Shown: positions 1 through 64,000 of the stretch, in pieces
Numbering within the stretch: position 1 is the stretch's first letter
Layout of the letters: each line of letters begins with the position of its first letter
Source: Aquimarina megaterium XH134
Lineage (GTDB): Bacteria; Bacteroidota; Bacteroidia; Flavobacteriales; Flavobacteriaceae
NCBI RefSeq assembly: GCF_000520975.1
Contig: NZ_JACB01000031.1
Location: 62,001 to 126,000, forward strand
Reading direction: 5' to 3'
Length of the DNA stretch: 64,000 nt
Notes under the pieces: generated by a model
What the model saw: only the letters and a program-made list of their open reading frames with translations
What the model was told of the DNA's origin: nothing
Database searches by the model: none
Position numbers and translations under genes: made by a program

Positions 1-74
1 GAAATAGTAAACGAGTAACGAACTTCTTCTGAAAATAAAAATTTAGAAAGCAGTTCGTCTTTTACATACTTCAT
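1..74 (-). CDS. N-terminal fragment of an unidentified protein, cut by the window edge
   Basis: An ATG at 74-72 opens a frame that runs 24 codons without a stop to the left edge. The product begins MKYVKDELLSKFLF and continues with acidic and aromatic residues. I do not recognise the family and there is too little sequence to assign a function. It is plausible because it diverges from the gene at 117 and the gap between them carries promoter-like sequence. It could also be chance. Confidence 0.4.
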   Translation of the reverse strand, partial: MKYVKDELLSKFLFSEEVRYSFTI

Positions 75-91
75 TATTAAATTGAAAACAC

Positions 92-99
92 TAATTTTG
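92..99 (+). promoter_or_regulatory. Bacteroidota -7 box for the gene at 117
   Basis: TAATTTTG fits the TAnnTTTG consensus of the primary sigma factor of Bacteroidota and lies 17 bases before the ATG at 117. No good TTG (-33) is seen at the usual distance, so the assignment rests on this box and its position. Confidence 0.45.
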
Positions 100-116
100 C
101 ACAAAATAAATTAGAT

Positions 117-383
117 ATGGCAAATAAGAGAGACCTTAAAAAGGATATAAACTACGTTTTAGGAGATATTATAGAAGAAGTCTATATGTGGGAATTAGAA
201 AACCCTGGTAAAGATGGTAAATCTGGAGAAGCAATCATTGATGAAGCAATTACATCTTTTGATAGTTTTATGGCTAGAGCTAATGAACGAAAACTTGAAA
301 ATCCTAAAAAACATTTTAAATCTCTTCGCGATGATTTAGAAAAAACAGCTAAGGCTTTAGTTAAAAAAGTAAATGCATTGTAA
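117..383 (+). CDS. Small conserved protein of unknown function
   Basis: An 88-residue, strongly charged, predominantly helical protein with no signal peptide or membrane segment, so probably cytoplasmic. It has a central acidic stretch and a basic helical C-terminus rich in Lys and Leu. The start is supported by the -7 box just upstream. It precedes tRNA-Thr by 59 bases. I do not recognise a named domain. Small proteins of this kind are common in flavobacterial genomes, but no function can be read from it. Confidence 0.75.
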   Translation: MANKRDLKKDINYVLGDIIEEVYMWELENPGKDGKSGEAIIDEAITSFDSFMARANERKLENPKKHFKSLRDDLEKTAKALVKKVNAL

Positions 384-442
384 TTTTTCTTTAAAAAATA
401 TTTGTAAAAACGGTTGTAGAAATTATATTTGCAACCGTTTTT

Positions 443-516
443 GCCGATATAGCTCAGCTGGCTAGAGCAGCTGATTTGTAATCAGCAGGTCGTGGGTTCG
501 AGTCCCTCTATCGGCT
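443..516 (+). tRNA. tRNA-Thr (anticodon UGU)
   Basis: The 74-base sequence folds as a full cloverleaf. The acceptor stem GCCGATA pairs with TATCGGC and leaves a T discriminator base. The D arm contains AGCTCAGCTGG, the anticodon stem GCTGA/TCAGC encloses the loop TTTGTAA, giving anticodon TGT (Thr), and the T arm contains GGGTTCGAGTCC. The 3' CCA is not encoded. Confidence 0.97.
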
Positions 517-520
517 CTTA

Positions 521-560
521 AAAAAGTCCTAAACATTAAGTTTAGGACTTTTTCTTTTTT
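521..560 (+). terminator. Rho-independent terminator after tRNA-Thr
   Basis: AAAAAGTCCTAAAC and GTTTAGGACTTTTT form a stem around a short ATTAA loop, followed by a T-rich tract. It begins five bases after the tRNA. Confidence 0.9.
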
Positions 561-621
561 AAACAGTTTAAAAAAGAAAGAATATACTTAGAATATTTAA
601 TTATTCTATTAAACGATTTTT

Positions 622-837
622 CTATATACAGCAACCATTTGATGGGTGATAAGAGCACCCAGGAATATAAGTAGCACCACAACTAGGATTATTTAATGCA
701 ACATGAGAAGTTGTACAGCATCGTAGTGCAGGGTTACAACATTTTCGAAGTACTGGAATACGACCACCGTTTATTCCTTTTTGTTCACTCTTTTTAAGGC
801 TTTTTGTTCCTTCTAAATCTAAGATGGTTTTTAACAT
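622..837 (-). CDS. Double-glycine peptide precursor, 25-residue leader, Cys-rich core
   Basis: A 71-residue product. The leader has the pattern MLKTILDLEG...EQKGINGG and ends in a Gly-Gly at residues 24-25, the classic cleavage point for exported peptides. The predicted core of 46 residues has eight cysteines, including three CC pairs, and little charge. The leader pattern (IL-x-L-x-G...Q-K-x-I-x-GG) matches the precursors at 53268 and 58536, which also have 25-residue leaders. Such precursors are usually processed and exported by a peptidase-containing ABC transporter, but none is encoded in this window. The core could be a bacteriocin, a signal or a modified peptide. It diverges from the precursor at 1032. 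Confidence 0.85.
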   Translation of the reverse strand: MLKTILDLEGTKSLKKSEQKGINGGRIPVLRKCCNPALRCCTTSHVALNNPSCGATYIPGCSYHPSNGCCI

Positions 838-1031
838 GATATTTAGGTTTTAAGTTTCATCACTAAATTAAGGAAAATACGTGTCTATGATGTACGGTAA
901 TACCTCAATTAACATTCTGTGATAGGCGCTCACGCGAATAGATCAAACTCTTCTTTTATTAATCGTTTTTTAACTTTTATAAATAGATATTTTCTTAACT
1001 TGGTAATGTTATTAACCTTTAAATATATATC

Positions 1032-1178
1032 ATGAAAAAAAAGGATATTAAGTCGTTAAAACTTAACAAAAAATCTATTTCTAAATTGAGTTTAACTCAT
1101 ATTAAAGGAGGGAGAGCAACTAACGATTGTGATCTCGAATCTTTTATGCGTACATGTCCTAAGAAATGTTGGCCATAA
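1032..1178 (+). CDS. Double-glycine precursor with lanthipeptide-like leader
   Basis: A 48-residue product that begins MKKKDIKSLKLNKKSISKL and reaches Gly-Gly at residues 26-27. The LxLNKxxI leader motif resembles the leader seen in Bacteroidota precursors annotated as class I lanthipeptides (established family pattern, from memory). The 21-residue core, RATNDCDLESFMRTCPKKCWP, has three Cys plus Thr and Ser that could form thioether rings. No LanB, LanC or LanM homologue is in the window. The leader has the same length and pattern as that of the precursor at 52990. A strong terminator follows within six bases, so it is a monocistronic unit. Confidence 0.8.
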   Translation: MKKKDIKSLKLNKKSISKLSLTHIKGGRATNDCDLESFMRTCPKKCWP

Positions 1179-1183
1179 AATTT

Positions 1184-1213
1184 AGCGAACTTCGGTTCGC
1201 TTTTCTTTTTTTT
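1184..1213 (+). terminator. Terminator of the peptide gene at 1032
   Basis: AGCGAAC, a TTCG tetraloop and GTTCGCT form a perfect 7-bp hairpin followed by TTTCTTTTTTT. It starts five bases after the stop codon. Confidence 0.92.
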
Positions 1214-1334
1214 ATGAGTTTAAGGCTTTTATAAAATTCAACTAAGAATTTGTATACTAATTCTTCTTCCAGAAATTATTTTTGGGAATCATAAGACATT
1301 TTAAATAGTTTAAAATCTACAGAATTTTAGAAAG

Positions 1335-2072
1335 TTATTCTTCTGTATTAGCCTTTACTTCTGCTTCTTTAGCTTTGCGATCATCAATGTACTTGATCAA
1401 CTGCTTTCCGTATAATGATTTTTTTACCTTAGGACTTAAAGATCTGGCAACGGTATCCAGGAATTTTATGTTGGCATCAAAAACTTCATTAAGTGTAATA
1501 TAGGGGGCTACTTCTAATTTTCTGTTTGTTACAGCAAAATTAATAGTATATAGATATTTTTGACGCATTAAATTTTTGTATGCCTTATCATTTTCAATGA
1601 GTTTTTCATCATCTTTTTGCTTACTGGCTTCAAAATCTTCTTTGATGATCCTAAGATTTCTTTCATTGAATCTTTTAAGCATTTTTTTGTATTCAGTATA
1701 CTTCTCTTGATTTTTTCCGCCTTTTATCTTTACATCATTTTCAAAATCAAGTAAATTAGTGGTTATAGTGATCTCTCCAGGTTCTACAAAAAAGTCAATA
1801 CGATCATTATATTGTTTTCCATCATTTTTATCGAGGTATAGGTAATGAATTTCTGGTTCTTTAACCTCAGATTTAAGTACAAATTCAGAATTACCATCGA
1901 TACTTACAGAGTCTACATTCACCAATAATGTATCCTGTATTTTTTGTAAGTATACGATTCCTTTTTTTAATCCTTTGATGTTACCTATTACTGTTACATT
2001 CCCTTCCTTAGTAGGTGAACTGCAATTCGTTAATAATACAGTTAATAATAATAGAATAGAAAAATACTTCAT
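1335..2072 (-). CDS. DUF4369-type lipoprotein
   Basis: A 245-residue lipoprotein. The N-terminus MKYFSILLLLTVLLTNC ends in a lipobox with Cys17, so it is probably anchored in the membrane facing the periplasm. The next 100 residues carry the pattern of DUF4369 (GNIKGLKKGIVYLQK, DSVSIDGNSEF, FVEPGEITIT), a beta-rich domain often found N-terminal to thioredoxin-like domains in Bacteroidota. The second half is a charged helical region with no CxxC, so the usual redox domain is absent. It appears monocistronic. The role is unknown. Confidence 0.85.
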   Translation of the reverse strand: MKYFSILLLLTVLLTNCSSPTKEGNVTVIGNIKGLKKGIVYLQKIQDTLLVNVDSVSIDGNSEFVLKSEVKEPEIHYLYLDKNDGKQYNDRIDFFVEPGEITITTNLLDFENDVKIKGGKNQEKYTEYKKMLKRFNERNLRIIKEDFEASKQKDDEKLIENDKAYKNLMRQKYLYTINFAVTNRKLEVAPYITLNEVFDANIKFLDTVARSLSPKVKKSLYGKQLIKYIDDRKAKEAEVKANTEE

Positions 2073-2175
2073 GTACTAATTTTTGATTTTTACTAGGGCC
2101 ACAAAGATGCGAGTTTTATTTTAAATGAAATAAAAAAATAGAATCTAATGGTCAAAAACTTGATCTCTTTTTTTA

Positions 2176-3480
2176 TTAGCTTCCAGAGGCTATTTGCATA
2201 AGAATGGTACATAAAATGGCTCCGTATGTTCCTACTACATATCCAAAAACAGCAAGCAATACACCTACTGTTGCGAGTGAAGGGTGAAATGCTGCTGCGA
2301 CTACAGGTGCAGATGCGGCCCCTCCTATATTAGCTTTACTACCTACAGCAAGAAAAAAGTATGGAGCTTTGATCAACTTGGCTACTCCAATAAGAAGGAA
2401 GACATGTATAGCCATCCAAACAAGTCCGATTGCAATAAGTCCAGGGTTTTCGAAAATTTTACCGATATCCATTTTCATTCCTATAGTAGCTACCAGAATA
2501 TAAATAAAGACACTTCCTAGTTTACTGGCTCCTGCTCCTTCATATTGTTTTACTTTGGTGTACGATAACAGAATTCCAATTGCAGTAGCAATGGTAATCA
2601 TCCAGAAAAATTTAGAAGTAAACGATGATAATGCAGAACTCTTATCGTTAAAAATTTCAAAATTATCAGACAATAGATTAGAGATCCCTGCGGCTCCCCA
2701 ATGCGAAATCCCTACTACAGTAAATGCAATAGAAAGCATAATGATATAATCCGATAGAGATGGGTTTCGGGTTATGCTTTCTGCGTAACTGGATACTTTT
2801 TGCTTTAAAGCTTCGATGGCACTATTGTCTGCTTTTAACCACCGATCAATTTTATCACTCTTACCAATACCAAGTAATAATATAGCCATCCATATATTTG
2901 CAACTACAATATCAACCAATACCATTCCTCCATATTTTTCGGGATTGTATTGATAAATTTCTAGCATAGCAGCTTGATTTGCTCCTCCACCAATCCAACT
3001 ACCTGCTAATGTAGATAATCCTCTCCAAATGGCGTCAAATCCAGCTCCGCCAACAGTTTCTGGTGAAACGAGAGAAATAAGTAGGATTGCAATAGGACCA
3101 CCAATAATGACACCAAGGGTTCCTGTTAAAAACATAATTAATGCCTTTGGACCTAAATTAAAAATACTTTTGAGATCGATGCTTAATGTCATTAATACTA
3201 AAGAGGCAGGAAGTAAAAATCTACTGGCAACATAATACACATTAGAAGATTTTTCTACTAATACTCCTTCTGCATTTAGTTCTTTCCATGCCGGAGAAAT
3301 GATTCCTAATGAGTTGAATATAGCAGGTAATAAATAACAAAGTAGTAGTGCGGGAACAAACTTATAGAAGGTTTTCCAAAAATTATTATGAATAGAGGAA
3401 GTATAAAAAACTAACCCTAAACAAAGCATTAAAATCCCAAAAACTATAGTGTCATTTGTAAAAAAAGGAACGTTCTCCAT
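2176..3480 (-). CDS. DUF819 family integral membrane protein
   Basis: A 434-residue protein with about ten to twelve hydrophobic segments and Gly-rich turns such as GSWIGGGANQAAM and GSKANIGGAASAPVVAAAF. These repeated Gly/Ala-rich re-entrant segments are typical of the DUF819 family of inner membrane proteins, which are thought to be transporters related to the anion-permease fold (family knowledge; substrate unknown). The length is normal for the family. It stands alone between lipoprotein and peptidase genes on the same strand. A cytoplasmic loop around residues 205-235 is charged. Confidence 0.87.
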   Translation of the reverse strand: MENVPFFTNDTIVFGILMLCLGLVFYTSSIHNNFWKTFYKFVPALLLCYLLPAIFNSLGIISPAWKELNAEGVLVEKSSNVYYVASRFLLPASLVLMTLSIDLKSIFNLGPKALIMFLTGTLGVIIGGPIAILLISLVSPETVGGAGFDAIWRGLSTLAGSWIGGGANQAAMLEIYQYNPEKYGGMVLVDIVVANIWMAILLLGIGKSDKIDRWLKADNSAIEALKQKVSSYAESITRNPSLSDYIIMLSIAFTVVGISHWGAAGISNLLSDNFEIFNDKSSALSSFTSKFFWMITIATAIGILLSYTKVKQYEGAGASKLGSVFIYILVATIGMKMDIGKIFENPGLIAIGLVWMAIHVFLLIGVAKLIKAPYFFLAVGSKANIGGAASAPVVAAAFHPSLATVGVLLAVFGYVVGTYGAILCTILMQIASGS

Positions 3481-3563
3481 TATTAATTATTTAGTTTAAA
3501 AAAGATATATCGCAAAATACATTTAATTTGAAGAAGACAAAAACGATATCAAAATAGGAGTTT

Positions 3564-5462
3564 CTAGTCATTAATCCATTTTTTTAATAACATCTTTTGT
3601 TGTTCTGAAGCCTTTGGGTCTTGTTCTAAAATTATCTTCTCAATAGTAGGTTTGGTTACATTGGATTTGAGTGTCATGATCTTATTGTTACGCTTAATTC
3701 TAAATGTAATTTCATCTCCAATTTTCCATTTATTAGAATCACCAAACAGATCATATATATTATTAAGATTATATTCTTTTTTGTTAATGCTTAGCAAAAC
3801 GTCTCCTTCTAAAATCCCCAGTTCTTTTAAAAAGCTGTTAAATGGGATATCAGATGTAAAAATAACTTCTTTAGTAGCTTCAGAACCAGTTACAAAAGGT
3901 TCTTGTTTAAAAATAAAATAAGAAGAAGGTGCATTCTTTGTTCCATAAAGTACTCCAGCTTTATTAAGATAAAATTCATAGTCAATAGGAGTATTACCCA
4001 TAACATGTGTTTGTAAAAATGCACTCACTTCTGGATATGAATCTTCTTCTATAGCCTTAATAAGTTCTTTATCATCAAAAGGAACATCGATACCATATCG
4101 AACCGATAAATTTTTTATAAGATCGAGTAATCCATAAACTCCATCACTTCTTTCCCGCATTATGATATCCAGACACATAGAAATTAACGCTCCTTTCTCA
4201 TAAACATTTCTATAGCTATTGCGATAGGGATCGACCAAAATATTTTTACTCATGGTCGTAAAAGCTATAGAATCATCAAAAGAAGAGGATGCTTCAATCT
4301 TACCAATAATTCGTTCAAAAAATTCATCTTTTGTAATAAGTCCTTGTGTAATTTGAAATAGCATCGAAAAATACTCTGTAGTACCTTCGTATAACCACAA
4401 ATGCTCAGACATTTTAGGGCTGTTATAATCAAAATTATGGATTTCTTTAGAATGAATGGTTAATGGTGTTACAATATGAAAAAACTCATGAGAAACAACA
4501 TCGGTAAGCGCTTCATTAAGTTTTTCACGAGATAGTGATTCTGGCAACACAACTACTGTAGAGGTATTATGTTCCAGAGCCCCAAACCCTTGGGCATCAT
4601 CAGATTTTGCAGAAGACAGATACAATAATATAGTATATTTTTTTGTAGAGTTAATATCACCAAGAAAATCCTTTTGTGCTCTAATCATACGCTCCATCTG
4701 GGGCATTATTCTTGCTGCTTTGTGAGTTTTGTTTTTAGAATAAACACTTAGAAGTATTTCTATATCATTGACCTTAAAGCTGGCTTTATCAGGAATAGAA
4801 TACATGATAGGATTATCTACTACATCAGCGTATCTTTTAAAAGAAAAATAATCGATATCATTTTTAGAAGTATTCGCTGTATTGTCAAAAAGTATTTCTT
4901 CAACCGAAGCTGAAGCTTCCAGAAAAGAAGGGTGTTTAATAAATAGCTTGTATTTATTTTCTTTCATTGCGCCAAAATACCCCACAAAAGCATATAGATT
5001 TAAAATGAAATTTTTGTCTTTTATAATATTAGATCCTGTTGGAGAGAAAACATCGTGAGAATCTTCAGAATCATAAGTGTCATTTACCCAGTAAGTGATT
5101 TTGCCTAATTGTTTGGCGTTATTTATTTTCCAACGATTATCCCCATATTTTTGAATATCAATAGAATTTCCCTCGTGATCAAATGCTTTAAGATCGTCGA
5201 TATATTTACCAAAGTCGTTATTTTGATAAGTGCCGGGGACAATTTTTGGTAAGTAGTAACTTATTGTGTCCGAATTCAAGTTATCGATTTGGATTTCTAC
5301 TTTTACTTTATCGTCTTTTACATTAACGAGATCTATAGAAGCACGTATGGTAGATACATTTGTTGATGCAACAGGAAGTTGTGTGGTCTTACAACCAGTA
5401 GCCAAATTAAATATGGCAAATGCAAATAGTAGGGTTTTTATGGTATGAATCGTTCTTTGCAC
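3564..5462 (-). CDS. M61 family metallopeptidase with C-terminal PDZ domain (lipoprotein)
   Basis: A 632-residue lipoprotein with lipobox ATGC at residue 24. The zinc site is HEFFH at 325-329, preceded by the substrate-binding GALEH at 294-298 and followed by LWLYEGTTEYF near 355-365, which supplies the third ligand Glu. This order is that of the M61 glycyl aminopeptidase family. Residues of about 525-605 form a PDZ domain (LGILEGDVLLSINKKEY). It probably trims peptides in the periplasm. It follows the HAD gene with a two-base gap, so the two are co-transcribed. Confidence 0.93.
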   Translation of the reverse strand: MQRTIHTIKTLLFAFAIFNLATGCKTTQLPVASTNVSTIRASIDLVNVKDDKVKVEIQIDNLNSDTISYYLPKIVPGTYQNNDFGKYIDDLKAFDHEGNSIDIQKYGDNRWKINNAKQLGKITYWVNDTYDSEDSHDVFSPTGSNIIKDKNFILNLYAFVGYFGAMKENKYKLFIKHPSFLEASASVEEILFDNTANTSKNDIDYFSFKRYADVVDNPIMYSIPDKASFKVNDIEILLSVYSKNKTHKAARIMPQMERMIRAQKDFLGDINSTKKYTILLYLSSAKSDDAQGFGALEHNTSTVVVLPESLSREKLNEALTDVVSHEFFHIVTPLTIHSKEIHNFDYNSPKMSEHLWLYEGTTEYFSMLFQITQGLITKDEFFERIIGKIEASSSFDDSIAFTTMSKNILVDPYRNSYRNVYEKGALISMCLDIIMRERSDGVYGLLDLIKNLSVRYGIDVPFDDKELIKAIEEDSYPEVSAFLQTHVMGNTPIDYEFYLNKAGVLYGTKNAPSSYFIFKQEPFVTGSEATKEVIFTSDIPFNSFLKELGILEGDVLLSINKKEYNLNNIYDLFGDSNKWKIGDEITFRIKRNNKIMTLKSNVTKPTIEKIILEQDPKASEQQKMLLKKWIND

Positions 5463-5464
5463 AG

Positions 5465-6271
5465 TTATAAAATATTTTTTTGAATATACGTTGCTACTCC
5501 ATTTTCTTTTCCAGAAAGCGTAATAACATTTGCTGCTTGTAAAGTTTCTGGTTTTGCATTTGCTACAGCTACACCAGTTCCTACTGCTTGTAGCATTGCA
5601 ATATCATTATAATTATCTCCAAATGCAACTGCATCAGAAATAGGAATTTTAAAATAGGAGTCAAGCAGTATTTCTATGGCAGTTAATTTTGAAATACTTT
5701 TATGTGCAATCTCTATATATGTTGGTTTAGAACGATATAAATGAAGAGTGTCTTTGAAACGATTTTCTAAAAATGCATAGGCTTGATCTATATAGGATTC
5801 TTCACCCATACACATAATCTTATGAGCTCCTTTGTTATGAGTTTTCCACTCTTGTATCACATGTTGGGTTGACTTTACCACTGGATTTACTTTGGTGTTA
5901 TTTGCTTCACGATTGGCCCAAAAATCCATTTTAGGAACAAACCAATCATTATTGTGATATAAGCTTATATGAAATTTTTGATCTTTATTAAAAGTATCTA
6001 ATTCTTCTATAATATCTGGAGATATAAAAGTAGAATGAACAGGTTTTTGATCTACCAAAATTAACCCTCCATTATAGCATATCATAGGTTGGTTTTTTAT
6101 ATCTAATTCTTCTTGCAAATGATTCATAGCATCTGGCATTCTCGAAGAAATTAAAACTACAGGTATAGTGTTTTTAATTCTCTTAATTTCTGAAATCGTA
6201 AGTTCAGAAAGCTCTCTTTCAGAATTTAGTAGTGTTCCATCAATATCAGAGAATACAATGCGATGTGGCAT
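5465..6271 (-). CDS. Cof-type HAD-IIB phosphatase
   Basis: A 268-residue soluble protein. HAD motif I is DIDGT at residues 9-13, motif II is LISS near 40, and motif IV is GDNYNDIAML near 218-227. An alpha/beta cap domain lies between motifs II and III, which defines the Cof/type IIB group that removes phosphate from sugar phosphates, nucleotides or cofactors. The substrate cannot be told from sequence. It sits between an alpha/beta hydrolase and the M61 peptidase in a leftward run. Confidence 0.92.
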   Translation of the reverse strand: MPHRIVFSDIDGTLLNSERELSELTISEIKRIKNTIPVVLISSRMPDAMNHLQEELDIKNQPMICYNGGLILVDQKPVHSTFISPDIIEELDTFNKDQKFHISLYHNNDWFVPKMDFWANREANNTKVNPVVKSTQHVIQEWKTHNKGAHKIMCMGEESYIDQAYAFLENRFKDTLHLYRSKPTYIEIAHKSISKLTAIEILLDSYFKIPISDAVAFGDNYNDIAMLQAVGTGVAVANAKPETLQAANVITLSGKENGVATYIQKNIL

Positions 6272-6310
6272 TAGGTGTTTTTGATTAGGGTTATATAATT
6301 TTTTAATAAA

Positions 6311-7237
6311 CTATTGATTCACAAAGTTAGTAATCCCGGTTAGAACTTCGGGCATTATTTTTCTAAAGGGTTCATTATATGATTTGTGATTTTCTAGTCG
6401 ACCTCCTTTAATTTCTTTTAAGATATGATTCATATCTGTAACAAATAGATATTCGGCTTGCGGTATAATCTCTTTAAATTTCTCTGCTTGGATTGATTCT
6501 ACCTGGATATCTTTATCACCATAAATTATGAGAATAGGCATTTCTAATTTTAAAATTTCCTCAGAAGGATTATATTTTATCCAGGAACTCATAAAGGGTT
6601 GTAAATTATATCTAAAAATAGATTCTAATGCTGGGTCATAACTAGTAGCCCTTCCATTTTCTTTTAATTGCTTAAAAGCTACAGAAGCACTTTTATCTAG
6701 ACCAGGAGCCTGTTTCGCAATTTGTTCTATAATTACCTGATCTATTGATACTGCGTTTCCTGCTATAGAAATAAAACCATCTGCCCTTCCTTTTGCAGCA
6801 ATCATACCTACTAAAGAACCTTGACCATGACCAGCGATAATGACTTTTTTGTATTTTCCGTTTTTATTGAAATAATCTATTATTGATATTGCATCTTCAA
6901 TATAATGATCTAAAGAAATTTCATGCTCCTTAATTCCTAAACCATCCATCTTAAAAAGCCTTTTGTCATAGCGATAAGTTGCAATACCTTCTTTAGCAAG
7001 TTCATAAGAAAGTTTCTTAAAAGTATCATTTTTAGACATTCGATCATTGCCATCCCTATTAATCGCTCCGGCATCCATTATAAAAATAACCAAAGGAACA
7101 TTATCTTCAGAATATGGAGTAACCAAAGAACCCTCTATATATTTATTGATTTTAACAACTGCAGAGTTAAATTCTTTTTTTTGAGCAAAAGTCAATGCAG
7201 AAATCAAGATCATAAATAAATAAAATTTACTCTTCAT
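6311..7237 (-). CDS. Secreted alpha/beta hydrolase
   Basis: The start chosen is the ATG at 7237, because MKSKFYLFMILISALTFAQ is a clean signal peptide directly after it; an in-frame ATG nine codons upstream gives a poor signal. The mature protein has the nucleophile elbow GHGQGS, an Asp in IYGDKDIQV and a His in DMNHILKE, the order of an alpha/beta hydrolase triad. Lengths and spacing fit the serine esterase/lipase-like hydrolases of Bacteroidota. The substrate is unknown. It is the first gene of a leftward run with the HAD phosphatase 39 bases downstream. Confidence 0.88.
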   Translation of the reverse strand: MKSKFYLFMILISALTFAQKKEFNSAVVKINKYIEGSLVTPYSEDNVPLVIFIMDAGAINRDGNDRMSKNDTFKKLSYELAKEGIATYRYDKRLFKMDGLGIKEHEISLDHYIEDAISIIDYFNKNGKYKKVIIAGHGQGSLVGMIAAKGRADGFISIAGNAVSIDQVIIEQIAKQAPGLDKSASVAFKQLKENGRATSYDPALESIFRYNLQPFMSSWIKYNPSEEILKLEMPILIIYGDKDIQVESIQAEKFKEIIPQAEYLFVTDMNHILKEIKGGRLENHKSYNEPFRKIMPEVLTGITNFVNQ

Positions 7238-7470
7238 AGTAGGTGGGGTTTGTTTATATAACAAATAAGAAATGAATATTAATCAAATTGATATTGGCTA
7301 AATGTTTAATATGAATTGAATCGTGTTTGATTATCTAACACAACATACATAAAACAGATAAAACGACAAATTTGAAAGCATATTTTGATTTGAGACAATT
7401 ACTATTTGTTATTTTAATGTTATTTACGCGTAATTAATCATTTTTAACGAATCACTAACATACCCTTTTT

Positions 7471-7478
7471 TATCTTTG
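7471..7478 (+). promoter_or_regulatory. Bacteroidota -7 box for the S1/P1 nuclease gene
   Basis: TATCTTTG matches TAnnTTTG and ends 17 bases before the ATG at 7496. Upstream is a 170-base AT-rich stretch shared with the divergent hydrolase gene. Confidence 0.55.
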
Positions 7479-7495
7479 CTTCAAAATATATATAA

Positions 7496-8278
7496 ATGAA
7501 ACTTCAATATAAATGGTTACTTGTTTTATTCATAATTTCATTATCTGGATTTTCTGCAGATTATGATTGGGGAAAGACAGGGCATAGAGCTACGGGTCAG
7601 ATCGCAGATTCATACTTGACAAAAAAAGCAAGGCGTAATATAGCAAAACTTCTTAATGGTCAAAGTCTTGCTTTGGTTTCTACATTTGCTGATGAAATTA
7701 AGAGTGACAAAAAATATAGAGGTTATAGCCCTTGGCATTATGTTAATTTTCCATTTGATAAGAAATATGGTGAAGAAGAGCCTAGTGAATACGGCGATTT
7801 GGTAAAAGGGATAAATACATGTATATCGGTATTAAAAGATGAAAAATCATCTAAAGAAGATATGATGTTTCATCTTAAAATGCTAGTGCATTTTATTGGT
7901 GATTTACATCAACCACTTCATGTGGGTAGAGGAGAAGATAAAGGAGGAAATGATATTCAGGTGCGTTGGTTTAGAGACGGATCTAACTTACATAGGGTTT
8001 GGGATAGTGATATGATAGATTATTATGGTATGAGCTATACAGAATTATCTATAAATAAGACAGTTTTATCTAAGGATGAGATTAAAGCAATTCAAAACGG
8101 TGGTATTGTAAACTGGGTGCACGAATCCCAAAAGCTTGCACAACAAGTATATGGATCGGCAAATGTAGGCGAAAAACTAGGTTATAAATATATGTATGAT
8201 TATTTTCCTATAGTACGTACCCAATTGCAAAAAGGAGGAATACGACTGGCTAAAATATTAAATGAAATTTTTGGATAA
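7496..8278 (+). CDS. S1/P1 family zinc-dependent nuclease
   Basis: A 260-residue exported protein. The signal peptide (about residues 1-21) is followed almost at once by Trp25 in DWGKTGHRATGQIA. In the S1/P1 family the mature N-terminal Trp and this His are zinc ligands. Further metal-ligand motifs are SPWHYVNFP, HFIGDLHQPLHVGRGEDKGGND and LHRVWDSDMI. These enzymes cut single-stranded DNA and RNA and remove 3' phosphates outside the cytoplasm, giving phosphate and nucleosides. All catalytic motifs are intact. It is monocistronic and convergent with the AraC gene. Confidence 0.95.
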   Translation: MKLQYKWLLVLFIISLSGFSADYDWGKTGHRATGQIADSYLTKKARRNIAKLLNGQSLALVSTFADEIKSDKKYRGYSPWHYVNFPFDKKYGEEEPSEYGDLVKGINTCISVLKDEKSSKEDMMFHLKMLVHFIGDLHQPLHVGRGEDKGGNDIQVRWFRDGSNLHRVWDSDMIDYYGMSYTELSINKTVLSKDEIKAIQNGGIVNWVHESQKLAQQVYGSANVGEKLGYKYMYDYFPIVRTQLQKGGIRLAKILNEIFG

Positions 8279-8286
8279 AATCACGA

Positions 8287-9150
8287 TTAGCTAATAGACA
8301 TTTCGTTACGGTATTGCTTGGGAGACATCGAAAAATGCTTTTTAAAAGTTTTGGTAAGATGACTCTCATCTGTATATCCTAATTGATATGCAATTTCTGC
8401 AATAGTAAATTCGGTATGTTGTAAACGATACTCGACCAACTTCATTTTATATTTTGTAACGTATTGGTGTATAGATTCTCCTGTTTTTCTTTTAAAATAT
8501 GTGCTAATTGAACTCTGAGACATATTAAACTTATTTGCCAAAAAATTAATCTTAGTAAGATCATTGTCATAAACATGTTGTCTAATATGGCTTAAGATCG
8601 AATCTATTTTGTTGTGAGAAACAAGGATATTTTTTTGATGTGAATTATATTTTTCAGAAATATTACGAACTATTATACTTAGAATAGTACTTATTGCATT
8701 AGAAATAATTTCCTGATAATATACTTTCTCATTTTTAAACTCTTCTAGGACGACATTATGAATATCCCAAATAATACTTCGGTCTTCTTCATGAGAAATT
8801 ACATCTCCTGGTATAATATTTGGTTGGTGTAATAATTGCTCAATACGTTGTAACCAATATTTTCTGTCCGGAAGATTGACTTTACTAGAAAACAAAAGCT
8901 CTGTAAACTTGAAATAAGTAAAATTAGTACGCTTTTCAATTTCGAAGTGATGTGTGTCCTCTGGCGCTAGTAAAAAGATATTGTTTTCTTTATAAGGAAA
9001 CCGTATATCATTAATGGTATGATATCCACTTCCTTTTTCAATAAAAATGATTTCAAAATAGTTATGATTATGAGGTTCCGCTTCCCATTCATCAATAGCA
9101 TATTGATGTACTACAAAAGTTTCATTCAAGGTATAACGGTTCATAAACAA
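8287..9150 (-). CDS. AraC family transcriptional regulator
   Basis: A 287-residue regulator. Residues of about 15-95 form a cupin-like sensor domain (HNHNYFEIIFIEKGSGYHTI). The last 100 residues form the two helix-turn-helix units of AraC, ending in the signature AEIAYQLGYTDESHLTKTFKKHFSMSPKQYR. It diverges from the membrane protein gene at 9353 across about 200 bases, the most likely target. The inducer is unknown. A second in-frame ATG two codons in is an equally good start. Confidence 0.93.
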   Translation of the reverse strand: MFMNRYTLNETFVVHQYAIDEWEAEPHNHNYFEIIFIEKGSGYHTINDIRFPYKENNIFLLAPEDTHHFEIEKRTNFTYFKFTELLFSSKVNLPDRKYWLQRIEQLLHQPNIIPGDVISHEEDRSIIWDIHNVVLEEFKNEKVYYQEIISNAISTILSIIVRNISEKYNSHQKNILVSHNKIDSILSHIRQHVYDNDLTKINFLANKFNMSQSSISTYFKRKTGESIHQYVTKYKMKLVEYRLQHTEFTIAEIAYQLGYTDESHLTKTFKKHFSMSPKQYRNEMSIS

Positions 9151-9317
9151 TTCTTTAACATTTTAAAGTTACAAAAATAAAATCAATAAAACAGGAATTC
9201 TTTTATACAAGTATTTTTAGATAAATATGTTTGATTGTGTTGATAACTAATTGATTAGATTGCTTTTTGTACAAGTTATATACAAAATTATACAAGAATT
9301 AGAATAAAGGTAAAATA

Positions 9318-9325
9318 TAAATTTG
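9318..9325 (+). promoter_or_regulatory. Bacteroidota -7 box for the gene at 9353
   Basis: TAAATTTG matches TAnnTTTG and lies 27 bases before the ATG at 9353. It places the transcription start near 9331, so the upstream CTG/TTG-type starts are unlikely. Confidence 0.5.
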
Positions 9326-9352
9326 CCGCTCAAAATTTCACACAAATCTATC

Positions 9353-9769
9353 ATGAAAATTAGAATTTATTTATATCATCTCACTAGAGTGATATTTGGA
9401 GTGTTGCTGGTGTTGTATGGTACTTATAATGTAATTAGGTATTCTGAGTTTTTAGAGCGACTGGACATATATTTTGATAATGCTACGGTATTTAATATAG
9501 GTTTTGTAGAAGCCCTTGCTCCATTAGTGCCTTTTGAGGAATTTGTAATAGGGATGTTCTTGATTCTAAAGATTTTTGTTAGAAAAGCTTTAATCGCGAT
9601 CATCATACTATTTACTTTTTTCACTTTGTTTTTAATAGATGCAGATTGTCTGATTTTGGCACTTATTCATCTGGTTTTTTGCGGTATTGCTATGGTATTA
9701 TTAAAAAATGATAAGTATAATTTAAACGCTATAAGCTATGATAAAGATTCATACCAAGTTATATCATAA
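9353..9769 (+). CDS. Small four-helix membrane protein, DoxX/MauE-like
   Basis: The ATG at 9353 gives a 138-residue protein, MKIRIYLYHLTRVIFGVLLV, with four hydrophobic segments. The arrangement LTRVIFGVLLVLYGTYN, a conserved acidic/proline segment (EALAPLVPFEEFVIGMFLI) and two last helices resembles the DoxX/MauE group of quinone-pool or redox-associated membrane proteins. The assignment is by general resemblance only. It is preceded by a -7 box and followed by two terminators, so it is transcribed alone, divergently from the AraC gene. Confidence 0.75.
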   Translation: MKIRIYLYHLTRVIFGVLLVLYGTYNVIRYSEFLERLDIYFDNATVFNIGFVEALAPLVPFEEFVIGMFLILKIFVRKALIAIIILFTFFTLFLIDADCLILALIHLVFCGIAMVLLKNDKYNLNAISYDKDSYQVIS

Positions 9770-9787
9770 AATATAAAAAAATAGCTG

Positions 9788-9811
9788 CCTCTTTGCAGAG
9801 AGGTTTTTTTT
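9788..9811 (+). terminator. First of two tandem terminators
   Basis: CCTCT and AGAGG form a short stem with a run of eight T after it, 19 bases after the stop of the membrane protein gene. Confidence 0.75.
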
Positions 9812-9842
9812 CATAAGTTAATTTTGTTTGATGTTAAAAGCG

Positions 9843-9869
9843 CCCTTACAGTTTTGTAAGGGTTTTTTT
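9843..9869 (+). terminator. Second tandem terminator
   Basis: CCCTTAC and GTAAGGG pair around AGTTTT and are followed by seven T. It backs up the terminator at 9788 between convergent genes. Confidence 0.8.
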
Positions 9870-9917
9870 ATCGAATTATCACCCTCTTCAACATACTAAT
9901 TTGAAATAAATAAAAAA

Positions 9918-10265
9918 TTAAAGATAAAGAGATGCCCAATATATCAAACCAAATTGAAGTAACAATCTAGTGACTAAAACGAATTTTGGTAAATTTAAAC
10001 TCGCTTTTTTATGTACAAGCATGTGTATATGAACTGGAAAAAATAGAATGAGCATAAAAATTATACTCCATGCAGAAAATGTTCTGGTTGGTGCAAATAA
10101 TAAACCAAAACTCACAGAAACCTCTGCAATACCACTTAAATAAACCAATAGTTTGTGATAAGGAATATATAAAGGCATTATTCTCATGAATGCCTTAGGG
10201 CGAATTAGATGAAAAACTCCGGCAATACCAAAGATGAATGATAAAACATATAAGTGCCAACTCAT
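9918..10265 (-). CDS. DoxX family membrane protein
   Basis: A 115-residue protein with four hydrophobic helices (LYVLSFIFGIAGVFHLIRP, LLVYLSGIAEVSVSFGLLF, WSIIFMLILFFPVHIHML, LLLQFGLIYWASLYL). The pattern HLIRPKAFMRIMP and Gly-x-x-Glu in the second helix is that of the short DoxX family. Its ATG overlaps the stop of the gene at 10262 by four bases (ATGA), so the two are translationally coupled. Confidence 0.88.
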   Translation of the reverse strand: MSWHLYVLSFIFGIAGVFHLIRPKAFMRIMPLYIPYHKLLVYLSGIAEVSVSFGLLFAPTRTFSAWSIIFMLILFFPVHIHMLVHKKASLNLPKFVLVTRLLLQFGLIYWASLYL

Positions 10266-10726
10266 GAAACCCCGGTAGCTTTTTCTTTACCAGCTTCTCT
10301 AAGCGAATGATTTTTGTTATGAGCTATCATTTTAATAAAGCTTATTTTTCTAAAGCGTAGCGCATTCCAATCTGTATTAATAGAAACATGATTTATGGGT
10401 TCGAGATTATAATCTCCAAGAACTCCCCAGCCATAATCTCTATTAATTTCTGTGGTATATTTTTTAGAGTTTTTTTTAGGATATGCAAACCAAAGTATTG
10501 CATCACCTACCAGTTTTGGATATACGGTTTCTATACGATTTTCTATTTGCTTCTTTTCAGTAACAAATATAACAGCAAAATCAACCTCTGATACCTGAAT
10601 CAAAGACTCTTTAACATTTACACCTTTAAGACAATCAAGGTCTTCACAAAACCCTTCGGGTTCATTAAGTATTAGTATCTCATCTAAAAAGGGAGGTAGC
10701 TGTAATTTTTTAAATAGAGGTGTCAT
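10262..10726 (-). CDS. DUF3052-like cytoplasmic protein
   Basis: A 154-residue soluble protein. The pattern ILWFAYPKKNSKKY, GWGVLGDYNLEPINHVSI and WNALRFRK resembles DUF3052 proteins (tentative, from memory of the family pattern, no search done). There is no signal peptide. It is the first gene of a two-gene operon with the DoxX protein through an ATGA overlap. Function unknown. Confidence 0.75.
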   Translation of the reverse strand: MTPLFKKLQLPPFLDEILILNEPEGFCEDLDCLKGVNVKESLIQVSEVDFAVIFVTEKKQIENRIETVYPKLVGDAILWFAYPKKNSKKYTTEINRDYGWGVLGDYNLEPINHVSINTDWNALRFRKISFIKMIAHNKNHSLREAGKEKATGVS

Positions 10727-10928
10727 GAGAATAAATTTTAGAAAAACTTGTGTCTCTTAAAGATACAAAAAAAACTGATCATTTTATAACTTGATGTTTT
10801 TATGAAAATATTTATATGGTAATCTGTATCAGTATGTTAAACAGGTTTTGGTTATTGTATTGCATTAAGAGCAATAAAAACAAGAAAACTGAAGTTTACT
10901 TTATAACACAAACTCAAATATATACATT

Positions 10929-11981
10929 ATGAAAACAGTTTTTAAGAGCACTGTACTAGGTGCTTTAGCATTCGTTGCATGCACAACTTTCGTTTCTTGT
11001 GAGAAGGATCAAGACAATGCTCACGAACAATTAGAAAACCAGACAATAGTCGAAAAAGGATTCTTGCATGAGCAAGCCTATCCAGAAAGAACAGGAAAAT
11101 TAGTTACTATTGAGCTTAATGGGGAATCTGTTGAAGTCGAGGAAATCGACGGACAGTATGTTTTAGGAGATATCCTTATTGATAAAGAGGATGTTATGGT
11201 TAAAAATGGTAAAAGTACAGGACGTACCGGAAGTAGATGGCCAAACAACACAGTGTATTATGAAATACAAAGTAGTTTACCTAATCAGGCAAGAGTAACC
11301 AATGCGATCGCACATTGGGAGGCAAATACAAGTCTTAAATTTGTGAAAAGAACAAATCAGACAGCCTATATCTACTTTAGAAGTGGTAGTGGATGCTCTT
11401 CTTCTGTGGGCCGAACAGGTAGAAGACAAAATATCAATCTTGCAAATGGATGCTCTACAGGGAATACAATTCATGAAATAGGTCATGCTGTAGGATTATG
11501 GCATGAGCAAAGTAGAAAAGACAGGGATCAGTATATCACAATCAATTTTCAGAATATACAGGCGAATAGAGATTTTAATTTTAAAACGTATTCTCAGCAA
11601 GGGTATGATGGTGATGAGTATACTAACTCGTTAGATTTTAATTCGATTATGTTATATGGTTCTTATGCTTTTTCTGCAAATGGCCAACCTACTATTGTAA
11701 AAAAAGATGGATCTACTTATAATGCACAAAGGAATGGACTTTCTAGCGGAGATATTGCCGGAATAAAAATTATGTACCCCGGTGGTGGTGGAAATGATAT
11801 TTGTGAGGGAGTAGCTCCCTGGTCTAGTTCTCAAAATTATCAAGTAGGAGATCGTGTAACATATAGAGGGTATTTGTATGAAAGAACTTCTAGTGGTTGG
11901 ACTCGAATAGGGCAGTGTGGCACATCAAAATCATCAAACGCTCAAGATGTGTCGCATCTTAACGATGTCGCAAAAAATTAA
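10929..11981 (+). CDS. Astacin-type (M12A) metallopeptidase lipoprotein with a carbohydrate-binding module
   Basis: A 350-residue protein. The N-terminal hydrophobic stretch ends in VSCEKD, a Bacteroidota lipoprotein signal. After a pro-region comes the catalytic domain from about 95 to 285. Its zinc motif HEIGHAVGLWHEQSRKDRD starts at His182 and is the full astacin signature; the Met-turn SIMLY lies at 239-243. The last 60 residues contain APWSSSQNYQVGDRVTYRG, a chitin/cellulose-binding module of the ChtBD3 type. It probably cleaves proteins on surfaces or polysaccharide-associated substrates. It is monocistronic with a terminator 25 bases later. Confidence 0.94.
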   Translation: MKTVFKSTVLGALAFVACTTFVSCEKDQDNAHEQLENQTIVEKGFLHEQAYPERTGKLVTIELNGESVEVEEIDGQYVLGDILIDKEDVMVKNGKSTGRTGSRWPNNTVYYEIQSSLPNQARVTNAIAHWEANTSLKFVKRTNQTAYIYFRSGSGCSSSVGRTGRRQNINLANGCSTGNTIHEIGHAVGLWHEQSRKDRDQYITINFQNIQANRDFNFKTYSQQGYDGDEYTNSLDFNSIMLYGSYAFSANGQPTIVKKDGSTYNAQRNGLSSGDIAGIKIMYPGGGGNDICEGVAPWSSSQNYQVGDRVTYRGYLYERTSSGWTRIGQCGTSKSSNAQDVSHLNDVAKN

Positions 11982-12009
11982 TACTGCATAGGAAATAGCA
12001 TGAAAAATA

Positions 12010-12042
12010 AAATCCCTTCAGAGTTTTTCTGAAGGGATTTTT
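12010..12042. terminator. Bidirectional terminator between convergent genes
   Basis: AATCCCTTCAG and CTGAAGGGATT form an 11-bp stem around a TTTTT-containing loop, with A-rich sequence before and T-rich sequence after. Confidence 0.88.
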
Positions 12043-12064
12043 ATATGCTGCAAAAAGTAATGTG

Positions 12065-12919
12065 TTATAGTTTTATCTCTTTGGCATTATCTGGAGTTTC
12101 AAAAATAGAACCTTCATCATCCAGAAAGGTAATATCTGTAATTGTAGCTTCTCCCAATTCATTAGTGATACCTTTTTCTTCAGTCCAACCATAAAACATC
12201 CATTTCGTAGCAAATGGTATTCCTTCTATGATTTTAAAATCTTGATATTGTATAATATGTGGATCACTCTCTGCCTTAGTAATATCACCTTTACTTCCAA
12301 ACGTAACAATATACGCTGTAGCTTGTAAAGTGTGATCTTTGGGATCTGTATAAATAATATACCAATCATCTGGAGAATCCCCAATACCTTTTTCGAAGGA
12401 AAGCTTAGCAGTTTGATAGTCTACTTCGCTTAAAGATCTCATGTCTTCAAGCTCTAATTTGCTGCCGGGATCATTTAATTTATATGGCATGGCAAAGAAA
12501 TAAGTCCAGGTAAAGATATCGAAACGTGCTCCTTTATCGCTTGCATCTTCTGGGCACAAAAAAACTTTTTCGCCAGTATAGATCAATTTACTCTCATCTT
12601 TTTTATCAATTCTGATTTTTGTAGAATTCGTTAACATAGTGATTTTACCATCCAGACGTAATTTACCACCAAAGGAAATCGCAATGTTAAAACTTACCGC
12701 TTTATGCTTTAGGAAATCATCTTTTTTATGTGCGTTCTCAATGTTTTTAATATGATGATCCATAATAGATATAGCACCATCTCCCATACCACCATCTGGT
12801 TCTACCGGAATCTTTTCGGTTTTGTTATCTGTAGCATCTGTAGTTTGATTTTCTTGCTTTTTATTGTTACCACAGCTTAAAATGATAATGGCCATGATCA
12901 AAATCCATAGATTTTTCAT
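12065..12919 (-). CDS. DUF6503 family lipoprotein
   Basis: A 284-residue lipoprotein with lipobox ILSC at residue 16. The body has the repeated features of the flavobacterial DUF6503 family: KLRLDGKITMLTNSTKIRI, VFLCPEDASDKGARFDIFTW, PDDWYIIYTDPK and ITFLDDEGSIFETPDNA. The fold is likely a beta-rich LolA/LolB-like lipid-binding shape (inference from the alternating pattern). The role is unknown. It is transcribed alone toward the terminator at 12010. Confidence 0.82.
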   Translation of the reverse strand: MKNLWILIMAIIILSCGNNKKQENQTTDATDNKTEKIPVEPDGGMGDGAISIMDHHIKNIENAHKKDDFLKHKAVSFNIAISFGGKLRLDGKITMLTNSTKIRIDKKDESKLIYTGEKVFLCPEDASDKGARFDIFTWTYFFAMPYKLNDPGSKLELEDMRSLSEVDYQTAKLSFEKGIGDSPDDWYIIYTDPKDHTLQATAYIVTFGSKGDITKAESDPHIIQYQDFKIIEGIPFATKWMFYGWTEEKGITNELGEATITDITFLDDEGSIFETPDNAKEIKL

Positions 12920-13024
12920 AAATAATAGTTCGTGTTATAAGTATCAAAATTACTAAAACCAATACTTCAACAAACAATTTTTAGGAAAAATGTAACAGAA
13001 AGATATGGTAACTTTATAAAAAAA

Positions 13025-14674
13025 CTAATCAATACGTTTGGCGGGAGTTTTTTGCCCTCCTTGATTAAGTACAGCGCTAACCACTTTATTATTTTCTTTT
13101 ATAAACTCTAGAGAAGCAGAGAACTCTTTTACAAAAAATACAGTTTCGCTTTCTGGATATATTTTGAAACTTTTTTGCCCTGTTGCTTGCGAAATTAGCT
13201 GTCCGTTTTCTAAAGATATTGTAAGATTAAATCCTTCTTTGATTTGGTAAACCCCTACATATTGGCTAAGTATATTTTCTGATACAGTAATTGCCTTTTT
13301 ATCTGCAGGAATAGGTGCATTTGTTTTATATCCTTTAGTTTCTTTAACTCTGTTTTTAAAAATAGCTTCAGGTTTTTTACTACCAGTTTTAAACAAGATT
13401 TCAGAAAAACTATCCTCGAAGAAAAAAGTGTTTTCTGCTTTAGGAAAAATTTTGAATTGCTTACCGGCATCTCTTTGGCTGTATAATTGACCATCCTTTA
13501 GGCTAATACTTCTTACTGCTCCATCTTCAAATTTATATACACCTGTTAGCTTTTTTAATGCTGAAACTGAAACATTTGTTTTTTTCTCTTCACCATATGG
13601 TTTATCTATCGCTATTGCTGCAATACGAATTGTAATGTCTGTAGGGCTATTGCAGTTGCAATTGGTTAATATTGCAGCATGTACATCTTCTTCGGGAATA
13701 TAAATCTGATAGGAGGTATATCCAAAGATGCCGCCACCATGTTCAATTGTGGGTACTCCATTGATCTCATTTACGCTCCACCCATATCCATAATAAGTAG
13801 GTTTTCCATTATTTAATGTTGTATTCTGAAATGCTTTTTTGATAGTTTCTGCTTTAACCAGAGTATTGGTATTAACTGCATTTTGCCATTTATGTAAATC
13901 TTCTACAGTACTCATCAACGAACCGGCGGCATAGGGTAATGTCATGCTTAGGTAAGCAGAATTAATATATCCTTCTCGAGTTTGATATCCCGAAGCTCTG
14001 TTTTTGATGATTTCTCTTTTACTGCCATAGTATGAATTATTCATTGCTAATGGTTTGAAAATATTTTGCTCTATAAAATCCTCATAAGATTGCCCAGAAA
14101 TTTTTTCGATTATAAAACCCAGGATAATATATCCAGAGTTATTATATAACCATTTTTCACCAGGATCAAAATCCATAGGTTCATTTTTAAAATAATTAAT
14201 CAACTCGGTAGGAGTCATATCTTTTGCAGCGATCTCTGATAAATTCATAGAGGTGTAGCTCTTAATTCCCGAAGTATGGTTTAAGAGGTGATGTATTGTT
14301 ATTTTTTTTCCATGTGTAGGATAATCCGGGATGAATTTGGTGATTTCATCTTCGATGGTAAGTTTACCTTGCTCCATAAGCATTAAGATAGCAACCGAGG
14401 TAAATTGTTTAGTTATAGAACCTATTTCGAAAACATTACTAGGTTTCATAGGAACTTCTAGTTCTATATTAGCAAGTCCAAAAGCTTTATGGTAAATGAT
14501 TTTTCCTTGTTTAGCTACCAAAACAGTAGCTCCAGAGCCATCTGGTTTATATCTCTCTTGGAGAAGAGTATCAAATTTTTCTTCGAGACTTTGTGAAAAA
14601 GAAGTTAGTGGTATAGCAATGCATAATAGTAGTAACAAAAATATAATCCCTGGTCTATGTTTTGTAGTTATCAT
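13025..14674 (-). CDS. Class C beta-lactamase-fold serine hydrolase
   Basis: The ATG at 14674 is preferred because MITTKHRPGIIFLLLLLC is a compact signal peptide; another ATG nine codons upstream lengthens the n-region. The catalytic domain (about 30-370) has SITK as the Ser-x-x-Lys motif, YNNSGY as Tyr-x-Asn, and HGGGIFGY as the KTG-equivalent. Two C-terminal repeats (about 385-455 and 470-545), each with VYKF/VYQI...LKDGQLYSQ/LENGQLISQ...FKIFPKAENTFF/FKIYPESETVFF, form a duplicated domain that is usual in such peptidase/esterase relatives. It probably hydrolyses D-amino-acid peptides or esters in the periplasm. Confidence 0.92.
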   Translation of the reverse strand: MITTKHRPGIIFLLLLLCIAIPLTSFSQSLEEKFDTLLQERYKPDGSGATVLVAKQGKIIYHKAFGLANIELEVPMKPSNVFEIGSITKQFTSVAILMLMEQGKLTIEDEITKFIPDYPTHGKKITIHHLLNHTSGIKSYTSMNLSEIAAKDMTPTELINYFKNEPMDFDPGEKWLYNNSGYIILGFIIEKISGQSYEDFIEQNIFKPLAMNNSYYGSKREIIKNRASGYQTREGYINSAYLSMTLPYAAGSLMSTVEDLHKWQNAVNTNTLVKAETIKKAFQNTTLNNGKPTYYGYGWSVNEINGVPTIEHGGGIFGYTSYQIYIPEEDVHAAILTNCNCNSPTDITIRIAAIAIDKPYGEEKKTNVSVSALKKLTGVYKFEDGAVRSISLKDGQLYSQRDAGKQFKIFPKAENTFFFEDSFSEILFKTGSKKPEAIFKNRVKETKGYKTNAPIPADKKAITVSENILSQYVGVYQIKEGFNLTISLENGQLISQATGQKSFKIYPESETVFFVKEFSASLEFIKENNKVVSAVLNQGGQKTPAKRID

Positions 14675-14842
14675 AATACTTGTTTTGATTGATTTATCCA
14701 TATGACGCTCTAATACATTAATGGTTACAGAAAAAATGAATAACTACTTGACTAATTTATGATGAATGATGTAACAAAAAGTAGAATTAGGTTACTTACT
14801 ATTTACAAACACTCTTAATTAATCAATAAAATCTAACACATA

Positions 14843-17155
14843 ATGAAAACAAAATCATTAAAAGTATGGACCACCTTTATCGTGTTACTGTGCATGTCTT
14901 TTACTCAGTCGTATGGACAAGAAGTTACAGGAACTTGGAAAGGGAAATTATCGGTTCAGGGGGCAGAAATTCCTTTAGCATTTCATATAGAAAAAACGAA
15001 TGGGGCATTAGCAGCAACAATGGATAGCCCATCTCAAGGAGCAACAGGAATCCCTATGGATACAGCACTTTTTGAAAACAATCAATTAACTTTAGCATTA
15101 AAACAAGCAGGAGTTAAATATGTAGCAACTGTCGATGCAAAAAAACTTACAGGAACTTTTTATCAAGGCGGAATGGAACTACCACTAGAAATGGAAAAAT
15201 CAGAAAAAACTATACCAGGTAACCCAGAATTGGTTACTACAGATTCTGCTCTTGTAGAATTAAGTAATTTGGATAAAGGGGGTTATAAATATTCAGTTGA
15301 AGATTATTTTGCCAAACCTAAAGCCAGAACTTTTCGCTTTTCTCCCAACGGGAAATATCTTTCTTATAGAGAAAAAGATGATAATAAAAAGAATCATGTA
15401 TATGTAAAAGAAATTGCCACAAACAAAGTTACTCGTGTTATTGAAGAAAAAGAAGAATTGATTCGAGGGTATGGTTGGGCAAATAATAACCGTTTGGTTT
15501 ATGTAATGGATAAAGGAGGAAATGAAGATTATCATCTCTTTGCTGCAAATATTGATGGATCAGATCAAAAAGAATTAACTCCTTTTGAAGGTGTTCAGGT
15601 AAATATTCTTGAAGGTTTAAAAGAAGATGAAGATCATATGATCATTTCTATGAACAAGAATAACAAACAAATTTTTGAACCTTATAAAATCAATATAGTT
15701 ACTGGTGAGATTAAACAATTATTCAAAAATGAAGATGCTGCAAATCCAATTGCAGGATATAGTTTTGATAAAGATGGTAACCTTAAAGGATATGCCAAAA
15801 TCAGAGATGGAGTAAACTTTGATTTATATTATGCCAAGGAAGAAGGAAAATATGAAATCATTAAACAGTTAAATTGGAAAGATACATTTTCTATTCTGAG
15901 ATTTGATTATGCTACAGATAATCCTCATGATGCATATGTGGTTTCTAATCTGAAATCTGATAAATCTCAAATTTATTTATACGATCTTAAGGCAGATAAA
16001 GTGATTAAGAAAATTTTCTCGAACGATGAATATGATGTGTCTAGCCTTTCGGTGTCAAAAAAAAGAGGGTATGAGTTAGACTACTTTTCTTATGAGGGAG
16101 AAAAGAGTATAATTGTACCCGTAAGTGATTATTATAAGAAATTACACGCAAAAATTACAACGAAGTTTCCAGATCATCAATACTCTATTGCAGATAAAAC
16201 GGATGAAGAAGATAAATATTTAATTTTCTTACAAAGTGATAAATTATATGGAGTATATTATTCTTACGACACCAAGACTGGCGAATTTAAGTTGTTATAC
16301 AACTTAATGCCACAGTTGAAGGAAAAAGATATGGCCGAAATGCGTCCAATTACTTTTACAAGTAGAGATGGCTTAACTATAAATGGATATATCACTTTAC
16401 CAAAAGAAGCATTACAAGGAAAGAAAGTTCCATTGATTGTAAATCCACACGGCGGACCACAAGGTATTCGTGATTCATGGGGATTTAATCCAGAAGCTCA
16501 ATTGTTTGCTAGTAGAGGATATGCAACTTTGCAAGTGAATTTTAGAATATCTGGGGGTTACGGAAGAAAGTTCTTAGAGTCAGGATTTAAAGAAATTGGA
16601 AGAAAAGCCATGGACGATGTAGAGGATGGATTAAAATATGTAATCGATCAAGGTTGGGTAAATAAAGATAAAGTAGCTATCTATGGAGGGAGTCATGGTG
16701 GATATGCTGTGTTGAGAGGGCTAACTAAAACTCCTGATTTGTATACTTGTGGTGTAGATTACGTTGGAGTTTCTAATTTGTTTACTTTTATGAAAACCAT
16801 TCCTCCTTATTGGAAACCTTATTTAAAGATTATAAAAGAAATATGGTATGATGAAGATGTGGCCGAAGAAAAAGCTATCATGGAAGAAGTGTCTCCTGTA
16901 TATCAAATAGATAAAATTAAAAAACCACTATTTGTAGTGCAAGGAGCAAATGACCCCAGAGTAAATATAGATGAATCAGATCAGATCGTTAAGGCTTTAA
17001 GAGATAAAGGGTTTGATGTACCTTATATGGTAAAATATGATGAAGGTCATGGTTTTGGTAAAGAAGAAAACTCTATAGAGATGTATAAAGCTATGATGGG
17101 ATTTTATGCAAAACATTTAAATAATAAAAAAACAACAAAACCTGTAAAAGGATAA
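14843..17155 (+). CDS. S9 family prolyl oligopeptidase with an extra N-terminal beta domain
   Basis: A 770-residue exported peptidase. A signal peptide (to about residue 26) is followed by a 90-residue beta domain (VTGTWKGKLSVQG...) of a type also found on alpha/beta hydrolases, then a beta-propeller (about 150-490) and the catalytic hydrolase domain. The catalytic Ser617 is in GGSHGGY, the Asp is in GANDPRVN and the His in EGHGFG near 735. Such enzymes cut peptides, often after proline, in the periplasm. It diverges from the serine hydrolase at 14674. All catalytic residues are intact. Confidence 0.95.
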   Translation: MKTKSLKVWTTFIVLLCMSFTQSYGQEVTGTWKGKLSVQGAEIPLAFHIEKTNGALAATMDSPSQGATGIPMDTALFENNQLTLALKQAGVKYVATVDAKKLTGTFYQGGMELPLEMEKSEKTIPGNPELVTTDSALVELSNLDKGGYKYSVEDYFAKPKARTFRFSPNGKYLSYREKDDNKKNHVYVKEIATNKVTRVIEEKEELIRGYGWANNNRLVYVMDKGGNEDYHLFAANIDGSDQKELTPFEGVQVNILEGLKEDEDHMIISMNKNNKQIFEPYKINIVTGEIKQLFKNEDAANPIAGYSFDKDGNLKGYAKIRDGVNFDLYYAKEEGKYEIIKQLNWKDTFSILRFDYATDNPHDAYVVSNLKSDKSQIYLYDLKADKVIKKIFSNDEYDVSSLSVSKKRGYELDYFSYEGEKSIIVPVSDYYKKLHAKITTKFPDHQYSIADKTDEEDKYLIFLQSDKLYGVYYSYDTKTGEFKLLYNLMPQLKEKDMAEMRPITFTSRDGLTINGYITLPKEALQGKKVPLIVNPHGGPQGIRDSWGFNPEAQLFASRGYATLQVNFRISGGYGRKFLESGFKEIGRKAMDDVEDGLKYVIDQGWVNKDKVAIYGGSHGGYAVLRGLTKTPDLYTCGVDYVGVSNLFTFMKTIPPYWKPYLKIIKEIWYDEDVAEEKAIMEEVSPVYQIDKIKKPLFVVQGANDPRVNIDESDQIVKALRDKGFDVPYMVKYDEGHGFGKEENSIEMYKAMMGFYAKHLNNKKTTKPVKG

Positions 17156-17177
17156 ATTAGATTCTCTAATTGTACAT

Positions 17178-17213
17178 AAAAACCTCCTGAAACTTGATTC
17201 AGGAGGTTTTTAT
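17178..17213. terminator. Bidirectional terminator between S9 peptidase and marR
   Basis: AAAAACCTCCTGA and TCAGGAGGTTTTT form a 13-bp stem with a short loop. It slightly overlaps the stop codon of the leftward marR gene. Confidence 0.9.
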
Positions 17214-17815
17214 GGTTTTTCTTCAAAGTCAGCGCAATCTAATCTAATATCTACATCTTTAAGCTCTGTTTGAATAAAATTACAATAATGATTGTTTTTA
17301 TTTTTTTCATAGAACTTACAAGCATAACAAGTTCTTTGTACAGATAATACTCCTGATCTGTTTAGCTGATAAATTAAGATGTTTATAGTCTTTAACAGAG
17401 ATTCCTGTTCCTCGGTATTAAAATTTAAAAGTTGCTTCTTGATGGGGTTTGCAAAATTTTCGGCTTCAGAAACATTTTTTTGACCTTTTGGGGTTAAGCT
17501 TATATAATAACTTCTATTATCTGTTGACGTCTTATTTTTGAAGATCATTTCTTTTTTTTCTAATGTCTTAACCGCATCACTAATCGTAGGTTTAGTTACA
17601 TTAAATTCTTTTGCAAGATGACTTACGGTACATAAATCTTCTTTGTGATATGCTATGAAAATTATAATCTGTATCTGTATAGGACTTAAGCCTGCAGTTT
17701 TTGCGTGTTCCCATAACAACGTTCTAAAGACCTCAGAAATACGTTCTAGGCCAATTACAATTTTGCTATTGATATCTTTATGTTGAAACGATATGTCAAA
17801 AATACTTTTATTCAT
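17210..17815 (-). CDS. MarR family regulator with a Cys-rich C-terminal tail
   Basis: A 201-residue regulator. Residues of about 25-150 are the winged helix domain of MarR (LSPIQIQIIIFIAYH, HLAKEFNVTKPTISDAVKTL, DNRSYYISLTPKGQ). An added tail of about 45 residues carries four cysteines (RTCYACKFYE, HYCNFI, LDCADF), which is unusual and might bind metal or sense redox state (inference). Copies of one palindrome lie before it and before two genes upstream, so it probably represses itself and its neighbours. A long hairpin occupies its 5' leader. Confidence 0.92.
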   Translation of the reverse strand: MNKSIFDISFQHKDINSKIVIGLERISEVFRTLLWEHAKTAGLSPIQIQIIIFIAYHKEDLCTVSHLAKEFNVTKPTISDAVKTLEKKEMIFKNKTSTDNRSYYISLTPKGQKNVSEAENFANPIKKQLLNFNTEEQESLLKTINILIYQLNRSGVLSVQRTCYACKFYEKNKNNHYCNFIQTELKDVDIRLDCADFEEKP

Positions 17816-17822
17816 ATAAAAT

Positions 17823-17853
17823 GCTAAAGAGAAAGCATCACTTTCTCTTTAGC
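17823..17853 (-). promoter_or_regulatory. 13-bp perfect hairpin in the marR leader
   Basis: GCTAAAGAGAAAG and CTTTCTCTTTAGC are perfect inverted repeats around the loop CATCA. Read on the minus strand, the stem ends seven bases before the marR start and is followed by ATTTTAT. It may hide the start region, attenuate transcription, or end transcripts coming from the DUF2024 gene. It overlaps the transcription start predicted from the box at 17853-17860. Confidence 0.65.
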
Positions 17854-17870
17854 AAAGTTAGTAATCCTAA
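17853..17870 (-). promoter_or_regulatory. marR promoter with overlapping operator copy
   Basis: On the minus strand TAACTTTG (17860-17853) fits the -7 consensus. The palindromic site TTAGGATTACTAA (17870-17858) overlaps its start and is one mismatch from the perfect copy at 18920. Binding there would block the promoter. Confidence 0.65.
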
Positions 17871-17887
17871 TTATTTATTTGTCGTTT

Positions 17888-18097
17888 TTAGCAATTTTCC
17901 ATTTCAATAATCGAATATCCTTTGATTTCGATATCATTTATCATTTCCGGAGTTGCTTGTTCAATATGGCAAAGCCTACATTCATTAGTAGTAATTTTCT
18001 CTGTCTTAAAGGGTTTAGACTTCAGGTAATTTTCTCCAAATTTAAACACCATATCCTGATCTGTTATAGAATCGGGGACGAGTATGTCAAAATGCAT
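17888..18097 (-). CDS. DUF2024 family protein, apparently short at the N-terminus
   Basis: A 69-residue product beginning MHFDILVPD and containing the family hallmarks ECRLCHIEQA and GYSIIEMENC. Relatives (from memory) start about 12-15 residues earlier with a beta strand and a KDG-x-x-MHFD segment. Here the eight codons before ATG read YYNNDGII and are preceded directly by the stop codon of the lipoprotein gene in the same frame. So the product either starts at MHFD without its first strand, uses a non-ATG start, or is a decayed copy. It lies between the MarR gene and the lipoprotein gene and is probably in their regulon. Confidence 0.75.
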   Translation of the reverse strand: MHFDILVPDSITDQDMVFKFGENYLKSKPFKTEKITTNECRLCHIEQATPEMINDIEIKGYSIIEMENC

Positions 18098-18121
18098 TAT
18101 GATCCCATCATTATTATAATA

Positions 18122-18847
18122 TTACTTTGATTGTACGGTATATGGAAGAGACAAGTCGGTGCTTAAAACATTATATACTTTATACACACCAAGCATAGGT
18201 TTATCTTTGATTTCTGTATTTACCTGCATATAGGCAGAAACGGCATCGAACTTAAAGTCGGTTTGATTGTTTATTCTATAATCTGGTATTACTACTTTAA
18301 TGCTTGTTTTGTTGGTAATGACTTGAAAACCGGGTGAATCCATATACATAGGCATTCCAGGATTAGTGGGAGGTAATTTTACCGAGGTATCTGTTTTTTT
18401 GAATTGCTTTACCGATAATCCGCCTTCGACCCGATCATCTTTATGAAGAACCACCCAATGAGGATGCCATATGATCCCATCGTTATCATAGATAGAATCA
18501 TTGTTCTCATCCCATAATGGGGTGTCATCAAAATCGGGATGAGATGTTAAAGCCAATGCTAGAATACCCTTAGTGTCATTAAACCCTACATCTGTTGGTT
18601 TTAGAGTCGTAGGAAAAACATAACCCAAAACGGGAGCACCGTGCAATTGCCCTGCCGGAGCTGGAGTTGTTTTTCCTGCGTTTCCTTTAACATTAATTTC
18701 CCAAATAGTACTATTGATATTGGTATCATGTATAACAGAAGCCTTTACTATTTGTAGATCATCAGTATTGTATTTTTTACACTCGTCACAGGCAATTAAC
18801 GTACTGCTAAGTGCCATGAATACTATAGTTATAATTAAATTTTTCAT
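18122..18847 (-). CDS. Unidentified lipoprotein of the MarR-linked cluster
   Basis: A 241-residue protein with a signal ending in LIACDEC, so a lipoprotein. It contains ECKKY, a Gly/Pro-rich segment GQLHGAPVLGYVFP, an acidic Asp/Asn loop DENNDSIYDNDG that looks like a calcium-binding loop, and HPHWVVLHKDD with three His. I do not recognise the family. Ions might bind the Asp loop or the His cluster, but that is inference. Its 5' leader has an 11-bp inverted repeat and a perfect copy of the MarR-type palindrome, which argues for co-regulation with the thioredoxin-like gene upstream. Confidence 0.8.
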   Translation of the reverse strand: MKNLIITIVFMALSSTLIACDECKKYNTDDLQIVKASVIHDTNINSTIWEINVKGNAGKTTPAPAGQLHGAPVLGYVFPTTLKPTDVGFNDTKGILALALTSHPDFDDTPLWDENNDSIYDNDGIIWHPHWVVLHKDDRVEGGLSVKQFKKTDTSVKLPPTNPGMPMYMDSPGFQVITNKTSIKVVIPDYRINNQTDFKFDAVSAYMQVNTEIKDKPMLGVYKVYNVLSTDLSLPYTVQSK

Positions 18848-18867
18848 TTTTTTGGTATTGTTGGTTT

Positions 18868-18902
18868 AAATGAGTCAACCATGATAAATAATTGACTCAT
18901 TT
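18868..18902 (-). repeat. 11-bp inverted repeat in the lipoprotein leader
   Basis: AAATGAGTCAA and TTGACTCATTT are perfect inverted repeats separated by 13 bases. The repeat lies between the operator at 18920 and the start codon at 18847. It has no T run, so it is not a simple terminator. It may be an RNA hairpin or the site of a second dimeric regulator. Confidence 0.6.
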
Positions 18903-18919
18903 CAAAATTGTGTTTATAA

Positions 18920-18932
18920 TTAGGATTCCTAA
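18920..18932. promoter_or_regulatory. Perfect palindromic operator upstream of the lipoprotein gene
   Basis: TTAGGATTCCTAA is a perfect odd palindrome. Near copies lie at 17858 and 19229, each next to a -7 box. The size and symmetry fit a MarR dimer, and a marR gene is the last of the cluster. Confidence 0.65.
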
Positions 18933-18950
18933 CTATTTAAATTAAAAAAA

Positions 18951-19184
18951 TTACCCTTTTACATCTGCCATAGAAGCTCCAAAGTTAATATGTAGCACAT
19001 TTCCATTAGGTGTTAGAAGTGCAGGAACAGATTGAATTCCTGCTATTTCGGCATTCTTAATTTGAGAATTATCTTCTCCTAAATGAACAATCTCTACATT
19101 GTCTGCTCCGATTAGATTAACAATATCATGTTCTGCACTAATACATACTGGGCATCCAGCATGATAAAAAATTGATTTACTCAT
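18951..19184 (-). CDS. Small thioredoxin/glutaredoxin-like protein
   Basis: The ATG at 19184 gives a 77-residue protein beginning MSKSIFYHAGCPVC. The CPVC active site lies just after the first strand and the cis-Pro is in QSVPALLTPNG, so the thioredoxin fold core is complete although short. It is cytoplasmic. An in-frame ATG eleven codons earlier is less likely because the -7 box at 19220 places the transcript start close to it. It is the first gene of the MarR-linked cluster and probably carries its reductase activity. Confidence 0.85.
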   Translation of the reverse strand: MSKSIFYHAGCPVCISAEHDIVNLIGADNVEIVHLGEDNSQIKNAEIAGIQSVPALLTPNGNVLHINFGASMADVKG

Positions 19185-19219
19185 TTGTATATATTTTAAA
19201 GTTATGCAAAATTGCAATA

Positions 19220-19241
19220 CAAATATAGTAAGGAATCCTAA
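19220..19241 (-). promoter_or_regulatory. Promoter and operator of the thioredoxin-like gene
   Basis: On the minus strand TATATTTG (19227-19220) is a -7 box, and TTAGGATTCCTTA (19241-19229) lies directly upstream, between -7 and -33. One base differs from the perfect palindrome at 18920. Confidence 0.65.
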
Positions 19242-19342
19242 CTAAAAAAATATTTTTATAACTTTTTATATAGATAGAGCGATTTATTCATGGATTTACA
19301 CTGTGAAAATTGTACGTTAATGAATAAAAGATTAGTAATCTA

Positions 19343-21661
19343 TTAGCGTATTCGATTCAGGTTATCATCTACGTCTTTATTTTTGAAGGATAGCTTTTTT
19401 ATCTTACCAAAAGAATATTTAATTGAAAATGAAATTTCATTTCCATCTACATAAAAAGTATCCTGAACGGCAATATTGTTAGAAGTATACTTGTCTTTAT
19501 ATGTCATATTTCTAAAAATGTCATTAAAGTTTACAGCAATTTGTAAATTTTCAAAATATGTTTTTGAAACGGATGCATTCATAATAAAAAGAGCATTTCT
19601 TTCAAAAACGCCTTGGTTTCGTCGGGTAAATCCCCAAAAATTTAACCCAAGAGTAGTTTTTGCAGCTAGTTTAAATTCATTATTCGAATAATAATAGAGA
19701 TACGGCTTGCTTTGTTTTGTAACTGCTGTAGGGTTTTTAATACTATTGTGAACTAATGTTAGCGAGTTTGTAGTGTTCCAAAATCGATAAGTGGCAGTAT
19801 TAGCAAATCGAATTTGATATCCGGATTCTTTTTCAAAATTTTGAGGAGAAGATATAACTCTGTTTTCAGTATTATTATACGCTACGTTATAAAAAACAGG
19901 GTTGTTTTCTGTATAATAACTAATATTGCAAGTGTATTTTTTATATTGAAGAGTAGTTGATATTTCTTCAATTGTAGTAGATTTTAGATTAACATTTCTT
20001 GAAAATTCTACAAACGGATTGATAAACGTACTAATAGAACTGGCATTAAGATAATTGGGTCGATTTATAACTGTACCATAATTTAAAGTAATACTTTTGG
20101 TACTATCTATGGGGATATTTATCCTTATTTTAGGGAAAAGACGTGTTTGTTTTCTATTTACTAATAGTTCATTAGCATTTCTAAAACCACCTTTTACAAT
20201 ATTAGTTTCAGATCTTACGCCAGTAGAATATTCTATTTTGTTTAGATTCCCAGATAGTTGTATATAGGATGCATAAATAGATTCTCGATAATCGTATTTT
20301 GAAATCTTTTTATCAATGGGATTTATGAACTCAAAACTTGAAAGTGCAAGGGCATTGGCGTTCGAAAGGCTACCACCAATTTCTAATTTTGTATGCTCAC
20401 CAAAATTTTTGTCAATATCAATTTTACTTGCAAAAACACCGATTTCATATCTTTGATTTCTGTTTTGTGATAATTCGAACCCGGCTTCATTTATGTTATT
20501 AAAAATATGACTTTTGAGGTGTCTGACATAATTTGAATATTGAAGCCCAAAAAACAAATTAGAGGTGTGAGTGATTTTTTTATTGAAATTTATATTACTA
20601 CTTAAAAAATTTCTTTTCTCATCGTTTTGTCCTTCGGTAATAATATGATCTTCTATAGATTGGTCTTGCAGAAGCGTATTTGTTTTGATTGGAAACTTAT
20701 CTGTTTGAGCTCTCAGGTTTACTTGTCCCGAGATATAATCATTTTTGTTGAGCTGATAAAAGAAACCCCCTCCAGTGATAAATTGTGGCCTGGGACCGGT
20801 TGCTCTTACTTGATATTGAGATTTAATATCTTGATCTAAAACATTAAGCATAGAGTCAGCCCCTTCCCATGGACCAAGTTGATTGTAATTAAAATTACCT
20901 CGTAATTCTAATGCATTGTTTTTGTAGTTTGAGTGTACTCCTAAATAATTATTGAATCTCCTTTTAAAAGAAATGATTTCTGATAATTTAATGTTGTAAC
21001 CATCGAGCGAATTTTGTTTTCTAGTGATCAGGATAAGATTTCTTCCTTCGGCTTCATATTTTGCAGATGGATTATCGATGAGTTCTATATCTTTTATGTT
21101 TTCTACAGATAATGATTTAAGTTGATCTATGTCAATCTTTTGGTTATCCATATAGATTAAAGGTGTTCCTTTTCCTACAACAGAAATAGATTCCTGATTA
21201 GGACTGATTTGAATTCCCGGAAGCTTAGACAATATATCTACTGTTGATGGTAATGACTCTAAAACAGAATTTTCAATACGTATTTTCAGATTACCATTTG
21301 CCATTGTTATATTGTTTTTAATGGCTTTAACGGTTACTTCGTCTAGTATGACTGTGTTTTCTTTGAGTTCGATAGTTATATTTTTGTTACTGTCTAACAG
21401 AATTACTTCTGACTTTTCTAAGTACCCTAAAGCAACTATAGATAAAGTATATTCGTTAGCTTTTAATCTTTCAAAAACAAATTTTCCGTTTTTTATAAAG
21501 GTATATTTTACAAGATTTGAATTTTTATCATAAAGAATTACATCTCCGGCTTCTACCGTAGTATTATTTTGATCTAAAATGGTTCCGGATAATGAATATT
21601 CTGATTGCCCATATCCAATATAAGAGAGTAAAAGGAATGAGAGGTACATAATTCGCTTCAT
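19343..21661 (-). CDS. Outer-membrane beta-barrel receptor (TonB-type family)
   Basis: About 772 residues from the ATG at 21661, which starts a clean signal peptide (MKRIMYLSFLLLSYIGYGQ). A carboxypeptidase-regulatory-like domain (residues 20-100, GTILDQNNTTVEAGDVILY) is followed by a plug domain (about 110-215, SKLPGIQI, ELIDNPSAKYEAEG) and a large barrel of aromatic-rich beta strands that ends in SFKNKD... rather than a terminal Phe. It belongs to the 'outer membrane beta-barrel family' widespread in Bacteroidota and probably imports or senses a ligand. It lies 83 bases downstream of a LuxR-type gene on the same strand, probably in one operon. Confidence 0.9.
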   Translation of the reverse strand: MKRIMYLSFLLLSYIGYGQSEYSLSGTILDQNNTTVEAGDVILYDKNSNLVKYTFIKNGKFVFERLKANEYTLSIVALGYLEKSEVILLDSNKNITIELKENTVILDEVTVKAIKNNITMANGNLKIRIENSVLESLPSTVDILSKLPGIQISPNQESISVVGKGTPLIYMDNQKIDIDQLKSLSVENIKDIELIDNPSAKYEAEGRNLILITRKQNSLDGYNIKLSEIISFKRRFNNYLGVHSNYKNNALELRGNFNYNQLGPWEGADSMLNVLDQDIKSQYQVRATGPRPQFITGGGFFYQLNKNDYISGQVNLRAQTDKFPIKTNTLLQDQSIEDHIITEGQNDEKRNFLSSNINFNKKITHTSNLFFGLQYSNYVRHLKSHIFNNINEAGFELSQNRNQRYEIGVFASKIDIDKNFGEHTKLEIGGSLSNANALALSSFEFINPIDKKISKYDYRESIYASYIQLSGNLNKIEYSTGVRSETNIVKGGFRNANELLVNRKQTRLFPKIRINIPIDSTKSITLNYGTVINRPNYLNASSISTFINPFVEFSRNVNLKSTTIEEISTTLQYKKYTCNISYYTENNPVFYNVAYNNTENRVISSPQNFEKESGYQIRFANTATYRFWNTTNSLTLVHNSIKNPTAVTKQSKPYLYYYSNNEFKLAAKTTLGLNFWGFTRRNQGVFERNALFIMNASVSKTYFENLQIAVNFNDIFRNMTYKDKYTSNNIAVQDTFYVDGNEISFSIKYSFGKIKKLSFKNKDVDDNLNRIR

Positions 21662-21744
21662 TGTTTTTTGAAGCAAATAACTATCGAAATCGAGAAAAAG
21701 AGTAATTATACTAAGCCGAATAAGGTACTAGTACGGGTATGATT

Positions 21745-22734
21745 TTATTTTTTGAGTAATAAATCTTGTCTGCTAGAGATGTTTAATTTGCTGTAAATGT
21801 TGGTGATATGTGTTTTTACAGTGCTTAGACTTATAAACAACTCGTTTGCAATTTCTTTATTGCTTTTTCCCGATATGATGAGGTTTTTTATTGTTTTTTC
21901 TTGCTTGCTAAGAGGTATTGCTTTATGGGGTTTTAATTTTTTCCATGATTTTATGGTAATCAAGACTAATATAACGATAACAAAAAAAGCTATACCATTA
22001 ACCCATAAGCTTACTTTGTATTTATGAGTAACGATCTCTCGAGTAATAAAATTGAGCTTATTTTCGAGATAAGCATAAGTAGAGGGATCAAGTTCACTGG
22101 ATTTTAATTCTTTCAGAAAACTTAGATAATATTCTGGATTGGCTTTAGCATCTTTTTCTAATAGGTTTTGATCATCTAGTTTTTTAATGCCAATAAGTTT
22201 CACTAAAAGTATTTGTAAAGAATCTTTTACATAGCCTTTGGTTTCTATAAGGTATTGTCTAGGATCAAAATCATCGGTTAGATTTTCATATTTGGCTTCA
22301 AACTTTTTTAATTTTTGCCACTCTAAATCAGCAGAATTACTTGTGGTATATTCCCCAAACATTGTTTCTCCTTTGGTAAAGTGAATAGTATCTTTTTTAG
22401 ATAGTATAAATAGTTGAAAGTTCTTTATCTTGTTTGAAAGTTTATTTTTTTCTTCGGCAGATATAGGGTTAAGTTGTATCTTATAAATATGTTCTTTTGA
22501 AGTAAATAAATTTTGGTCAAATGCAAAAAAACCTTCCTCTGTTAAAGGAGTTGATGCAATCGTAGTTGTATTATAAGTATTGGTACTTTCTTCAAGTTCA
22601 ATTTGACTTAGATAGACTTGTTGCTCCCATTTTTTTGGATGCTCTATATGTACATAACCAGAAATACAATTTTGCCCAAATATGTTTAGATTAAGTAGAA
22701 ATAAGAATATAAAAATACTGTTCCAGTTCTTCAT
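21745..22734 (-). CDS. Membrane-tethered LuxR-type regulator
   Basis: About 329 residues from the second ATG. A signal-like start is followed by a periplasmic region with a beta-rich first half (CISGYVHIEHPKKWEQQ) and a helical second half, a transmembrane helix (NGIAFFVIVILVLITI, near 245-262) and a cytoplasmic LuxR helix-turn-helix (SGKSNKEIANELFISLSTVK, then HITNIYSKLNISSR). The N-terminal segment therefore senses outside while the DNA-binding domain is inside. No kinase or receiver domain is present, so signalling must be direct. The gene precedes the barrel receptor, a likely target or partner. Confidence 0.9.
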   Translation of the reverse strand: MKNWNSIFIFLFLLNLNIFGQNCISGYVHIEHPKKWEQQVYLSQIELEESTNTYNTTTIASTPLTEEGFFAFDQNLFTSKEHIYKIQLNPISAEEKNKLSNKIKNFQLFILSKKDTIHFTKGETMFGEYTTSNSADLEWQKLKKFEAKYENLTDDFDPRQYLIETKGYVKDSLQILLVKLIGIKKLDDQNLLEKDAKANPEYYLSFLKELKSSELDPSTYAYLENKLNFITREIVTHKYKVSLWVNGIAFFVIVILVLITIKSWKKLKPHKAIPLSKQEKTIKNLIISGKSNKEIANELFISLSTVKTHITNIYSKLNISSRQDLLLKK

Positions 22735-22801
22735 GGTCATAGTGTATTGAAGGTATCGTTACGAATGTAAAATTTTTGTGGTTTAAAACAAAGTATGGTA
22801 T

Positions 22802-22841
22802 AAAAAAATCGGTTCATTGTATACTAACAATGAACCGATTT
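22802..22841 (-). terminator. htpG terminator
   Basis: AAATCGGTTCATTGT and ACAATGAACCGATTT form a 15-bp stem, and on the minus strand the hairpin is followed by a run of T. It starts 30 bases after the htpG stop. Confidence 0.88.
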
Positions 22842-22870
22842 AATATTTATAAGTGTTACTAATTTAACTA

Positions 22871-24760
22871 CTATTTTATCATATCGTAACTACGTTTAAT
22901 AAAATCTGTTAATTCTTCTCCTTTTAATAGATTTTGAGAAAGTCTGGCCAAATCCAGCGATTGTTTTATTAAGCGTTCCTTTTTCTTATCTGTTTTGGTA
23001 GCAGCAATTTGTCCAATTAGTTCATGATTGGTATTAATGATCAAATTGTACATTTCTGGCATATTACCCATACCAAACATTCCGCCACCACCACCGGTTT
23101 GTTGCATCTCTTTCATACGACGCATAAACTCTGGTTGAGTAATCATGAATGGAGAAGCATTACTATCCATAGCTTCTAATTGTACGGTATATGTTTCTTT
23201 TGGTACTACTTTTTCAAGATCAGCTTTAAGTGCTTCTTTTTCTTCATCAGATAATTTAGAGATGGTTTCTTCATCTTTTTTGATAAGATTATCGATATGA
23301 TCTCCATCTACACGTGCAAAAGAAATATTTTCTTTACTAGTCTCCATTTTTTGGATCAAATGAGAAACAATAGGGGAGTCTAAAAGAAGTACTTCGTATC
23401 CTTTATCTTTGGCAGCAGAGATGTAAGAGTGTTGTTCATCTTTGTTAGAAGCATAAAGAAGAACTAATTTACCATCTTTGTCGGTTTGAGTATCTTTAAT
23501 TTTTTCTTGTAATTCTTCAAAAGTAAAGAAAGAACCATCTACTGTTGGGTATAATGCAAATTTGTCAGCTTTTTCGAAGAATTTTTCTTCAGAAAGCATT
23601 CCGTATTCGATCACGATTTTAATATCATTCCATTTTTGCTCAAAATCTTCTCTATTGTTTTTAAACATAGAGTTTAATTTATCGGCAACTTTACGAGTAA
23701 TATAGCTTGATATTTTCTTTACATTACCATCTGCTTGTAAATAAGATCGGGATACATTAAGAGGGATATCGGGAGAATCAATTACACCACGAAGCATGGT
23801 AAGAAATTCTGGAACAATACCTTCTACATTATCTGTAACAAATACTTGATTTTGATATAGTTGTATTCTATCCTTTTGTATGTTCATATCCTGACCCAGT
23901 TTTGGGAAATACAGAATCCCGGTTAGGTTAAAAGGATAATCTACATTAAGATGGATATTAAAAAGAGGTTCTTCAAATTGCATAGGATACAATTCTCGAT
24001 AGAAACTTTTATAATCCTCGTCTTTTAAATCTGTAGGCTGTTTGGTCCATGCAGGATTAGGATTATTGATAATATTGTCAACTTCTTGAGTTGGTGCAGG
24101 ATCTTCTTCTTTAGCATCCTCTGGTTTTGGTAATGTTTCAGTTTTGGTGCCAAATTTTATAGATACAGGCATGAATTTATTGTATTTTACCAATAATTCA
24201 CTGATTCTACCATCTTCAAGAAACTCGGCATCATCTTCCCCAATATGCAGAATGATCTCTGTTCCTCTTTCTGTTTTATCATGCTCCTCTATACTATAGG
24301 TTGGAGACCCATCACAAATCCAATGTGCAGCTGGCTCATCTTTATAAGATTTTGTAATGATTTCTACTTTATCTGCTACCATAAAGGCAGAATAGAACCC
24401 AAGACCAAAATGCCCTATTATTCCAGAATCTTTAGCGCTATCTTTGTATTTTTCTAAGAATTCTTCGGCACCAGAAAAGGCTACTTGGTTAATATATTTT
24501 TCAACCTCTTCTGCAGTCATACCAATTCCCTGATCGATAATATGTAATTGCTTTTTGTCTTTATCGATTTTAATCTCGATAAGTGGATTACCATATTCTA
24601 CTTTAACTTCACCAATACTTGTTAAATGTTTTAGCTTTAAAGTTGCATCTGTTGCATTCGAAATAAGTTCTCGTAAAAAAATCTCATGATCAGAATACAA
24701 GAATTTTTTAATTAATGGAAAAATGTTTTCTACAGATACATTAATACTTCCTGTTGCCAT
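22871..24760 (-). CDS. htpG: Molecular chaperone HtpG (Hsp90)
   Basis: A 629-residue protein, normal HtpG length. The N-terminal GHKL ATPase has EIFLRELISNA, DQGIGM and GHFGLGFYSAFMVA; the middle domain has the conserved catalytic Arg region (DIPLNVSRSYLQ); the C-terminal dimerisation domain follows. A Gly-rich stretch TGGGGGMFGMGNMP lies between middle and C-terminal domains. It is a cytoplasmic ATP-dependent chaperone. It has its own terminator and a long upstream gap, so it is monocistronic. Confidence 0.98.
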   Translation of the reverse strand: MATGSINVSVENIFPLIKKFLYSDHEIFLRELISNATDATLKLKHLTSIGEVKVEYGNPLIEIKIDKDKKQLHIIDQGIGMTAEEVEKYINQVAFSGAEEFLEKYKDSAKDSGIIGHFGLGFYSAFMVADKVEIITKSYKDEPAAHWICDGSPTYSIEEHDKTERGTEIILHIGEDDAEFLEDGRISELLVKYNKFMPVSIKFGTKTETLPKPEDAKEEDPAPTQEVDNIINNPNPAWTKQPTDLKDEDYKSFYRELYPMQFEEPLFNIHLNVDYPFNLTGILYFPKLGQDMNIQKDRIQLYQNQVFVTDNVEGIVPEFLTMLRGVIDSPDIPLNVSRSYLQADGNVKKISSYITRKVADKLNSMFKNNREDFEQKWNDIKIVIEYGMLSEEKFFEKADKFALYPTVDGSFFTFEELQEKIKDTQTDKDGKLVLLYASNKDEQHSYISAAKDKGYEVLLLDSPIVSHLIQKMETSKENISFARVDGDHIDNLIKKDEETISKLSDEEKEALKADLEKVVPKETYTVQLEAMDSNASPFMITQPEFMRRMKEMQQTGGGGGMFGMGNMPEMYNLIINTNHELIGQIAATKTDKKKERLIKQSLDLARLSQNLLKGEELTDFIKRSYDMIK

Positions 24761-25630
24761 TTTTATATTGTTTTTAGTTTAATTGTCATCTTATGGTGTG
24801 GTGTATTCAAAAAAAATACCAATAGTATGTATCTGCCAAACTGGCATTGAAGAAAGTTTTTTCATATCTGTTGTAATGATTTGTTGACACAATGGACTAA
24901 GGATGTAAATGGGTTTTTTTTGAAGTATATAGTTTGTTTACAATTCAATATATAAATGCTATGAATATTGGTATAATATGTATAGCTAATTTAGGAGGGA
25001 GAAACTTTGCTATGAGAATACATACCCTAGAGTTGTAAACTGTATAAATCCGGTTTGGCGATGGTTTTTACTATCGCCATCTGGGTTGGTAGATTAAAAA
25101 AAGATAAGAATTTTTAAAAGTACCTATAGTCGGTCACTCGACTGGCTTGGTTTGTTTATTTATTGGTTAGGTTGATAGAAAGATGCGCTGTGGTTGGCGC
25201 ATCTTTCTCGTTTTAGATGTTACTATTTTGTATACAAAGCCGTAAATAATGACGCATAGTAGAGTAAAATCTACTTATATCTGGTGTGATGTTCTCTGAT
25301 GTGAAAAATACGGTAAAAACAATTGGTCGAATTAATGCTGTTTTATAGCAGTATTGGGTTAATATAATGTAAGTGTTTTCTTATCGTCTCTAATGAGGTA
25401 AATCAAGAAATTGAGATTATTTTGATGTAATGTAATAGAAATTGTGAGTTGTTTTATACACTGTTGATTTACAGGTTTTAATGTGGTGTTTAGAAATAGG
25501 ATAAGTATAAGGTTATCTATTAATTTTTTAGATTTCTCATTAAGAAAAAGGTTTAGATACAAAAAATTGAGACCTGTCATGCAATTTGAAAATACATTTA
25601 TGTGTATCTTCACAATTAGAACCCCCTAGA
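24761..25630. other. 870-base intergenic region with two hairpins and no recognised gene
   Basis: Between htpG and the histidine kinase no convincing coding region is seen; the longest frames lack a usable start or look random in composition. The region holds a hairpin at 25056-25079 (TGGCGATGG with CTATCGCCA) and a perfect 11-bp hairpin at 25178-25207. The stretch 24990-25210 is the best candidate for a small RNA, because it contains both structures and is less AT-rich than its surroundings. I cannot match it to a known RNA family by eye. Confidence 0.5.
25178..25215 (+). terminator. Hairpin in the htpG-kinase gap, possible sRNA terminator
   Basis: GAAAGATGCGC and GCGCATCTTTC form an 11-bp perfect stem around TGTGGTTG, followed by TCGTTTTA. 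No coding gene precedes it on the plus strand, which suggests it ends a non-coding transcript. Confidence 0.5.
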
Positions 25631-27685
25631 ATGTTAAGAAGCAAAATATACATATTTATTTTTGTTGCTGCATTTCATTTTTATGCTTTTTCGCAGCAGA
25701 GAGAGACTGTTTTAAAACTAATAGACCAAGTAGAAAATGCAACAAATACAAATGAAAAGCTTTATTTATTAGATTCGTTATCGAGTGTATTATATAAGAA
25801 AAGAAATTCGGATTTTGAATTTTATAAACAAAACTATCCAAAATATACACTGCGATATATTGATTTGGCTAAGCAGTTGGATAGCTTTGACCTGGCAGCT
25901 TTTAAAACTTCACGACTTACATTTCATTATCTTCAGGTAATTGGTAAACCAGATTCTGCATTGATTATTGTAAATAATTGTATTAAAGATAGTCTCAAAA
26001 TTAATAATAAAATTAACCTTGGACATCTCTATATTAAAAGGGCAGGAGCTAATTATCAAATTGATAACTTAGAAAAAGCAATTGTAGATTATACAAATGC
26101 AGAGAAAATATATCATCAAACCAAAGATTCTATTTTTGAGGCAGATGCAACTTATTTTAATGGGCAGGCATATGAGCGATTAGGTAAACTTTCTAAAGCA
26201 ATTTTAAAATACCAGGCAGCCAATCGATTATATACCAAAATGAAAGATACTGCTTATATAGCATATAGTGGGTTAGCAGTATCCGGAATTTTTAGCCAAC
26301 TTTATCTTTTGGAGAAATCTTTTGAAGAAAGGCAGAAAATTAGAGTATTATTAAATAGCCAAAAGAATAAGGATTTTCAAGCTTTATCAGAATTAAGTGT
26401 AAATGATGCTCGTGATTTTGTAAAGAAAAAAGAATATAAAAAAGAAGGGGAAGCCTATCTTACTGCTCTCGAATTGTTGAGAAAAGAGACTGGTCGCCAT
26501 GCCAATATGTTTAGATTAAGGGCATATGTTTCAGAGTTTTATTCTAAACAAGGCAAGCCAGATATTGCCAAAAAATATTTAGACACCCTCGAACTTTCTA
26601 CTGATTTAATAAATAGCCCTTATGATAGAATATTTTATTTAAAAGCATTAGGTAGATATAAAATTGCAAAACGAGAATATAAAGAGGCAATTCCTGTTTT
26701 TGAAGAAGAGATTGAGATTTTTAAGAATTCGAATGACATTAGGGGGCAGGTACATTTGGAAAAAGAACTCTATGAAGCAAATAAAAACCTGAATAGACTA
26801 CCAGAAGCTCTAATACATTTAGATAGATATCAAGTATTGAAAGATTCTATCTATAATTTAACTCGATCTAATAGTGTTATTTATTACCAGACATTATATG
26901 AGACCGAAAAAAGAGATAGTAAAATTGCAATTCAGAAAGCTAATATCGAGATGCTTGAAGCAAAAGATGAAGCAAAGAAAAACCTGTTAATATTTGGCGG
27001 CATAGGTTTAACTCTTTTGTTTTTATTGATCTATTTATATAGAAACAGAACACTTCTTATTAAAAATAAAAAATTACAACAATCATTTTTACAAGAACTT
27101 TTGCAAACCCAGGAGCGCGTTGGTAAACGTATCTCTAAAGATCTTCATGATAGTGTTGGCCAAAGTTTATTACTCATTAAAAACAGGATTCTACAGAACA
27201 AAGATACCAAGACAGCTGCTGTGGTAGATGGTGTAATAGATGAGGTGAGAACCATCTCAAGAAGTTTACATCCATTTAAATTAGAAGAACTAGGCCTTAC
27301 GGTAACTTTACAAAGTAGTGTAGAGATGATCGACGAGAATTATGATATTTTTATTTCGGCAGAAATAGATAATATCGACCAGGTGTTTGACCAGGAGAAA
27401 GAAGTTAATATCTATAGATTAGTACAAGAAAGTTTTAATAATATTATTAAACATTCTAAAGCGAGATCTGCAGAAATTAAAGTGACTAACAAAGAAAATA
27501 ATGTAGAAATAATTATTAAAGATAATGGTAAGGGGTTTGATGTTTCTAAAGAAAAAATATCGATCTCCAAAATAGGTCTTAAAACATTAAATGAGCGTTC
27601 AAAATTTTTGAAAGCTACTTTCGATATACTGTCTGAAATAGATAGTGGGACTACGCTTATATTTAATATTCCGAAACATGCTTAA
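25631..27685 (+). CDS. TPR sensor histidine kinase
   Basis: The ATG at 25631 starts a signal peptide (MLRSKIYIFIFVAAFHFYAFSQ). About 400 residues of tetratricopeptide-like helices form the periplasmic sensor, followed by a transmembrane helix (NLLIFGGIGLTLLFLLIYLY, near 455-475), a HisKA_3 dimerisation helix with phospho-His506 (SKDLHDSVGQS) and a HATPase domain with DNGKGFD. This is the NarX/DesK type of kinase that partners NarL-type regulators. Its end overlaps the response regulator start by eight bases, so the two are coupled. Confidence 0.95.
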   Translation: MLRSKIYIFIFVAAFHFYAFSQQRETVLKLIDQVENATNTNEKLYLLDSLSSVLYKKRNSDFEFYKQNYPKYTLRYIDLAKQLDSFDLAAFKTSRLTFHYLQVIGKPDSALIIVNNCIKDSLKINNKINLGHLYIKRAGANYQIDNLEKAIVDYTNAEKIYHQTKDSIFEADATYFNGQAYERLGKLSKAILKYQAANRLYTKMKDTAYIAYSGLAVSGIFSQLYLLEKSFEERQKIRVLLNSQKNKDFQALSELSVNDARDFVKKKEYKKEGEAYLTALELLRKETGRHANMFRLRAYVSEFYSKQGKPDIAKKYLDTLELSTDLINSPYDRIFYLKALGRYKIAKREYKEAIPVFEEEIEIFKNSNDIRGQVHLEKELYEANKNLNRLPEALIHLDRYQVLKDSIYNLTRSNSVIYYQTLYETEKRDSKIAIQKANIEMLEAKDEAKKNLLIFGGIGLTLLFLLIYLYRNRTLLIKNKKLQQSFLQELLQTQERVGKRISKDLHDSVGQSLLLIKNRILQNKDTKTAAVVDGVIDEVRTISRSLHPFKLEELGLTVTLQSSVEMIDENYDIFISAEIDNIDQVFDQEKEVNIYRLVQESFNNIIKHSKARSAEIKVTNKENNVEIIIKDNGKGFDVSKEKISISKIGLKTLNERSKFLKATFDILSEIDSGTTLIFNIPKHA

Positions 27686-28310
27686 ACCTAATATACTTAT
27701 TGCAGATGATCACCCTCTATTATTAAGAGGGCTAGAGGAATTTTTGAAAGAACGAAAATATAACATCATAAATACGCATTCTGATGGACTTTCTGCGTAT
27801 AATGCAATCATTAAAGATAAACCAGATATTGCTATTTTGGATATCGAAATGCCTAATCTTACAGGTGTAGATATTGCTAAAAATTGTAAGCGATACCAGA
27901 TAGATACCAAAATCATTTTGATAACTCTTCATAAAGAAAAGAAGTTTTTTGAAGATGCAGTAAAATATAATATTCATGGATATTTATTAAAAGAATTTGC
28001 TTTAACAGAGATTGAAGCTTGTATAGCAAGTGTAAGTAAAGGAGAACCTTATTTTAGCGAAAAAATATACAAACGTTTCACAAATGTTTCAGAGCGTAAT
28101 TCGGATATAGAAAAACTAACTCCTTCCGAAGTTAAAATCCTAAAACGCATTGCAGAAGAAATGACAAGTACAGAAATTGCAGATCTTTTGAGTATTTCTG
28201 TGAGAACTGTAGAAAAACACAGAGCAAATATAATTCGAAAACTTACCCTTGAGCAAAAGCCAAATGCTTTGTTGATCTGGTCTCAGAAAAATAAACAATT
28301 ACTACTCTAA
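27678..28310 (+). CDS. NarL/LuxR-type response regulator
   Basis: A 210-residue regulator from the ATG at 27678, whose product begins MLKPNILIADDHPLL; the earlier in-frame ATG lies deep in the kinase gene. The receiver domain has the acidic pair DD at 10-11, phospho-Asp55 (AILDIEMP) and a Lys in LLKEF. The LuxR helix-turn-helix (LTPSEVKILKRIAEEM, SVRTVEKHRANIIRKL) occupies the C-terminus. It is the cognate regulator of the TPR kinase. Confidence 0.95.
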   Translation: MLKPNILIADDHPLLLRGLEEFLKERKYNIINTHSDGLSAYNAIIKDKPDIAILDIEMPNLTGVDIAKNCKRYQIDTKIILITLHKEKKFFEDAVKYNIHGYLLKEFALTEIEACIASVSKGEPYFSEKIYKRFTNVSERNSDIEKLTPSEVKILKRIAEEMTSTEIADLLSISVRTVEKHRANIIRKLTLEQKPNALLIWSQKNKQLLL

Positions 28311-28446
28311 CCAGGATATGTTCACTATTGTAGCCTAATTACGTGGGGCTACGTATGTTTTGAGGAGATGAATATCTATATATTTGTCTATATAATAGTT
28401 GAATAGAAATCTTTTTTGATTTTGACAATAGAAAGAAACAAATTCG

Positions 28447-28719
28447 ATGCAGGATATTATTACTGAAATAAATGGTTCTAGGGGTAGTTCATTTTCGGTT
28501 TATCCAAATCCTTTAAAAGGTGAGGTTTATATTGACTGCAAAACTGAAATGTCTAATGCCAGCTGCGAAGTTTTTGACCTAAATGGGCATTTGGTTATAG
28601 GGAATAAAAATTTATCGATTAAAAATACAATTTCATTTACTTCTTTTCCATCAGGAATGTATACTATTAAGGTGCGTGATGATAATAAGGTAGTGATAAA
28701 GAAATTTCTAAAACTCTAG
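28447..28719 (+). CDS. Orphan T9SS type A sorting domain
   Basis: A 90-residue product made almost entirely of a Por secretion C-terminal domain: FSVYPNPLKGEVYIDC, CEVFDLNGHLV, FPSGMYTIKV and the basic end VVIKKFLKL. This domain normally sits at the C-terminus of large proteins with a signal peptide and directs them through the type IX system. Here there is no signal peptide or cargo, and an in-frame TAG lies a few codons upstream of the ATG. It is either the remnant of a larger gene or a small stand-alone protein. A terminator follows 24 bases later. Confidence 0.7.
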   Translation: MQDIITEINGSRGSSFSVYPNPLKGEVYIDCKTEMSNASCEVFDLNGHLVIGNKNLSIKNTISFTSFPSGMYTIKVRDDNKVVIKKFLKL

Positions 28720-28742
28720 TTTTAGGAAGATTGGGGGATGGG

Positions 28743-28775
28743 GACTACTAATTAAAATTAGTAGTCTCTTTTTTT
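28743..28775 (+). terminator. Terminator after the orphan T9SS domain gene
   Basis: GACTACTAATT and AATTAGTAGTC pair perfectly and are followed by TCTTTTTTT. Confidence 0.9.
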
Positions 28776-28937
28776 ACAGAGGTTTGCAATACAGTTGTTT
28801 AGGTTTTTTTTGTTATGCGTGCATATAATATAAGTAGGGTTTCTTTTATCAAAATGTTAAGAATACATATATTGTGTGATAACTTTTAGTTAAGCAAAAA
28901 ATAACTCACAACTCACAATACACAATAAATTTACAAC

Positions 28938-29945
28938 ATGTATACTTCAAAAATATCTGGTTTAGGATCTTATGTCCCCGAAAATGTCGTAACCAATGAC
29001 GATCTATCTAAGGTGATGGATACAAATGATGAATGGATTCAGGAACGTACTGGTATAAAAGAAAGACGTCATATCAAAAAGGGAGATGGTAATAGTACTT
29101 CTATTATGGGAGTCAAAGCAGCAAAAATAGCTTTAGAAAGAGCTAAACTTACTACAGATGATATAGAACTTATCATCTTTGCAACTCTTAGTCCTGATAT
29201 GTATTTTCCTGGAGGAGGAGTTAGAGTTCAGGAAATGATGAATATGAGAACTATCCCGGCGTTAGATGTTCGTAATCAATGTAGTGGGTTTGTATATGCG
29301 ATATCGGTAGCAGATCAGTTTATCAAAACCGGCATGTATAAAAATGTATTGGTCATAGGAAGTGAAAACCATAGTGGTGGTTTGGATATGACAACTCGAG
29401 GAAGAGGAGTTTCGGTAATTTTTGGTGATGGAGCAGGAGCAGCAGTATTAACGAGAAGTGAAGAACAAGGTAAAGGGATTTTGTCTACACATTTGCATAG
29501 TGAAGGAGCACATGCCAAAGAATTATCTCTAGAAGGACCTAGTACAGAACATTGGGTACCAGAAATTATTTCGGAGAATCCACAAGAGAATATTCCTTAC
29601 TATCCGTACATGAATGGTCAATTTGTATTCAAAAATGCAGTAGTACGTTTTTCTGAAGTAATTAATGAAGGATTACAGGCCAATAATTTATCTGCCACAG
29701 ATATTGATATGTTAATACCACATCAGGCAAACCTGAGAATTTCTCAATTTGTACAACGACAATTTAAATTATCTGATGATCAGGTCTATAATAATATCCA
29801 GAAATATGGCAATACTACAGCAGCATCTATTCCTATAGCATTAACAGAAGCCTGGGAGCAGGGTAAAATTAAAGAAGGGGATTTGGTAGTCCTGGCAGCT
29901 TTTGGAAGTGGGTTTACCTGGGGTAGTGCTATTATTAGATGGTAA
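28938..29945 (+). CDS. fabH: 3-oxoacyl-ACP synthase III
   Basis: A 335-residue condensing enzyme. The catalytic triad is intact: Cys115 in RNQCSGFVY, His262 in IPHQAN and Asn292 in YGNTTAAS. The N-terminal pattern ISGLGSYVPENVVTNDD and NDEWIQERTGI is typical of FabH. It starts fatty acid synthesis by condensing an acyl-CoA with malonyl-ACP. It is transcribed alone and ends in a strong terminator. As Bacteroidota often have several FabH-like enzymes, this copy may serve a specialised acyl primer. Confidence 0.94.
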   Translation: MYTSKISGLGSYVPENVVTNDDLSKVMDTNDEWIQERTGIKERRHIKKGDGNSTSIMGVKAAKIALERAKLTTDDIELIIFATLSPDMYFPGGGVRVQEMMNMRTIPALDVRNQCSGFVYAISVADQFIKTGMYKNVLVIGSENHSGGLDMTTRGRGVSVIFGDGAGAAVLTRSEEQGKGILSTHLHSEGAHAKELSLEGPSTEHWVPEIISENPQENIPYYPYMNGQFVFKNAVVRFSEVINEGLQANNLSATDIDMLIPHQANLRISQFVQRQFKLSDDQVYNNIQKYGNTTAASIPIALTEAWEQGKIKEGDLVVLAAFGSGFTWGSAIIRW

Positions 29946-29969
29946 TTGCAAAGTAGAAAAAAATGAAAA

Positions 29970-29999
29970 ACGCGAAGCAATTAAGCTTCGCGTTTTTTT
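29970..29999 (+). terminator. fabH terminator
   Basis: ACGCGAAGC and GCTTCGCGT pair around AATTAA and are followed by seven T. Confidence 0.93.
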
Positions 30000-30217
30000 A
30001 TCTAATAACTCGGTTATTAATTTTTTAAAGGCTAATTCAAATAAATCATAACCATGACTATACTATATTAAACGTTGTAAATTGTAAAGTGTTACAGAAT
30101 TTGTTATTTTTTTGCATTTATTTAACTTTAATAAGGTTTTTGAGAAAACTGTATTAAATTTAACAAATATCTGAGTTATTAGTTATAATATTAACATTTT
30201 TTTTGAGAAAAGCCCGA

Positions 30218-32587
30218 TTATAGTATGCCTCCGCCGGATTTTTCATTATTATCTCTTCGTTTTCTCGAAACTTTTCTATTTTTTCCGCTTCCGAATCGAT
30301 AAGATAATCCTAGGAAAACAGTTTGCGTTTCACCTTGAAACTGTCCATTTTGCGGATATGGGTTATTTGCAGAAAACCTGAAACGCATTGTGTTAAAAAT
30401 ATCGTTAAAGTTAATACTGGCTGTACCTTTACCTTTTAAGAAATTATAACGAGCTCCTGTGTTTACAAAATAAAATGGCTTGGTTTTAAATAATATACCT
30501 TCCTGTTCTCCTCTGTAAAATCCAAATACCTGAAAAGTCAAGTTTTTTGTCGCTTTAAAACTATTGTTAAGTCTAAAATTATATACTACAGCATCTACTT
30601 CTCTATTGATATTATCTACCACTCCTTTTTGCGTTTGTGAATACAAGTCAAAACTAGCATTAAAACTCCACCATTTTGTAGCTCTATAGTTACTAGATAC
30701 CTCGACACCGTAAGAAGAATTATTATCAAAATTTTTGAATGTTAATATCTGACCTTCTTCAACATCTGGGTTTTCTACAAGAGCCTGACTTATTTCATCA
30801 TTAATGATTCTGTAAAATACTCCTCCGGTTATCGATCCTTTTCCTAATTTACGTGTATAGTTCGCTTCTATAGAGTTCGTAAACTGTGGATTTAATTCTG
30901 GATTCCCGATAGAAACTATTCTTGGTGTACTCCATTCACGTATAGGGTTTACTTGGTTTAATCCAGGTCGATCAATTCTTCGGCTATAACTTAATTGGTA
31001 ACTGTTTTTCTCTCCCGGAGTATAGCTGATAAAACCAGAAGGGTATACGGTAAAAATATCATCTTCAAATATTTTTTCTCCATCAAAAACAGCTTCAACT
31101 TCATAGCTTTCTAGACGTGCTCCTAACTGATATGACCATTTTTCAAAATTTTGACCATATGTACCATAAAAAGAATGTATGTTTCGGTCGTAATTATATT
31201 TTGAATTCGCGAAAAGTGTAGAACGATAGTCATTGTCTGTTCTTCTTAAACGAGTTTCATATCCTAATTCTAATTTGGTTTTTTCTGATAATGGGTTTAC
31301 ATAATCGAGATTTATTGTAGTGTTTTTTCGCTCATTATTAATAAGATCATTATAATTTGTAAACGATCCGTCTCCTCCAACAAAGTTAAAACGATCATCA
31401 CTATCACTTTCAAAAACATTATAATCAACTTCTAGCTCTATATTGTGTCCTTCTTTTTTAAAATCATGTTTATAATCGAAATTATATGTAGAACCTTGGT
31501 TATCACTATCACTTAATAACTTTTGGGATAAATCACTCTGGTCGTTATTAAAAAAGGTGATATCTGTAGTTCCGTCTGTAAGTCCGTCAAACAAATTTTG
31601 ATTGGTATATATCGAGACGGTATTATGGTCATCAATAAAGTAATCTAAGCCTATTTTAAATAGGTGAGACTTATTATTGTCTAAGAATTTAAAATCTGTT
31701 TGGTAATTTTGATCTTGTCTAAACACCCCTCCTGCATTTTGTCGTTTGGTGATGTTATTGCCATAATTACCGTAAAAGTTAACTTTTCCTGTTCTGTAAT
31801 TTAGATCTATAGAGCTATTAAAACGCGCATTTTTATCAAAATTAAGCCCTAGATTAATATTACCATTAAAACCTATATTACTATTCTTATGTAATACGAT
31901 ATTAATGATACCACTCATTCCTTCGGGATTATATTTAGCAGAAGGATTAGTAATCAATTCTATTTTCTTAATAGAAGTAGAAGGGATTTGTTTTAATAAT
32001 TGTGTAGCATCAATATTTGTAGGTTTACCATCTATAAGGATACGTACATTTTGATTCCCGCGTAGTGCGATATTACCATCCTGATCTACATTAACCGACG
32101 GAATATTATTCATGATTTCTGAAGCAGTACCCCCAGTTGTGGTAAGGTCTTTTCCTACATTTATAACTTTACGGTCAATTTTTTGCTCTATTGTTGTTCG
32201 TTCGGCAACTATAGTTACATCGTCTAGAGATTCGGCTTCTTCTTCTAATGATATGGTACCAACATTGATATCCTTATTTTTTTTAGAAATCTCAACCGGT
32301 TGAGAATACGTTTTGTATCCTATAAATTGTACTTTTAAAGTATAATTTCCTTTTGGTATATCAGAAATTGAGAAGTCTCCACTATCGGTACTAATACCTC
32401 CACTTATAATTTTATCTGCTCCATCATGAATTGCTACGGTAGCATAGGGTATGGGTTGCTGTAGATTTTTGTCTATTACTTTTCCTTGTATAGTACCTAC
32501 TACAGCTTCATTACTTGGTTGTGCTGTTAGGATTAGACACCAAAATGAGAAAAATAATAAAATTACTTTTTGATTGATTGTTTTCAT
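30218..32587 (-). CDS. TonB-dependent receptor-like outer-membrane protein
   Basis: A 789-residue protein. A signal peptide (to about 22) is followed by a carboxypeptidase-like regulatory domain (about 30-115, GKVIDKNLQQPIPYATVAI), a plug (about 135-225, with IMNNIPSVNVDQDG and ELITNPSAKYNPEG) and a barrel of about 550 residues ending in a basic tail (RKVSRKRRDNNEKSGGG). It is of the same outer membrane beta-barrel family as the protein at 19343. It probably binds and imports an organic or metal ligand with ExbB/TonB energy; the ligand is unknown. It is monocistronic. Confidence 0.92.
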   Translation of the reverse strand: MKTINQKVILLFFSFWCLILTAQPSNEAVVGTIQGKVIDKNLQQPIPYATVAIHDGADKIISGGISTDSGDFSISDIPKGNYTLKVQFIGYKTYSQPVEISKKNKDINVGTISLEEEAESLDDVTIVAERTTIEQKIDRKVINVGKDLTTTGGTASEIMNNIPSVNVDQDGNIALRGNQNVRILIDGKPTNIDATQLLKQIPSTSIKKIELITNPSAKYNPEGMSGIINIVLHKNSNIGFNGNINLGLNFDKNARFNSSIDLNYRTGKVNFYGNYGNNITKRQNAGGVFRQDQNYQTDFKFLDNNKSHLFKIGLDYFIDDHNTVSIYTNQNLFDGLTDGTTDITFFNNDQSDLSQKLLSDSDNQGSTYNFDYKHDFKKEGHNIELEVDYNVFESDSDDRFNFVGGDGSFTNYNDLINNERKNTTINLDYVNPLSEKTKLELGYETRLRRTDNDYRSTLFANSKYNYDRNIHSFYGTYGQNFEKWSYQLGARLESYEVEAVFDGEKIFEDDIFTVYPSGFISYTPGEKNSYQLSYSRRIDRPGLNQVNPIREWSTPRIVSIGNPELNPQFTNSIEANYTRKLGKGSITGGVFYRIINDEISQALVENPDVEEGQILTFKNFDNNSSYGVEVSSNYRATKWWSFNASFDLYSQTQKGVVDNINREVDAVVYNFRLNNSFKATKNLTFQVFGFYRGEQEGILFKTKPFYFVNTGARYNFLKGKGTASINFNDIFNTMRFRFSANNPYPQNGQFQGETQTVFLGLSYRFGSGKNRKVSRKRRDNNEKSGGGIL

Positions 32588-33025
32588 CTGAACGTTTATT
32601 TGATTGATAATTGTTATGCATTGTACTTTGTATTGCCTAATACAAATACGTAATTGTTTCTAAAATTGACACTGTGATTAATTGTGTTATACGTGTAAGA
32701 CGACAGTAAGTCTATTCTGTTACACCTTATTTTGACTTTAACAAAATATTAAATAATTAAAAACCGCCTCTAATATTAGAGGCGGTTTTCTATAATAACC
32801 AAATAGTAACACTAACCATCAACTATGAATAAAATTTGATTATTATAAGTAACTAACTAACTAAATTTATGAAAATTCATATCTTTTATATGTAAGACGA
32901 AGTGCTTTGATTTGTGTTACATTCATCTTTTATTTTTAACAGTTTTCAGGTTATTTTTAACGTTTAAGTCTTTATTTGGTGTCCTAATAAACCTATTTTT
33001 CCTGTTTTAAATTCAAATACAGTTT
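32588..33025. other. 438-base intergenic region
   Basis: The gap separates the TonB-type receptor start from the CoA-binding protein. It contains a hairpin at 32760-32789 and AT-rich sequence with runs of T. No coding region was seen. Confidence 0.5.
32760..32789. terminator. Strong hairpin terminator between divergent genes
   Basis: AAACCGCCTCTAAT and ATTAGAGGCGGTTT pair with almost no loop; T runs flank it on both strands. No plus-strand gene precedes it. On the minus strand it could end transcripts that read through from the symporter gene antisense to the CoA-binding gene. Confidence 0.75.
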
Positions 33026-33388
33026 ATGGATAAAAAAACATTAGTACTGGGAGCGTCCTTAAAAACAGATAGATATTCAAACTTTGCTATTCATAAACTG
33101 GTAACTCATGGTCATGAGGTCGCTGCTGTTGGATTAAAAAAGGGAGAAGTTGCAGGAGTAAAAATTGAAACCGATATAAATGATGTAAACAATATAGATA
33201 CAATTACTTTATACTTAAATCCTCTTAGACAACAACCTTATTATGATGACATCATACAGCTAAATCCCAGAAGAGTAATTTTTAATCCCGGAACAGAAAA
33301 CCCAGATTTTTATCAAAAACTTAAAGCAGCAAATATTGAAGTAGAGATAGCCTGCACACTAGTATTACTTTCTACGAATCAGTATTAA
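33026..33388 (+). CDS. CoA-binding protein (Rossmann fold)
   Basis: A 120-residue cytoplasmic protein. The Rossmann start [19 protein letters not shown], followed by [16 protein letters not shown], and [16 protein letters not shown] are the pattern of the short CoA-binding family (YccU-like). The binding is predicted from family, not shown. Its last 24 bases overlap the end of the convergent symporter gene. Confidence 0.88.
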
Positions 33389-34804
33389 CCCTAAAAAGGT
33401 TAAAAACCCATTAAGAATTAAGATAAAGAAACCAAATTTAAAACCAAACCATAAATCACTATTCTCGCTAATGATATAAGATAAAATTGGGGATAAGATT
33501 GCAATAATCGGTACTAAGTTATCTTTTACTTTTAGTTTTGTAAATAACCCAAATGCATATAGACCTAATAAAGGACCATAGGTATACCCTGCAAATACAA
33601 ATAGTTTTGCAATTACACTTTCGTCTTTTATTATGTACTTAAAAGCGATAATAACCAATACTAGTATGAAAGAAAATAGAATATGGATCTTTTTTCGGGT
33701 CTTGACCTGATCTGTTGGACTGTATTTTTTTTCTATGTCGAGTATATCGATACTAAATGATGTGGTTAATGAGGTCAGCGCACTATCAGCACTACTATAT
33801 GCTGCAGCAATAAGACCAAGTACAAAAAAGATTGCAATACCAAAACCTAATCCGCTTTGCGTAGCAATTACAGGAAAAAGCTGATCCTTATGAGCATCAA
33901 TTCCATTTTGTGATGCATATTGGGTAAGTAGTAACCCAAGACCTAAAAAAATAAAGTTTACAATAGTTAATACAATAGTAAACCAAAACATATTCTTTTG
34001 TGCATCTTTTAAGCTTCGGCAGGTGAGATTTTTTTGCATCATATCCTGATCTAGCCCTGTCATGACAATTGCAATAAATGCACCTGATAAAAATTGTTTC
34101 CAAAAATAATTAGCACTTTTAAAATCATCAAAAAAGAACATTCTCGAAAGATCACTTTCTAATACATAACCCAATAAATTTGATCCCTGAATCCCTAAAT
34201 CATCTGATACATAATATATCGCTACACCTACTGCGATTAACATGAACAGTGTTTGTAGTGTATCGGTCCATACAATAGTTTTAATTCCTGATTTAAAAGT
34301 GTATAGCCAGATTAATAATATGGTTATGATAACGGTAACCCAAAAAGGAACGCCTAAAGCATCAAAAAGAATAGATTGTAAAACATTTGCCACCAAAAAC
34401 AATCTAAAACTCGCTCCAACTACTCGTGATAGTAAAAAAAATGAAGCCCCGGTTTTATATGAGTAATTACCAAAACGTTCATCCAGATAAGTGTAAATTG
34501 AAGTTAAATTAAGTTTATAATAAAGAGGAAGTAGTACAGTACCAATAACAGTATATCCCAAAATATACCCTAATACTACCTGCATATAACTAAACTGCGA
34601 AGCTTCAATCCACCCAGGAACAGAGATAAAGGTAACACCACTTAATGAAGCACCAATCATCCCAAAAGCTACAATGTACCAAGGGGATTGTCGATTGGCT
34701 TTAAAAAAAGCATCATTTCCTGAGTTTTTTCCTGTGAAATAAGAAATGAGAAGAAGAATCCCAAAATAAGCTGCAATAAGAAGCAGGATATGTAATGGTT
34801 GCAT
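33365..34804 (-). CDS. Sodium:solute symporter (SSS family)
   Basis: A 479-residue membrane protein with about 13 transmembrane segments and SSS family motifs, such as [18 protein letters not shown] in the first helices and [20 protein letters not shown] in a middle helix. The SADSALTS segment is the sodium-site region of the family. The substrate (sugar, amino acid or other) cannot be assigned. Its end overlaps the CoA-binding gene end by 24 bases on the opposite strand. Confidence 0.93.
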
Positions 34805-34994
34805 GAATTTTGGTTAAAAATGAACCCCAAAATACAAATTTTAGGAACACGAATTAGGTAGGACTAAAATTTAGTTCCCATCCTCTCGATATTTTTTCAC
34901 TTATCATTTAACCACTATCACTTATTCTACAAACTACAGCGAATATAAAAAGACTCATTTTTGGTAGTAAAAGAAATCTATTTTTAACCAAAAA

Positions 34995-35002
34995 TAGATT
35001 TG
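34995..35002 (+). promoter_or_regulatory. -7 box for the LuxI/GNAT-like gene
   Basis: TAGATTTG matches TAnnTTTG. It places the transcription start near 35008, so the GTG at 35007 cannot be the start and the ATG at 35022 is favoured. Confidence 0.5.
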
Positions 35003-35021
35003 CGTAGTGATACTATTAGAT

Positions 35022-35696
35022 ATGCCTCAAGACGATTTTTTGATTAGAAAGTTTGGCGCTATTAGCTTATATCAAATAGGAAGAAAAAATCTTTCTGAAT
35101 TATCCCAATTTGTTTTTAAGATGTATTCGCATCATTATTTTAAAAAATACCAATGGTTACCAGATGACCGGGAATTAGAACATATGATACATGGTGATAT
35201 TAATCAATTTGAAGATTCTGTATATTTTGGATTTAGAAATTCAAAACAAGAACTTCTGGGGACTATAAAAGCAACTAAAAGAACTAATAACATTGTTTTT
35301 CCTATAGAATATGAGTTTAATATTAGCATTGAACAAATAATTGAAAAAGAAAGTTTAGAAGTAAATGAAATATGGCATTTAGGACGTTTAGCGATAGATT
35401 CTAATGCATTACGTTTACAGAATTCATCTTTTACCTCTAGGCAAATGCTGCATATTTTATTAATTCATTCATTAGGGGTCATCAATTATAACCCTAATAG
35501 TTTAATGATAGCAGAATCTGATGTTTTGATTTATCAAATATTTCAGGATTTAGGGATTAATATGCAGATTGTAGGAGAACTTAGAGATTGTCTGGGTAGT
35601 CCAACGTATCCCGTTATTTTAACATCAGATAATATGAAAAAATGGTTAGAGAAGAATTTTTTAGAAAAAGAAGAACGACAAAAGTTTTTTATATAA
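35022..35696 (+). CDS. LuxI/GNAT-fold acyltransferase-like protein
   Basis: A 224-residue soluble protein starting MPQDDFLIRKFGAI. It has the outline of the autoinducer synthase / N-acyl amino acid synthase family: an N-terminal strand-helix, EIWHLGRLAIDS in the position of the conserved Glu/Arg core, and a C-terminal PTYPVILT-like segment. The resemblance is by pattern only and a fold comparison would be needed. A 127-base gap with a 30-bp palindrome separates it from the E1-like gene at 35824. The pair is not near any ubiquitin-like gene. Substrate unknown. Confidence 0.65.
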   Translation: MPQDDFLIRKFGAISLYQIGRKNLSELSQFVFKMYSHHYFKKYQWLPDDRELEHMIHGDINQFEDSVYFGFRNSKQELLGTIKATKRTNNIVFPIEYEFNISIEQIIEKESLEVNEIWHLGRLAIDSNALRLQNSSFTSRQMLHILLIHSLGVINYNPNSLMIAESDVLIYQIFQDLGINMQIVGELRDCLGSPTYPVILTSDNMKKWLEKNFLEKEERQKFFI

Positions 35697-35759
35697 TACC
35701 AATTCTAATGTAAAAATAGGAGGGGATCTATCTCTCTATTTTCTTTTAAAGGATTTGAG

Positions 35760-35789
35760 TTATAAATGATTGTATACAATCATTTATAA
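35760..35789. promoter_or_regulatory. Perfect 30-bp palindrome between the acyltransferase and E1-like genes
   Basis: The left half is TTATAAATGATTGTA and the right half is its exact reverse complement, without a loop. It lies 35 bases before the ATG at 35824. A palindrome without a loop suits a dimeric or tetrameric repressor. It also contains the TTG that would give a longer E1-like protein, so that start is unlikely. Confidence 0.75.
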
Positions 35790-35823
35790 GAGAAATAATG
35801 GTAAGACTATAAATAAAATATCT

Positions 35824-36630
35824 ATGATAGAAAATTCAATTTTGGGTAGTAGAAAAAAAACAATCCCAGAAATGCATCATAACGAACGATATTATAAAAA
35901 TGCATTGTACATAACTCCAGAACAACAAGATAAGATTAAAGATGTAAAAATAGTTTTTGGAGGCGTTGGTTTGGGTAGTGTATTGGCAGAAACAGCACTA
36001 AGATTAGGTTTTGAAAATTTTGTATTTATAGATGGAGATACCGTAGAATTATCTAACTTAAATCGGCAGAATTATCAAGAAAATGATATTGATGAGTCTA
36101 AGGTGGAGTCTATTACCAAAAGACTTTTATCTATTAACCCAAATGCAAAAATAGAATATCATCATCTTTTTTTGAACCCAGATAATATCGCAGAATATAT
36201 TAATGGTTGTGATATTGCTATTAATGCTATTGATTTTGATGTAGAAGATACTCCATTTGTTTTTGATGAAAAATGTAAAGAAGAAGGGATTCCTGTAATT
36301 CATCCTTTAAATTTTGGATGGGCAGGTGCAGCTTATGTTGTTACTCCGGATAGTGAACAAATATATGATGTTGCTCGCAACAAGCAATGTTTTGAATTGG
36401 TTTTGATAAAGAATATGCTAGAATATTTTAAATATCAGGCAGAGATGAATTTAACATGGTTTTACGAATTTTATGAATCCTATAAAGAGAATTCTACTAA
36501 AATCACACCACCACAATTGGTAGTTGGATCCTCTTTGGCAGCTGCATTAGTAACCAATATATTATTTAGTTTGGTTAACGGTTTAGAGGTAAAAACTTTT
36601 CCAGAACCTTATTTTTTATCGACGAGATAA
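35824..36630 (+). CDS. ThiF/E1-like adenylating enzyme
   Basis: A 268-residue protein with a Rossmann ATP-binding core: VKIVFGGVGLGSVLAE, then FIDGDTVELSNLNRQ with the Arg finger, and INAIDFD with the Asp that binds Mg-ATP. These are the adenylation residues of ThiF/MoeB/E1 enzymes. The CxxC zinc pairs of MoeB are absent, as in some divergent relatives such as MccB-like enzymes. A Cys in RNKQCFELV may be the acceptor (inference). It would activate the carboxyl end of a protein or peptide. Its partner peptide is not evident. The start at 35824 is favoured because the longer TTG start lies in a palindrome. Confidence 0.85.
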   Translation: MIENSILGSRKKTIPEMHHNERYYKNALYITPEQQDKIKDVKIVFGGVGLGSVLAETALRLGFENFVFIDGDTVELSNLNRQNYQENDIDESKVESITKRLLSINPNAKIEYHHLFLNPDNIAEYINGCDIAINAIDFDVEDTPFVFDEKCKEEGIPVIHPLNFGWAGAAYVVTPDSEQIYDVARNKQCFELVLIKNMLEYFKYQAEMNLTWFYEFYESYKENSTKITPPQLVVGSSLAAALVTNILFSLVNGLEVKTFPEPYFLSTR

Positions 36631-36662
36631 TTTTGATTGGAATACTTTTTTAATGTAAGAAA

Positions 36663-37349
36663 CTACTTGTTCCTTACATCGCTTTCTATCATTCCATCTC
36701 GAAGGCGTATAACACGATGTGCATGTGCAGCAACTTCTTCTTCGTGTGTAACCAGAATAACAGTATTTCCTGCGGCATGAATTTCATCAAAAAGCTGCAT
36801 GATTTCTAATGAGGTTTTAGAATCCAGATTTCCTGTAGGCTCATCGGCCAATATTATTGAAGGCTTATTTACCAAGGCACGACCAACTGCTACACGTTGT
36901 CGCTGCCCTCCCGAAAGTTGATTAGGTTTGTGATCCATTCGATCAGATAACCCAACATCGGTAAGTACTTCTTCTGCTCTAACGGTTCTGTCTTTTTTAG
37001 AAGCACCGGCATAGACCATAGGTAAGGCAACGTTATCTAATGCAGTAGTTCTGGGCAATAAATTAAAAGTCTGAAAAACAAAACCAATTTCGCGATTTCG
37101 AATATCAGCTAATTCATTATCGGTCATTTTACTAACATCATTTCCGTTTAGATTGTAAGTCCCACCAGTTGGCGTGTCAAGACATCCCAGTAGATTCATT
37201 AGAGTAGATTTACCAGAACCAGAAGGGCCCATTATTGCTAGGTATTCTCCACGAGCAATATCAAGATCAATACCCTTAAGTACGTATACTGTTTCCTGAC
37301 CTAATTGAAAATTTCTGATAATTCCTCTAATTTCAATAACATTTCCCAT
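36663..37349 (-). CDS. MacB/LolD-type ABC transporter ATPase
   Basis: A 228-residue ATPase. Walker A is GPSGSGKST, the Q-loop is VFQTFNLLP, the signature [16 protein letters not shown] and Walker B is [13 protein letters not shown]. The length and the QTFNLLP stretch are those of the MacB/LolD family, which works with FtsX-like permeases in peptide or lipoprotein export. No permease gene is adjacent, so the partner is encoded elsewhere. It could serve double-glycine peptide export, but C39-type domains are absent here. Confidence 0.94.
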
Positions 37350-37600
37350 ATAGTAATCTTTACAGATGGTTAAGATACAATTTTAGACTATATGACGCAG
37401 CAGATAAAAAGTTGTTACACTCTAATTGCAAAATGTTCTTTTGTTGATTCTGTGTGCTGCTTTGGGAAAGACAGATGGGTTAAAAGTAAGTTAAAAAATA
37501 AATCCCTTAAACCCTCCTAATAATACTATGATTTTTGTCATTTTCTGCATTTGATGTTACGATTAGTTTTGCTCTGGAATGTTAACTAACAAAAACAAAT

Positions 37601-38197
37601 ATGAAAGCACTAAAACGCCCCGAACCCATTAATGTAGAGATTGTCTTAGATCCTAAAGAAACAATTATGAGTAAGACTGATCCTAAAGGAATAATAGAGT
37701 ATGCGAATGATTATTTTATGGAGGTCTGTGGATACGAAGAGCAAGAACTAATCGGTCAACCTCATAATGTGATTCGCCATCCAGATATGCCTAAAATCAT
37801 TTTTAAATGGTTGTGGGAACACTTGCTGGCAAAGAAAAATATACATGCTTTGGTTAAGAATCTGGCAAAAGACGGTAGATATTACTGGGTGATTACAGAT
37901 TTTGATGTAAAACTGGATGATGAAGGGCAAATTACTTCTTTTTTTGCACGAAGAAAAGCTCCGCCTAGAGAAGCAATTGAAAAAATAGATAAACTGTATA
38001 AAAAACTACTAGCAATCGAACAGGCTAGTGGAGTCGAAACAACAGAAAAATATCTCGTTGGATTTCTTGAAGAGAAAGGGATGACCTATCATGAGTTTAT
38101 TGAAGAGGTTTGCTTCTCTGAAGAGACCAAGCCTTATGATCCAAAAGAATTACAATATCATAAACGAAGAACAGTATTTTCAAGAATGTTTAGATAA
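37601..38197 (+). CDS. Stand-alone Aer-like PAS protein
   Basis: A 198-residue protein. The PAS domain (about residues 20-125) has IIEYANDYFMEVCGYEEQELIGQ and NVIRHPDMP, which resembles the FAD-binding PAS of the aerotaxis receptor Aer. The usual HAMP and methyl-accepting domains are missing. The C-terminal 70 residues are helical. It likely senses redox or oxygen in the cytoplasm, but no output domain is visible. It is monocistronic with a terminator 90 bases downstream. Confidence 0.85.
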   Translation: MKALKRPEPINVEIVLDPKETIMSKTDPKGIIEYANDYFMEVCGYEEQELIGQPHNVIRHPDMPKIIFKWLWEHLLAKKNIHALVKNLAKDGRYYWVITDFDVKLDDEGQITSFFARRKAPPREAIEKIDKLYKKLLAIEQASGVETTEKYLVGFLEEKGMTYHEFIEEVCFSEETKPYDPKELQYHKRRTVFSRMFR

Positions 38198-38286
38198 TAT
38201 ATGATGATATTTATGATACAATAATTACTTTTTTAAAATTTTATATGAGTGGGTATACTCATGTGATTTAGTTTATGTTTAGATGT

Positions 38287-38324
38287 AAAAGCCTATGGAT
38301 TAATTTGATCTTTAGGCTTTTTTT
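38287..38324 (+). terminator. Terminator between the PAS gene and the gene at 38323
   Basis: AAAAGCCTA and TAGGCTTTT pair around a 17-base loop and are followed by TTT. It overlaps the end of the leftward gene by two bases. Confidence 0.7.
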
Positions 38325-38895
38325 ATGCTCTGATGGTGAAGTGTTCTTTTGCTTGCTCGTTTCTAATAAATACAAAACCTAAATGAAAAGTGTCAATAGT
38401 TACAGTAATTTTTGGATGTTCTTGTATTGTTTTCCATAAAATGGTATTGTCTTCAGATTCATATATAGAATTGAGTATGATAACACTGTCGTTATGCACC
38501 ACAGACAACAATAATTCTATATTAAAGAGAGAGTGTAATTGATTTATGTTTAGATAAATCATATCATAATCATTCTTCGATTGGATATTATGATCAATCT
38601 CAACCAAATTATCTATTGATAAAATCTCTGATATAACCTTCGAATCTGTCAAAACAAGACCAGTTTTAATGTCAAAATAAGAAAGTATACGATTAAGAAG
38701 TTTAGCAGTACGATATCTAACAGGAATTTTTTTGTCTGCTTTTTTATATATTGATTTTATAGCAATATACGCTTTTCGTTTTTCAGTATTATAAAAACAT
38801 TGGGTAACCAAATTATACACAAAAGGTGAATGTACTCCGTGTTGATTGGTAGATTTAGAAAGAAATCTGAGATATGCTTTTATTTTGAAATACAT
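38323..38895 (-). CDS. Degenerate SAM-methyltransferase-like protein
   Basis: A 190-residue protein. Its N-terminus (NQHGVHSPFVYNLVTQCFY) and C-terminus (VTIDTFHLGFVFIRNEQAKEHF) match a flavobacterial family usually annotated as class I SAM-dependent methyltransferase (from memory of those sequences). Relatives contain a glycine-rich motif near the middle of the form EIGTSLG. Here the corresponding segment reads ILSYFDIKTGLVLTDSKVIS and lacks it, and the protein is shorter. The SAM site is probably lost, so it may be a non-catalytic relative. It is an isolated leftward gene next to the ABC-F gene. Confidence 0.75.
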   Translation of the reverse strand: MYFKIKAYLRFLSKSTNQHGVHSPFVYNLVTQCFYNTEKRKAYIAIKSIYKKADKKIPVRYRTAKLLNRILSYFDIKTGLVLTDSKVISEILSIDNLVEIDHNIQSKNDYDMIYLNINQLHSLFNIELLLSVVHNDSVIILNSIYESEDNTILWKTIQEHPKITVTIDTFHLGFVFIRNEQAKEHFTIRA

Positions 38896-38938
38896 TTTTT
38901 AGTCTAAATCAAAAATCTAACACTATTTGTTAACCATA

Positions 38939-40807
38939 TCATTCTTCCATTTTTTCAGAAAGTTCAAACCATCGCATTTCATTTTCTTCAATTTCCTGAA
39001 TGATTTTCTGAAGTTTTTTGGACTCGGTATTTATACTTTCTTCGTCTAGATTACCTTCGGCAAAAAGGTTTTCGATTTCTTTTTTTTGCAGCTCTAGTTT
39101 TTTAAGCTCTCGTTCAATTTTATTGAATTCTTTTTGCTCATTATAAGAAAGAGCAGCTTTATTGTCTTTTTTCCAGGTGTTTTTAACTTTTGTTTCTGTT
39201 GCATCTGGTGTTTTTACTTCGGGTTCTTTACTATCTTCATAAATACGATAGTCTGTGTAATTACCAGGAAAATCCTGAATAACACCATTACCTCTAAACA
39301 CAAATAAGTGATCTACGATCTTATCCATAAAATAACGGTCATGAGATACTACAATCAAACATCCCGGAAAATCTAATAAGAAATTTTCAAGCACATTAAG
39401 AGTTACAATATCTAAATCGTTGGTGGGCTCATCAAGAATTAAAAAATTAGGATTCTGGATTAAAACGGTACATAGGTATAATCTTTTACGCTCGCCCCCA
39501 CTTAATTTTTCTACAAAATCATATTGCTTTTTTCGGTCAAATAAAAAGCGTTCAAGCAGTTGTTGTGCAGAAATTTGTCTTCCCTTTTTTAAAGGAATAT
39601 AATCTCCAAATTCTCGAATCACATCGATAACTTTTTGACCTTCTTTAATAGTAATACCACTTTGTGTATAATATCCAAATTTTATAGTATCGCCAATCAC
39701 AATTTTTCCATGATCAGGAGGTATAGAACCTGTAATCATGTTAAGAAAAGTGGATTTACCGGTTCCGTTTTTACCAATGATACCAATACGTTCTCCTTTT
39801 TTGAAAACATATTCGAATTGGTCTAACAAGATAAGTTTGTCGAAACGTTTAGAGATTTTATGAAGTTCGAGGATCTTACTTCCCATACGTTCCATATTAA
39901 TCTCGAGTTGAACTTCATGATCATTACGACGTTTATGAGCGCGTTCTTTAATTTCATAGAAATCATCAATTCTAGATTTGGATTTGGTAGTACGCGCTTT
40001 TGGTTGTCGGCGCATCCAGTCTAATTCTTTTTTGTAAAGTTGCTTGGCTTTATCTGTTGTAATTTGTTCATTTACTATCCTAGCCTCTTTATTGGCCAAA
40101 TAATAGGCATAATTACCTTTGTAACTATAGAGTTGACCGTTTTCTAATTCTATAATCTCATTACATACATTTTCTAGAAAATAACGATCATGGGTTACCA
40201 TGAATAACGTAAAATTTTCTTTGGCAAAATATTCTTCTAACCATTCTATCATTTCTAAATCCAAATGGTTAGTAGGCTCATCAAGATATAATAGATTGGG
40301 TTTGCTTAATAATATGTTGGCAAGAGCTAATCGTTTCTTTTGTCCACCAGATAATTCACTTACCTTTTTATTAAGATCCTCTAGTTTAAGTTTAAAAAGT
40401 ATTTGTTTATACTGTGTTTCAAAGTCCCAAGCATTAATTGCGTCCATTTTTTCAAATGCTTGTTGATAGCTTTCTACATCGTCGGGATTTAACAACGCTT
40501 TTTCATAAGTGTTAATTACTTGAAGAATATCATTGTCTGAGGCAAAAATAGTTTGTTCTATAGTAAGAGCAGGATCCAAATTAGGTTCCTGAGGCAAAAA
40601 AGCTACTTTAAGATTTTTGCGATATACAACTTGGCCTTCATCAGGTTCTTCATCACCGGCAACAATATCGAGGAGAGAAGTTTTTCCAGTTCCGTTTTTG
40701 GCGACAAAACCAATTTTTTGCCCTTCGTTGATTCCGAAAGAAATGTTTTTAAAAAGGATACGCTCTCCGAATCCTTTAGCGATATTTTCTACTGATACGT
40801 AATTCAC
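38939..40807 (-). CDS. ABC-F family ATPase
   Basis: A 622-residue soluble protein with two ABC domains. The first has Walker A GKNGTGKTSL-like and signature LSGGQKKRLALANILL with LLYLDEPTNHLD; the second has GKNGTGKST, KLSGGERKRLYLCTVL and FLILDEPTNDLD. A coiled coil of about 60 residues (KEFNKIERELKKLELQKKE...) ends the protein. Two ATPase units without membrane segments define the ABC-F group, which acts on ribosomes. The Uup-like C-terminal coiled coil points to the Uup branch; function in translation quality control is by family. Confidence 0.93.
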   Translation of the reverse strand: MNYVSVENIAKGFGERILFKNISFGINEGQKIGFVAKNGTGKTSLLDIVAGDEEPDEGQVVYRKNLKVAFLPQEPNLDPALTIEQTIFASDNDILQVINTYEKALLNPDDVESYQQAFEKMDAINAWDFETQYKQILFKLKLEDLNKKVSELSGGQKKRLALANILLSKPNLLYLDEPTNHLDLEMIEWLEEYFAKENFTLFMVTHDRYFLENVCNEIIELENGQLYSYKGNYAYYLANKEARIVNEQITTDKAKQLYKKELDWMRRQPKARTTKSKSRIDDFYEIKERAHKRRNDHEVQLEINMERMGSKILELHKISKRFDKLILLDQFEYVFKKGERIGIIGKNGTGKSTFLNMITGSIPPDHGKIVIGDTIKFGYYTQSGITIKEGQKVIDVIREFGDYIPLKKGRQISAQQLLERFLFDRKKQYDFVEKLSGGERKRLYLCTVLIQNPNFLILDEPTNDLDIVTLNVLENFLLDFPGCLIVVSHDRYFMDKIVDHLFVFRGNGVIQDFPGNYTDYRIYEDSKEPEVKTPDATETKVKNTWKKDNKAALSYNEQKEFNKIERELKKLELQKKEIENLFAEGNLDEESINTESKKLQKIIQEIEENEMRWFELSEKMEE

Positions 40808-41290
40808 AATTTTTTATAAAGTTGCAAAGGTACAAGGTTTATAAGTTACAAAGAAGCAAAGTTTTGAAGTTTCTGTATTGTGAAACGATAAATAGAAGAT
40901 TTATTACAGTATTAATGTTTTATAGCGGTTAATTTTAATTGTATTGTTATTGATTAAAATAAGAGAATTATGTGTTATTGTAATTCAAAATAAATTCATT
41001 AAATCTATTGGAGTATTTTTTGTGAGATACAGTAATTTAAATATGAGTTATAGGAATTTTTATATCTTGCAGATATTATTTACACACTACAATCATTTTT
41101 TACTAGGTTAATACATGGGCAAGATATGTATTGGATTATGCTTAATTCTTAAATAGCAAACATAAAAGTTTGGGAGAGGTAGTGTTATGTTACTTCTTTG
41201 ATGTCACACTTATTGTACAGATTTTTATATGCTTAGTATTAAAGTTATTACTATTTTAAACATTGATATATTACTTTTTTTACCTACTAA
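40808..41290. other. 483-base AT-rich intergenic region
   Basis: The gap separates divergent genes. It holds AT-rich sequence and presumably both promoters. No coding region, strong hairpin or repeat was recognised. Confidence 0.5.
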
Positions 41291-42727
41291 ATGAGAAAAA
41301 CACTACTTTATTTATTTGCTTTATTTTTTACTTTGTTATCCTTTGCTCAAGGAACATATAGAGACGAATTTGGATCTGTATCTTATGCCAATAATGATGG
41401 TACGTTAAATTGGGCAGGAAACTGGAATGAAATCGAACCTTTTGATTTTAATAATGACCCAGCTGGTGGTTTTATGAGTATTAATGGTAATCGACTTAGA
41501 TTTAGATGGATATGGTCTGAGACTATAAGCAGAACGGCAAATTTATCTGGAGCAACAAGTGCTACACTTTCTTTTAATTGGGAAACATCTAGCCTCGAAG
41601 CAGGAGAGGAGCTAGCTATTAGAGCATCTAGTGATGGAACTAATTTTACTACTCTAGCAACATTTGGAGGTACTCAATCTGGTTTTTATAGTGTAGATAT
41701 TTCAGCATATATTTCTGCTACTACGACAATTCGTTTTGATAATGTTGGAAACAACTGGGATGCTAATAATGACAGAGTTTTTATCGATAATGTTCAGATC
41801 TTAACTGCGGTAACTGTTAATCAACCTCCTACAATTGTAGTTAGTGGTGATCAGCATTTTTGTCCTAGCCCTACCAATTCTAGACCAGTAGTACAATCGG
41901 TTACTATTACTGATCCTGATGATACAACTGCCGATGAGATTTCAATACAAATATCATCAGGATATGTTAATGGGCAAGATTTGTTAACATTAACTGGTAG
42001 TCACCCTAATATAACAAGTTCTTGGAATGCAACAGAAGGGAGACTATTTCTTACTGGCCCAGCAACGTTTGCCGAGTTTGAAGCAGCAATTTTGGCTGTA
42101 GTATATTCAGCAAATGCATCTAGCCCTCCCGAATTAAAAGAATTTTCTATAGTGATAGGGAATGCACTATTCCTGCCTGAGACGGGACATTTTTATGAAT
42201 TCGTACCAGATACGGGGATTCGTTGGGATGATGCAAGAGATGATGCGGCTACGAGAACATATTTTGGATTACAAGGGTATTTGGCTACATTAACTAGTGC
42301 TGCTGAAGCTGCTTTTGCTGGATCACAGATCACAGGTAATGGGTGGATAGGAGCAAATGACGAAGCTGCAGAAGGACAATGGACATGGGTTACCGGGCCA
42401 GAAGCAGGAACTCTTTTTTGGACAGGAAATCAAACTGGGTCTGTTGTTCCTGGTGAATTTGCATTTTGGAATAATGGTGAACCCAATAATGCAGGTAATG
42501 AAGATTATGCACATATTACTGCACCAGGTATAGGGATTCCTAATTCATGGAACGACTTACCTATTGCTGGAGGAACCGCAGGAGGAGCTTATGAATCACA
42601 AGGTTATATTGTAGAATATGGTGGTATGCCAGGTGATATACCTCTACAGATATCTGGAGTAACTAGATTAAGAATAAGTTGCTCTGTGATTACCAATAGA
42701 CAACGAACATATAGAGTAAATAACTAA
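41291..42727 (+). CDS. Secreted protein with C-type lectin-like domain
   Basis: A 478-residue exported protein with a signal peptide (MRKTLLYLFALFFTLLSFAQ). A jelly-roll type beta domain (about residues 22-175) is followed by a repeat-type adhesion region and a C-type lectin-like domain (about 305-445) with GHFYEFVPDTGIRWDDARDD, GNGWIGANDEAAEGQWTW and WNNGEPNNAG. This is the WIGG/EPN/WND order of calcium-dependent lectins. The C-terminus (SVITNRQRTYRVNN) has no visible T9SS sorting domain, so secretion beyond the periplasm is uncertain. It probably binds carbohydrate. Confidence 0.88.
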   Translation: MRKTLLYLFALFFTLLSFAQGTYRDEFGSVSYANNDGTLNWAGNWNEIEPFDFNNDPAGGFMSINGNRLRFRWIWSETISRTANLSGATSATLSFNWETSSLEAGEELAIRASSDGTNFTTLATFGGTQSGFYSVDISAYISATTTIRFDNVGNNWDANNDRVFIDNVQILTAVTVNQPPTIVVSGDQHFCPSPTNSRPVVQSVTITDPDDTTADEISIQISSGYVNGQDLLTLTGSHPNITSSWNATEGRLFLTGPATFAEFEAAILAVVYSANASSPPELKEFSIVIGNALFLPETGHFYEFVPDTGIRWDDARDDAATRTYFGLQGYLATLTSAAEAAFAGSQITGNGWIGANDEAAEGQWTWVTGPEAGTLFWTGNQTGSVVPGEFAFWNNGEPNNAGNEDYAHITAPGIGIPNSWNDLPIAGGTAGGAYESQGYIVEYGGMPGDIPLQISGVTRLRISCSVITNRQRTYRVNN

Positions 42728-42737
42728 GTTCTATTTG

Positions 42738-44330
42738 TTAGGAGGGTAAAGACATTTTTCTTTTTCGTCGGGTTATAGAAAAAAGAAATATAAAAATCGA
42801 TAAAAATATAGAAACTCTAGCCAGGTAATTTCCTGCTTTTACATAGAATGTGATTTTATCATTTGTAACAAGGGTTCCTTTTAATGCTCCTTGTTTTTCG
42901 TAATCTAATTTTGCTACGATATTTCCCGTTTGGTTAATAATAGCAGAAATTCCGGTATTAGCGCTTCGGGCAATGCTTCTTCTGGTTTCAATAGCTCTTA
43001 GTTTAGCATAAGATAAGTGTTGTCTATGCCCTTGAGTATTACCCCACCAGGCATCATTAGTAATAATTGCCAGAAAGTTAGCCTTATTTCTAATATACCC
43101 TGTGGCAAATTCTCCATATATACTCTCATAACAGATTAAAGTTCCTACTCCAATACTATCTTTAGAGAAGAATACTTCTCTATCTTCTTGCGTAGTTTTC
43201 TTGGCGACTGTTCCGCCAAGATCAATCATAGCATCACCCAAAATAGGTTTTAAAACACTTTGATATGGAAAATTTTCTACACCAACAACTAGTTTGCTTT
43301 TGTGATATAACTCATCAGTGCCGTCGGGGCGAACAAAAAATGCAGAATTATAGTCATCATAATAAATACCTTCTTTATAAGTGTTCGTTTGTTTGCGAAT
43401 TTTACCAGGATCATTAAATACATCTATTAATGATATTCCTGATAATACATTTGCATTAGGATATTGGTTAAGTATATGTTGTGCTGTTTTTTTGGCAATA
43501 GAAATAGAGAAATTGGTAAGCCTATTGTTATCTGCAAAAACAGTTTCTGGAGCAATAATAAAATCTGTTTCTGAAGTAGCAACTGTATTTGTTAATGAGT
43601 CTAATAATTTACCTATTCGGGTGTCTGTGGTGTTATATTTTTCGGTATAGGGATTTATGTTTGGTTGTAGAATAACCACTTCGATATCGCTACCTTCTTC
43701 TTTATACGTTTTTAGAATAATAAATGATATTATAATAGGTATTAAAATAATCAATCCATTACTAATTGCAGATCTGTATAGAATAGTTTTATCCTTATGT
43801 TCTTTAAAAAGCAGTATACTTTTAAAAATACCAATGTTAATGACCCAGATCCAAAGCGTACCACCAAAAGTTCCTGTGTATTCATACCATTGTACCCAGG
43901 AGGTAAAGCCTGCAAATCCATTACCCAGATTAAGCCAGGGCCAGGAAAACTCCCATTGTAAGTGTGTATATTCAAAAGTCATCCAAAAGCAAACCAGAAA
44001 TATACTACTAATCGTAAATGTGGTTCTTTTGGCAACAATATGATAAATCAAAAATACCAAAGTCATCACAAGGCTATTTACAATTTCTGCAAACCACATA
44101 CCAAACGCAGTAGAATTATAGATCCACCAGGTGGTAATTATATTCCAAATAAAAAAGGTAAGAAAAGCAAAGGCAAAAGTCTGGCTTTTACTGTATTTAT
44201 TTTTGCGAATGCTATATTCTGCAATCAAAAGTGGAACAAATCCAAAGAATAAAAATAAAGGAAAACCATAGGTCGGCCAGCTAATGGCGAGTAAAAGGCC
44301 TGAAATAATACACAATATGATGTTTCTCAT
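42738..44330 (-). CDS. lnt: Apolipoprotein N-acyltransferase
   Basis: A 530-residue membrane protein. About six transmembrane helices occupy the first 210 residues, followed by a nitrilase-fold domain. The catalytic triad motifs are visible as IIAPETVF (Glu), YHKSKLVVGVE (Lys) and GTLICYESIYG (Cys). Lnt adds the third acyl chain to the N-terminal Cys of lipoproteins. Many lipoproteins are encoded in this window. The gene is convergent with the lectin-like gene, 10 bases apart. Confidence 0.95.
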   Translation of the reverse strand: MRNIILCIISGLLLAISWPTYGFPLFLFFGFVPLLIAEYSIRKNKYSKSQTFAFAFLTFFIWNIITTWWIYNSTAFGMWFAEIVNSLVMTLVFLIYHIVAKRTTFTISSIFLVCFWMTFEYTHLQWEFSWPWLNLGNGFAGFTSWVQWYEYTGTFGGTLWIWVINIGIFKSILLFKEHKDKTILYRSAISNGLIILIPIIISFIILKTYKEEGSDIEVVILQPNINPYTEKYNTTDTRIGKLLDSLTNTVATSETDFIIAPETVFADNNRLTNFSISIAKKTAQHILNQYPNANVLSGISLIDVFNDPGKIRKQTNTYKEGIYYDDYNSAFFVRPDGTDELYHKSKLVVGVENFPYQSVLKPILGDAMIDLGGTVAKKTTQEDREVFFSKDSIGVGTLICYESIYGEFATGYIRNKANFLAIITNDAWWGNTQGHRQHLSYAKLRAIETRRSIARSANTGISAIINQTGNIVAKLDYEKQGALKGTLVTNDKITFYVKAGNYLARVSIFLSIFIFLFSITRRKRKMSLPS

Positions 44331-44812
44331 AAAAAAAGCTTCCTTATTAATAACGAAATTAAACTTATTTAGTTACAATTAATATAATTGAATGTTTCTT
44401 TTTTGTAACGTTTAGTAATAGATAATCTTTTAAATGCTTAAACTGGCGATTTGATATAATTCTTTGCAATGCGATGTTTACGAAATTCATTGCTTAAAAC
44501 TATATTTTATTTTAAAGAGTATAGAGTTACTTTTTTAATTTCTTTTCTAGGTTTTTTATGTTTTGACAGCTTGATATTTGTAAAATTTATAGCGGTCAAA
44601 ATTTATAAATTCATACCTCGTTTTTAGGGGTATATGGCTAATTCCCTTGTATTTCTACTAGCCTTTATACTATATTTGATTCGGTTGTTAATACTTGTTT
44701 TGTGCATTGGGATCACTGTCGGGAAAAAGAAAAGTAAAGGCTTCAATTAGAGCAATAATATATCTGATGTGTAAAAAAAATACTCTCAATTTTATTCCAT
44801 AAATATTAGTAA
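44331..44812. other. 482-base intergenic region before the peptide cassettes
   Basis: The stretch is AT-rich and lies between lnt and the peptide cluster. No coding region, strong hairpin or recognisable regulatory site was found. The lnt promoter should lie in its first part. Confidence 0.45.
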
Positions 44813-44947
44813 ATGGGCAATCATATTCGAAAAGAGGATGACCTATCAGATTTGATTTTCTTTATCAAAGATCTTAATGAAAAAACATATCAGTCGATGA
44901 CTCCTAAAAAAGAATGCAAACAGTATCATAAACAAACAAAGCTCTAA
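44813..44947 (+). CDS. Possible 44-residue protein upstream of the peptide cassettes
   Basis: An ATG at 44813 opens 44 charged codons (start MGNHIRKEDDLSDLIFFIKD) that end at TAA 44947. There is no Gly-Gly leader. A 7-bp hairpin (AAAGCTC with GAGCTTT) begins inside its last codons. It may be real or chance. Confidence 0.3.
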   Translation: MGNHIRKEDDLSDLIFFIKDLNEKTYQSMTPKKECKQYHKQTKL

Positions 44948-44983
44948 GATGAGCTTTGAATGTGAAAATATTCTCTCGCGAGG

Positions 44984-45020
44984 AATAGACACACATGATG
45001 AGTGTCTTAAAATGTTCATC
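44984..45020 (+). promoter_or_regulatory. Shared upstream element of peptide genes, copy 1
   Basis: AGACAC and GTGTCT form an inverted repeat around a 9-base loop, then TTAAAATGTTC. It matches the copy at 45830 in 34 of 37 bases. Its TGTTC block ends 31 bases before the ATG at 45049. It may be a promoter with operator or a leader RNA structure. Confidence 0.75.
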
Positions 45021-45048
45021 ACAACTGTAAATATTGAATATTTAAATT

Positions 45049-45213
45049 ATGAAAAAATCAATTTTAAATTTAGGAAAAGTTATAAATAAAGCTAAACAAA
45101 AAACTATTAATGGTGGAAAGATGGAAGCCTCTTGCGAAGAATTAGGGTGGAACGAATCAACTTGTAAATATGGATCATCGGCTTCTGATATCAATTATCT
45201 TAAATGTTGTTAA
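45049..45213 (+). CDS. Double-glycine precursor, 23-residue leader (pair 1, first)
   Basis: A 54-residue precursor beginning MKKSILNLGKVINKAKQK and reaching Gly-Gly at 22-23. The core of 31 residues has four Cys, including a terminal CC. The leader is nearly the same as that of the next gene 18 bases downstream and of the pair at 45895 and 46110, while the core is unrelated. It is too short for most gene finders, but the leader similarity and the element at 44984 support it. Confidence 0.85.
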   Translation: MKKSILNLGKVINKAKQKTINGGKMEASCEELGWNESTCKYGSSASDINYLKCC

Positions 45214-45231
45214 TTATTAAATCATTCTAAA

Positions 45232-45396
45232 ATGAAAAAATCAATTTTGAATTTAGGAAAAGCTTTAAGTAAAGCAGAACAAAAATCAATTAACGGAGGT
45301 ATTGCCCCATATTTATGTACTCTAGGAGATCCATGTTATATTTTTATGGGACCAATATGTACAGACGTATGTATGCATGAACCTGGAGATAGGTAG
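45232..45396 (+). CDS. Double-glycine precursor, 23-residue leader (pair 1, second)
   Basis: A 54-residue precursor beginning MKKSILNLGKALSKAEQK, with Gly-Gly at 22-23. The core IAPYLCTLGDPCYIFMG continues to four Cys in total and ends in PGDR. It follows the first gene after 18 bases without another upstream element, so the two share a transcript. A terminator lies about 90 bases later. Confidence 0.85.
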   Translation: MKKSILNLGKALSKAEQKSINGGIAPYLCTLGDPCYIFMGPICTDVCMHEPGDR

Positions 45397-45829
45397 AATG
45401 TATAATTAATTCTACAATTATATGTTTAAAAGTAAACAACCATTGTTTTAAAGTTCATATTACTGTAGGTTATTGATAACTTGGCTGCAGTTGCTTTTTA
45501 TTAAAAAGCAACTCAGCTTTTTTTCAAGAAAGTACTAAAGTTTTTCTAAGTATGTGATAAAAAGTTATATGTAAATATAAATTACTTTTTTTCAATAAGA
45601 TATATTATATTAGTTGTGTTTTATTACCCCAACCCCTCAACCTAACTTTGGATAAACAGAGGGCTAGAATCCATTTTGATATAGTGTTGTTAATAGTGGG
45701 TTTACTCTTTTTTATTACGGATTTGGAAGAAAATAATCGGTTACTATTGTTTTATTCAAAATATAAAAATATAAAATGCTTTTTATGGCTTTTGTATTGT
45801 TTGAATTAGGAATAATGTTTTTTATACAG
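45397..45829. other. 433-base spacer between peptide pairs
   Basis: It contains the terminator of pair 1 and AT-rich sequence. It precedes the second copy of the shared element. No coding region was recognised. Confidence 0.45.
45484..45524 (+). terminator. Terminator of peptide pair 1
   Basis: GCTG, a one-base bulge and AGTTGCTTTTT pair with AAAAAGCAACT and CAGC, followed by seven T. Confidence 0.9.
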
Positions 45830-45866
45830 AATAGACACAAACGATGAGTGTCTTAAAATGTTTGTC
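45830..45866 (+). promoter_or_regulatory. Shared upstream element of peptide genes, copy 2
   Basis: AGACAC and GTGTCT around a 9-base loop, then TTAAAATGTTT. The spacing from the end of this block to the ATG at 45895 is 31 bases, the same as in copy 1. Confidence 0.75.
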
Positions 45867-45894
45867 GTAAAAAAATAATCTTAAAACCTATATC

Positions 45895-46071
45895 ATGAAA
45901 AATCACATTTTAAACTTGGGTAAAATTTTAACCAAAACGCAACAAAAACAAATTAATGGAGGTAGATGTCAAAATGCATTTCAATGTTGGGAATGGGCTA
46001 ATTTTTTGGGACCAGAAGATGCGTATGCATGTATTGATGGAAATTGCGGACTTAATCCAGGTCCACTTTAA
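45895..46071 (+). CDS. Double-glycine precursor, 23-residue leader (pair 2, first)
   Basis: A 58-residue precursor beginning MKNHILNLGKILTKTQQK with Gly-Gly at 22-23. The core RCQNAFQCWEWANFLGP has Trp and ends in GLNPGPL, with four Cys overall. Its leader and the bases before its ATG are almost identical to those of the next gene, but the cores differ completely, which implies duplication followed by core replacement or fast divergence. Confidence 0.85.
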   Translation: MKNHILNLGKILTKTQQKQINGGRCQNAFQCWEWANFLGPEDAYACIDGNCGLNPGPL

Positions 46072-46109
46072 TTGCTAGGAGTATAAAAAGTAATCTTAAA
46101 ACTTATATT

Positions 46110-46304
46110 ATGAAAAATCACATTTTAAACTTAGGTAAAATTTTAACCAAAACACAACAAAAACAAATTAATGGAGGAGGGGGACATCCAGCATGCTATT
46201 CTCATCAGGATTGCCCTGGATCAATGGGGTGTTGTAGACCTGGAGGTAGCGGATTAGGGCTGTGTATGGTGTTTGAGCAGTATATAAAATATTGCAATAT
46301 ATAA
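46110..46304 (+). CDS. Double-glycine precursor, 23-residue leader (pair 2, second)
   Basis: A 64-residue precursor with the same 23-residue leader as the gene at 45895, then a Gly-rich core (GGHPACYSHQDCPGSMGCC...) with six Cys. It starts 38 bases after the first gene; the 5' segment AATCTTAAAAC is also repeated. A terminator follows at 46372. Confidence 0.87.
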   Translation: MKNHILNLGKILTKTQQKQINGGGGHPACYSHQDCPGSMGCCRPGGSGLGLCMVFEQYIKYCNI

Positions 46305-46371
46305 ATGATTAATAGTTAATAAAGAAGACTGATTATTTTTCTTCTTTTCAAAAAAGTTAAACGCTGATATG

Positions 46372-46411
46372 AAGCACTGATGTTTTTTTATAAAGATATC
46401 AGTGCTTTTTT
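46372..46411 (+). terminator. Terminator of peptide pair 2
   Basis: AAGCACTGAT and ATCAGTGCTT form a 10-bp stem followed by TTTT. Confidence 0.85.
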
Positions 46412-46622
46412 GTAGTAAATAATCATTTTTGGAAAGCTAATTCTAAATAAATTTAATTAGGTTGTTATGACTTATTTTATTTGAAAAAATGATAGGATAC
46501 TATGATAGTAATTTGATTATAATCTACGATTTGTAACTAGCAGAATAATTCTTTTTTGGTTAGAAACCATTATCAGATAAAGTATCCATTAAGTTTACTA
46601 TTTTTACACAAAATCAGACTTC

Positions 46623-47387
46623 ATGTTTATTAAAAGACAAATTCCAAACTTCATTACACTTCTCAACCTTTTTTGTGGATGTATTGCTGTTATTTTTGCT
46701 GTTTTGGGGCAATTAGAATTTACTGCATTGTTTGTAATGCTAGGTATAGGATTTGATTTTTTTGATGGTTTTGCAGCGAGAATATTAGATGTTAAGAGTG
46801 AATTAGGGTTGCAACTTGATTCTTTGGCAGATATGGTTACCAGTGGGGTCGCACCTGGTATTGTGATGTATCAATTGTTGTCTCAAGTTTTTGGGAAACC
46901 ATTTTATGTAACTCCTGGTTCTTGGAATTCTGAACAGATTTTAGCGAGTTTTGATATGTCTTATGTATCCTTACTGGGTTTATTGATAACCTTGGCTTCT
47001 GCATATCGATTAGCTAAATTTAATATAGATACCCGTCAAACTACTTCATTTATTGGTTTGCCAACACCAGCAAATACATTACTAATTGTTAGTTTGCCAT
47101 TAATACTCAAGTTTCAACAAGAACCCTGGATTTTAGAAATTATCCTTAATAAATGGTTTTTGATAGGGTTAACTATACTAAGTTGTTACTTGCTTAATGC
47201 AGAGATTCCTTTATTTGCTTTAAAATTTAAGAATTGGAAGTTTGCAGAAAATAAGGTTCGTTATATTTTTATAATACTTACTGTTATTTTAATTGTACTC
47301 TTAAAATTTATAGCAATACCTTGTGTGATATTACTTTATATTTTGATGTCTTTATTTTTCAAAGAAAAAAAGCCGACCGAAGAATAG
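46623..47387 (+). CDS. pssA: CDP-diacylglycerol-serine O-phosphatidyltransferase
   Basis: A 254-residue membrane protein with about eight hydrophobic helices. The CDP-alcohol phosphotransferase motif is visible as DFFDGFAARILDVKSELGLQ followed by LDSLADMV, with the spaced Asp residues intact. It makes phosphatidylserine, the precursor of phosphatidylethanolamine. The length is typical of the PssA type in Bacteroidota. It is convergent with lptB. Confidence 0.93.
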   Translation: MFIKRQIPNFITLLNLFCGCIAVIFAVLGQLEFTALFVMLGIGFDFFDGFAARILDVKSELGLQLDSLADMVTSGVAPGIVMYQLLSQVFGKPFYVTPGSWNSEQILASFDMSYVSLLGLLITLASAYRLAKFNIDTRQTTSFIGLPTPANTLLIVSLPLILKFQQEPWILEIILNKWFLIGLTILSCYLLNAEIPLFALKFKNWKFAENKVRYIFIILTVILIVLLKFIAIPCVILLYILMSLFFKEKKPTEE

Positions 47388-47442
47388 TTTTTGATCAGTA
47401 TTTTTTACGATAAGATTCAAAAACCAAATACCGGTATTATCA

Positions 47443-48183
47443 TTAAAAGTTCAATTTCTTTTTTCTAAGCTCGAAATTTTGCCCCAGATAAACTTTACGT
47501 ACCATTTCATCTTCGGCCAATTCTTCGGGAATACCAGCTTTTAGAATACTTCCTTCAAACATCAAATAGGTTCTATCTGTTATCGCAAGAGTTTCCTGTA
47601 CGTTATGATCTGTAATCAGAATACCGATGTTTTTATCTTTTAACTGGGCAACAATACGTTGTATATCTTCTACGGCTACTGGATCTACTCCGGCAAAGGG
47701 TTCGTCTAAAAGGATAAAATTAGGATCTGTAGCGAGTGCTCTTGCGATCTCTGTACGACGACGCTCACCACCACTTAGGAGATCGCCACGATTTTTACGG
47801 ATATGTCCTAAGCCAAACTCTTCGATAAGCGCTTCCATTTTATGCAATTGCTCTTTTTTAGAAAGTTTGGTGAGCTGAAGTACACTTAAGATATTATCTT
47901 CGATACTTAATTTTCTAAACACAGAAGCTTCCTGAGCTAAATAACCGATACCATTTTGGGCACGCTTATACATTGGGTATTTGGTGATGTCGATATTGTC
48001 TAATGAAATTTTCCCTCCATTAGGTTTTACCAAACCAACAATCATATAAAAAGAGGTTGTTTTACCAGCACCATTTGGTCCCAGAAGTCCAACAATTTCT
48101 CCTTGATTCACTTCCAGAGAGATTCCTTTTACTACTTTTCTACCTTTATATGATTTTATAAGATTATCTGCTTTTAACTTCAT
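47443..48183 (-). CDS. lptB: LPS export ABC ATPase LptB
   Basis: A 246-residue ATPase. Walker [19 protein letters not shown]-loop [13 protein letters not shown], signature [17 protein letters not shown] and Walker [14 protein letters not shown] are all present. The QEASVFRKL stretch and the end [13 protein letters not shown] are those of LptB. It drives lipopolysaccharide transport from the inner membrane. It ends a leftward operon that also holds kdsD, which makes the LPS sugar precursor. Confidence 0.96.
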
Positions 48184-48263
48184 ATCAGAATGACTTCTTT
48201 ATATCGGGGGTGTTGCTAAAATGAGCTGGTAAATTTACATTATTCTTTTTAACTGCTACATAC

Positions 48264-48614
48264 TTAAGAAGCTTTTGCTTCAAGTGCGTCCCAAAACTCA
48301 TAAGCGCGACGTAAATGAGGGATAACGATAGTACCTCCTACCAGGGTAGCAATACTAAGAGATTCGACCACTTCTTCTTTGGTTAACCCTTCTTTATGAC
48401 AAGTTTCAAGATGATAGCGTACACAATCGTCACAGCGCAGCACTACAGAAGCTACCAACCCTAATAATTCTTTAGTTTTTACATTTAGAGCACCTTCCAT
48501 ATAGGCATTAGTATCCAGGTTAAAGATTCTCTTAATTATTTTATTATTGTCCTCCAGAATACGAGAATTCATTTTCTCTCTGTAACTGTTGAATTCGTCA
48601 ACTATATCACTCAT
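48264..48614 (-). CDS. Carboxymuconolactone decarboxylase family protein
   Basis: A 116-residue protein with the CxxC motif in RCDDCVRYHLETC and the His of the AhpD-like fold. The pattern LLGLVASVVLRCDDCV and AYEFWDALE suits the family. It may be a peroxidase-like redox protein. It starts one base after the tatC stop (48615), so it is co-transcribed. Confidence 0.92.
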   Translation of the reverse strand: MSDIVDEFNSYREKMNSRILEDNNKIIKRIFNLDTNAYMEGALNVKTKELLGLVASVVLRCDDCVRYHLETCHKEGLTKEEVVESLSIATLVGGTIVIPHLRRAYEFWDALEAKAS

Positions 48615-49451
48615 TTAGATTGTTTTTTGTAATTTTTTCTTTTCTTTTTTTATAACGGCTTTAGATATAAAAATACTTACCTCGTATAATATTAAAACCG
48701 GAATAGCAACAATAACCTGACTAGCAATATCAGGTGGCGTAATTACGGCAGAAAGTATTAATACAATTACTAAAGCAAATTTTCTGTATTTTTTTAAGAA
48801 CTCAGGAGTAACTAACCCTACTTTGGTAAGGAAAAACATAATAACAGGAAGTTCGAATATTAGACCACAGGCGATTACAGAAGCCCTTACCAGTGCTATA
48901 TAGCTATCAATATCAAATTCGTTAAGGACCTCTTTACTCACTTGATAACCTCCTAAGAAATTAATGGATAATGGCGTAATTACGTAGTATCCAAAAAGTA
49001 CTCCCAAGAAAAATAAACAGGAACAGATAATAATAAATCCTTTAGAATTCTTTTTCTCTTTATCATATAACGCGGGAGAAATAAATTTCCAGAATTCATA
49101 TAGTACATAAGGAAATGCTATAATAAAACCCGCTGTTATTGAGGTCCAGATATGAACAGAAAATTGACCTGCTACTTTTCTGCTCTGTACGCTAAAAGGT
49201 AATTCTTTAAAGCATAAACTTTCATCTAAACCTAGAAGTTTAGATAGATTACAGAGACCATTATAAGTAGGGAAATCTGGTTTTTTTGGACCAAAAATTA
49301 TAACATCGAAGATGAATTCTTTTGATACAAAAGCTATGATCCCGGCAATGAGTACTGCAACAGTAGCCCGAATTAAATGCCAGCGTAACTCTTCTAGATG
49401 ATCTAGAAAAGACATAGACTGAGGATCTTTTTGAGTAGTGTTGTCAGCCAT
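48615..49451 (-). CDS. tatC: Sec-independent protein translocase TatC
   Basis: A 278-residue protein with six transmembrane helices. The conserved N-terminal SFLDHLEELRWHLIRA and the conserved Pro/Glu pattern (FELPVIMFFLTKVGLVTP) are of TatC, the twin-arginine receptor subunit. Its start overlaps the kdsD stop by one base. It is followed at once by the carboxymuconolactone gene. No tatA/B gene is visible here. Confidence 0.96.
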   Translation of the reverse strand: MADNTTQKDPQSMSFLDHLEELRWHLIRATVAVLIAGIIAFVSKEFIFDVIIFGPKKPDFPTYNGLCNLSKLLGLDESLCFKELPFSVQSRKVAGQFSVHIWTSITAGFIIAFPYVLYEFWKFISPALYDKEKKNSKGFIIICSCLFFLGVLFGYYVITPLSINFLGGYQVSKEVLNEFDIDSYIALVRASVIACGLIFELPVIMFFLTKVGLVTPEFLKKYRKFALVIVLILSAVITPPDIASQVIVAIPVLILYEVSIFISKAVIKKEKKKLQKTI

Positions 49452-50419
49452 TATAAAATACCTTCTCTCATTAAATCATGAATGTGTAGTAACCCCACAT
49501 ATTTACCATCCTTTTCTGCTAGTAATTGAGTTATTGAGTTTTCCTCTAATTTCTCTAAAGCATCTACTGCCATAGCATCATTATCAATACGTTTGGGGTT
49601 AGGAGACATAATGTCGTTAGCAGTCAAACCTTCAAAAGAAGTAGTTCCTTTTGTTAACATTCTACGTAAGTCTCCATCAGTTATAATACCAAGAATAGCC
49701 CCGTTTTCTGTAACTGCGGTAGCTCCTAATCTTTTTTCTGTCATTTCAACAATTACATTATTTATATTAGACTCTGGAGATACTTCAGGTTTTTCATTTC
49801 GAGATGTGATATCGCTTACTCGAAGGTATAGTTTTTTCCCCAATGCACCTCCTGGATGATATTTGGCAAAATCCCTACTAGAAAACCCTTGCAGGTGCAA
49901 TAAGCATACTGCGAGTGCATCTCCTATAACCAACTGCGCAGTGGTACTTGTTGTAGGGGCTAGATTATTAGGGCATGCTTCTTTTTCTACATAGGCATGC
50001 AATACGTAATCAGCTTCCTGACCTAAAAAAGACTCTTTATTAGCTGTAATACCAATTAAAGGATTTTTAAAGTTTTTAATCAAGGGAACCAGAACTTTTA
50101 TTTCTGGAGTATTCCCACTTTTAGAAATACAAATAACAACATCATCTTCGAGAATATTTCCTAAATCACCATGAATGGCATCGGCAGCATGCATAAAAAC
50201 TGCAGGGGTACCTGTAGAATTCATTGTAGCAACAATTTTGGTGGCAATAATAGCACTTTTGCCTATACCGGTAATAATAACTCTACCTTTTGAGTTATGT
50301 ATCGTTTCTACAGCATCAGAAAATTCTTTATCAATGAGCTCTTCTAGGTGGGCAATTGCACGAGCTTCCTCGGCAACAGTTTTTTTAGCATATGAAATTA
50401 TAGTGTCCTGGGTGTTCAA
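49451..50419 (-). CDS. kdsD: Arabinose 5-phosphate isomerase, KpsF/GutQ family
   Basis: A 322-residue protein. An SIS domain (about 35-175) has GRVIITGIGKSAIIATKI and STTAQLVIGDALAVCLL, followed by two CBS domains in the last 120 residues (MTEKRLGATAVTENGAILG, SITQLLAEKDGKYVGLLHIHD). This arrangement is that of KdsD, which makes D-arabinose 5-phosphate for Kdo in lipopolysaccharide. It heads the operon with tatC and lptB. Confidence 0.95.
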   Translation of the reverse strand: MNTQDTIISYAKKTVAEEARAIAHLEELIDKEFSDAVETIHNSKGRVIITGIGKSAIIATKIVATMNSTGTPAVFMHAADAIHGDLGNILEDDVVICISKSGNTPEIKVLVPLIKNFKNPLIGITANKESFLGQEADYVLHAYVEKEACPNNLAPTTSTTAQLVIGDALAVCLLHLQGFSSRDFAKYHPGGALGKKLYLRVSDITSRNEKPEVSPESNINNVIVEMTEKRLGATAVTENGAILGIITDGDLRRMLTKGTTSFEGLTANDIMSPNPKRIDNDAMAVDALEKLEENSITQLLAEKDGKYVGLLHIHDLMREGIL

Positions 50420-50472
50420 AATTTAAAAAATTTTCGTGTTATAAATAAAGATTTTACTATCTTTAATTTACG

Positions 50473-50480
50473 CAAAGGTA
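50473..50480 (-). promoter_or_regulatory. -7 box for the kdsD operon
   Basis: On the minus strand TACCTTTG matches TAnnTTTG and lies 53 bases before the kdsD start. Confidence 0.5.
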
Positions 50481-50540
50481 TACAATACCTTATTAATTTT
50501 AAATAGTGATAAAAAAAAGCGTATTAATTTATGCTTTGTT

Positions 50541-50548
50541 TATCTTTG
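50541..50548 (+). promoter_or_regulatory. -7 box for recQ
   Basis: TATCTTTG matches TAnnTTTG and lies 106 bases before the ATG at 50655, so the leader would be about 100 bases. Confidence 0.5.
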
Positions 50549-50654
50549 GCATACTAAAATTAAAAACGAAACATCCACTAAGTCTGTATTTGGGGAAATA
50601 GATTTAGTGTTAGTGAATCTTTATTTAATTGGTATATAAAAGTTAAATGATTTA

Positions 50655-52859
50655 ATGAGTTTGAATGAAACTGACTTGCAAAGTGCTTTAAAAAAACATT
50701 TTGGGTTTAGTCAATTTAGAGGACTACAGGAAAAGGTAATACAGAGTATTTTGGAAAAACAAAATACATTTGTAATCATGCCTACAGGCGGGGGTAAATC
50801 CCTATGTTATCAACTGCCCGCTTTAATGTGTAAAGGGACCGCTATCGTGGTTTCACCCCTGATCGCATTAATGAAAAATCAAGTGGATGCTATTCGAAGT
50901 ATTTCATCAGTAGAGGGTATTGCCCATGTACTTAATTCTTCTCTTAATAAATCCGAAGTAAAAAGGGTAAAAGAAGATATAATTAATGGGGTCACCAAGT
51001 TATTGTACGTTGCACCAGAATCACTTACTAAAGAAGAGTATGTAGATTTTTTAAAATCTCAGGAAATTTCTTTTTTAGCTGTAGACGAAGCGCATTGTAT
51101 TAGTGAATGGGGACATGATTTTAGACCCGAATACAGAAATCTACGTAATATTATTAAAAGAATAGGAGAAGATATTCCTATTATAGGACTTACCGCAACT
51201 GCAACTCCAAAAGTACAGGAAGATATTCTTAAAAATTTAGGGATGAGTGATGCTAAAACATTTAAAGCATCTTTTAATCGCCCTAATTTGTTTTATGAAA
51301 TACGCCCTAAAACAAAAAATGTAGATGCAGATATAACCCGTTTCGTGAAACAGAATAGTGGTAAAAGTGGGATTATATATTGTCTTAGTAGAAAAAGAGT
51401 AGAAGAGCTGGCGCAGACATTAGAAGTTAATGGCGTAAAAGCTGTTCCTTATCATGCAGGATTAGACGCCAAGACCAGAGCTAAACATCAGGATATGTTT
51501 TTGATGGAGGATGTAGATGTAGTGGTTGCTACGATTGCTTTCGGGATGGGAATCGATAAACCCGATGTACGCTTCGTGATCCATCATGATATGCCTAAAA
51601 GTATAGAGAGCTATTATCAGGAAACAGGACGTGCCGGCCGAGATGGCGGTGAAGGACATTGTTTGGCATACTATGCATATAAAGATATAGAAAAGTTAGA
51701 AAAATTTATGAGCGGTAAACCTGTTGCCGAACAGGAGATAGGTCACGCTTTGTTACAAGAAATAGTAGCATTTGCAGAAACCTCTATATCCAGACGTAAA
51801 TTTATATTACATTATTTTGGTGAAGAGTTTGATGATGTAAATGGTGATGGTGCTGATATGGATGACAATGTGCGTAACCCTAAGAAAAAGCACGAAGCCA
51901 AAGATGAAGTAAAGTTATTACTTGAAGTAGTTAATAAAACAGGAGAGATTTATAAATCTAAAGATCTGGTTAATACACTTATTGGTAAGAGCAATGCCTT
52001 AATCATTTCGCATAGAACGCATCAACAAGATTTCTTTGGAAGTGGTAAAGAACGAGATGATAAATACTGGATGGCTCTTGCACGCCAGGTATTAGTACAA
52101 GGGTATTTACGTAAGGATATCGAGACTTATGGAGTGATTAGGATTACTGCAGAAGGAAAAAGTTTTATTGATAACCCGGTTAGCTTTATGATGACCGAGG
52201 ATCATATATATGATGAAACTAATGATGATTCTATAATAACCGCAGCAAAATCTGGAGCTAAAGGTGGTAGCGATGAGAAGTTAGTCGGAATGCTACGAAA
52301 TTTGAGAAAAACGGTATCCAAGAAACTAGGAGTCCCTCCATTTGTGGTTTTTCAGGATCCTTCTATAGATGATATGGCGCTTAAATACCCTGTTACTGTA
52401 GAAGAATTAGCAAATGTTCATGGTGTAGGTGAAGGTAAAGCTAAAAAATACGGCCCTGCATTTGTAGCGCTTATTGCAGAATATGTAGAAGAAAACGATA
52501 TTATGCGACCCGATGATTTTGTAGTGAAGAGTACGGGAGCGAATAGTGGTCTTAAATTATATATCATACAAAATGTAGATCGTAAATTACCATTAGATGA
52601 TATTGCTGCTGCAAAAGGGATGGATATGCCTACCTTTATTAAAGAAATGGAAGCAATTGTATACAGTGGTACAAAACTTAATATTGCCTATTGGATAGAT
52701 GAAATCCTTGATGAAGACCAACAAGAAGAAATTCATGAATATTTTATTGAAGCCGAAAATGATAAAATAGATACAGCAATAGAAGAATTTGATGGAGATT
52801 ATGATGATGAAGAATTGCGCCTATATCGCATCAAATTTATTAGTGAAGTGGCTAATTAA
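50655..52859 (+). CDS. recQ: ATP-dependent DNA helicase RecQ
   Basis: A 734-residue helicase. The Walker motif PTGGGKSLCYQLPAL, VDEAHCISEWGHDFRPEY (DEAH and the aromatic loop), GLTATATP and QETGRAGRDG are all present, and an RQC winged helix and an HRDC domain (about 525-605) follow, then a C-terminal helical extension of about 100 residues. It unwinds DNA during recombination and repair. It is monocistronic with a strong terminator. Confidence 0.97.
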   Translation: MSLNETDLQSALKKHFGFSQFRGLQEKVIQSILEKQNTFVIMPTGGGKSLCYQLPALMCKGTAIVVSPLIALMKNQVDAIRSISSVEGIAHVLNSSLNKSEVKRVKEDIINGVTKLLYVAPESLTKEEYVDFLKSQEISFLAVDEAHCISEWGHDFRPEYRNLRNIIKRIGEDIPIIGLTATATPKVQEDILKNLGMSDAKTFKASFNRPNLFYEIRPKTKNVDADITRFVKQNSGKSGIIYCLSRKRVEELAQTLEVNGVKAVPYHAGLDAKTRAKHQDMFLMEDVDVVVATIAFGMGIDKPDVRFVIHHDMPKSIESYYQETGRAGRDGGEGHCLAYYAYKDIEKLEKFMSGKPVAEQEIGHALLQEIVAFAETSISRRKFILHYFGEEFDDVNGDGADMDDNVRNPKKKHEAKDEVKLLLEVVNKTGEIYKSKDLVNTLIGKSNALIISHRTHQQDFFGSGKERDDKYWMALARQVLVQGYLRKDIETYGVIRITAEGKSFIDNPVSFMMTEDHIYDETNDDSIITAAKSGAKGGSDEKLVGMLRNLRKTVSKKLGVPPFVVFQDPSIDDMALKYPVTVEELANVHGVGEGKAKKYGPAFVALIAEYVEENDIMRPDDFVVKSTGANSGLKLYIIQNVDRKLPLDDIAAAKGMDMPTFIKEMEAIVYSGTKLNIAYWIDEILDEDQQEEIHEYFIEAENDKIDTAIEEFDGDYDDEELRLYRIKFISEVAN

Positions 52860-52877
52860 GCAAAATAAATATAATGT

Positions 52878-52909
52878 AAAAAGCGGTTTCAAATGTAAAC
52901 CGCTTTTTT
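52878..52909 (+). terminator. recQ terminator
   Basis: AAAAAGCGGTTT and AAACCGCTTTTT pair around a 7-base loop, then T. Confidence 0.93.
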
Positions 52910-52989
52910 ATATCCTTATTATTTACTTTCAGCATGAGCTATAGTAAATAATAAAAATAATTTAGATTTAAAATCTTAAGGATTAAGAA

Positions 52990-53196
52990 TTATTGGCAAG
53001 CTACCTGAATAGATTGGCATAATACTTCTGTAGGCCCACATTCTGATGTTTTCACAACACAATCTTTTGAAAAACACGGAAGTGCTGCAGAACAAGCATT
53101 AGCACTAAGTCCGGTTCCTCCTGTAATAGTAGTGCTGTTGAGTCTTGAAATCGCCATTTTGTTTAAGGATAAGCTTTTTAACTTTTTTTTCTTCAT
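52990..53196 (-). CDS. Double-glycine precursor with lanthipeptide-like leader, Cys-rich core
   Basis: The ATG at 53196 starts a 68-residue product, MKKKKLKSLSLNKMAISRL..., with Gly-Gly at 26-27. The longer in-frame ATG at 53247 is unlikely because the shared upstream element ends 31 bases before 53196. The leader has the LxLNKxxI pattern of the peptide at 1032 and the same length, 27. The core of 41 residues has six Cys plus several Ser and Thr that could be dehydrated (family-based inference). No modifying enzyme is adjacent. Confidence 0.82.
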   Translation of the reverse strand: MKKKKLKSLSLNKMAISRLNSTTITGGTGLSANACSAALPCFSKDCVVKTSECGPTEVLCQSIQVACQ

Positions 53197-53227
53197 GATT
53201 TTTGTCATTTTAATAATTAAGAGCCCC

Positions 53228-53259
53228 GAACATTTATAGACACTCAAGGTTTATGTCTT
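53228..53259 (-). promoter_or_regulatory. Shared upstream element of peptide genes, copy 3
   Basis: On the minus strand AAGACAT...GAGTGTCT then ATAAATGTTC, so the second stem arm and the TAAATGTT block of copies 1 and 2 are kept. It lies 31 bases before the ATG at 53196, between two precursor genes. Confidence 0.7.
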
Positions 53260-53267
53260 AAATTTTG

Positions 53268-53453
53268 CTAATTGGTTGCATCTATAGGGTCGCAAATTGG
53301 TAAACCTTGTGTGTTACAGTAGAAAGGAGCGCCTGCAAAACAACCTCTTGGGAAAAATATAGGGCACTCGGGTAATACTCCTCCTTTAATTCGTTTTTGC
53401 TGAATTTTGCTTAGATAATTAGCTCCTTTAATACTTAAAATGTTTTTCGACAT
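53268..53453 (-). CDS. Double-glycine precursor, 25-residue leader
   Basis: A 61-residue precursor beginning MSKNILSIKGANYLSKIQQK, with Gly-Gly at 24-25. The core VLPECPIFFPRGCFAGAPFY has Cys, Pro and aromatics and ends in DPIDATN. It has the 25-residue leader type also seen at 622 and 58536. No clear copy of the shared element lies before it. Confidence 0.83.
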   Translation of the reverse strand: MSKNILSIKGANYLSKIQQKRIKGGVLPECPIFFPRGCFAGAPFYCNTQGLPICDPIDATN

Positions 53454-53690
53454 GATGTTGGTTTTTAATAATTAATAATTTCAGATGATATCTAGTTGAT
53501 ATTGAAAAACAAATACGCTCTATGTCATTTATGAAATGATTAGATTAATACTTGTTTTTATAATGTTCAGGAAAAAAAGAATTGTTACTATAGAAAAATC
53601 AAAAAAAATAGCTTTAGAGAATAAAAAGAGATAATTCTTTTATTTTTAAAGGGAAAAGAAAATAAGTAGAGACAAGTAGTTTTGAACTTC

Positions 53691-56435
53691 TTAAGGCGTT
53701 ACTGTAGCCTTTTGTTTATGTCTTCTATATCTAAAAAATAAGAGTAATACTATAATTGTTGTTATTATAATTGTACTATATATGAGAAGATTGTAATTGG
53801 ATTTTGGAACTAAAGTTCCTGTATCACCTATAAGCACCAATGAAGCCCAATAGTAAGGAGATGCGTCAGCATCAGAATTGGATTTCAAATAATTTAGTTT
53901 AGCAATTCGAAGTGCTTGAGACTTTGTTTTACCGTTGCTTAAATTCTTATAAAAATCAGAAGTTATAGTAGCCGTTGATTTATCATTGGTGTTCCAAAGA
54001 GAAGGAATCACAGTATTAGCTCCTGATTTAAAGAATTCTCTAGCTAAACTCATAAGACCTTCGCCACGATTTAATTTTCCTAAAGAAGTATTACAAGCAC
54101 TTAGGATTACCAATTCGGCATTATTTTTTATGGTAGTAAGCTCGTTTGCTATTAGTTTATTGTCATAAAACGCAATCCAAGGAGCGATTGAATCTGAAGC
54201 ATCTGCATGAGTTGCCAAATGTAGAATTTTATATTTATTAGCTTCTTTGATAAAGTTTTTCTTTGTAGCATTTTCTTTAGTATACAATGAACCATCATAA
54301 TATGTGTTTGCAGTATTAATTTCTTCATCACTACTGTATAAAGTAGTCAGGTTATTCGAGAAATTAATAGGAGCGATCCCTAAAAAATCTTGAGTAGAAG
54401 TTCTCGCAATAGATTTATTTTCTTTTAGGAAAGACAATGAATATGCATAATTAATTTCTGACTCTTCTATGAGGTAAGTTCCCAATTCAATGTCGGTAAC
54501 CAGAGCTTCAAAAGGGATAAGGCTTATGTTGTGATCTGCAATGATGGTGACCTTTTTGTTTTTTAACTCTTTTCTGATATTAGAGGATATAAGAGTGTTG
54601 TATAGTAGGTGTGAAACTTCTCTATACCTACGAATATCATCCCATGTTTTAAATGGTTTTTTTAATTTTTTTCTTAAATCATATATATTATCCGTTAATT
54701 GATTGATGTTCTCAATTTTGAAAACTTTTTTATGTTTATTAGATAAAACCATCCCATAGGCATTAGGTAGTGCTCCTAAAACTTCTTCTGCCATAGTATA
54801 ATTGATGATTATTTGATTATCTTTTAATTTTATATCCGATAGAGAAATCATTTTAGGGATTGTATACGAAGAAAAATACTTGGGGTAGGTATATGAGAGA
54901 GAGTCTTTATAGTGATATAATTCACTTTTTTTGGATAAAATAATTGCAGAGAGAGAATCTTTTTGTGTCTTAGAAGAGTTCTTGAACTGATTTTGAAATT
55001 TAACAATTTCATTCTCCAATTTTTTTTCTTGTTCTAAAACCTCCTCAGGGATACTAATTTTCTTTTTAGTAATGTCTTGTATTAATAGTAAAGCTTTATT
55101 TTTTTCCATAAAATAGAATGCAGCATCCTTATTGTTAGAATTAATGCATGCTTCTAATCCTAAAATATAAACCTCTGAGATCAAACTTCTCCAAAATAAT
55201 TTGGATTTATAGGATAGGTTTTCCTTCATGATAATATCAATAAGTAGATCGCTGGTCATAACTGTTTTAATAGCAGATAAATGACTAGACGAATCCTTTT
55301 CTTTTTTACCATGTTCTAGATATGCTTGAGTTTTTCTTTTTAATAACTCAAGAAGAGTGGCCTTATCATTTATATGAGCCAGATGCTCTTTTTTAGGTAG
55401 CCAATCTGTATTAGGGATGTCGACATTAAAATAGTAAGAGAATGCTTTCCTATACTGTTCTTGTGCGACGTTATATTCTTCTTTAGTAAAAGCAGATATG
55501 CCTAATCCCATATAAATTTTAGGAATCAAGTAGTTTACATTTTTAGAATAAGATAAAGATTGTTTGAAATGCTCTTCTGCTATTGTATTGTCAGAGTTGA
55601 TATTTGAGATACCCAAGTTATAATGAATTTGCCCCAAATTTCTGTCGACTCCCATTTTTTCTGCTATTTCTAGAGCTTTTTCGAAGTATTCGATAGCCTT
55701 ATTATGATCTTTAATTGCTTCTTTATGGTACAAGCCTAGATTGTTGTATATGGCATAGAGATCGCGTGAATTAGGTTTTTCTAAGGTATGTATCAAAGAA
55801 TCTGCAATTAGTAAATGGCTAACAACCTTTTGATTGCTTTTTCGATTCCGAATATTTCTATACGATACAGCAATGTTGATGTGATTCGAAATAATATATG
55901 CTTTCTGTTTTTTTGATTCAAAATCTACAAATGCTTGAAGTTGATTTTCTACTGCCTGATATAAATCCCCTATTTTACCATAGCATTCTCCGATTAATGC
56001 ATAGGCTTTTCCATTAAAGAAATCAGAACCCTTTACTTCAATCATTTTTCTGAAATAACGAATTGCTATAGTGTAGTTCTCTTTTCGCCTATTAAAATTT
56101 GCGTAATTGTAATAACTTCTTTTTAATAACTCTGGATTAAAAGGAGTTGCTTTTTCTCTCGCTAGATATGCTATTTTTGCAATTTCTATTGCCTTGTCCC
56201 ACTTTTTTTCTTTGTGTATCCATTTGGCTAATTGATGCGCGTCAAATCCTAGTTGGGTAAGATTATTACTTTTTTTATAGCTATCCAATAGTGTATTATA
56301 ACTATTCAGTTTTTCATAATTACTACCAGGTAATTTAGATATAGAATCAAGACTAAAAGATATTTCCTGACCTCTGCTAGAAAAAGTCAGGAAATAAGAT
56401 ATACAGAAAAATAAAATTACTACATATTTCCTCAT
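53691..56435 (-). CDS. Periplasmic TPR-CHAT caspase-like protease
   Basis: A 914-residue protein with a signal peptide (about 1-22) and many TPR repeats from about 40 to 400 (for example AIYNNLGLYHKEAIKDHNKAI and YNLGISNINSDNTIAEEHF). The CHAT domain (about 590-870) has His743 in HLATHADAS and Cys781 in LSACNTSLGKLNRGEG, the intact caspase-type dyad, and SLWNTND. A transmembrane helix near 880-900 precedes a basic cytosolic tail, so the TPR and protease domains are likely outside the cytoplasm. The lipoprotein gene lies 40 bases upstream on the same strand. Substrate unknown. Confidence 0.92.
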   Translation of the reverse strand: MRKYVVILFFCISYFLTFSSRGQEISFSLDSISKLPGSNYEKLNSYNTLLDSYKKSNNLTQLGFDAHQLAKWIHKEKKWDKAIEIAKIAYLAREKATPFNPELLKRSYYNYANFNRRKENYTIAIRYFRKMIEVKGSDFFNGKAYALIGECYGKIGDLYQAVENQLQAFVDFESKKQKAYIISNHINIAVSYRNIRNRKSNQKVVSHLLIADSLIHTLEKPNSRDLYAIYNNLGLYHKEAIKDHNKAIEYFEKALEIAEKMGVDRNLGQIHYNLGISNINSDNTIAEEHFKQSLSYSKNVNYLIPKIYMGLGISAFTKEEYNVAQEQYRKAFSYYFNVDIPNTDWLPKKEHLAHINDKATLLELLKRKTQAYLEHGKKEKDSSSHLSAIKTVMTSDLLIDIIMKENLSYKSKLFWRSLISEVYILGLEACINSNNKDAAFYFMEKNKALLLIQDITKKKISIPEEVLEQEKKLENEIVKFQNQFKNSSKTQKDSLSAIILSKKSELYHYKDSLSYTYPKYFSSYTIPKMISLSDIKLKDNQIIINYTMAEEVLGALPNAYGMVLSNKHKKVFKIENINQLTDNIYDLRKKLKKPFKTWDDIRRYREVSHLLYNTLISSNIRKELKNKKVTIIADHNISLIPFEALVTDIELGTYLIEESEINYAYSLSFLKENKSIARTSTQDFLGIAPINFSNNLTTLYSSDEEINTANTYYDGSLYTKENATKKNFIKEANKYKILHLATHADASDSIAPWIAFYDNKLIANELTTIKNNAELVILSACNTSLGKLNRGEGLMSLAREFFKSGANTVIPSLWNTNDKSTATITSDFYKNLSNGKTKSQALRIAKLNYLKSNSDADASPYYWASLVLIGDTGTLVPKSNYNLLIYSTIIITTIIVLLLFFRYRRHKQKATVTP

Positions 56436-56475
56436 GCTATTATATCGCTAGTATGAGGTAAAAATAAAAATAAAA

Positions 56476-56982
56476 TTATTTATTTGGTGTTTTAGGATTG
56501 GTGTTGATTGATCTTGGTAAGATTAAATCAAGGTTACATAAATTATTATAATTAGTAGTGTCGTTGTTATCATATACGGGATTCTCAGAAATATCAGGTG
56601 GTGGTGGGGCACCTCCTTCACCGATGGTAGCACTGCTTTCGGCATCAAGGACCGCTTCGTTTTCGTTTTTTGGAGGAGAAGGAGCCTGATCACAAGGAAT
56701 ATACCATATATCAATAGATGGGCAATCGGTTTCGGCTACTAATACATATCTAAACCAATGCTTTCTCCCAATACTAGCAAATTCCCGTTTGTAATTATTG
56801 CTTCTCGAAACCCCATAACGTACATAAATTTTGTTACTACAAAATTCTATTTCAGGACCTCCTGTTGTTAATTTGTCTATAATAACATCTTCTTGTTTTT
56901 CTAGAGGTAATTCATCTTTAGAGCAGCTTTGTATCCCAATTACAAAAACTACTGCTAAGCATAATAATGCGATTTTTTTCAT
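56476..56982 (-). CDS. Lipoprotein encoded upstream of the CHAT protease
   Basis: The ATG at 56982 gives a 168-residue protein, MKKIALLCLAVVFVIGIQSC, with lipobox IQSC at Cys20. The mature part has Cys pairs (EFCSNKIYVRYGVSRSNN, AETDCPSIDIWYIPCDQ), a Pro-rich region and an Asn-rich end. I do not recognise the family. A -7 box at 57047 on the minus strand supports this start and rules out the longer reading to 57099. It is probably co-transcribed with the CHAT gene and may deliver a ligand or receptor to it. Confidence 0.8.
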   Translation of the reverse strand: MKKIALLCLAVVFVIGIQSCSKDELPLEKQEDVIIDKLTTGGPEIEFCSNKIYVRYGVSRSNNYKREFASIGRKHWFRYVLVAETDCPSIDIWYIPCDQAPSPPKNENEAVLDAESSATIGEGGAPPPPDISENPVYDNNDTTNYNNLCNLDLILPRSINTNPKTPNK

Positions 56983-57046
56983 TCTTAATGTTTTTTGTTT
57001 ACTAAATTTATTAGTATGTTTCCTCAATATAACTTTTGTTACCATG

Positions 57047-57054
57047 CAAAAGTA
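57047..57054 (-). promoter_or_regulatory. -7 box for the lipoprotein-CHAT operon
   Basis: On the minus strand TACTTTTG matches TAnnTTTG, 65 bases before the ATG at 56982. It lies five bases before the possible sigma factor start at 57059 on the other strand. Confidence 0.55.
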
Positions 57055-57058
57055 AAAA

Positions 57059-57643
57059 ATGTTAAATACGTTTTTGATGCCCAAAGAAGAAACAAACATT
57101 TTAAAACAATTAGCTGATGGAAATGAGATTGTTATACAGGGATTGTATACAGCTGTTTTTCCTAAAGTTGTAAGTTTTATTCTAAAAAATAAAGGAGATC
57201 GAGCAGATGCAGAAGATATTTTTCAAAAAGCATTGTTACAATTAATAGCAAGATATAAAGTAAAAAGCTTTATTATAGAATCCTCTTTTGAGGCTTATCT
57301 TTTTACAGTTTGCAAGAATTTGTGGAGAAGAGAGTTAAATAAAGAAAAAAAGAGGGTAACAAATGATTCCATAGCCGAACTATCTAGAGAAGAAGATGAT
57401 ATGACTATGGCTGCTTTGGAACAAGAAAAATGGGAGTTGTTTCAGGAAAAACTAAATGAAATATCCGATAATTGTAAACAATTACTTCAATTATTTTTTC
57501 AAAAAACCCCTTATAAGAAAATTGTACAAAAACTAGGGTATAGTTCTGATAATGTGGTGAGACAACGTATATTTAATTGCAAATCTCAACTTGCCAAATT
57601 GATCAAGAAAGATCCACGGTATAATGATATAAAAGAATTATGA
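57059..57643 (+). CDS. ECF-type sigma-70 factor
   Basis: A 194-residue sigma factor. Region 2 has YTAVFPKVVSFILKNKGDRADAEDIFQKALLQL and FEAYLFTVCKNLWRRELNK; region 4 has CKQLLQLFFQKTPYKKIVQKLGY and IFNCKSQL. There is no region 1.1 or 3, as for ECF factors. A second ATG at 57077 is an equally good start. Its stop overlaps the next gene by four bases. It diverges from the lipoprotein and CHAT operon. Confidence 0.92.
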   Translation: MLNTFLMPKEETNILKQLADGNEIVIQGLYTAVFPKVVSFILKNKGDRADAEDIFQKALLQLIARYKVKSFIIESSFEAYLFTVCKNLWRRELNKEKKRVTNDSIAELSREEDDMTMAALEQEKWELFQEKLNEISDNCKQLLQLFFQKTPYKKIVQKLGYSSDNVVRQRIFNCKSQLAKLIKKDPRYNDIKEL

Positions 57644-58434
57644 ATAACTCTTTGTTAGAAATAGATAAATATTTAGATGGGGAGATGTCTGACATAGAAA
57701 AACAGACGTTTGAAACAAAGATTGATTCTGATCCTTTGCTAGCCAGGGAATTAAAATTTCAGCAAGAAATGCGTGTTATTTATAATAATCAAAAATGGTT
57801 AGAAGGAGATAAAAAAGTATTAGAAAAAAAGAAATCACAGCAAATGCTATCTTTTTTTAAAAGTGAGGAGGCTAATATTTTAAAGAATACAATTGAAGAA
57901 GTAGTATCACAAAATAGATCCAATTCTGGAAATAGAAATTCGTTATTCTTAAGTATAGCTGCTACCGTAGCTATTTTAATTGCCATTTCGGTATTCTTAT
58001 TTAAAAACCCTTCTTATCAAGATTTATATACAGACTATATCAATATTGACAATATACCTTCTTTGGTTTCTAGAGGAGATACTAATACACTACTTGAAGA
58101 AGCACAATTAGAATTTGAAAATAAAAAATATAAGGAAGCAATTCGTAAGTTTAAAGAATATCAACAAAATGAGACATCGATCAACCCGTTAACATATATT
58201 TATTTGGGGGTTTCATATCTAGAATTACATCAATATGATAATGCATTACTTCAGTTTGAGCAATTGTCAAAATCTAACACATTACAAAGTAAGAAAGCAG
58301 ATTGGTATAAAGTAATGGTCTTTTTGAAACAAAAGGATAAAAACAAACTATTAGAAACTTTACAATATATAATTGCAGATAAAAACAATTATAATTTTAA
58401 CGAAGCGCAGCAACTTTTGAAAGAGATTGATTGA
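57640..58434 (+). CDS. Putative anti-sigma protein with periplasmic TPR region
   Basis: A 264-residue protein whose ATG overlaps the sigma factor stop (ATGA), so coupled. Residues 1-45 (LEIDKYLDGEMSDIEKQTFE) resemble the N-terminal anti-sigma domain without the zinc Cys. A transmembrane helix (SIAATVAILIAISVFLF, about 104-120) follows, then TPR-like repeats (YKEAIRKFKEYQ and TYIYLGVSYLELHQYDNAL). The topology is cytoplasmic N-terminus and periplasmic TPR. It would hold the sigma factor until an outside signal, possibly proteolysis, releases it (inference). Confidence 0.82.
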   Translation: MNNSLLEIDKYLDGEMSDIEKQTFETKIDSDPLLARELKFQQEMRVIYNNQKWLEGDKKVLEKKKSQQMLSFFKSEEANILKNTIEEVVSQNRSNSGNRNSLFLSIAATVAILIAISVFLFKNPSYQDLYTDYINIDNIPSLVSRGDTNTLLEEAQLEFENKKYKEAIRKFKEYQQNETSINPLTYIYLGVSYLELHQYDNALLQFEQLSKSNTLQSKKADWYKVMVFLKQKDKNKLLETLQYIIADKNNYNFNEAQQLLKEID

Positions 58435-58476
58435 TAATTATAGATGTTGCTAGATATAATATGATATACAATATAG

Positions 58477-58510
58477 AAAAAGGCTTTGGAGTTCCTCCAA
58501 AGCCTTTTTT
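58477..58510. terminator. Terminator between the anti-sigma gene and the peptide gene at 58536
   Basis: AAAAAGGCTTTGGAG and CTCCAAAGCCTTTTT pair around TTC. Both flanks carry the A and T runs needed to work for either strand. Confidence 0.92.
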
Positions 58511-58535
58511 GATTTGAATTAGGAAATGAATTATG

Positions 58536-58754
58536 TTAAGCCCAGACTCCACCTCCATTTCCATTTCCTCCACATTGCACAGCATCATATATTATAGCGG
58601 CACAATTTAGGTAATTACCATTGTTGAGTCGAGCAGTTGTACCGTTGCAACTATAAGTGCATCGAATTAGGGTAGGGCGCCCTCCTTTTACTGATTTTTG
58701 TTTGTCTTTGTTCAATTTTTGAACTCCTTCTACTTCTAAGATTTTTTTAAACAT
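58536..58754 (-). CDS. Double-glycine precursor, 25-residue leader
   Basis: A 72-residue precursor beginning MFKKILEVEGVQKLNKDKQK, with Gly-Gly at 24-25. The core has four Cys and a C-terminal Gly/Asn-rich stretch (GGNGNGGGVWA). It lies downstream of the anti-sigma gene on the opposite strand. A diverged copy of the shared element precedes it at 58788. Confidence 0.83.
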   Translation of the reverse strand: MFKKILEVEGVQKLNKDKQKSVKGGRPTLIRCTYSCNGTTARLNNGNYLNCAAIIYDAVQCGGNGNGGGVWA

Positions 58755-58787
58755 AAATAAAGTTAAATAATGATTTTGTGTAATCTC

Positions 58788-58819
58788 GAAATGTTTTGAG
58801 GCACTCGAGTGTTATGCCT
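58788..58819 (-). promoter_or_regulatory. Shared upstream element of peptide genes, diverged copy 4
   Basis: On the minus strand AGGCAT...GAGTGCCT then CAAAACATTTC. Compensatory changes keep the AGGCA/TGCCT pairing, which suggests that the structure matters. It lies about 33 bases before the ATG at 58754. Confidence 0.6.
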
Positions 58820-58961
58820 ATTTATTTATGTTCTTATCAGAGTTAATGTTACTCTTAATTATTTGTTAATTATTAAATTACTTGCCTTAAGAGCTTGTTT
58901 TGGATATTTAAAAAAAATATTTCTTTGTTTTATTTTTAGATTAAAACCACCTACAATTTCC

Positions 58962-58969
58962 TATCTTTG
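58962..58969 (+). promoter_or_regulatory. -7 box for the cyclophilin-FKBP gene
   Basis: TATCTTTG matches TAnnTTTG, 31 bases before the ATG at 59001. Confidence 0.55.
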
Positions 58970-59000
58970 CAACTTGTTTAAACTTAAATAAAAGACTGTC

Positions 59001-59933
59001 ATGCAAGACGGATTATACGCAAAATTTAATACTTCAAAAGGAAGTATATTAGTAAATCTAGAATATAAAAAAACACCAGGAACAGTAGGTAATTTTGTTG
59101 GCCTGGCAGAAGGTAATATAGATAATCAGGCTATTCCTCAAGGAAAACCATATTATAATGGTCTAAAATTTCATAGAGTGATTGCAGATTTTATGATTCA
59201 GGGAGGAGATCCTCAAGGAACTGGAGCAGGTGGACCAGGATATCAATTTGATGACGAGATTCACTCAGATTTAAAGCATGATGGCCCGGGAGTATTATCT
59301 ATGGCTAATGCTGGCCCAGGGACAAACGGAAGCCAGTTTTTTATTACTCATGTAGAAACATCTTGGTTAGATGGAAAACATACTGTTTTTGGTAAAGTAG
59401 TAGAAGGATTAGAAGTTGTAAATACAATAGAACAAGGCGATGAAATCGAATCTGTAGAGATACAGAGGGTAGGAGCAGAAGCCGAAAGTTTTAATGCTGT
59501 TGAAACTTTTAGAAGTTTTAATGGAGCTAAAGCAGAAAGAGAAGCCGCAGCCAGAAAAAAAGCCGAAGATTTATTAGAAGAAATTGCTGCGGGATTTGAA
59601 AAAACCGATAGCGGTTTAAGGTATAAGATTATTCAAAAAGGAGATGGGGCAAAAGCAGAAAAGGGAAAGACTGTTTCTGTGCATTACAAAGGGAGTCTGA
59701 CTGATGGCACAGTATTTGATTCTTCATATAAACGTAATCAGCCTATTGACTTTCCGTTAGGAATGGGACAGGTAATTTCTGGATGGGATGAAGGGATTGC
59801 ACTGTTACAAGTAGGAGATAAAGCAAGATTTGTGATTCCACCATACCTTGGATACGGAGACCGAGGTGCCGGAGGAGTTATTCCACCTAATGCAACACTT
59901 ATTTTTGATGTTGAGTTGGTAGAAGTGAAATAA
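59001..59933 (+). CDS. Dual peptidylprolyl isomerase, cyclophilin fused to FKBP
   Basis: A 310-residue soluble protein. Residues of about 5-155 are a cyclophilin ([41 protein letters not shown]) with the catalytic Arg in FHRV. A charged helical linker ([19 protein letters not shown]) leads to an FKBP domain at 205-310 ([59 protein letters not shown]). No signal peptide is present, so it acts in the cytoplasm. The order is Cyp then FKBP, the arrangement described for some dual immunophilins. It helps proline-dependent folding. Confidence 0.95.
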
Positions 59934-59958
59934 CTTTAGTTCATTACATACAAAATTT

Positions 59959-59989
59959 AAAAAAGTCCCTAACACAGGGACTTTTTTTA
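59959..59989 (+). terminator. Terminator of the cyclophilin-FKBP gene
   Basis: AAAAGTCCCT and AGGGACTTTT pair around AACAC and are followed by T. Confidence 0.93.
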
Positions 59990-60256
59990 TTACTTGTTTT
60001 ATCTGGTACATAAAAATAGACCCCTCATATTTATGATTTGATAATAATGTGAGAATAATGAAAGCATAAATTATTATATCCCTAGTGTTTTTTTATATTA
60101 AAAGCTTTATTTTTAATGAATTGTATTTTTTTTAACATAGTTTTTTATTATTTTTAACATTGCGATTTTTTTAAAATCATTTTGTTAAAAAAATGTATTA
60201 GGAGGTTTAAATCCTCTTTTATTTATATTTTAACCCAAATTGCATACCCCCTAGAT

Positions 60257-61054
60257 ATGAAACAAGGACTTATTACTTTTTTGATTCTGTGTAATATTCA
60301 TCTTGCTCTCGGTCAAGAAAAGGCAGACATTCTAGTAAACATCAATGATCAAATAGAGATGATAGATGGTTATATAGAATTTGAAACTTTTTTCTTAGAT
60401 CCAGAAGAGTTTCTTGATAAGATGGCTGATCATGGCGCAGAACTAAACGGATATTATGAGCATGAACGACTCAAAAAGATTGTTAGAAAAGTTGGTACCA
60501 GAACAGCAGATGTTGTAACGGTATTTTATTTTTGGAATGACCAACTTATTCATGTAAACTACAAACAACGCCCTTATTTAGAAACAAAAAACGAGAATGG
60601 TCAACGAATTATGGACTATTCTAGTGCTTTTACTAAGTATGAGTCGAAGCATTATTTTAAAAATGATGAAGAGCTAGAAAAAAAAGAAATCGGCCAACCT
60701 ATGGATGATATGGAGCCCGAAGAAGAGTTTATCAAATATGCGTATAAAATGAAAGCGCTATTGGATAACAAATTCTATAATAGAGATACATATGAAGCAC
60801 TGCAGGGAAAATGGCTTTTTATTCAGAATACAGATGATTATTTGATTTTTGAAGGAACAATACGATTTAATTTTTATAACGGAAAATTTGCAAATCGTTT
60901 GAAAACCAGAATAGAAGATGGAGGCGTATTGGTTTGTTTTTTCCCAATGGATGATCGTATTTATAGATATAAAATCAATGACTTAAACGATAATATGCTT
61001 ACATTAACAGATCTTTTCTCTAAAGAAGAATTTGTTTATGCTAAAGTAGAATGA
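60257..61054 (+). CDS. Exported protein of unknown function
   Basis: The ATG at 60257 starts a signal peptide (MKQGLITFLILCNIHLALGQ), giving 265 residues. An earlier start at 60182 adds 25 basic residues before it and is less likely. The mature part is acidic, with a central EMEPEEEF-like segment and a C-terminal beta region of the shape LIFEGTIRFNFYNGKFANRL. I do not recognise a family. It is followed by the DinB gene after 11 bases, so both may be in one operon. Confidence 0.8.
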   Translation: MKQGLITFLILCNIHLALGQEKADILVNINDQIEMIDGYIEFETFFLDPEEFLDKMADHGAELNGYYEHERLKKIVRKVGTRTADVVTVFYFWNDQLIHVNYKQRPYLETKNENGQRIMDYSSAFTKYESKHYFKNDEELEKKEIGQPMDDMEPEEEFIKYAYKMKALLDNKFYNRDTYEALQGKWLFIQNTDDYLIFEGTIRFNFYNGKFANRLKTRIEDGGVLVCFFPMDDRIYRYKINDLNDNMLTLTDLFSKEEFVYAKVE

Positions 61055-61065
61055 TTTTTTAAACT

Positions 61066-61581
61066 ATGGATTTAAGATATCCTATAGGAAAATTTGAATG
61101 TCCAAAAATTATAACTTCGGATCATATCCAAAGATGGATATATGATGTAGAAGAGTTACCGACGAAATTATTAAATCTGGTTTCCACATTTAGTGAACAA
61201 CAGTTAGAAACACAATATCGTCCTGGTGGATGGACCGCCAGGCAAGTAATACATCATATTCATGATAGTCATCATAATGGATATATTCGATTTAAGTGGG
61301 CATTAACAGAAAATAAACCCATGATTAAGGCCTATGATGAGCAATTATGGGCCGAATTATTTGATACCAAGTCTGCACCAATTCATTTATCCCTAGACTT
61401 GATAAAAGCTTTACATGCTAAATGGGTATACTTCTTAAAAGGTTTATCTGCTCATGATCTCGAAAAAGAGTTTATACATCCAGAAGGAGATATATCAATT
61501 TCGTTGGGCGAAGATATTGGTATCTATGCATGGCATGGTAATCATCATTTTGCACATTTGCAAATTATTGCTCAGCTCTAA
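61066..61581 (+). CDS. DinB/YfiT-type metal-dependent transferase or hydrolase
   Basis: A 171-residue four-helix protein. The His ligands of the DinB fold are in RQVIHHIHDSHHNGY and WHGNHHFAHL. The YfiT branch has this pattern and includes bacillithiol transferases; whether this organism makes bacillithiol cannot be told. It lies 11 bases after the exported protein and convergent to the GNAT gene, one base apart. Confidence 0.92.
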   Translation: MDLRYPIGKFECPKIITSDHIQRWIYDVEELPTKLLNLVSTFSEQQLETQYRPGGWTARQVIHHIHDSHHNGYIRFKWALTENKPMIKAYDEQLWAELFDTKSAPIHLSLDLIKALHAKWVYFLKGLSAHDLEKEFIHPEGDISISLGEDIGIYAWHGNHHFAHLQIIAQL

Positions 61582-61582
61582 T

Positions 61583-62107
61583 TTAAAGAGATAATACCAT
61601 TCTTTGCATCTCCCTATGTTCATCTTTTAGACCAGGATACTCTAGGTCATAAAAAGAAACAGTATCAAATCCCATATTTTTATAAAAAGATAGTGCGGGA
61701 CTGGTACTCATTACATCTAGCCAAACTATTTTCTTACCTAGATTAATAGCATAATTTTTAACAAACTCAATCCCCTTTTTACCGATGCCTAAACCAGTGA
61801 CTGATTTTAAAAGATATATTTTTTCTAGTTGTAATGTTATAGAAGCATCAAACCCTTTGATGGCTTCCTGCTTTTTTATTTTTAGTAATCCTAAAGATGT
61901 ATTTGCTTTTTGAATTAAAAAATAAACAATGGTATCTGTTTTAAAATCTTCTTCAAAAGCTTTTTGATTGAAACTTAGATTTACATAATAACTGGGATCA
62001 TTATTTTCCCAAATATGGGCATAATGTTCGGGGTAGAATTGTTGACTTATTTTACTCAACTCTCTAATATCTTTAGTAGAGCATTCTTTAAAAACTACTT
62101 CTTGCAT
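61583..62107 (-). CDS. GNAT family N-acetyltransferase
   Basis: A 174-residue protein with the GNAT acetyl-CoA loop GLGIGKKGIEFV, preceded by the strand LQLEKIYLLKSV and followed by WLDVMSTSPALSFYKNMGF. The end of the fold is intact. The acceptor is unknown. It is 42 bases downstream of the thioredoxin-family gene on the same strand. Confidence 0.92.
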   Translation of the reverse strand: MQEVVFKECSTKDIRELSKISQQFYPEHYAHIWENNDPSYYVNLSFNQKAFEEDFKTDTIVYFLIQKANTSLGLLKIKKQEAIKGFDASITLQLEKIYLLKSVTGLGIGKKGIEFVKNYAINLGKKIVWLDVMSTSPALSFYKNMGFDTVSFYDLEYPGLKDEHREMQRMVLSL

Positions 62108-62149
62108 ATCTTGAAACTACGATATTGTAGCAATTTTTATAAGTTATAT

Positions 62150-62707
62150 CTATTCTTTCCACTTAATATTACAACCAATACTTGGTTTTTGTTCTTCAGA
62201 AACTTTGGCATTGCGAAGTACTGCATCAAGCGCCTGACGAAGATCGCGGCCATTTACAGGAATTCCGTTTCCAGGTCGAGAATCATCTAGTTGTCCTCGA
62301 TAAATAAGTTTTGACTCTGAATCAAATAAGTAAAAATCAGGAGTGCAGGCAGCATCATATATTTTAGCAATATCCTGAGTTTCATCAAATAGATATGGAA
62401 ATGTATAGTTGTTTTTTTGAGCAGTTTTCCACATTTCTTTAGGAGCATCCTGAGGGTATTTTTCAATATCATTACTGCTAATAGCCACAAAACCAAATCC
62501 CTGAACCCGATAGTCATTAGCGATACGTACTATTTCTTCGTTAACATGAATCACAAAAGGGCAATGATTACAGATAAACATAACCACAGTTCCTTTTTCG
62601 CCTTTTACATCGTTAAGAGAATACTTGTCATTGGTAACAGCGTCTACAAGTGTAAAATCGGGTGCAATAGTACCAAGAGGTAACATGTTAGAAGGAGTAC
62701 GAGCCAT
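62150..62707 (-). CDS. Thioredoxin-family protein with CNHC site
   Basis: The ATG at 62707 gives 185 residues starting MARTPSNMLPLG. A preceding ATG eight codons up is less likely because it adds only basic residues. The active site is FICNHCPFV near 50, with Cys-x-x-Cys. The pattern DDSRPGNGIPVNGRDLRQAL is seen in AhpC/TSA-type redoxins of this kind, which work as cytoplasmic thiol proteins. No signal is present. A Cys near the end (IGCNIKW) may take part in resolution. Confidence 0.92.
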   Translation of the reverse strand: MARTPSNMLPLGTIAPDFTLVDAVTNDKYSLNDVKGEKGTVVMFICNHCPFVIHVNEEIVRIANDYRVQGFGFVAISSNDIEKYPQDAPKEMWKTAQKNNYTFPYLFDETQDIAKIYDAACTPDFYLFDSESKLIYRGQLDDSRPGNGIPVNGRDLRQALDAVLRNAKVSEEQKPSIGCNIKWKE

Positions 62708-62928
62708 GATTTTTTTTTTGAAAGGTTCCAAAATTACATTATTATACCATATAAGTCTACAAAAACAGACCTTAGTTACAACTGTAATTTACAATTTTAA
62801 ACATTGAACTCATCTTGATTTTTTCTGTTTGTAAAAACATAAGGCTTTTAATCCTTAATGATACCCTTTTTATAGGGTATAAGCTACGGTGCAAAAAAAA
62901 ACAAGATGAGTAGTTCACTTAATACTTC

Positions 62929-64000
62929 TTACATTTCATCACTAAAGAAAATAGCATTCATTAGTAATTTATTCGTCCCATACCAAAAAGCTCTAAAATT
63001 AGTATTGTCGGTAAACAAGATTATATTTCCTTTTCCGAAATCATTATGTTTAAAAGGGACTGTTCCTGATAGAGAATCCAAGTTCTTTTTACTAATATAT
63101 CCACTTAACAATGGTTTTTTTGTATATCGAATTGGATTGTTGTAACTCTGCTTATCTGGTTTAATAAATAATTTTGTATTTCTAAATAGTGAAATCGTAT
63201 TGTTTTTATATCCAAAATTAATGGGATGAGAACGATCTATTTCGGCTTCAAAAATAGCTCCACCAATTACTTGTGCACCATTAAAATCTTGCCTTTGTTC
63301 AAAGGATATGTTTTTTGCATCATTTTTTGGAGTAGCAAATTCGATTTTCATGAATTCGTTATTCTTAAAAAACTGGGCAGCATTTCTATATCCAATTAGT
63401 GTCCCGCCATTACGAACCCAAGTTTTTAATTTTTCTGCTTTTTCTTTGTCAAAAGACTGTCTCCAGCTATTTGGTAATACAATATGTGTGTATTTTGATA
63501 AAGTGATTCTGTTAAAATTACGTGTTTCTAATTTTGTGATAGGAATATCATAACGTTGATCCATTAAATGCCAGATTTCTCCAGCATCATAAGGTGTGAT
63601 TCCACTACCTGTAAACAATCCTATTCTTGGAAGTGATAAAGCACGAAATTGATTACTTCCCAGATCAATCCCCTTTGTCAGTCCTGTAGAAACACCAGTG
63701 ATATCGATATGATTCTCTGCAGCTATTTTTTGTAACAATTTATGAAGCTCTTCTTTATTTAATTTTTGATTCTGAACCGGTATTAAAATTGTACCATAGT
63801 CATAATCATTGTTTTCTAAAGAAAAAGGTTTCATCCCAACTTTGGCTCGCAATCCATTAGCTAGGATTTGATATAAAGCTTTTGGAGTGTAATACTCATG
63901 CCATTGTATCAGGTATGCATAATCACTTTTATTAACCGGATTGATTTTGCGATACGTGAGATCTGATATTTCGCTACCTATATTAGAAATAGCTGCATTG
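62929..64000 (-). CDS. C-terminal part of a M14-type zinc carboxypeptidase-like protein, cut by the edge
   Basis: The frame is open from the stop at 62929 to the right edge, more than 350 residues. The visible part contains EYYTPKALYQILANGLRA, a segment with LPRIGLFTGSGITPYDAGEIW that resembles a glutamine-amidotransferase-like fold, and the C-terminal GKGNIILFTDNTNFRAFWYG. In Bacteroidota such a fold follows an M14 carboxypeptidase domain, which would lie off the edge (inference). The M14 zinc ligands are not visible. Confidence 0.75.
   Translation of the reverse strand, partial: NAAISNIGSEISDLTYRKINPVNKSDYAYLIQWHEYYTPKALYQILANGLRAKVGMKPFSLENNDYDYGTILIPVQNQKLNKEELHKLLQKIAAENHIDITGVSTGLTKGIDLGSNQFRALSLPRIGLFTGSGITPYDAGEIWHLMDQRYDIPITKLETRNFNRITLSKYTHIVLPNSWRQSFDKEKAEKLKTWVRNGGTLIGYRNAAQFFKNNEFMKIEFATPKNDAKNISFEQRQDFNGAQVIGGAIFEAEIDRSHPINFGYKNNTISLFRNTKLFIKPDKQSYNNPIRYTKKPLLSGYISKKNLDSLSGTVPFKHNDFGKGNIILFTDNTNFRAFWYGTNKLLMNAIFFSDEM

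Follow-up and report, generated by a model that had tools for sequence, protein, structure and literature searches.

To our knowledge, no protein targets are known for most bacterial CHAT (caspase/separase-like) proteases. We examined a locus of Aquimarina megaterium XH134, within a window (the whole stretch of DNA analysed) of 64,000 nucleotides, that raises the question of whether such a protease acts on a protein encoded next door, namely a candidate inhibitor of an ECF sigma factor.

Components of the locus

Four genes occupy positions 53691-58434 (Table 1). An operon encoding an ECF sigma factor and an anti-sigma-like protein diverges from an operon encoding a lipoprotein and a TPR-CHAT protein. 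A preliminary description of this DNA had proposed this four-gene locus, and the ORF listing places all four genes at the same coordinates.

Table 1. Features of the sigma-CHAT locus and its flanks, in window positions
Feature	Position	Strand	Remarks
Class I lanthipeptide-like precursor, 71 bases after peptide gene 53268..53453	52990..53196	-	NF038153 19.6 bits, cut-off 22
GG-leader peptide precursor, downstream of CHAT	53268..53453	-	profile match 4.1e-13
Promoter-like element upstream of peptide 53268..53453	53565..53589	-	same element as before CHAT operon
TPR-CHAT cysteine protease, 914 aa	53691..56435	-	PF12770 1.8e-52, TPR repeats
Regions of CHAT protein			signal peptide; helical TPR about 27-520; CHAT 606-871; TM 883-901; basic cytosolic tail (predicted)
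Catalytic Cys781 codon	54093..54095	-	invariant in 84/84
Catalytic His743 codon	54207..54209	-	invariant in 84/84
Lipoprotein, first gene of CHAT operon, short form	56476..56982	-	lipobox IQSC by eye
Promoter-like element before CHAT operon	57018..57043	-	GGTAACA-N14-GAAAC
ECF sigma factor	57077..57643 (ORF opens 57059)	+	TIGR02937 74.5 bits, cut-off 42.9
Anti-sigma-like protein, 264 aa	57640..58434	+	overlaps sigma by 4 bases; TM 102-120
Regions of anti-sigma-like protein			cytosolic helical N-terminus; TM 102-120; periplasmic linker with basic residue 145; TPR 150-264 (predicted)
GG-leader peptide precursor, convergent with anti-sigma gene	58536..58754	-	profile match 4.5e-13
Promoter-like element upstream of peptide 58536..58754	58830..58853	-	same element as before CHAT operon

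The sigma factor and its coupled single-pass partner with a periplasmic TPR domain, as first described, are borne out by the family match, the gene overlap and the predicted transmembrane (TM) segment. The true sigma start is likely the second Met, since relatives align from there. Pfam finds region 2 in this protein and gives no match for region 4. The partner matches no anti-sigma family of Pfam or NCBIfam; its AlphaFold2 model has a helical N-terminus, which would bind the sigma factor, and a C-terminal TPR fold. It is encoded by a sigma-coupled gene, and a single predicted TM segment separates its cytosolic N-terminus from its periplasmic C-terminus. A TM-bearing anti-sigma is found at 80 of 84 sigma-CHAT loci versus four of the 23 CHAT-less sigma loci examined (from 35; partners were ORFs of >=120 aa within 400 bases).

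The protease had been credited with intact His743 and Cys781, a signal peptide, a TPR array and a C-terminal anchor, and the profile match, alignment and hydropathy agree. The PF12770 score is 179 bits against a Pfam cut-off of 24, and the AlphaFold2 model has a pLDDT of 87.9. Both catalytic residues are invariant in the alignment of sigma-linked CHATs (84/84). In a wider set the dyad is present in 91 of 93 rows, the two exceptions being gaps from truncated ORFs, and no dead CHAT occurs among the full-length aligned copies. With the dyad unchanged throughout the full-length aligned CHATs, selection appears to maintain catalysis. The signal peptide was assigned by inspection, and Gln23 is nearly invariant. 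By simple hydropathy the C-terminal TM segment is present at 83 of 84 loci, and 65 of 84 show a hydrophobic stretch near the N-terminus, with gene starts uncurated. The protein is predicted, as had been proposed, to be exported and membrane-anchored with its CHAT domain facing the periplasm.

The lipoprotein of the CHAT operon was also correctly described; its lipobox was assigned by eye, and a pattern scan did not flag it. In relatives at 47 distinct loci the lipoprotein carries an intact C-terminal subtilisin (S8) domain, and all 48 long rows (47 of them distinct) have the Asp/His/Ser triad. The window lipoprotein lacks the S8 catalytic domain and consists of a short N-terminal part only, which gives a weak match to the N-terminal part of the S8 lipoprotein profile (E 4e-4, HMM 2-72, signal peptide included). 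By eye these lipoproteins resemble Inhibitor-I9; Pfam found no such domain in the three tested, and the resemblance was set aside.

Conservation of the gene set

The operons stay together in relatives, a comparison that the preliminary description had suggested. Of the two outcomes it had named as contrary, operons that fail to co-occur and a CHAT domain outside the periplasm, the first is not seen and the second runs against the predicted topology. Sigma relatives of >=150 bits are divergent to a CHAT gene in 34 of 34 cases (36 genomes). When relatives were found by CHAT alone, 72 of 78 have the sigma gene; of the six without it, three stand at contig ends. At least 91 of 139 CHATs have a sigma gene nearby, a lower bound because only the best 150 sigma matches were considered. 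The sigma-CHAT locus, with its four-gene set, is a conserved unit. That unrelated genes lie side by side by chance, or have hitch-hiked together, could be suspected from the 48 of 139 CHAT genes that have no sigma gene within 8 kb among those best 150 matches, and from some sigma relatives that have no CHAT. However, relatives from several genera keep the gene order, orientation and divergence, other families of the class have sigma-CHAT pairs too, and the co-occurrence counts make this explanation very unlikely, to the point of being negligible.

The partners also diverge together. Distances among sigma, anti-sigma and CHAT correlate at 0.81-0.85 (155 loci, 154 distinct) and at 0.81-0.86 within the genus; swapping partners within genomes brings the correlation down to 0.155 or less. 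This shows that the genes stay partners and is not proof of protein contact. Partial correlations were used to ask whether CHAT follows the anti-sigma's periplasmic part more closely than its cytosolic part; they did not discriminate, because sigma tracked the periplasmic part too.

The 84 loci derive from 87 sigma-CHAT pairs (86 rows plus the window), three being left out. Repeat copies of the same stretches (L028 and L029) were left out of the counts, and the co-divergence set excludes L139, L141, L145, L151, L153 and L156, six members of the 78 named loci that repeat Aquimarina loci in the 84. The repeat L121/L199 was retained there and in the 48 S8 rows, hence the distinct counts of 154 and 47.

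Peptide genes and a shared promoter-like element

Peptide precursors had been noted on both sides, and GG-leader ORFs indeed flank the locus. The leader of the lanthipeptide-like precursor falls just below the NCBIfam cut-off. An element resembling GTAACA-N13/14-GAAC lies in front of the CHAT operon and of both adjoining profile-detected GG-leader peptide genes, and would be recognised by this sigma factor. It lies upstream of the CHAT operon at 13 of 35 loci versus none of 35 sigma genes, and upstream of two of four nearby GG peptides versus none of 58 distant ones, counts that are partly circular because the motif was derived from the very promoters in which it is counted. The full form is missing at 22 of 35 divergent loci. 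Matches also occur away from such genes (e.g. L045, L052, L079, L030) and within coding sequence; in the sigma coding region they were taken for a conserved run of codons and disregarded. At another sigma-CHAT locus of the same genome (C1), the element is absent before both GG peptides.

Because the element is common to the CHAT operon and the adjoining peptide genes, the peptides look more like regulon products than ligands. They had been offered as either ligands or products; the product side is favoured. Flanking peptide genes recur in relatives to a limited extent: GG peptides lie near 29 of 84 sigma-CHAT loci and near none of the units in one genome (G019), and were rejected as a universal partner.

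Related systems and a possible mechanism

In the PDB, the CHAT model is closest to the Csx29-type chain of a Cas7-11/Csx29/Csx30 complex (8eey_B; Z 30.8, 523 aligned, rmsd 5.7), a match over most of the protein. Craspase, the type III-E CRISPR system of Csx29, Csx30 and CASP-sigma, likewise combines a TPR-CHAT protease, an ECF sigma inhibitor and an ECF sigma factor. However, Csx29 is bound to Cas7-11 and RNA-triggered, whereas the window CHAT is predicted to be exported and membrane-anchored, and the inhibitor encoded in the window is a single-pass membrane protein. Cas7-11 is absent from the PADLOC matches to the four locus proteins and ten neighbours. Cleavage of Csx30 relieves inhibition of the ECF sigma factor, according to PMC10028731.

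The best sequence-profile match of the CHAT domain is DdvA of Myxococcus xanthus (PDB 8rot, 8rw5), which also matches in structure (Z about 24). DdvA/DdvS pairs an ECF sigma factor with a transmembrane anti-sigma bearing a TPR-CHAT module. As DdvA, itself a transmembrane anti-sigma, matches in sequence and structure, the anti-sigma and TPR-CHAT functions exist fused elsewhere. DdvA unites the anti-sigma, TM and TPR-CHAT parts in one chain, whereas in the window they are divided between two proteins (914 and 264 aa), with a lipoprotein in addition. His and Cys align between the two and the GEG motif does not, whereas the window CHAT retains all three. The active site of DdvA is reportedly incomplete, and the paper describing its structure is said to propose autoproteolysis ahead of site-2 cleavage. 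DdvS controls an antiphage island, according to PMC12288465.

PMC8195603 proposes, on computational grounds, that EACC2 caspase, ECF sigma and TPR (DUF1822) genes found in the same neighbourhoods work together. This too pairs a caspase-family protease with an ECF sigma factor and a TPR protein; however, other protein families are named, and CHAT and anti-sigma are absent from the main text of that paper. The arrangement had been thought not to be known as described. It is not wholly unprecedented, DdvA/DdvS and Craspase having the same kinds of parts. The locus looks like a split variant of the TPR-CHAT/anti-sigma system with catalytic residues retained, and the analogy with a protease-released sigma factor is strengthened by the structure matches of the modelled CHAT protein.

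In regulated proteolysis of the RseA/DegS/RseP and RsiW type, to which PMC10028731 also refers, a first periplasmic cut is followed by a site-2 protease, which frees the sigma factor. We favour, with some reserve, a split-component envelope signalling switch of this kind, in which the proposed first protease is a caspase-fold cysteine protease, in contrast to the serine protease DegS. The co-encoded anti-sigma would sequester the sigma factor at the inner membrane. Sensed through the CHAT TPR array, the lipoprotein (in many relatives a subtilisin) or both, a presumed envelope cue would activate periplasmic CHAT, which as first-site protease would cut the periplasmic linker or TPR part of its cognate anti-sigma. 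Both this cue and the side of the membrane that the lipoprotein faces are inferred. An RseP-type site-2 protease would complete the cleavage, and the freed sigma factor would transcribe the lipoprotein-CHAT operon, giving positive feedback, and the adjoining GG-leader peptide genes. The genome has one clear PF02163 (M50) match (165 bits) and a second, weak one with an internal stop.

A cut after linker residue 145 would be a guess. The residue is K or R in 146 of 155 anti-sigmas. It was rejected as the CHAT cut site: it is also present in four of four CHAT-less TM anti-sigmas, and the position mapped to the separase S1 Asp has no conserved acid, being variable across the CHAT family (A822 in the window protein).

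Alternatively, CHAT may be an output: another first-site protease, for example the subtilisin lipoprotein where there is one or a housekeeping enzyme, would free the sigma factor, and CHAT, an effector produced under sigma control, would process exported peptides or envelope proteins. We consider this possible and clearly less probable. The element precedes the CHAT operon as in a regulon member, the 47 distinct relatives have an S8 protease of their own, and a LanC adjoins the window-clade locus in two of four genomes tested. However, many CHAT/sigma/anti-sigma loci have neither S8 nor a GG peptide, the three genes co-diverge tightly, and of the closest structural relatives, Csx29 targets a protein that inhibits sigma and DdvA is itself such an inhibitor. 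It is improbable that CHAT acts on the anti-sigma without cutting, for instance by TPR-TPR docking that alters the hold on sigma, with its proteolysis aimed elsewhere; periplasmic TPR folds are predicted in both proteins, but the invariance of His and Cys argues against it.

A bolder form of the favoured switch, which we put forward only tentatively, is a non-CRISPR envelope counterpart of Craspase. The lipoprotein, as a subtilisin or what is left of one, and the anchored caspase-like CHAT would form a two-protease relay that destroys the TPR anti-sigma, and the sigma factor would then produce more of the relay together with bacteriocin- or lanthipeptide-like peptides. Such a competition- or damage-sensing system would be widespread, with several parallel copies per cell that do not cross-talk.

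The anti-sigma is a candidate CHAT substrate encoded close to the protease. Transcription provides a read-out, the group includes cultured marine Flavobacteriaceae, and the several independent copies per genome make specificity tests possible. The switch would link Craspase and DdvA/DdvS to a broader membrane-based TPR-CHAT control of ECF sigma factors and may provide a regulator for some GG-leader peptides.

A catalogued defence system was also considered and rejected, PADLOC giving no family beyond generic TPR for the four locus proteins. Among the neighbours, a helicase and an ABC ATPase match PADLOC models for enzymes of these kinds (DpdF and mad3 among others); the two were identified as a RecQ-family helicase and LptB.

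Organization and conservation of the locus

The locus consists of two divergent gene pairs (table), flanked by a recQ-family helicase gene on one side and a cyclophilin-FKBP gene on the other. The preliminary description gave the coordinates of all four genes and the CHAT catalytic residues correctly. The closest named relative at this locus is Aquimarina atlantica, with a CHAT identity of 93%.

We searched 36 genomes (the window's own, 20 of the same genus and 15 of the same order) with PF12770 for CHAT, giving 139 matches, and with the window protein for sigma, listing the best 150 matches. The sigma-CHAT neighbourhood, which was to be checked in relatives, is kept: all 34 sigma matches of at least 150 bits are divergent from a CHAT gene and within 8 kb of it. 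Among the best 150 listed, CHAT lies within 8 kb of 8/12 matches at 110–150 bits, 25/43 at 85–110, 2/15 at 70–85, 0/2 at 60–70 and 18/44 at 30–60. Named genomes searched by CHAT alone gave 78 loci, six of which repeat loci of the 36-genome set. Sigma is present at 72 of the 78 and divergent in 71 of those; the remaining six comprise three contig ends (L184, L185, L201), one locus with a sigma fragment of only 62 aa (L182), and two with no sigma within the fetched flank (L149, L214). The pair also occurs in Lacinutrix, Psychroserpens, Tenacibaculum, Kordia, Dokdonia and Flavobacterium, among others, and in two Chitinophagales MAGs. From a class-wide sample of 395 genomes, 20 out-of-genus sigma matches were examined (the 14 top-scoring and six selected from lower ranks); CHAT is nearby for 14 of the 20 and for 11 of the best 13, the contigs of the other two being 7.9 and 3.1 kb long. 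Of 35 CHAT-less sigma loci, 23 were examined, and a transmembrane anti-sigma adjoins only 4 of these.

The window's own genome (6.2 Mb) encodes nine CHATs, six adjoining a sigma/anti-sigma pair. Among all the sigma-CHAT loci compared, tandem second CHATs occur at L044, L045, L065, L153 and L175, with a second lipoprotein at L044. CHAT proteins of about 1780–1800 aa in four genomes (G004, G005, G006, G017) have no sigma neighbour among the best 150 listed.

Across 155 loci (154 distinct), CHAT, sigma and anti-sigma show pairwise-distance correlations of 0.81–0.85, values attained in 0 of 1000 permutations. Within the genus (82 loci from 19 genomes), the correlation with CHAT is 0.86 for anti-sigma and 0.81 for sigma, and falls to about 0.03 (at most 0.155) when partners are swapped among same-genome paralogues. 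These sequence distances therefore indicate that each CHAT has remained paired with its own sigma and anti-sigma.

Sigma and CHAT are separated by an intervening gene at 50 of 66 divergent loci in the genus set and 71 of 72 in the named genomes. The lipoprotein is a subtilisin in 48 rows (47 distinct), with profile scores of at least 246 bits and Asp, His, Ser and the oxyanion Asn in all 48; both tested match PF00082. Short lipoproteins that match the subtilisin-lipoprotein profile do so only in its first part. Kinship of the window lipoprotein with the subtilisin lipoproteins of relatives is likely but not proven, because its match is weak (E 4e-4) and takes in the signal peptide. Some locus classes have no lipoprotein gene between, or a different 345-aa lipoprotein.

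Coordinates of features (window positions unless a compared locus, L, is named; C1 and C76 are own-genome places with paralogous loci)
Feature	Position	Strand
Lipoprotein gene and 914-aa TPR-CHAT gene	likely lipoprotein start 56982, by comparison with relatives	minus
ECF sigma gene and overlapping 264-aa single-pass protein gene	likely sigma start 57077, by comparison with relatives	plus, divergent from CHAT genes
Four further GG-leader peptide genes, clustered	45049-46196	plus
One further GG-leader peptide gene	751-837	minus
Paralogous locus with 345-aa lipoprotein; 663-aa PKD/DUF7619/DUF7849 protein between sigma and CHAT; retropepsin-like aspartyl protease gene directly after CHAT	L030 (C76) 4425-11317
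Several short GG-leader-like ORFs upstream of sigma, convergent-type locus	L031 (C1) 4316-4772	opposite orientation
Seven such ORFs, convergent-type locus	L116 2613-4707	opposite orientation
LanC-like cyclase gene adjoining locus in a relative	L042 3137-4342 (oriented, sigma on plus)
LanC-like cyclase gene adjoining locus in a second relative	L044 3-932 (oriented, sigma on plus)

Predicted topology and related systems

In the CHAT protein, a signal peptide is recognisable by eye, Gln23 is nearly invariant, and a C-terminal transmembrane segment is followed by a basic tail, so the TPR and CHAT domains should face the periplasm. By simple hydropathy, 83/84 loci have the C-terminal segment and 65/84 an N-terminal hydrophobic stretch, start codons being uncurated. 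A partner with a transmembrane segment is present at 80/84 loci. The 264-aa protein has a single predicted segment (residues 102–120); its AlphaFold2 model (pLDDT 81) has a helical N-terminus and a C-terminal TPR domain, with YbgF TPR as best structural match. A family profile search gave no anti-sigma match to the N-terminus, and the name is therefore based on gene coupling, topology and co-divergence.

The CHAT model (pLDDT 87.9, pTM 0.83) best matches the Csx29/TPR-CHAT chains of Craspase (8eey_B, Z 30.8, 523 residues, rmsd 5.7), followed by separase (Z up to 27). DdvA (8rw5, 8rot; Z about 24) falls amid TPR-only chains of similar Z, yet is aligned through the CHAT part. A CHAT-domain-only profile searched against PDB sequences up to E 10 matches only DdvA and Craspase TPR-CHAT. 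DdvA is a transmembrane anti-sigma according to its PDB title, and its structure paper reportedly proposes caspase-like autoproteolysis. At the window locus the functions of DdvA are divided between two proteins and the catalytic residues are kept. Csx29 cuts Csx30, which inhibits an ECF sigma (PMC10028731), and DdvS, the partner of DdvA, controls an antiphage island (PMC12288465). No description of the present arrangement was found among the papers listed, as judged from titles and abstract openings in a library with few subscription journals, and an earlier description elsewhere is possible.

A putative switch, a promoter-like element and nearby peptides

Most likely, CHAT would be a regulated first-site protease acting on its own anti-sigma, as the preliminary description had proposed; sigma would feed back onto the CHAT operon, and the peptides, previously suggested as ligands or products, would be the output. 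Of this switch, the sequences show the anatomy, the conservation and the co-divergence of the parts, whereas its cutting, binding and cue are inferred. The chief alternative makes CHAT itself an effector produced under sigma.

An element, RGTAACA-N12..15-GAAC/GAAAC, looks like an ECF promoter and may be read by the locus sigma. It precedes 13/35 CHAT operons, 6/40 GG peptides, 0/35 sigma genes and 5/223 other genes, all five adjoining CHAT in the same islands. The element is also matched elsewhere between genes, as in L045, L052, L079 and L030, and within genes. Within the window's own genome, a slightly wider form occurs no more than 200 bases ahead of each of the two profile-detected window peptides. 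It precedes none of the 58 GG peptides distant from sigma-CHAT loci, one of which has just the first half, and is absent before the two GG peptides at the own-genome sigma-CHAT locus C1. Because inspection of these same promoters is what revealed the element, the distant peptides are the only fair control.

With a profile biased by being built mostly from peptides near sigma-CHAT loci, a genome-wide scan places 3/40 peptide clusters of the window's genome, G000 (0.38 expected), and 6/27 of G005 (0.36 expected) no further than 3 kb from a sigma-CHAT unit, but 0/19 of G019; a simple pattern finds GG-leader peptides in the fetched flanks of just 29/84 loci. These lie on the strand opposite sigma in 51/53 cases, vs 328/557 other ORFs of at least 150 aa, counts that include orthologous loci and are non-independent.

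At the cut-off used for the genome-wide scan, G000 has 62 GG-leader peptides in its 40 clusters. G013 and G017 have LanC genes at the corresponding locus, and G000 and G003 have none there. G000 also encodes three clear C39 transporters and one weak, and one clear M50 site-2 protease.
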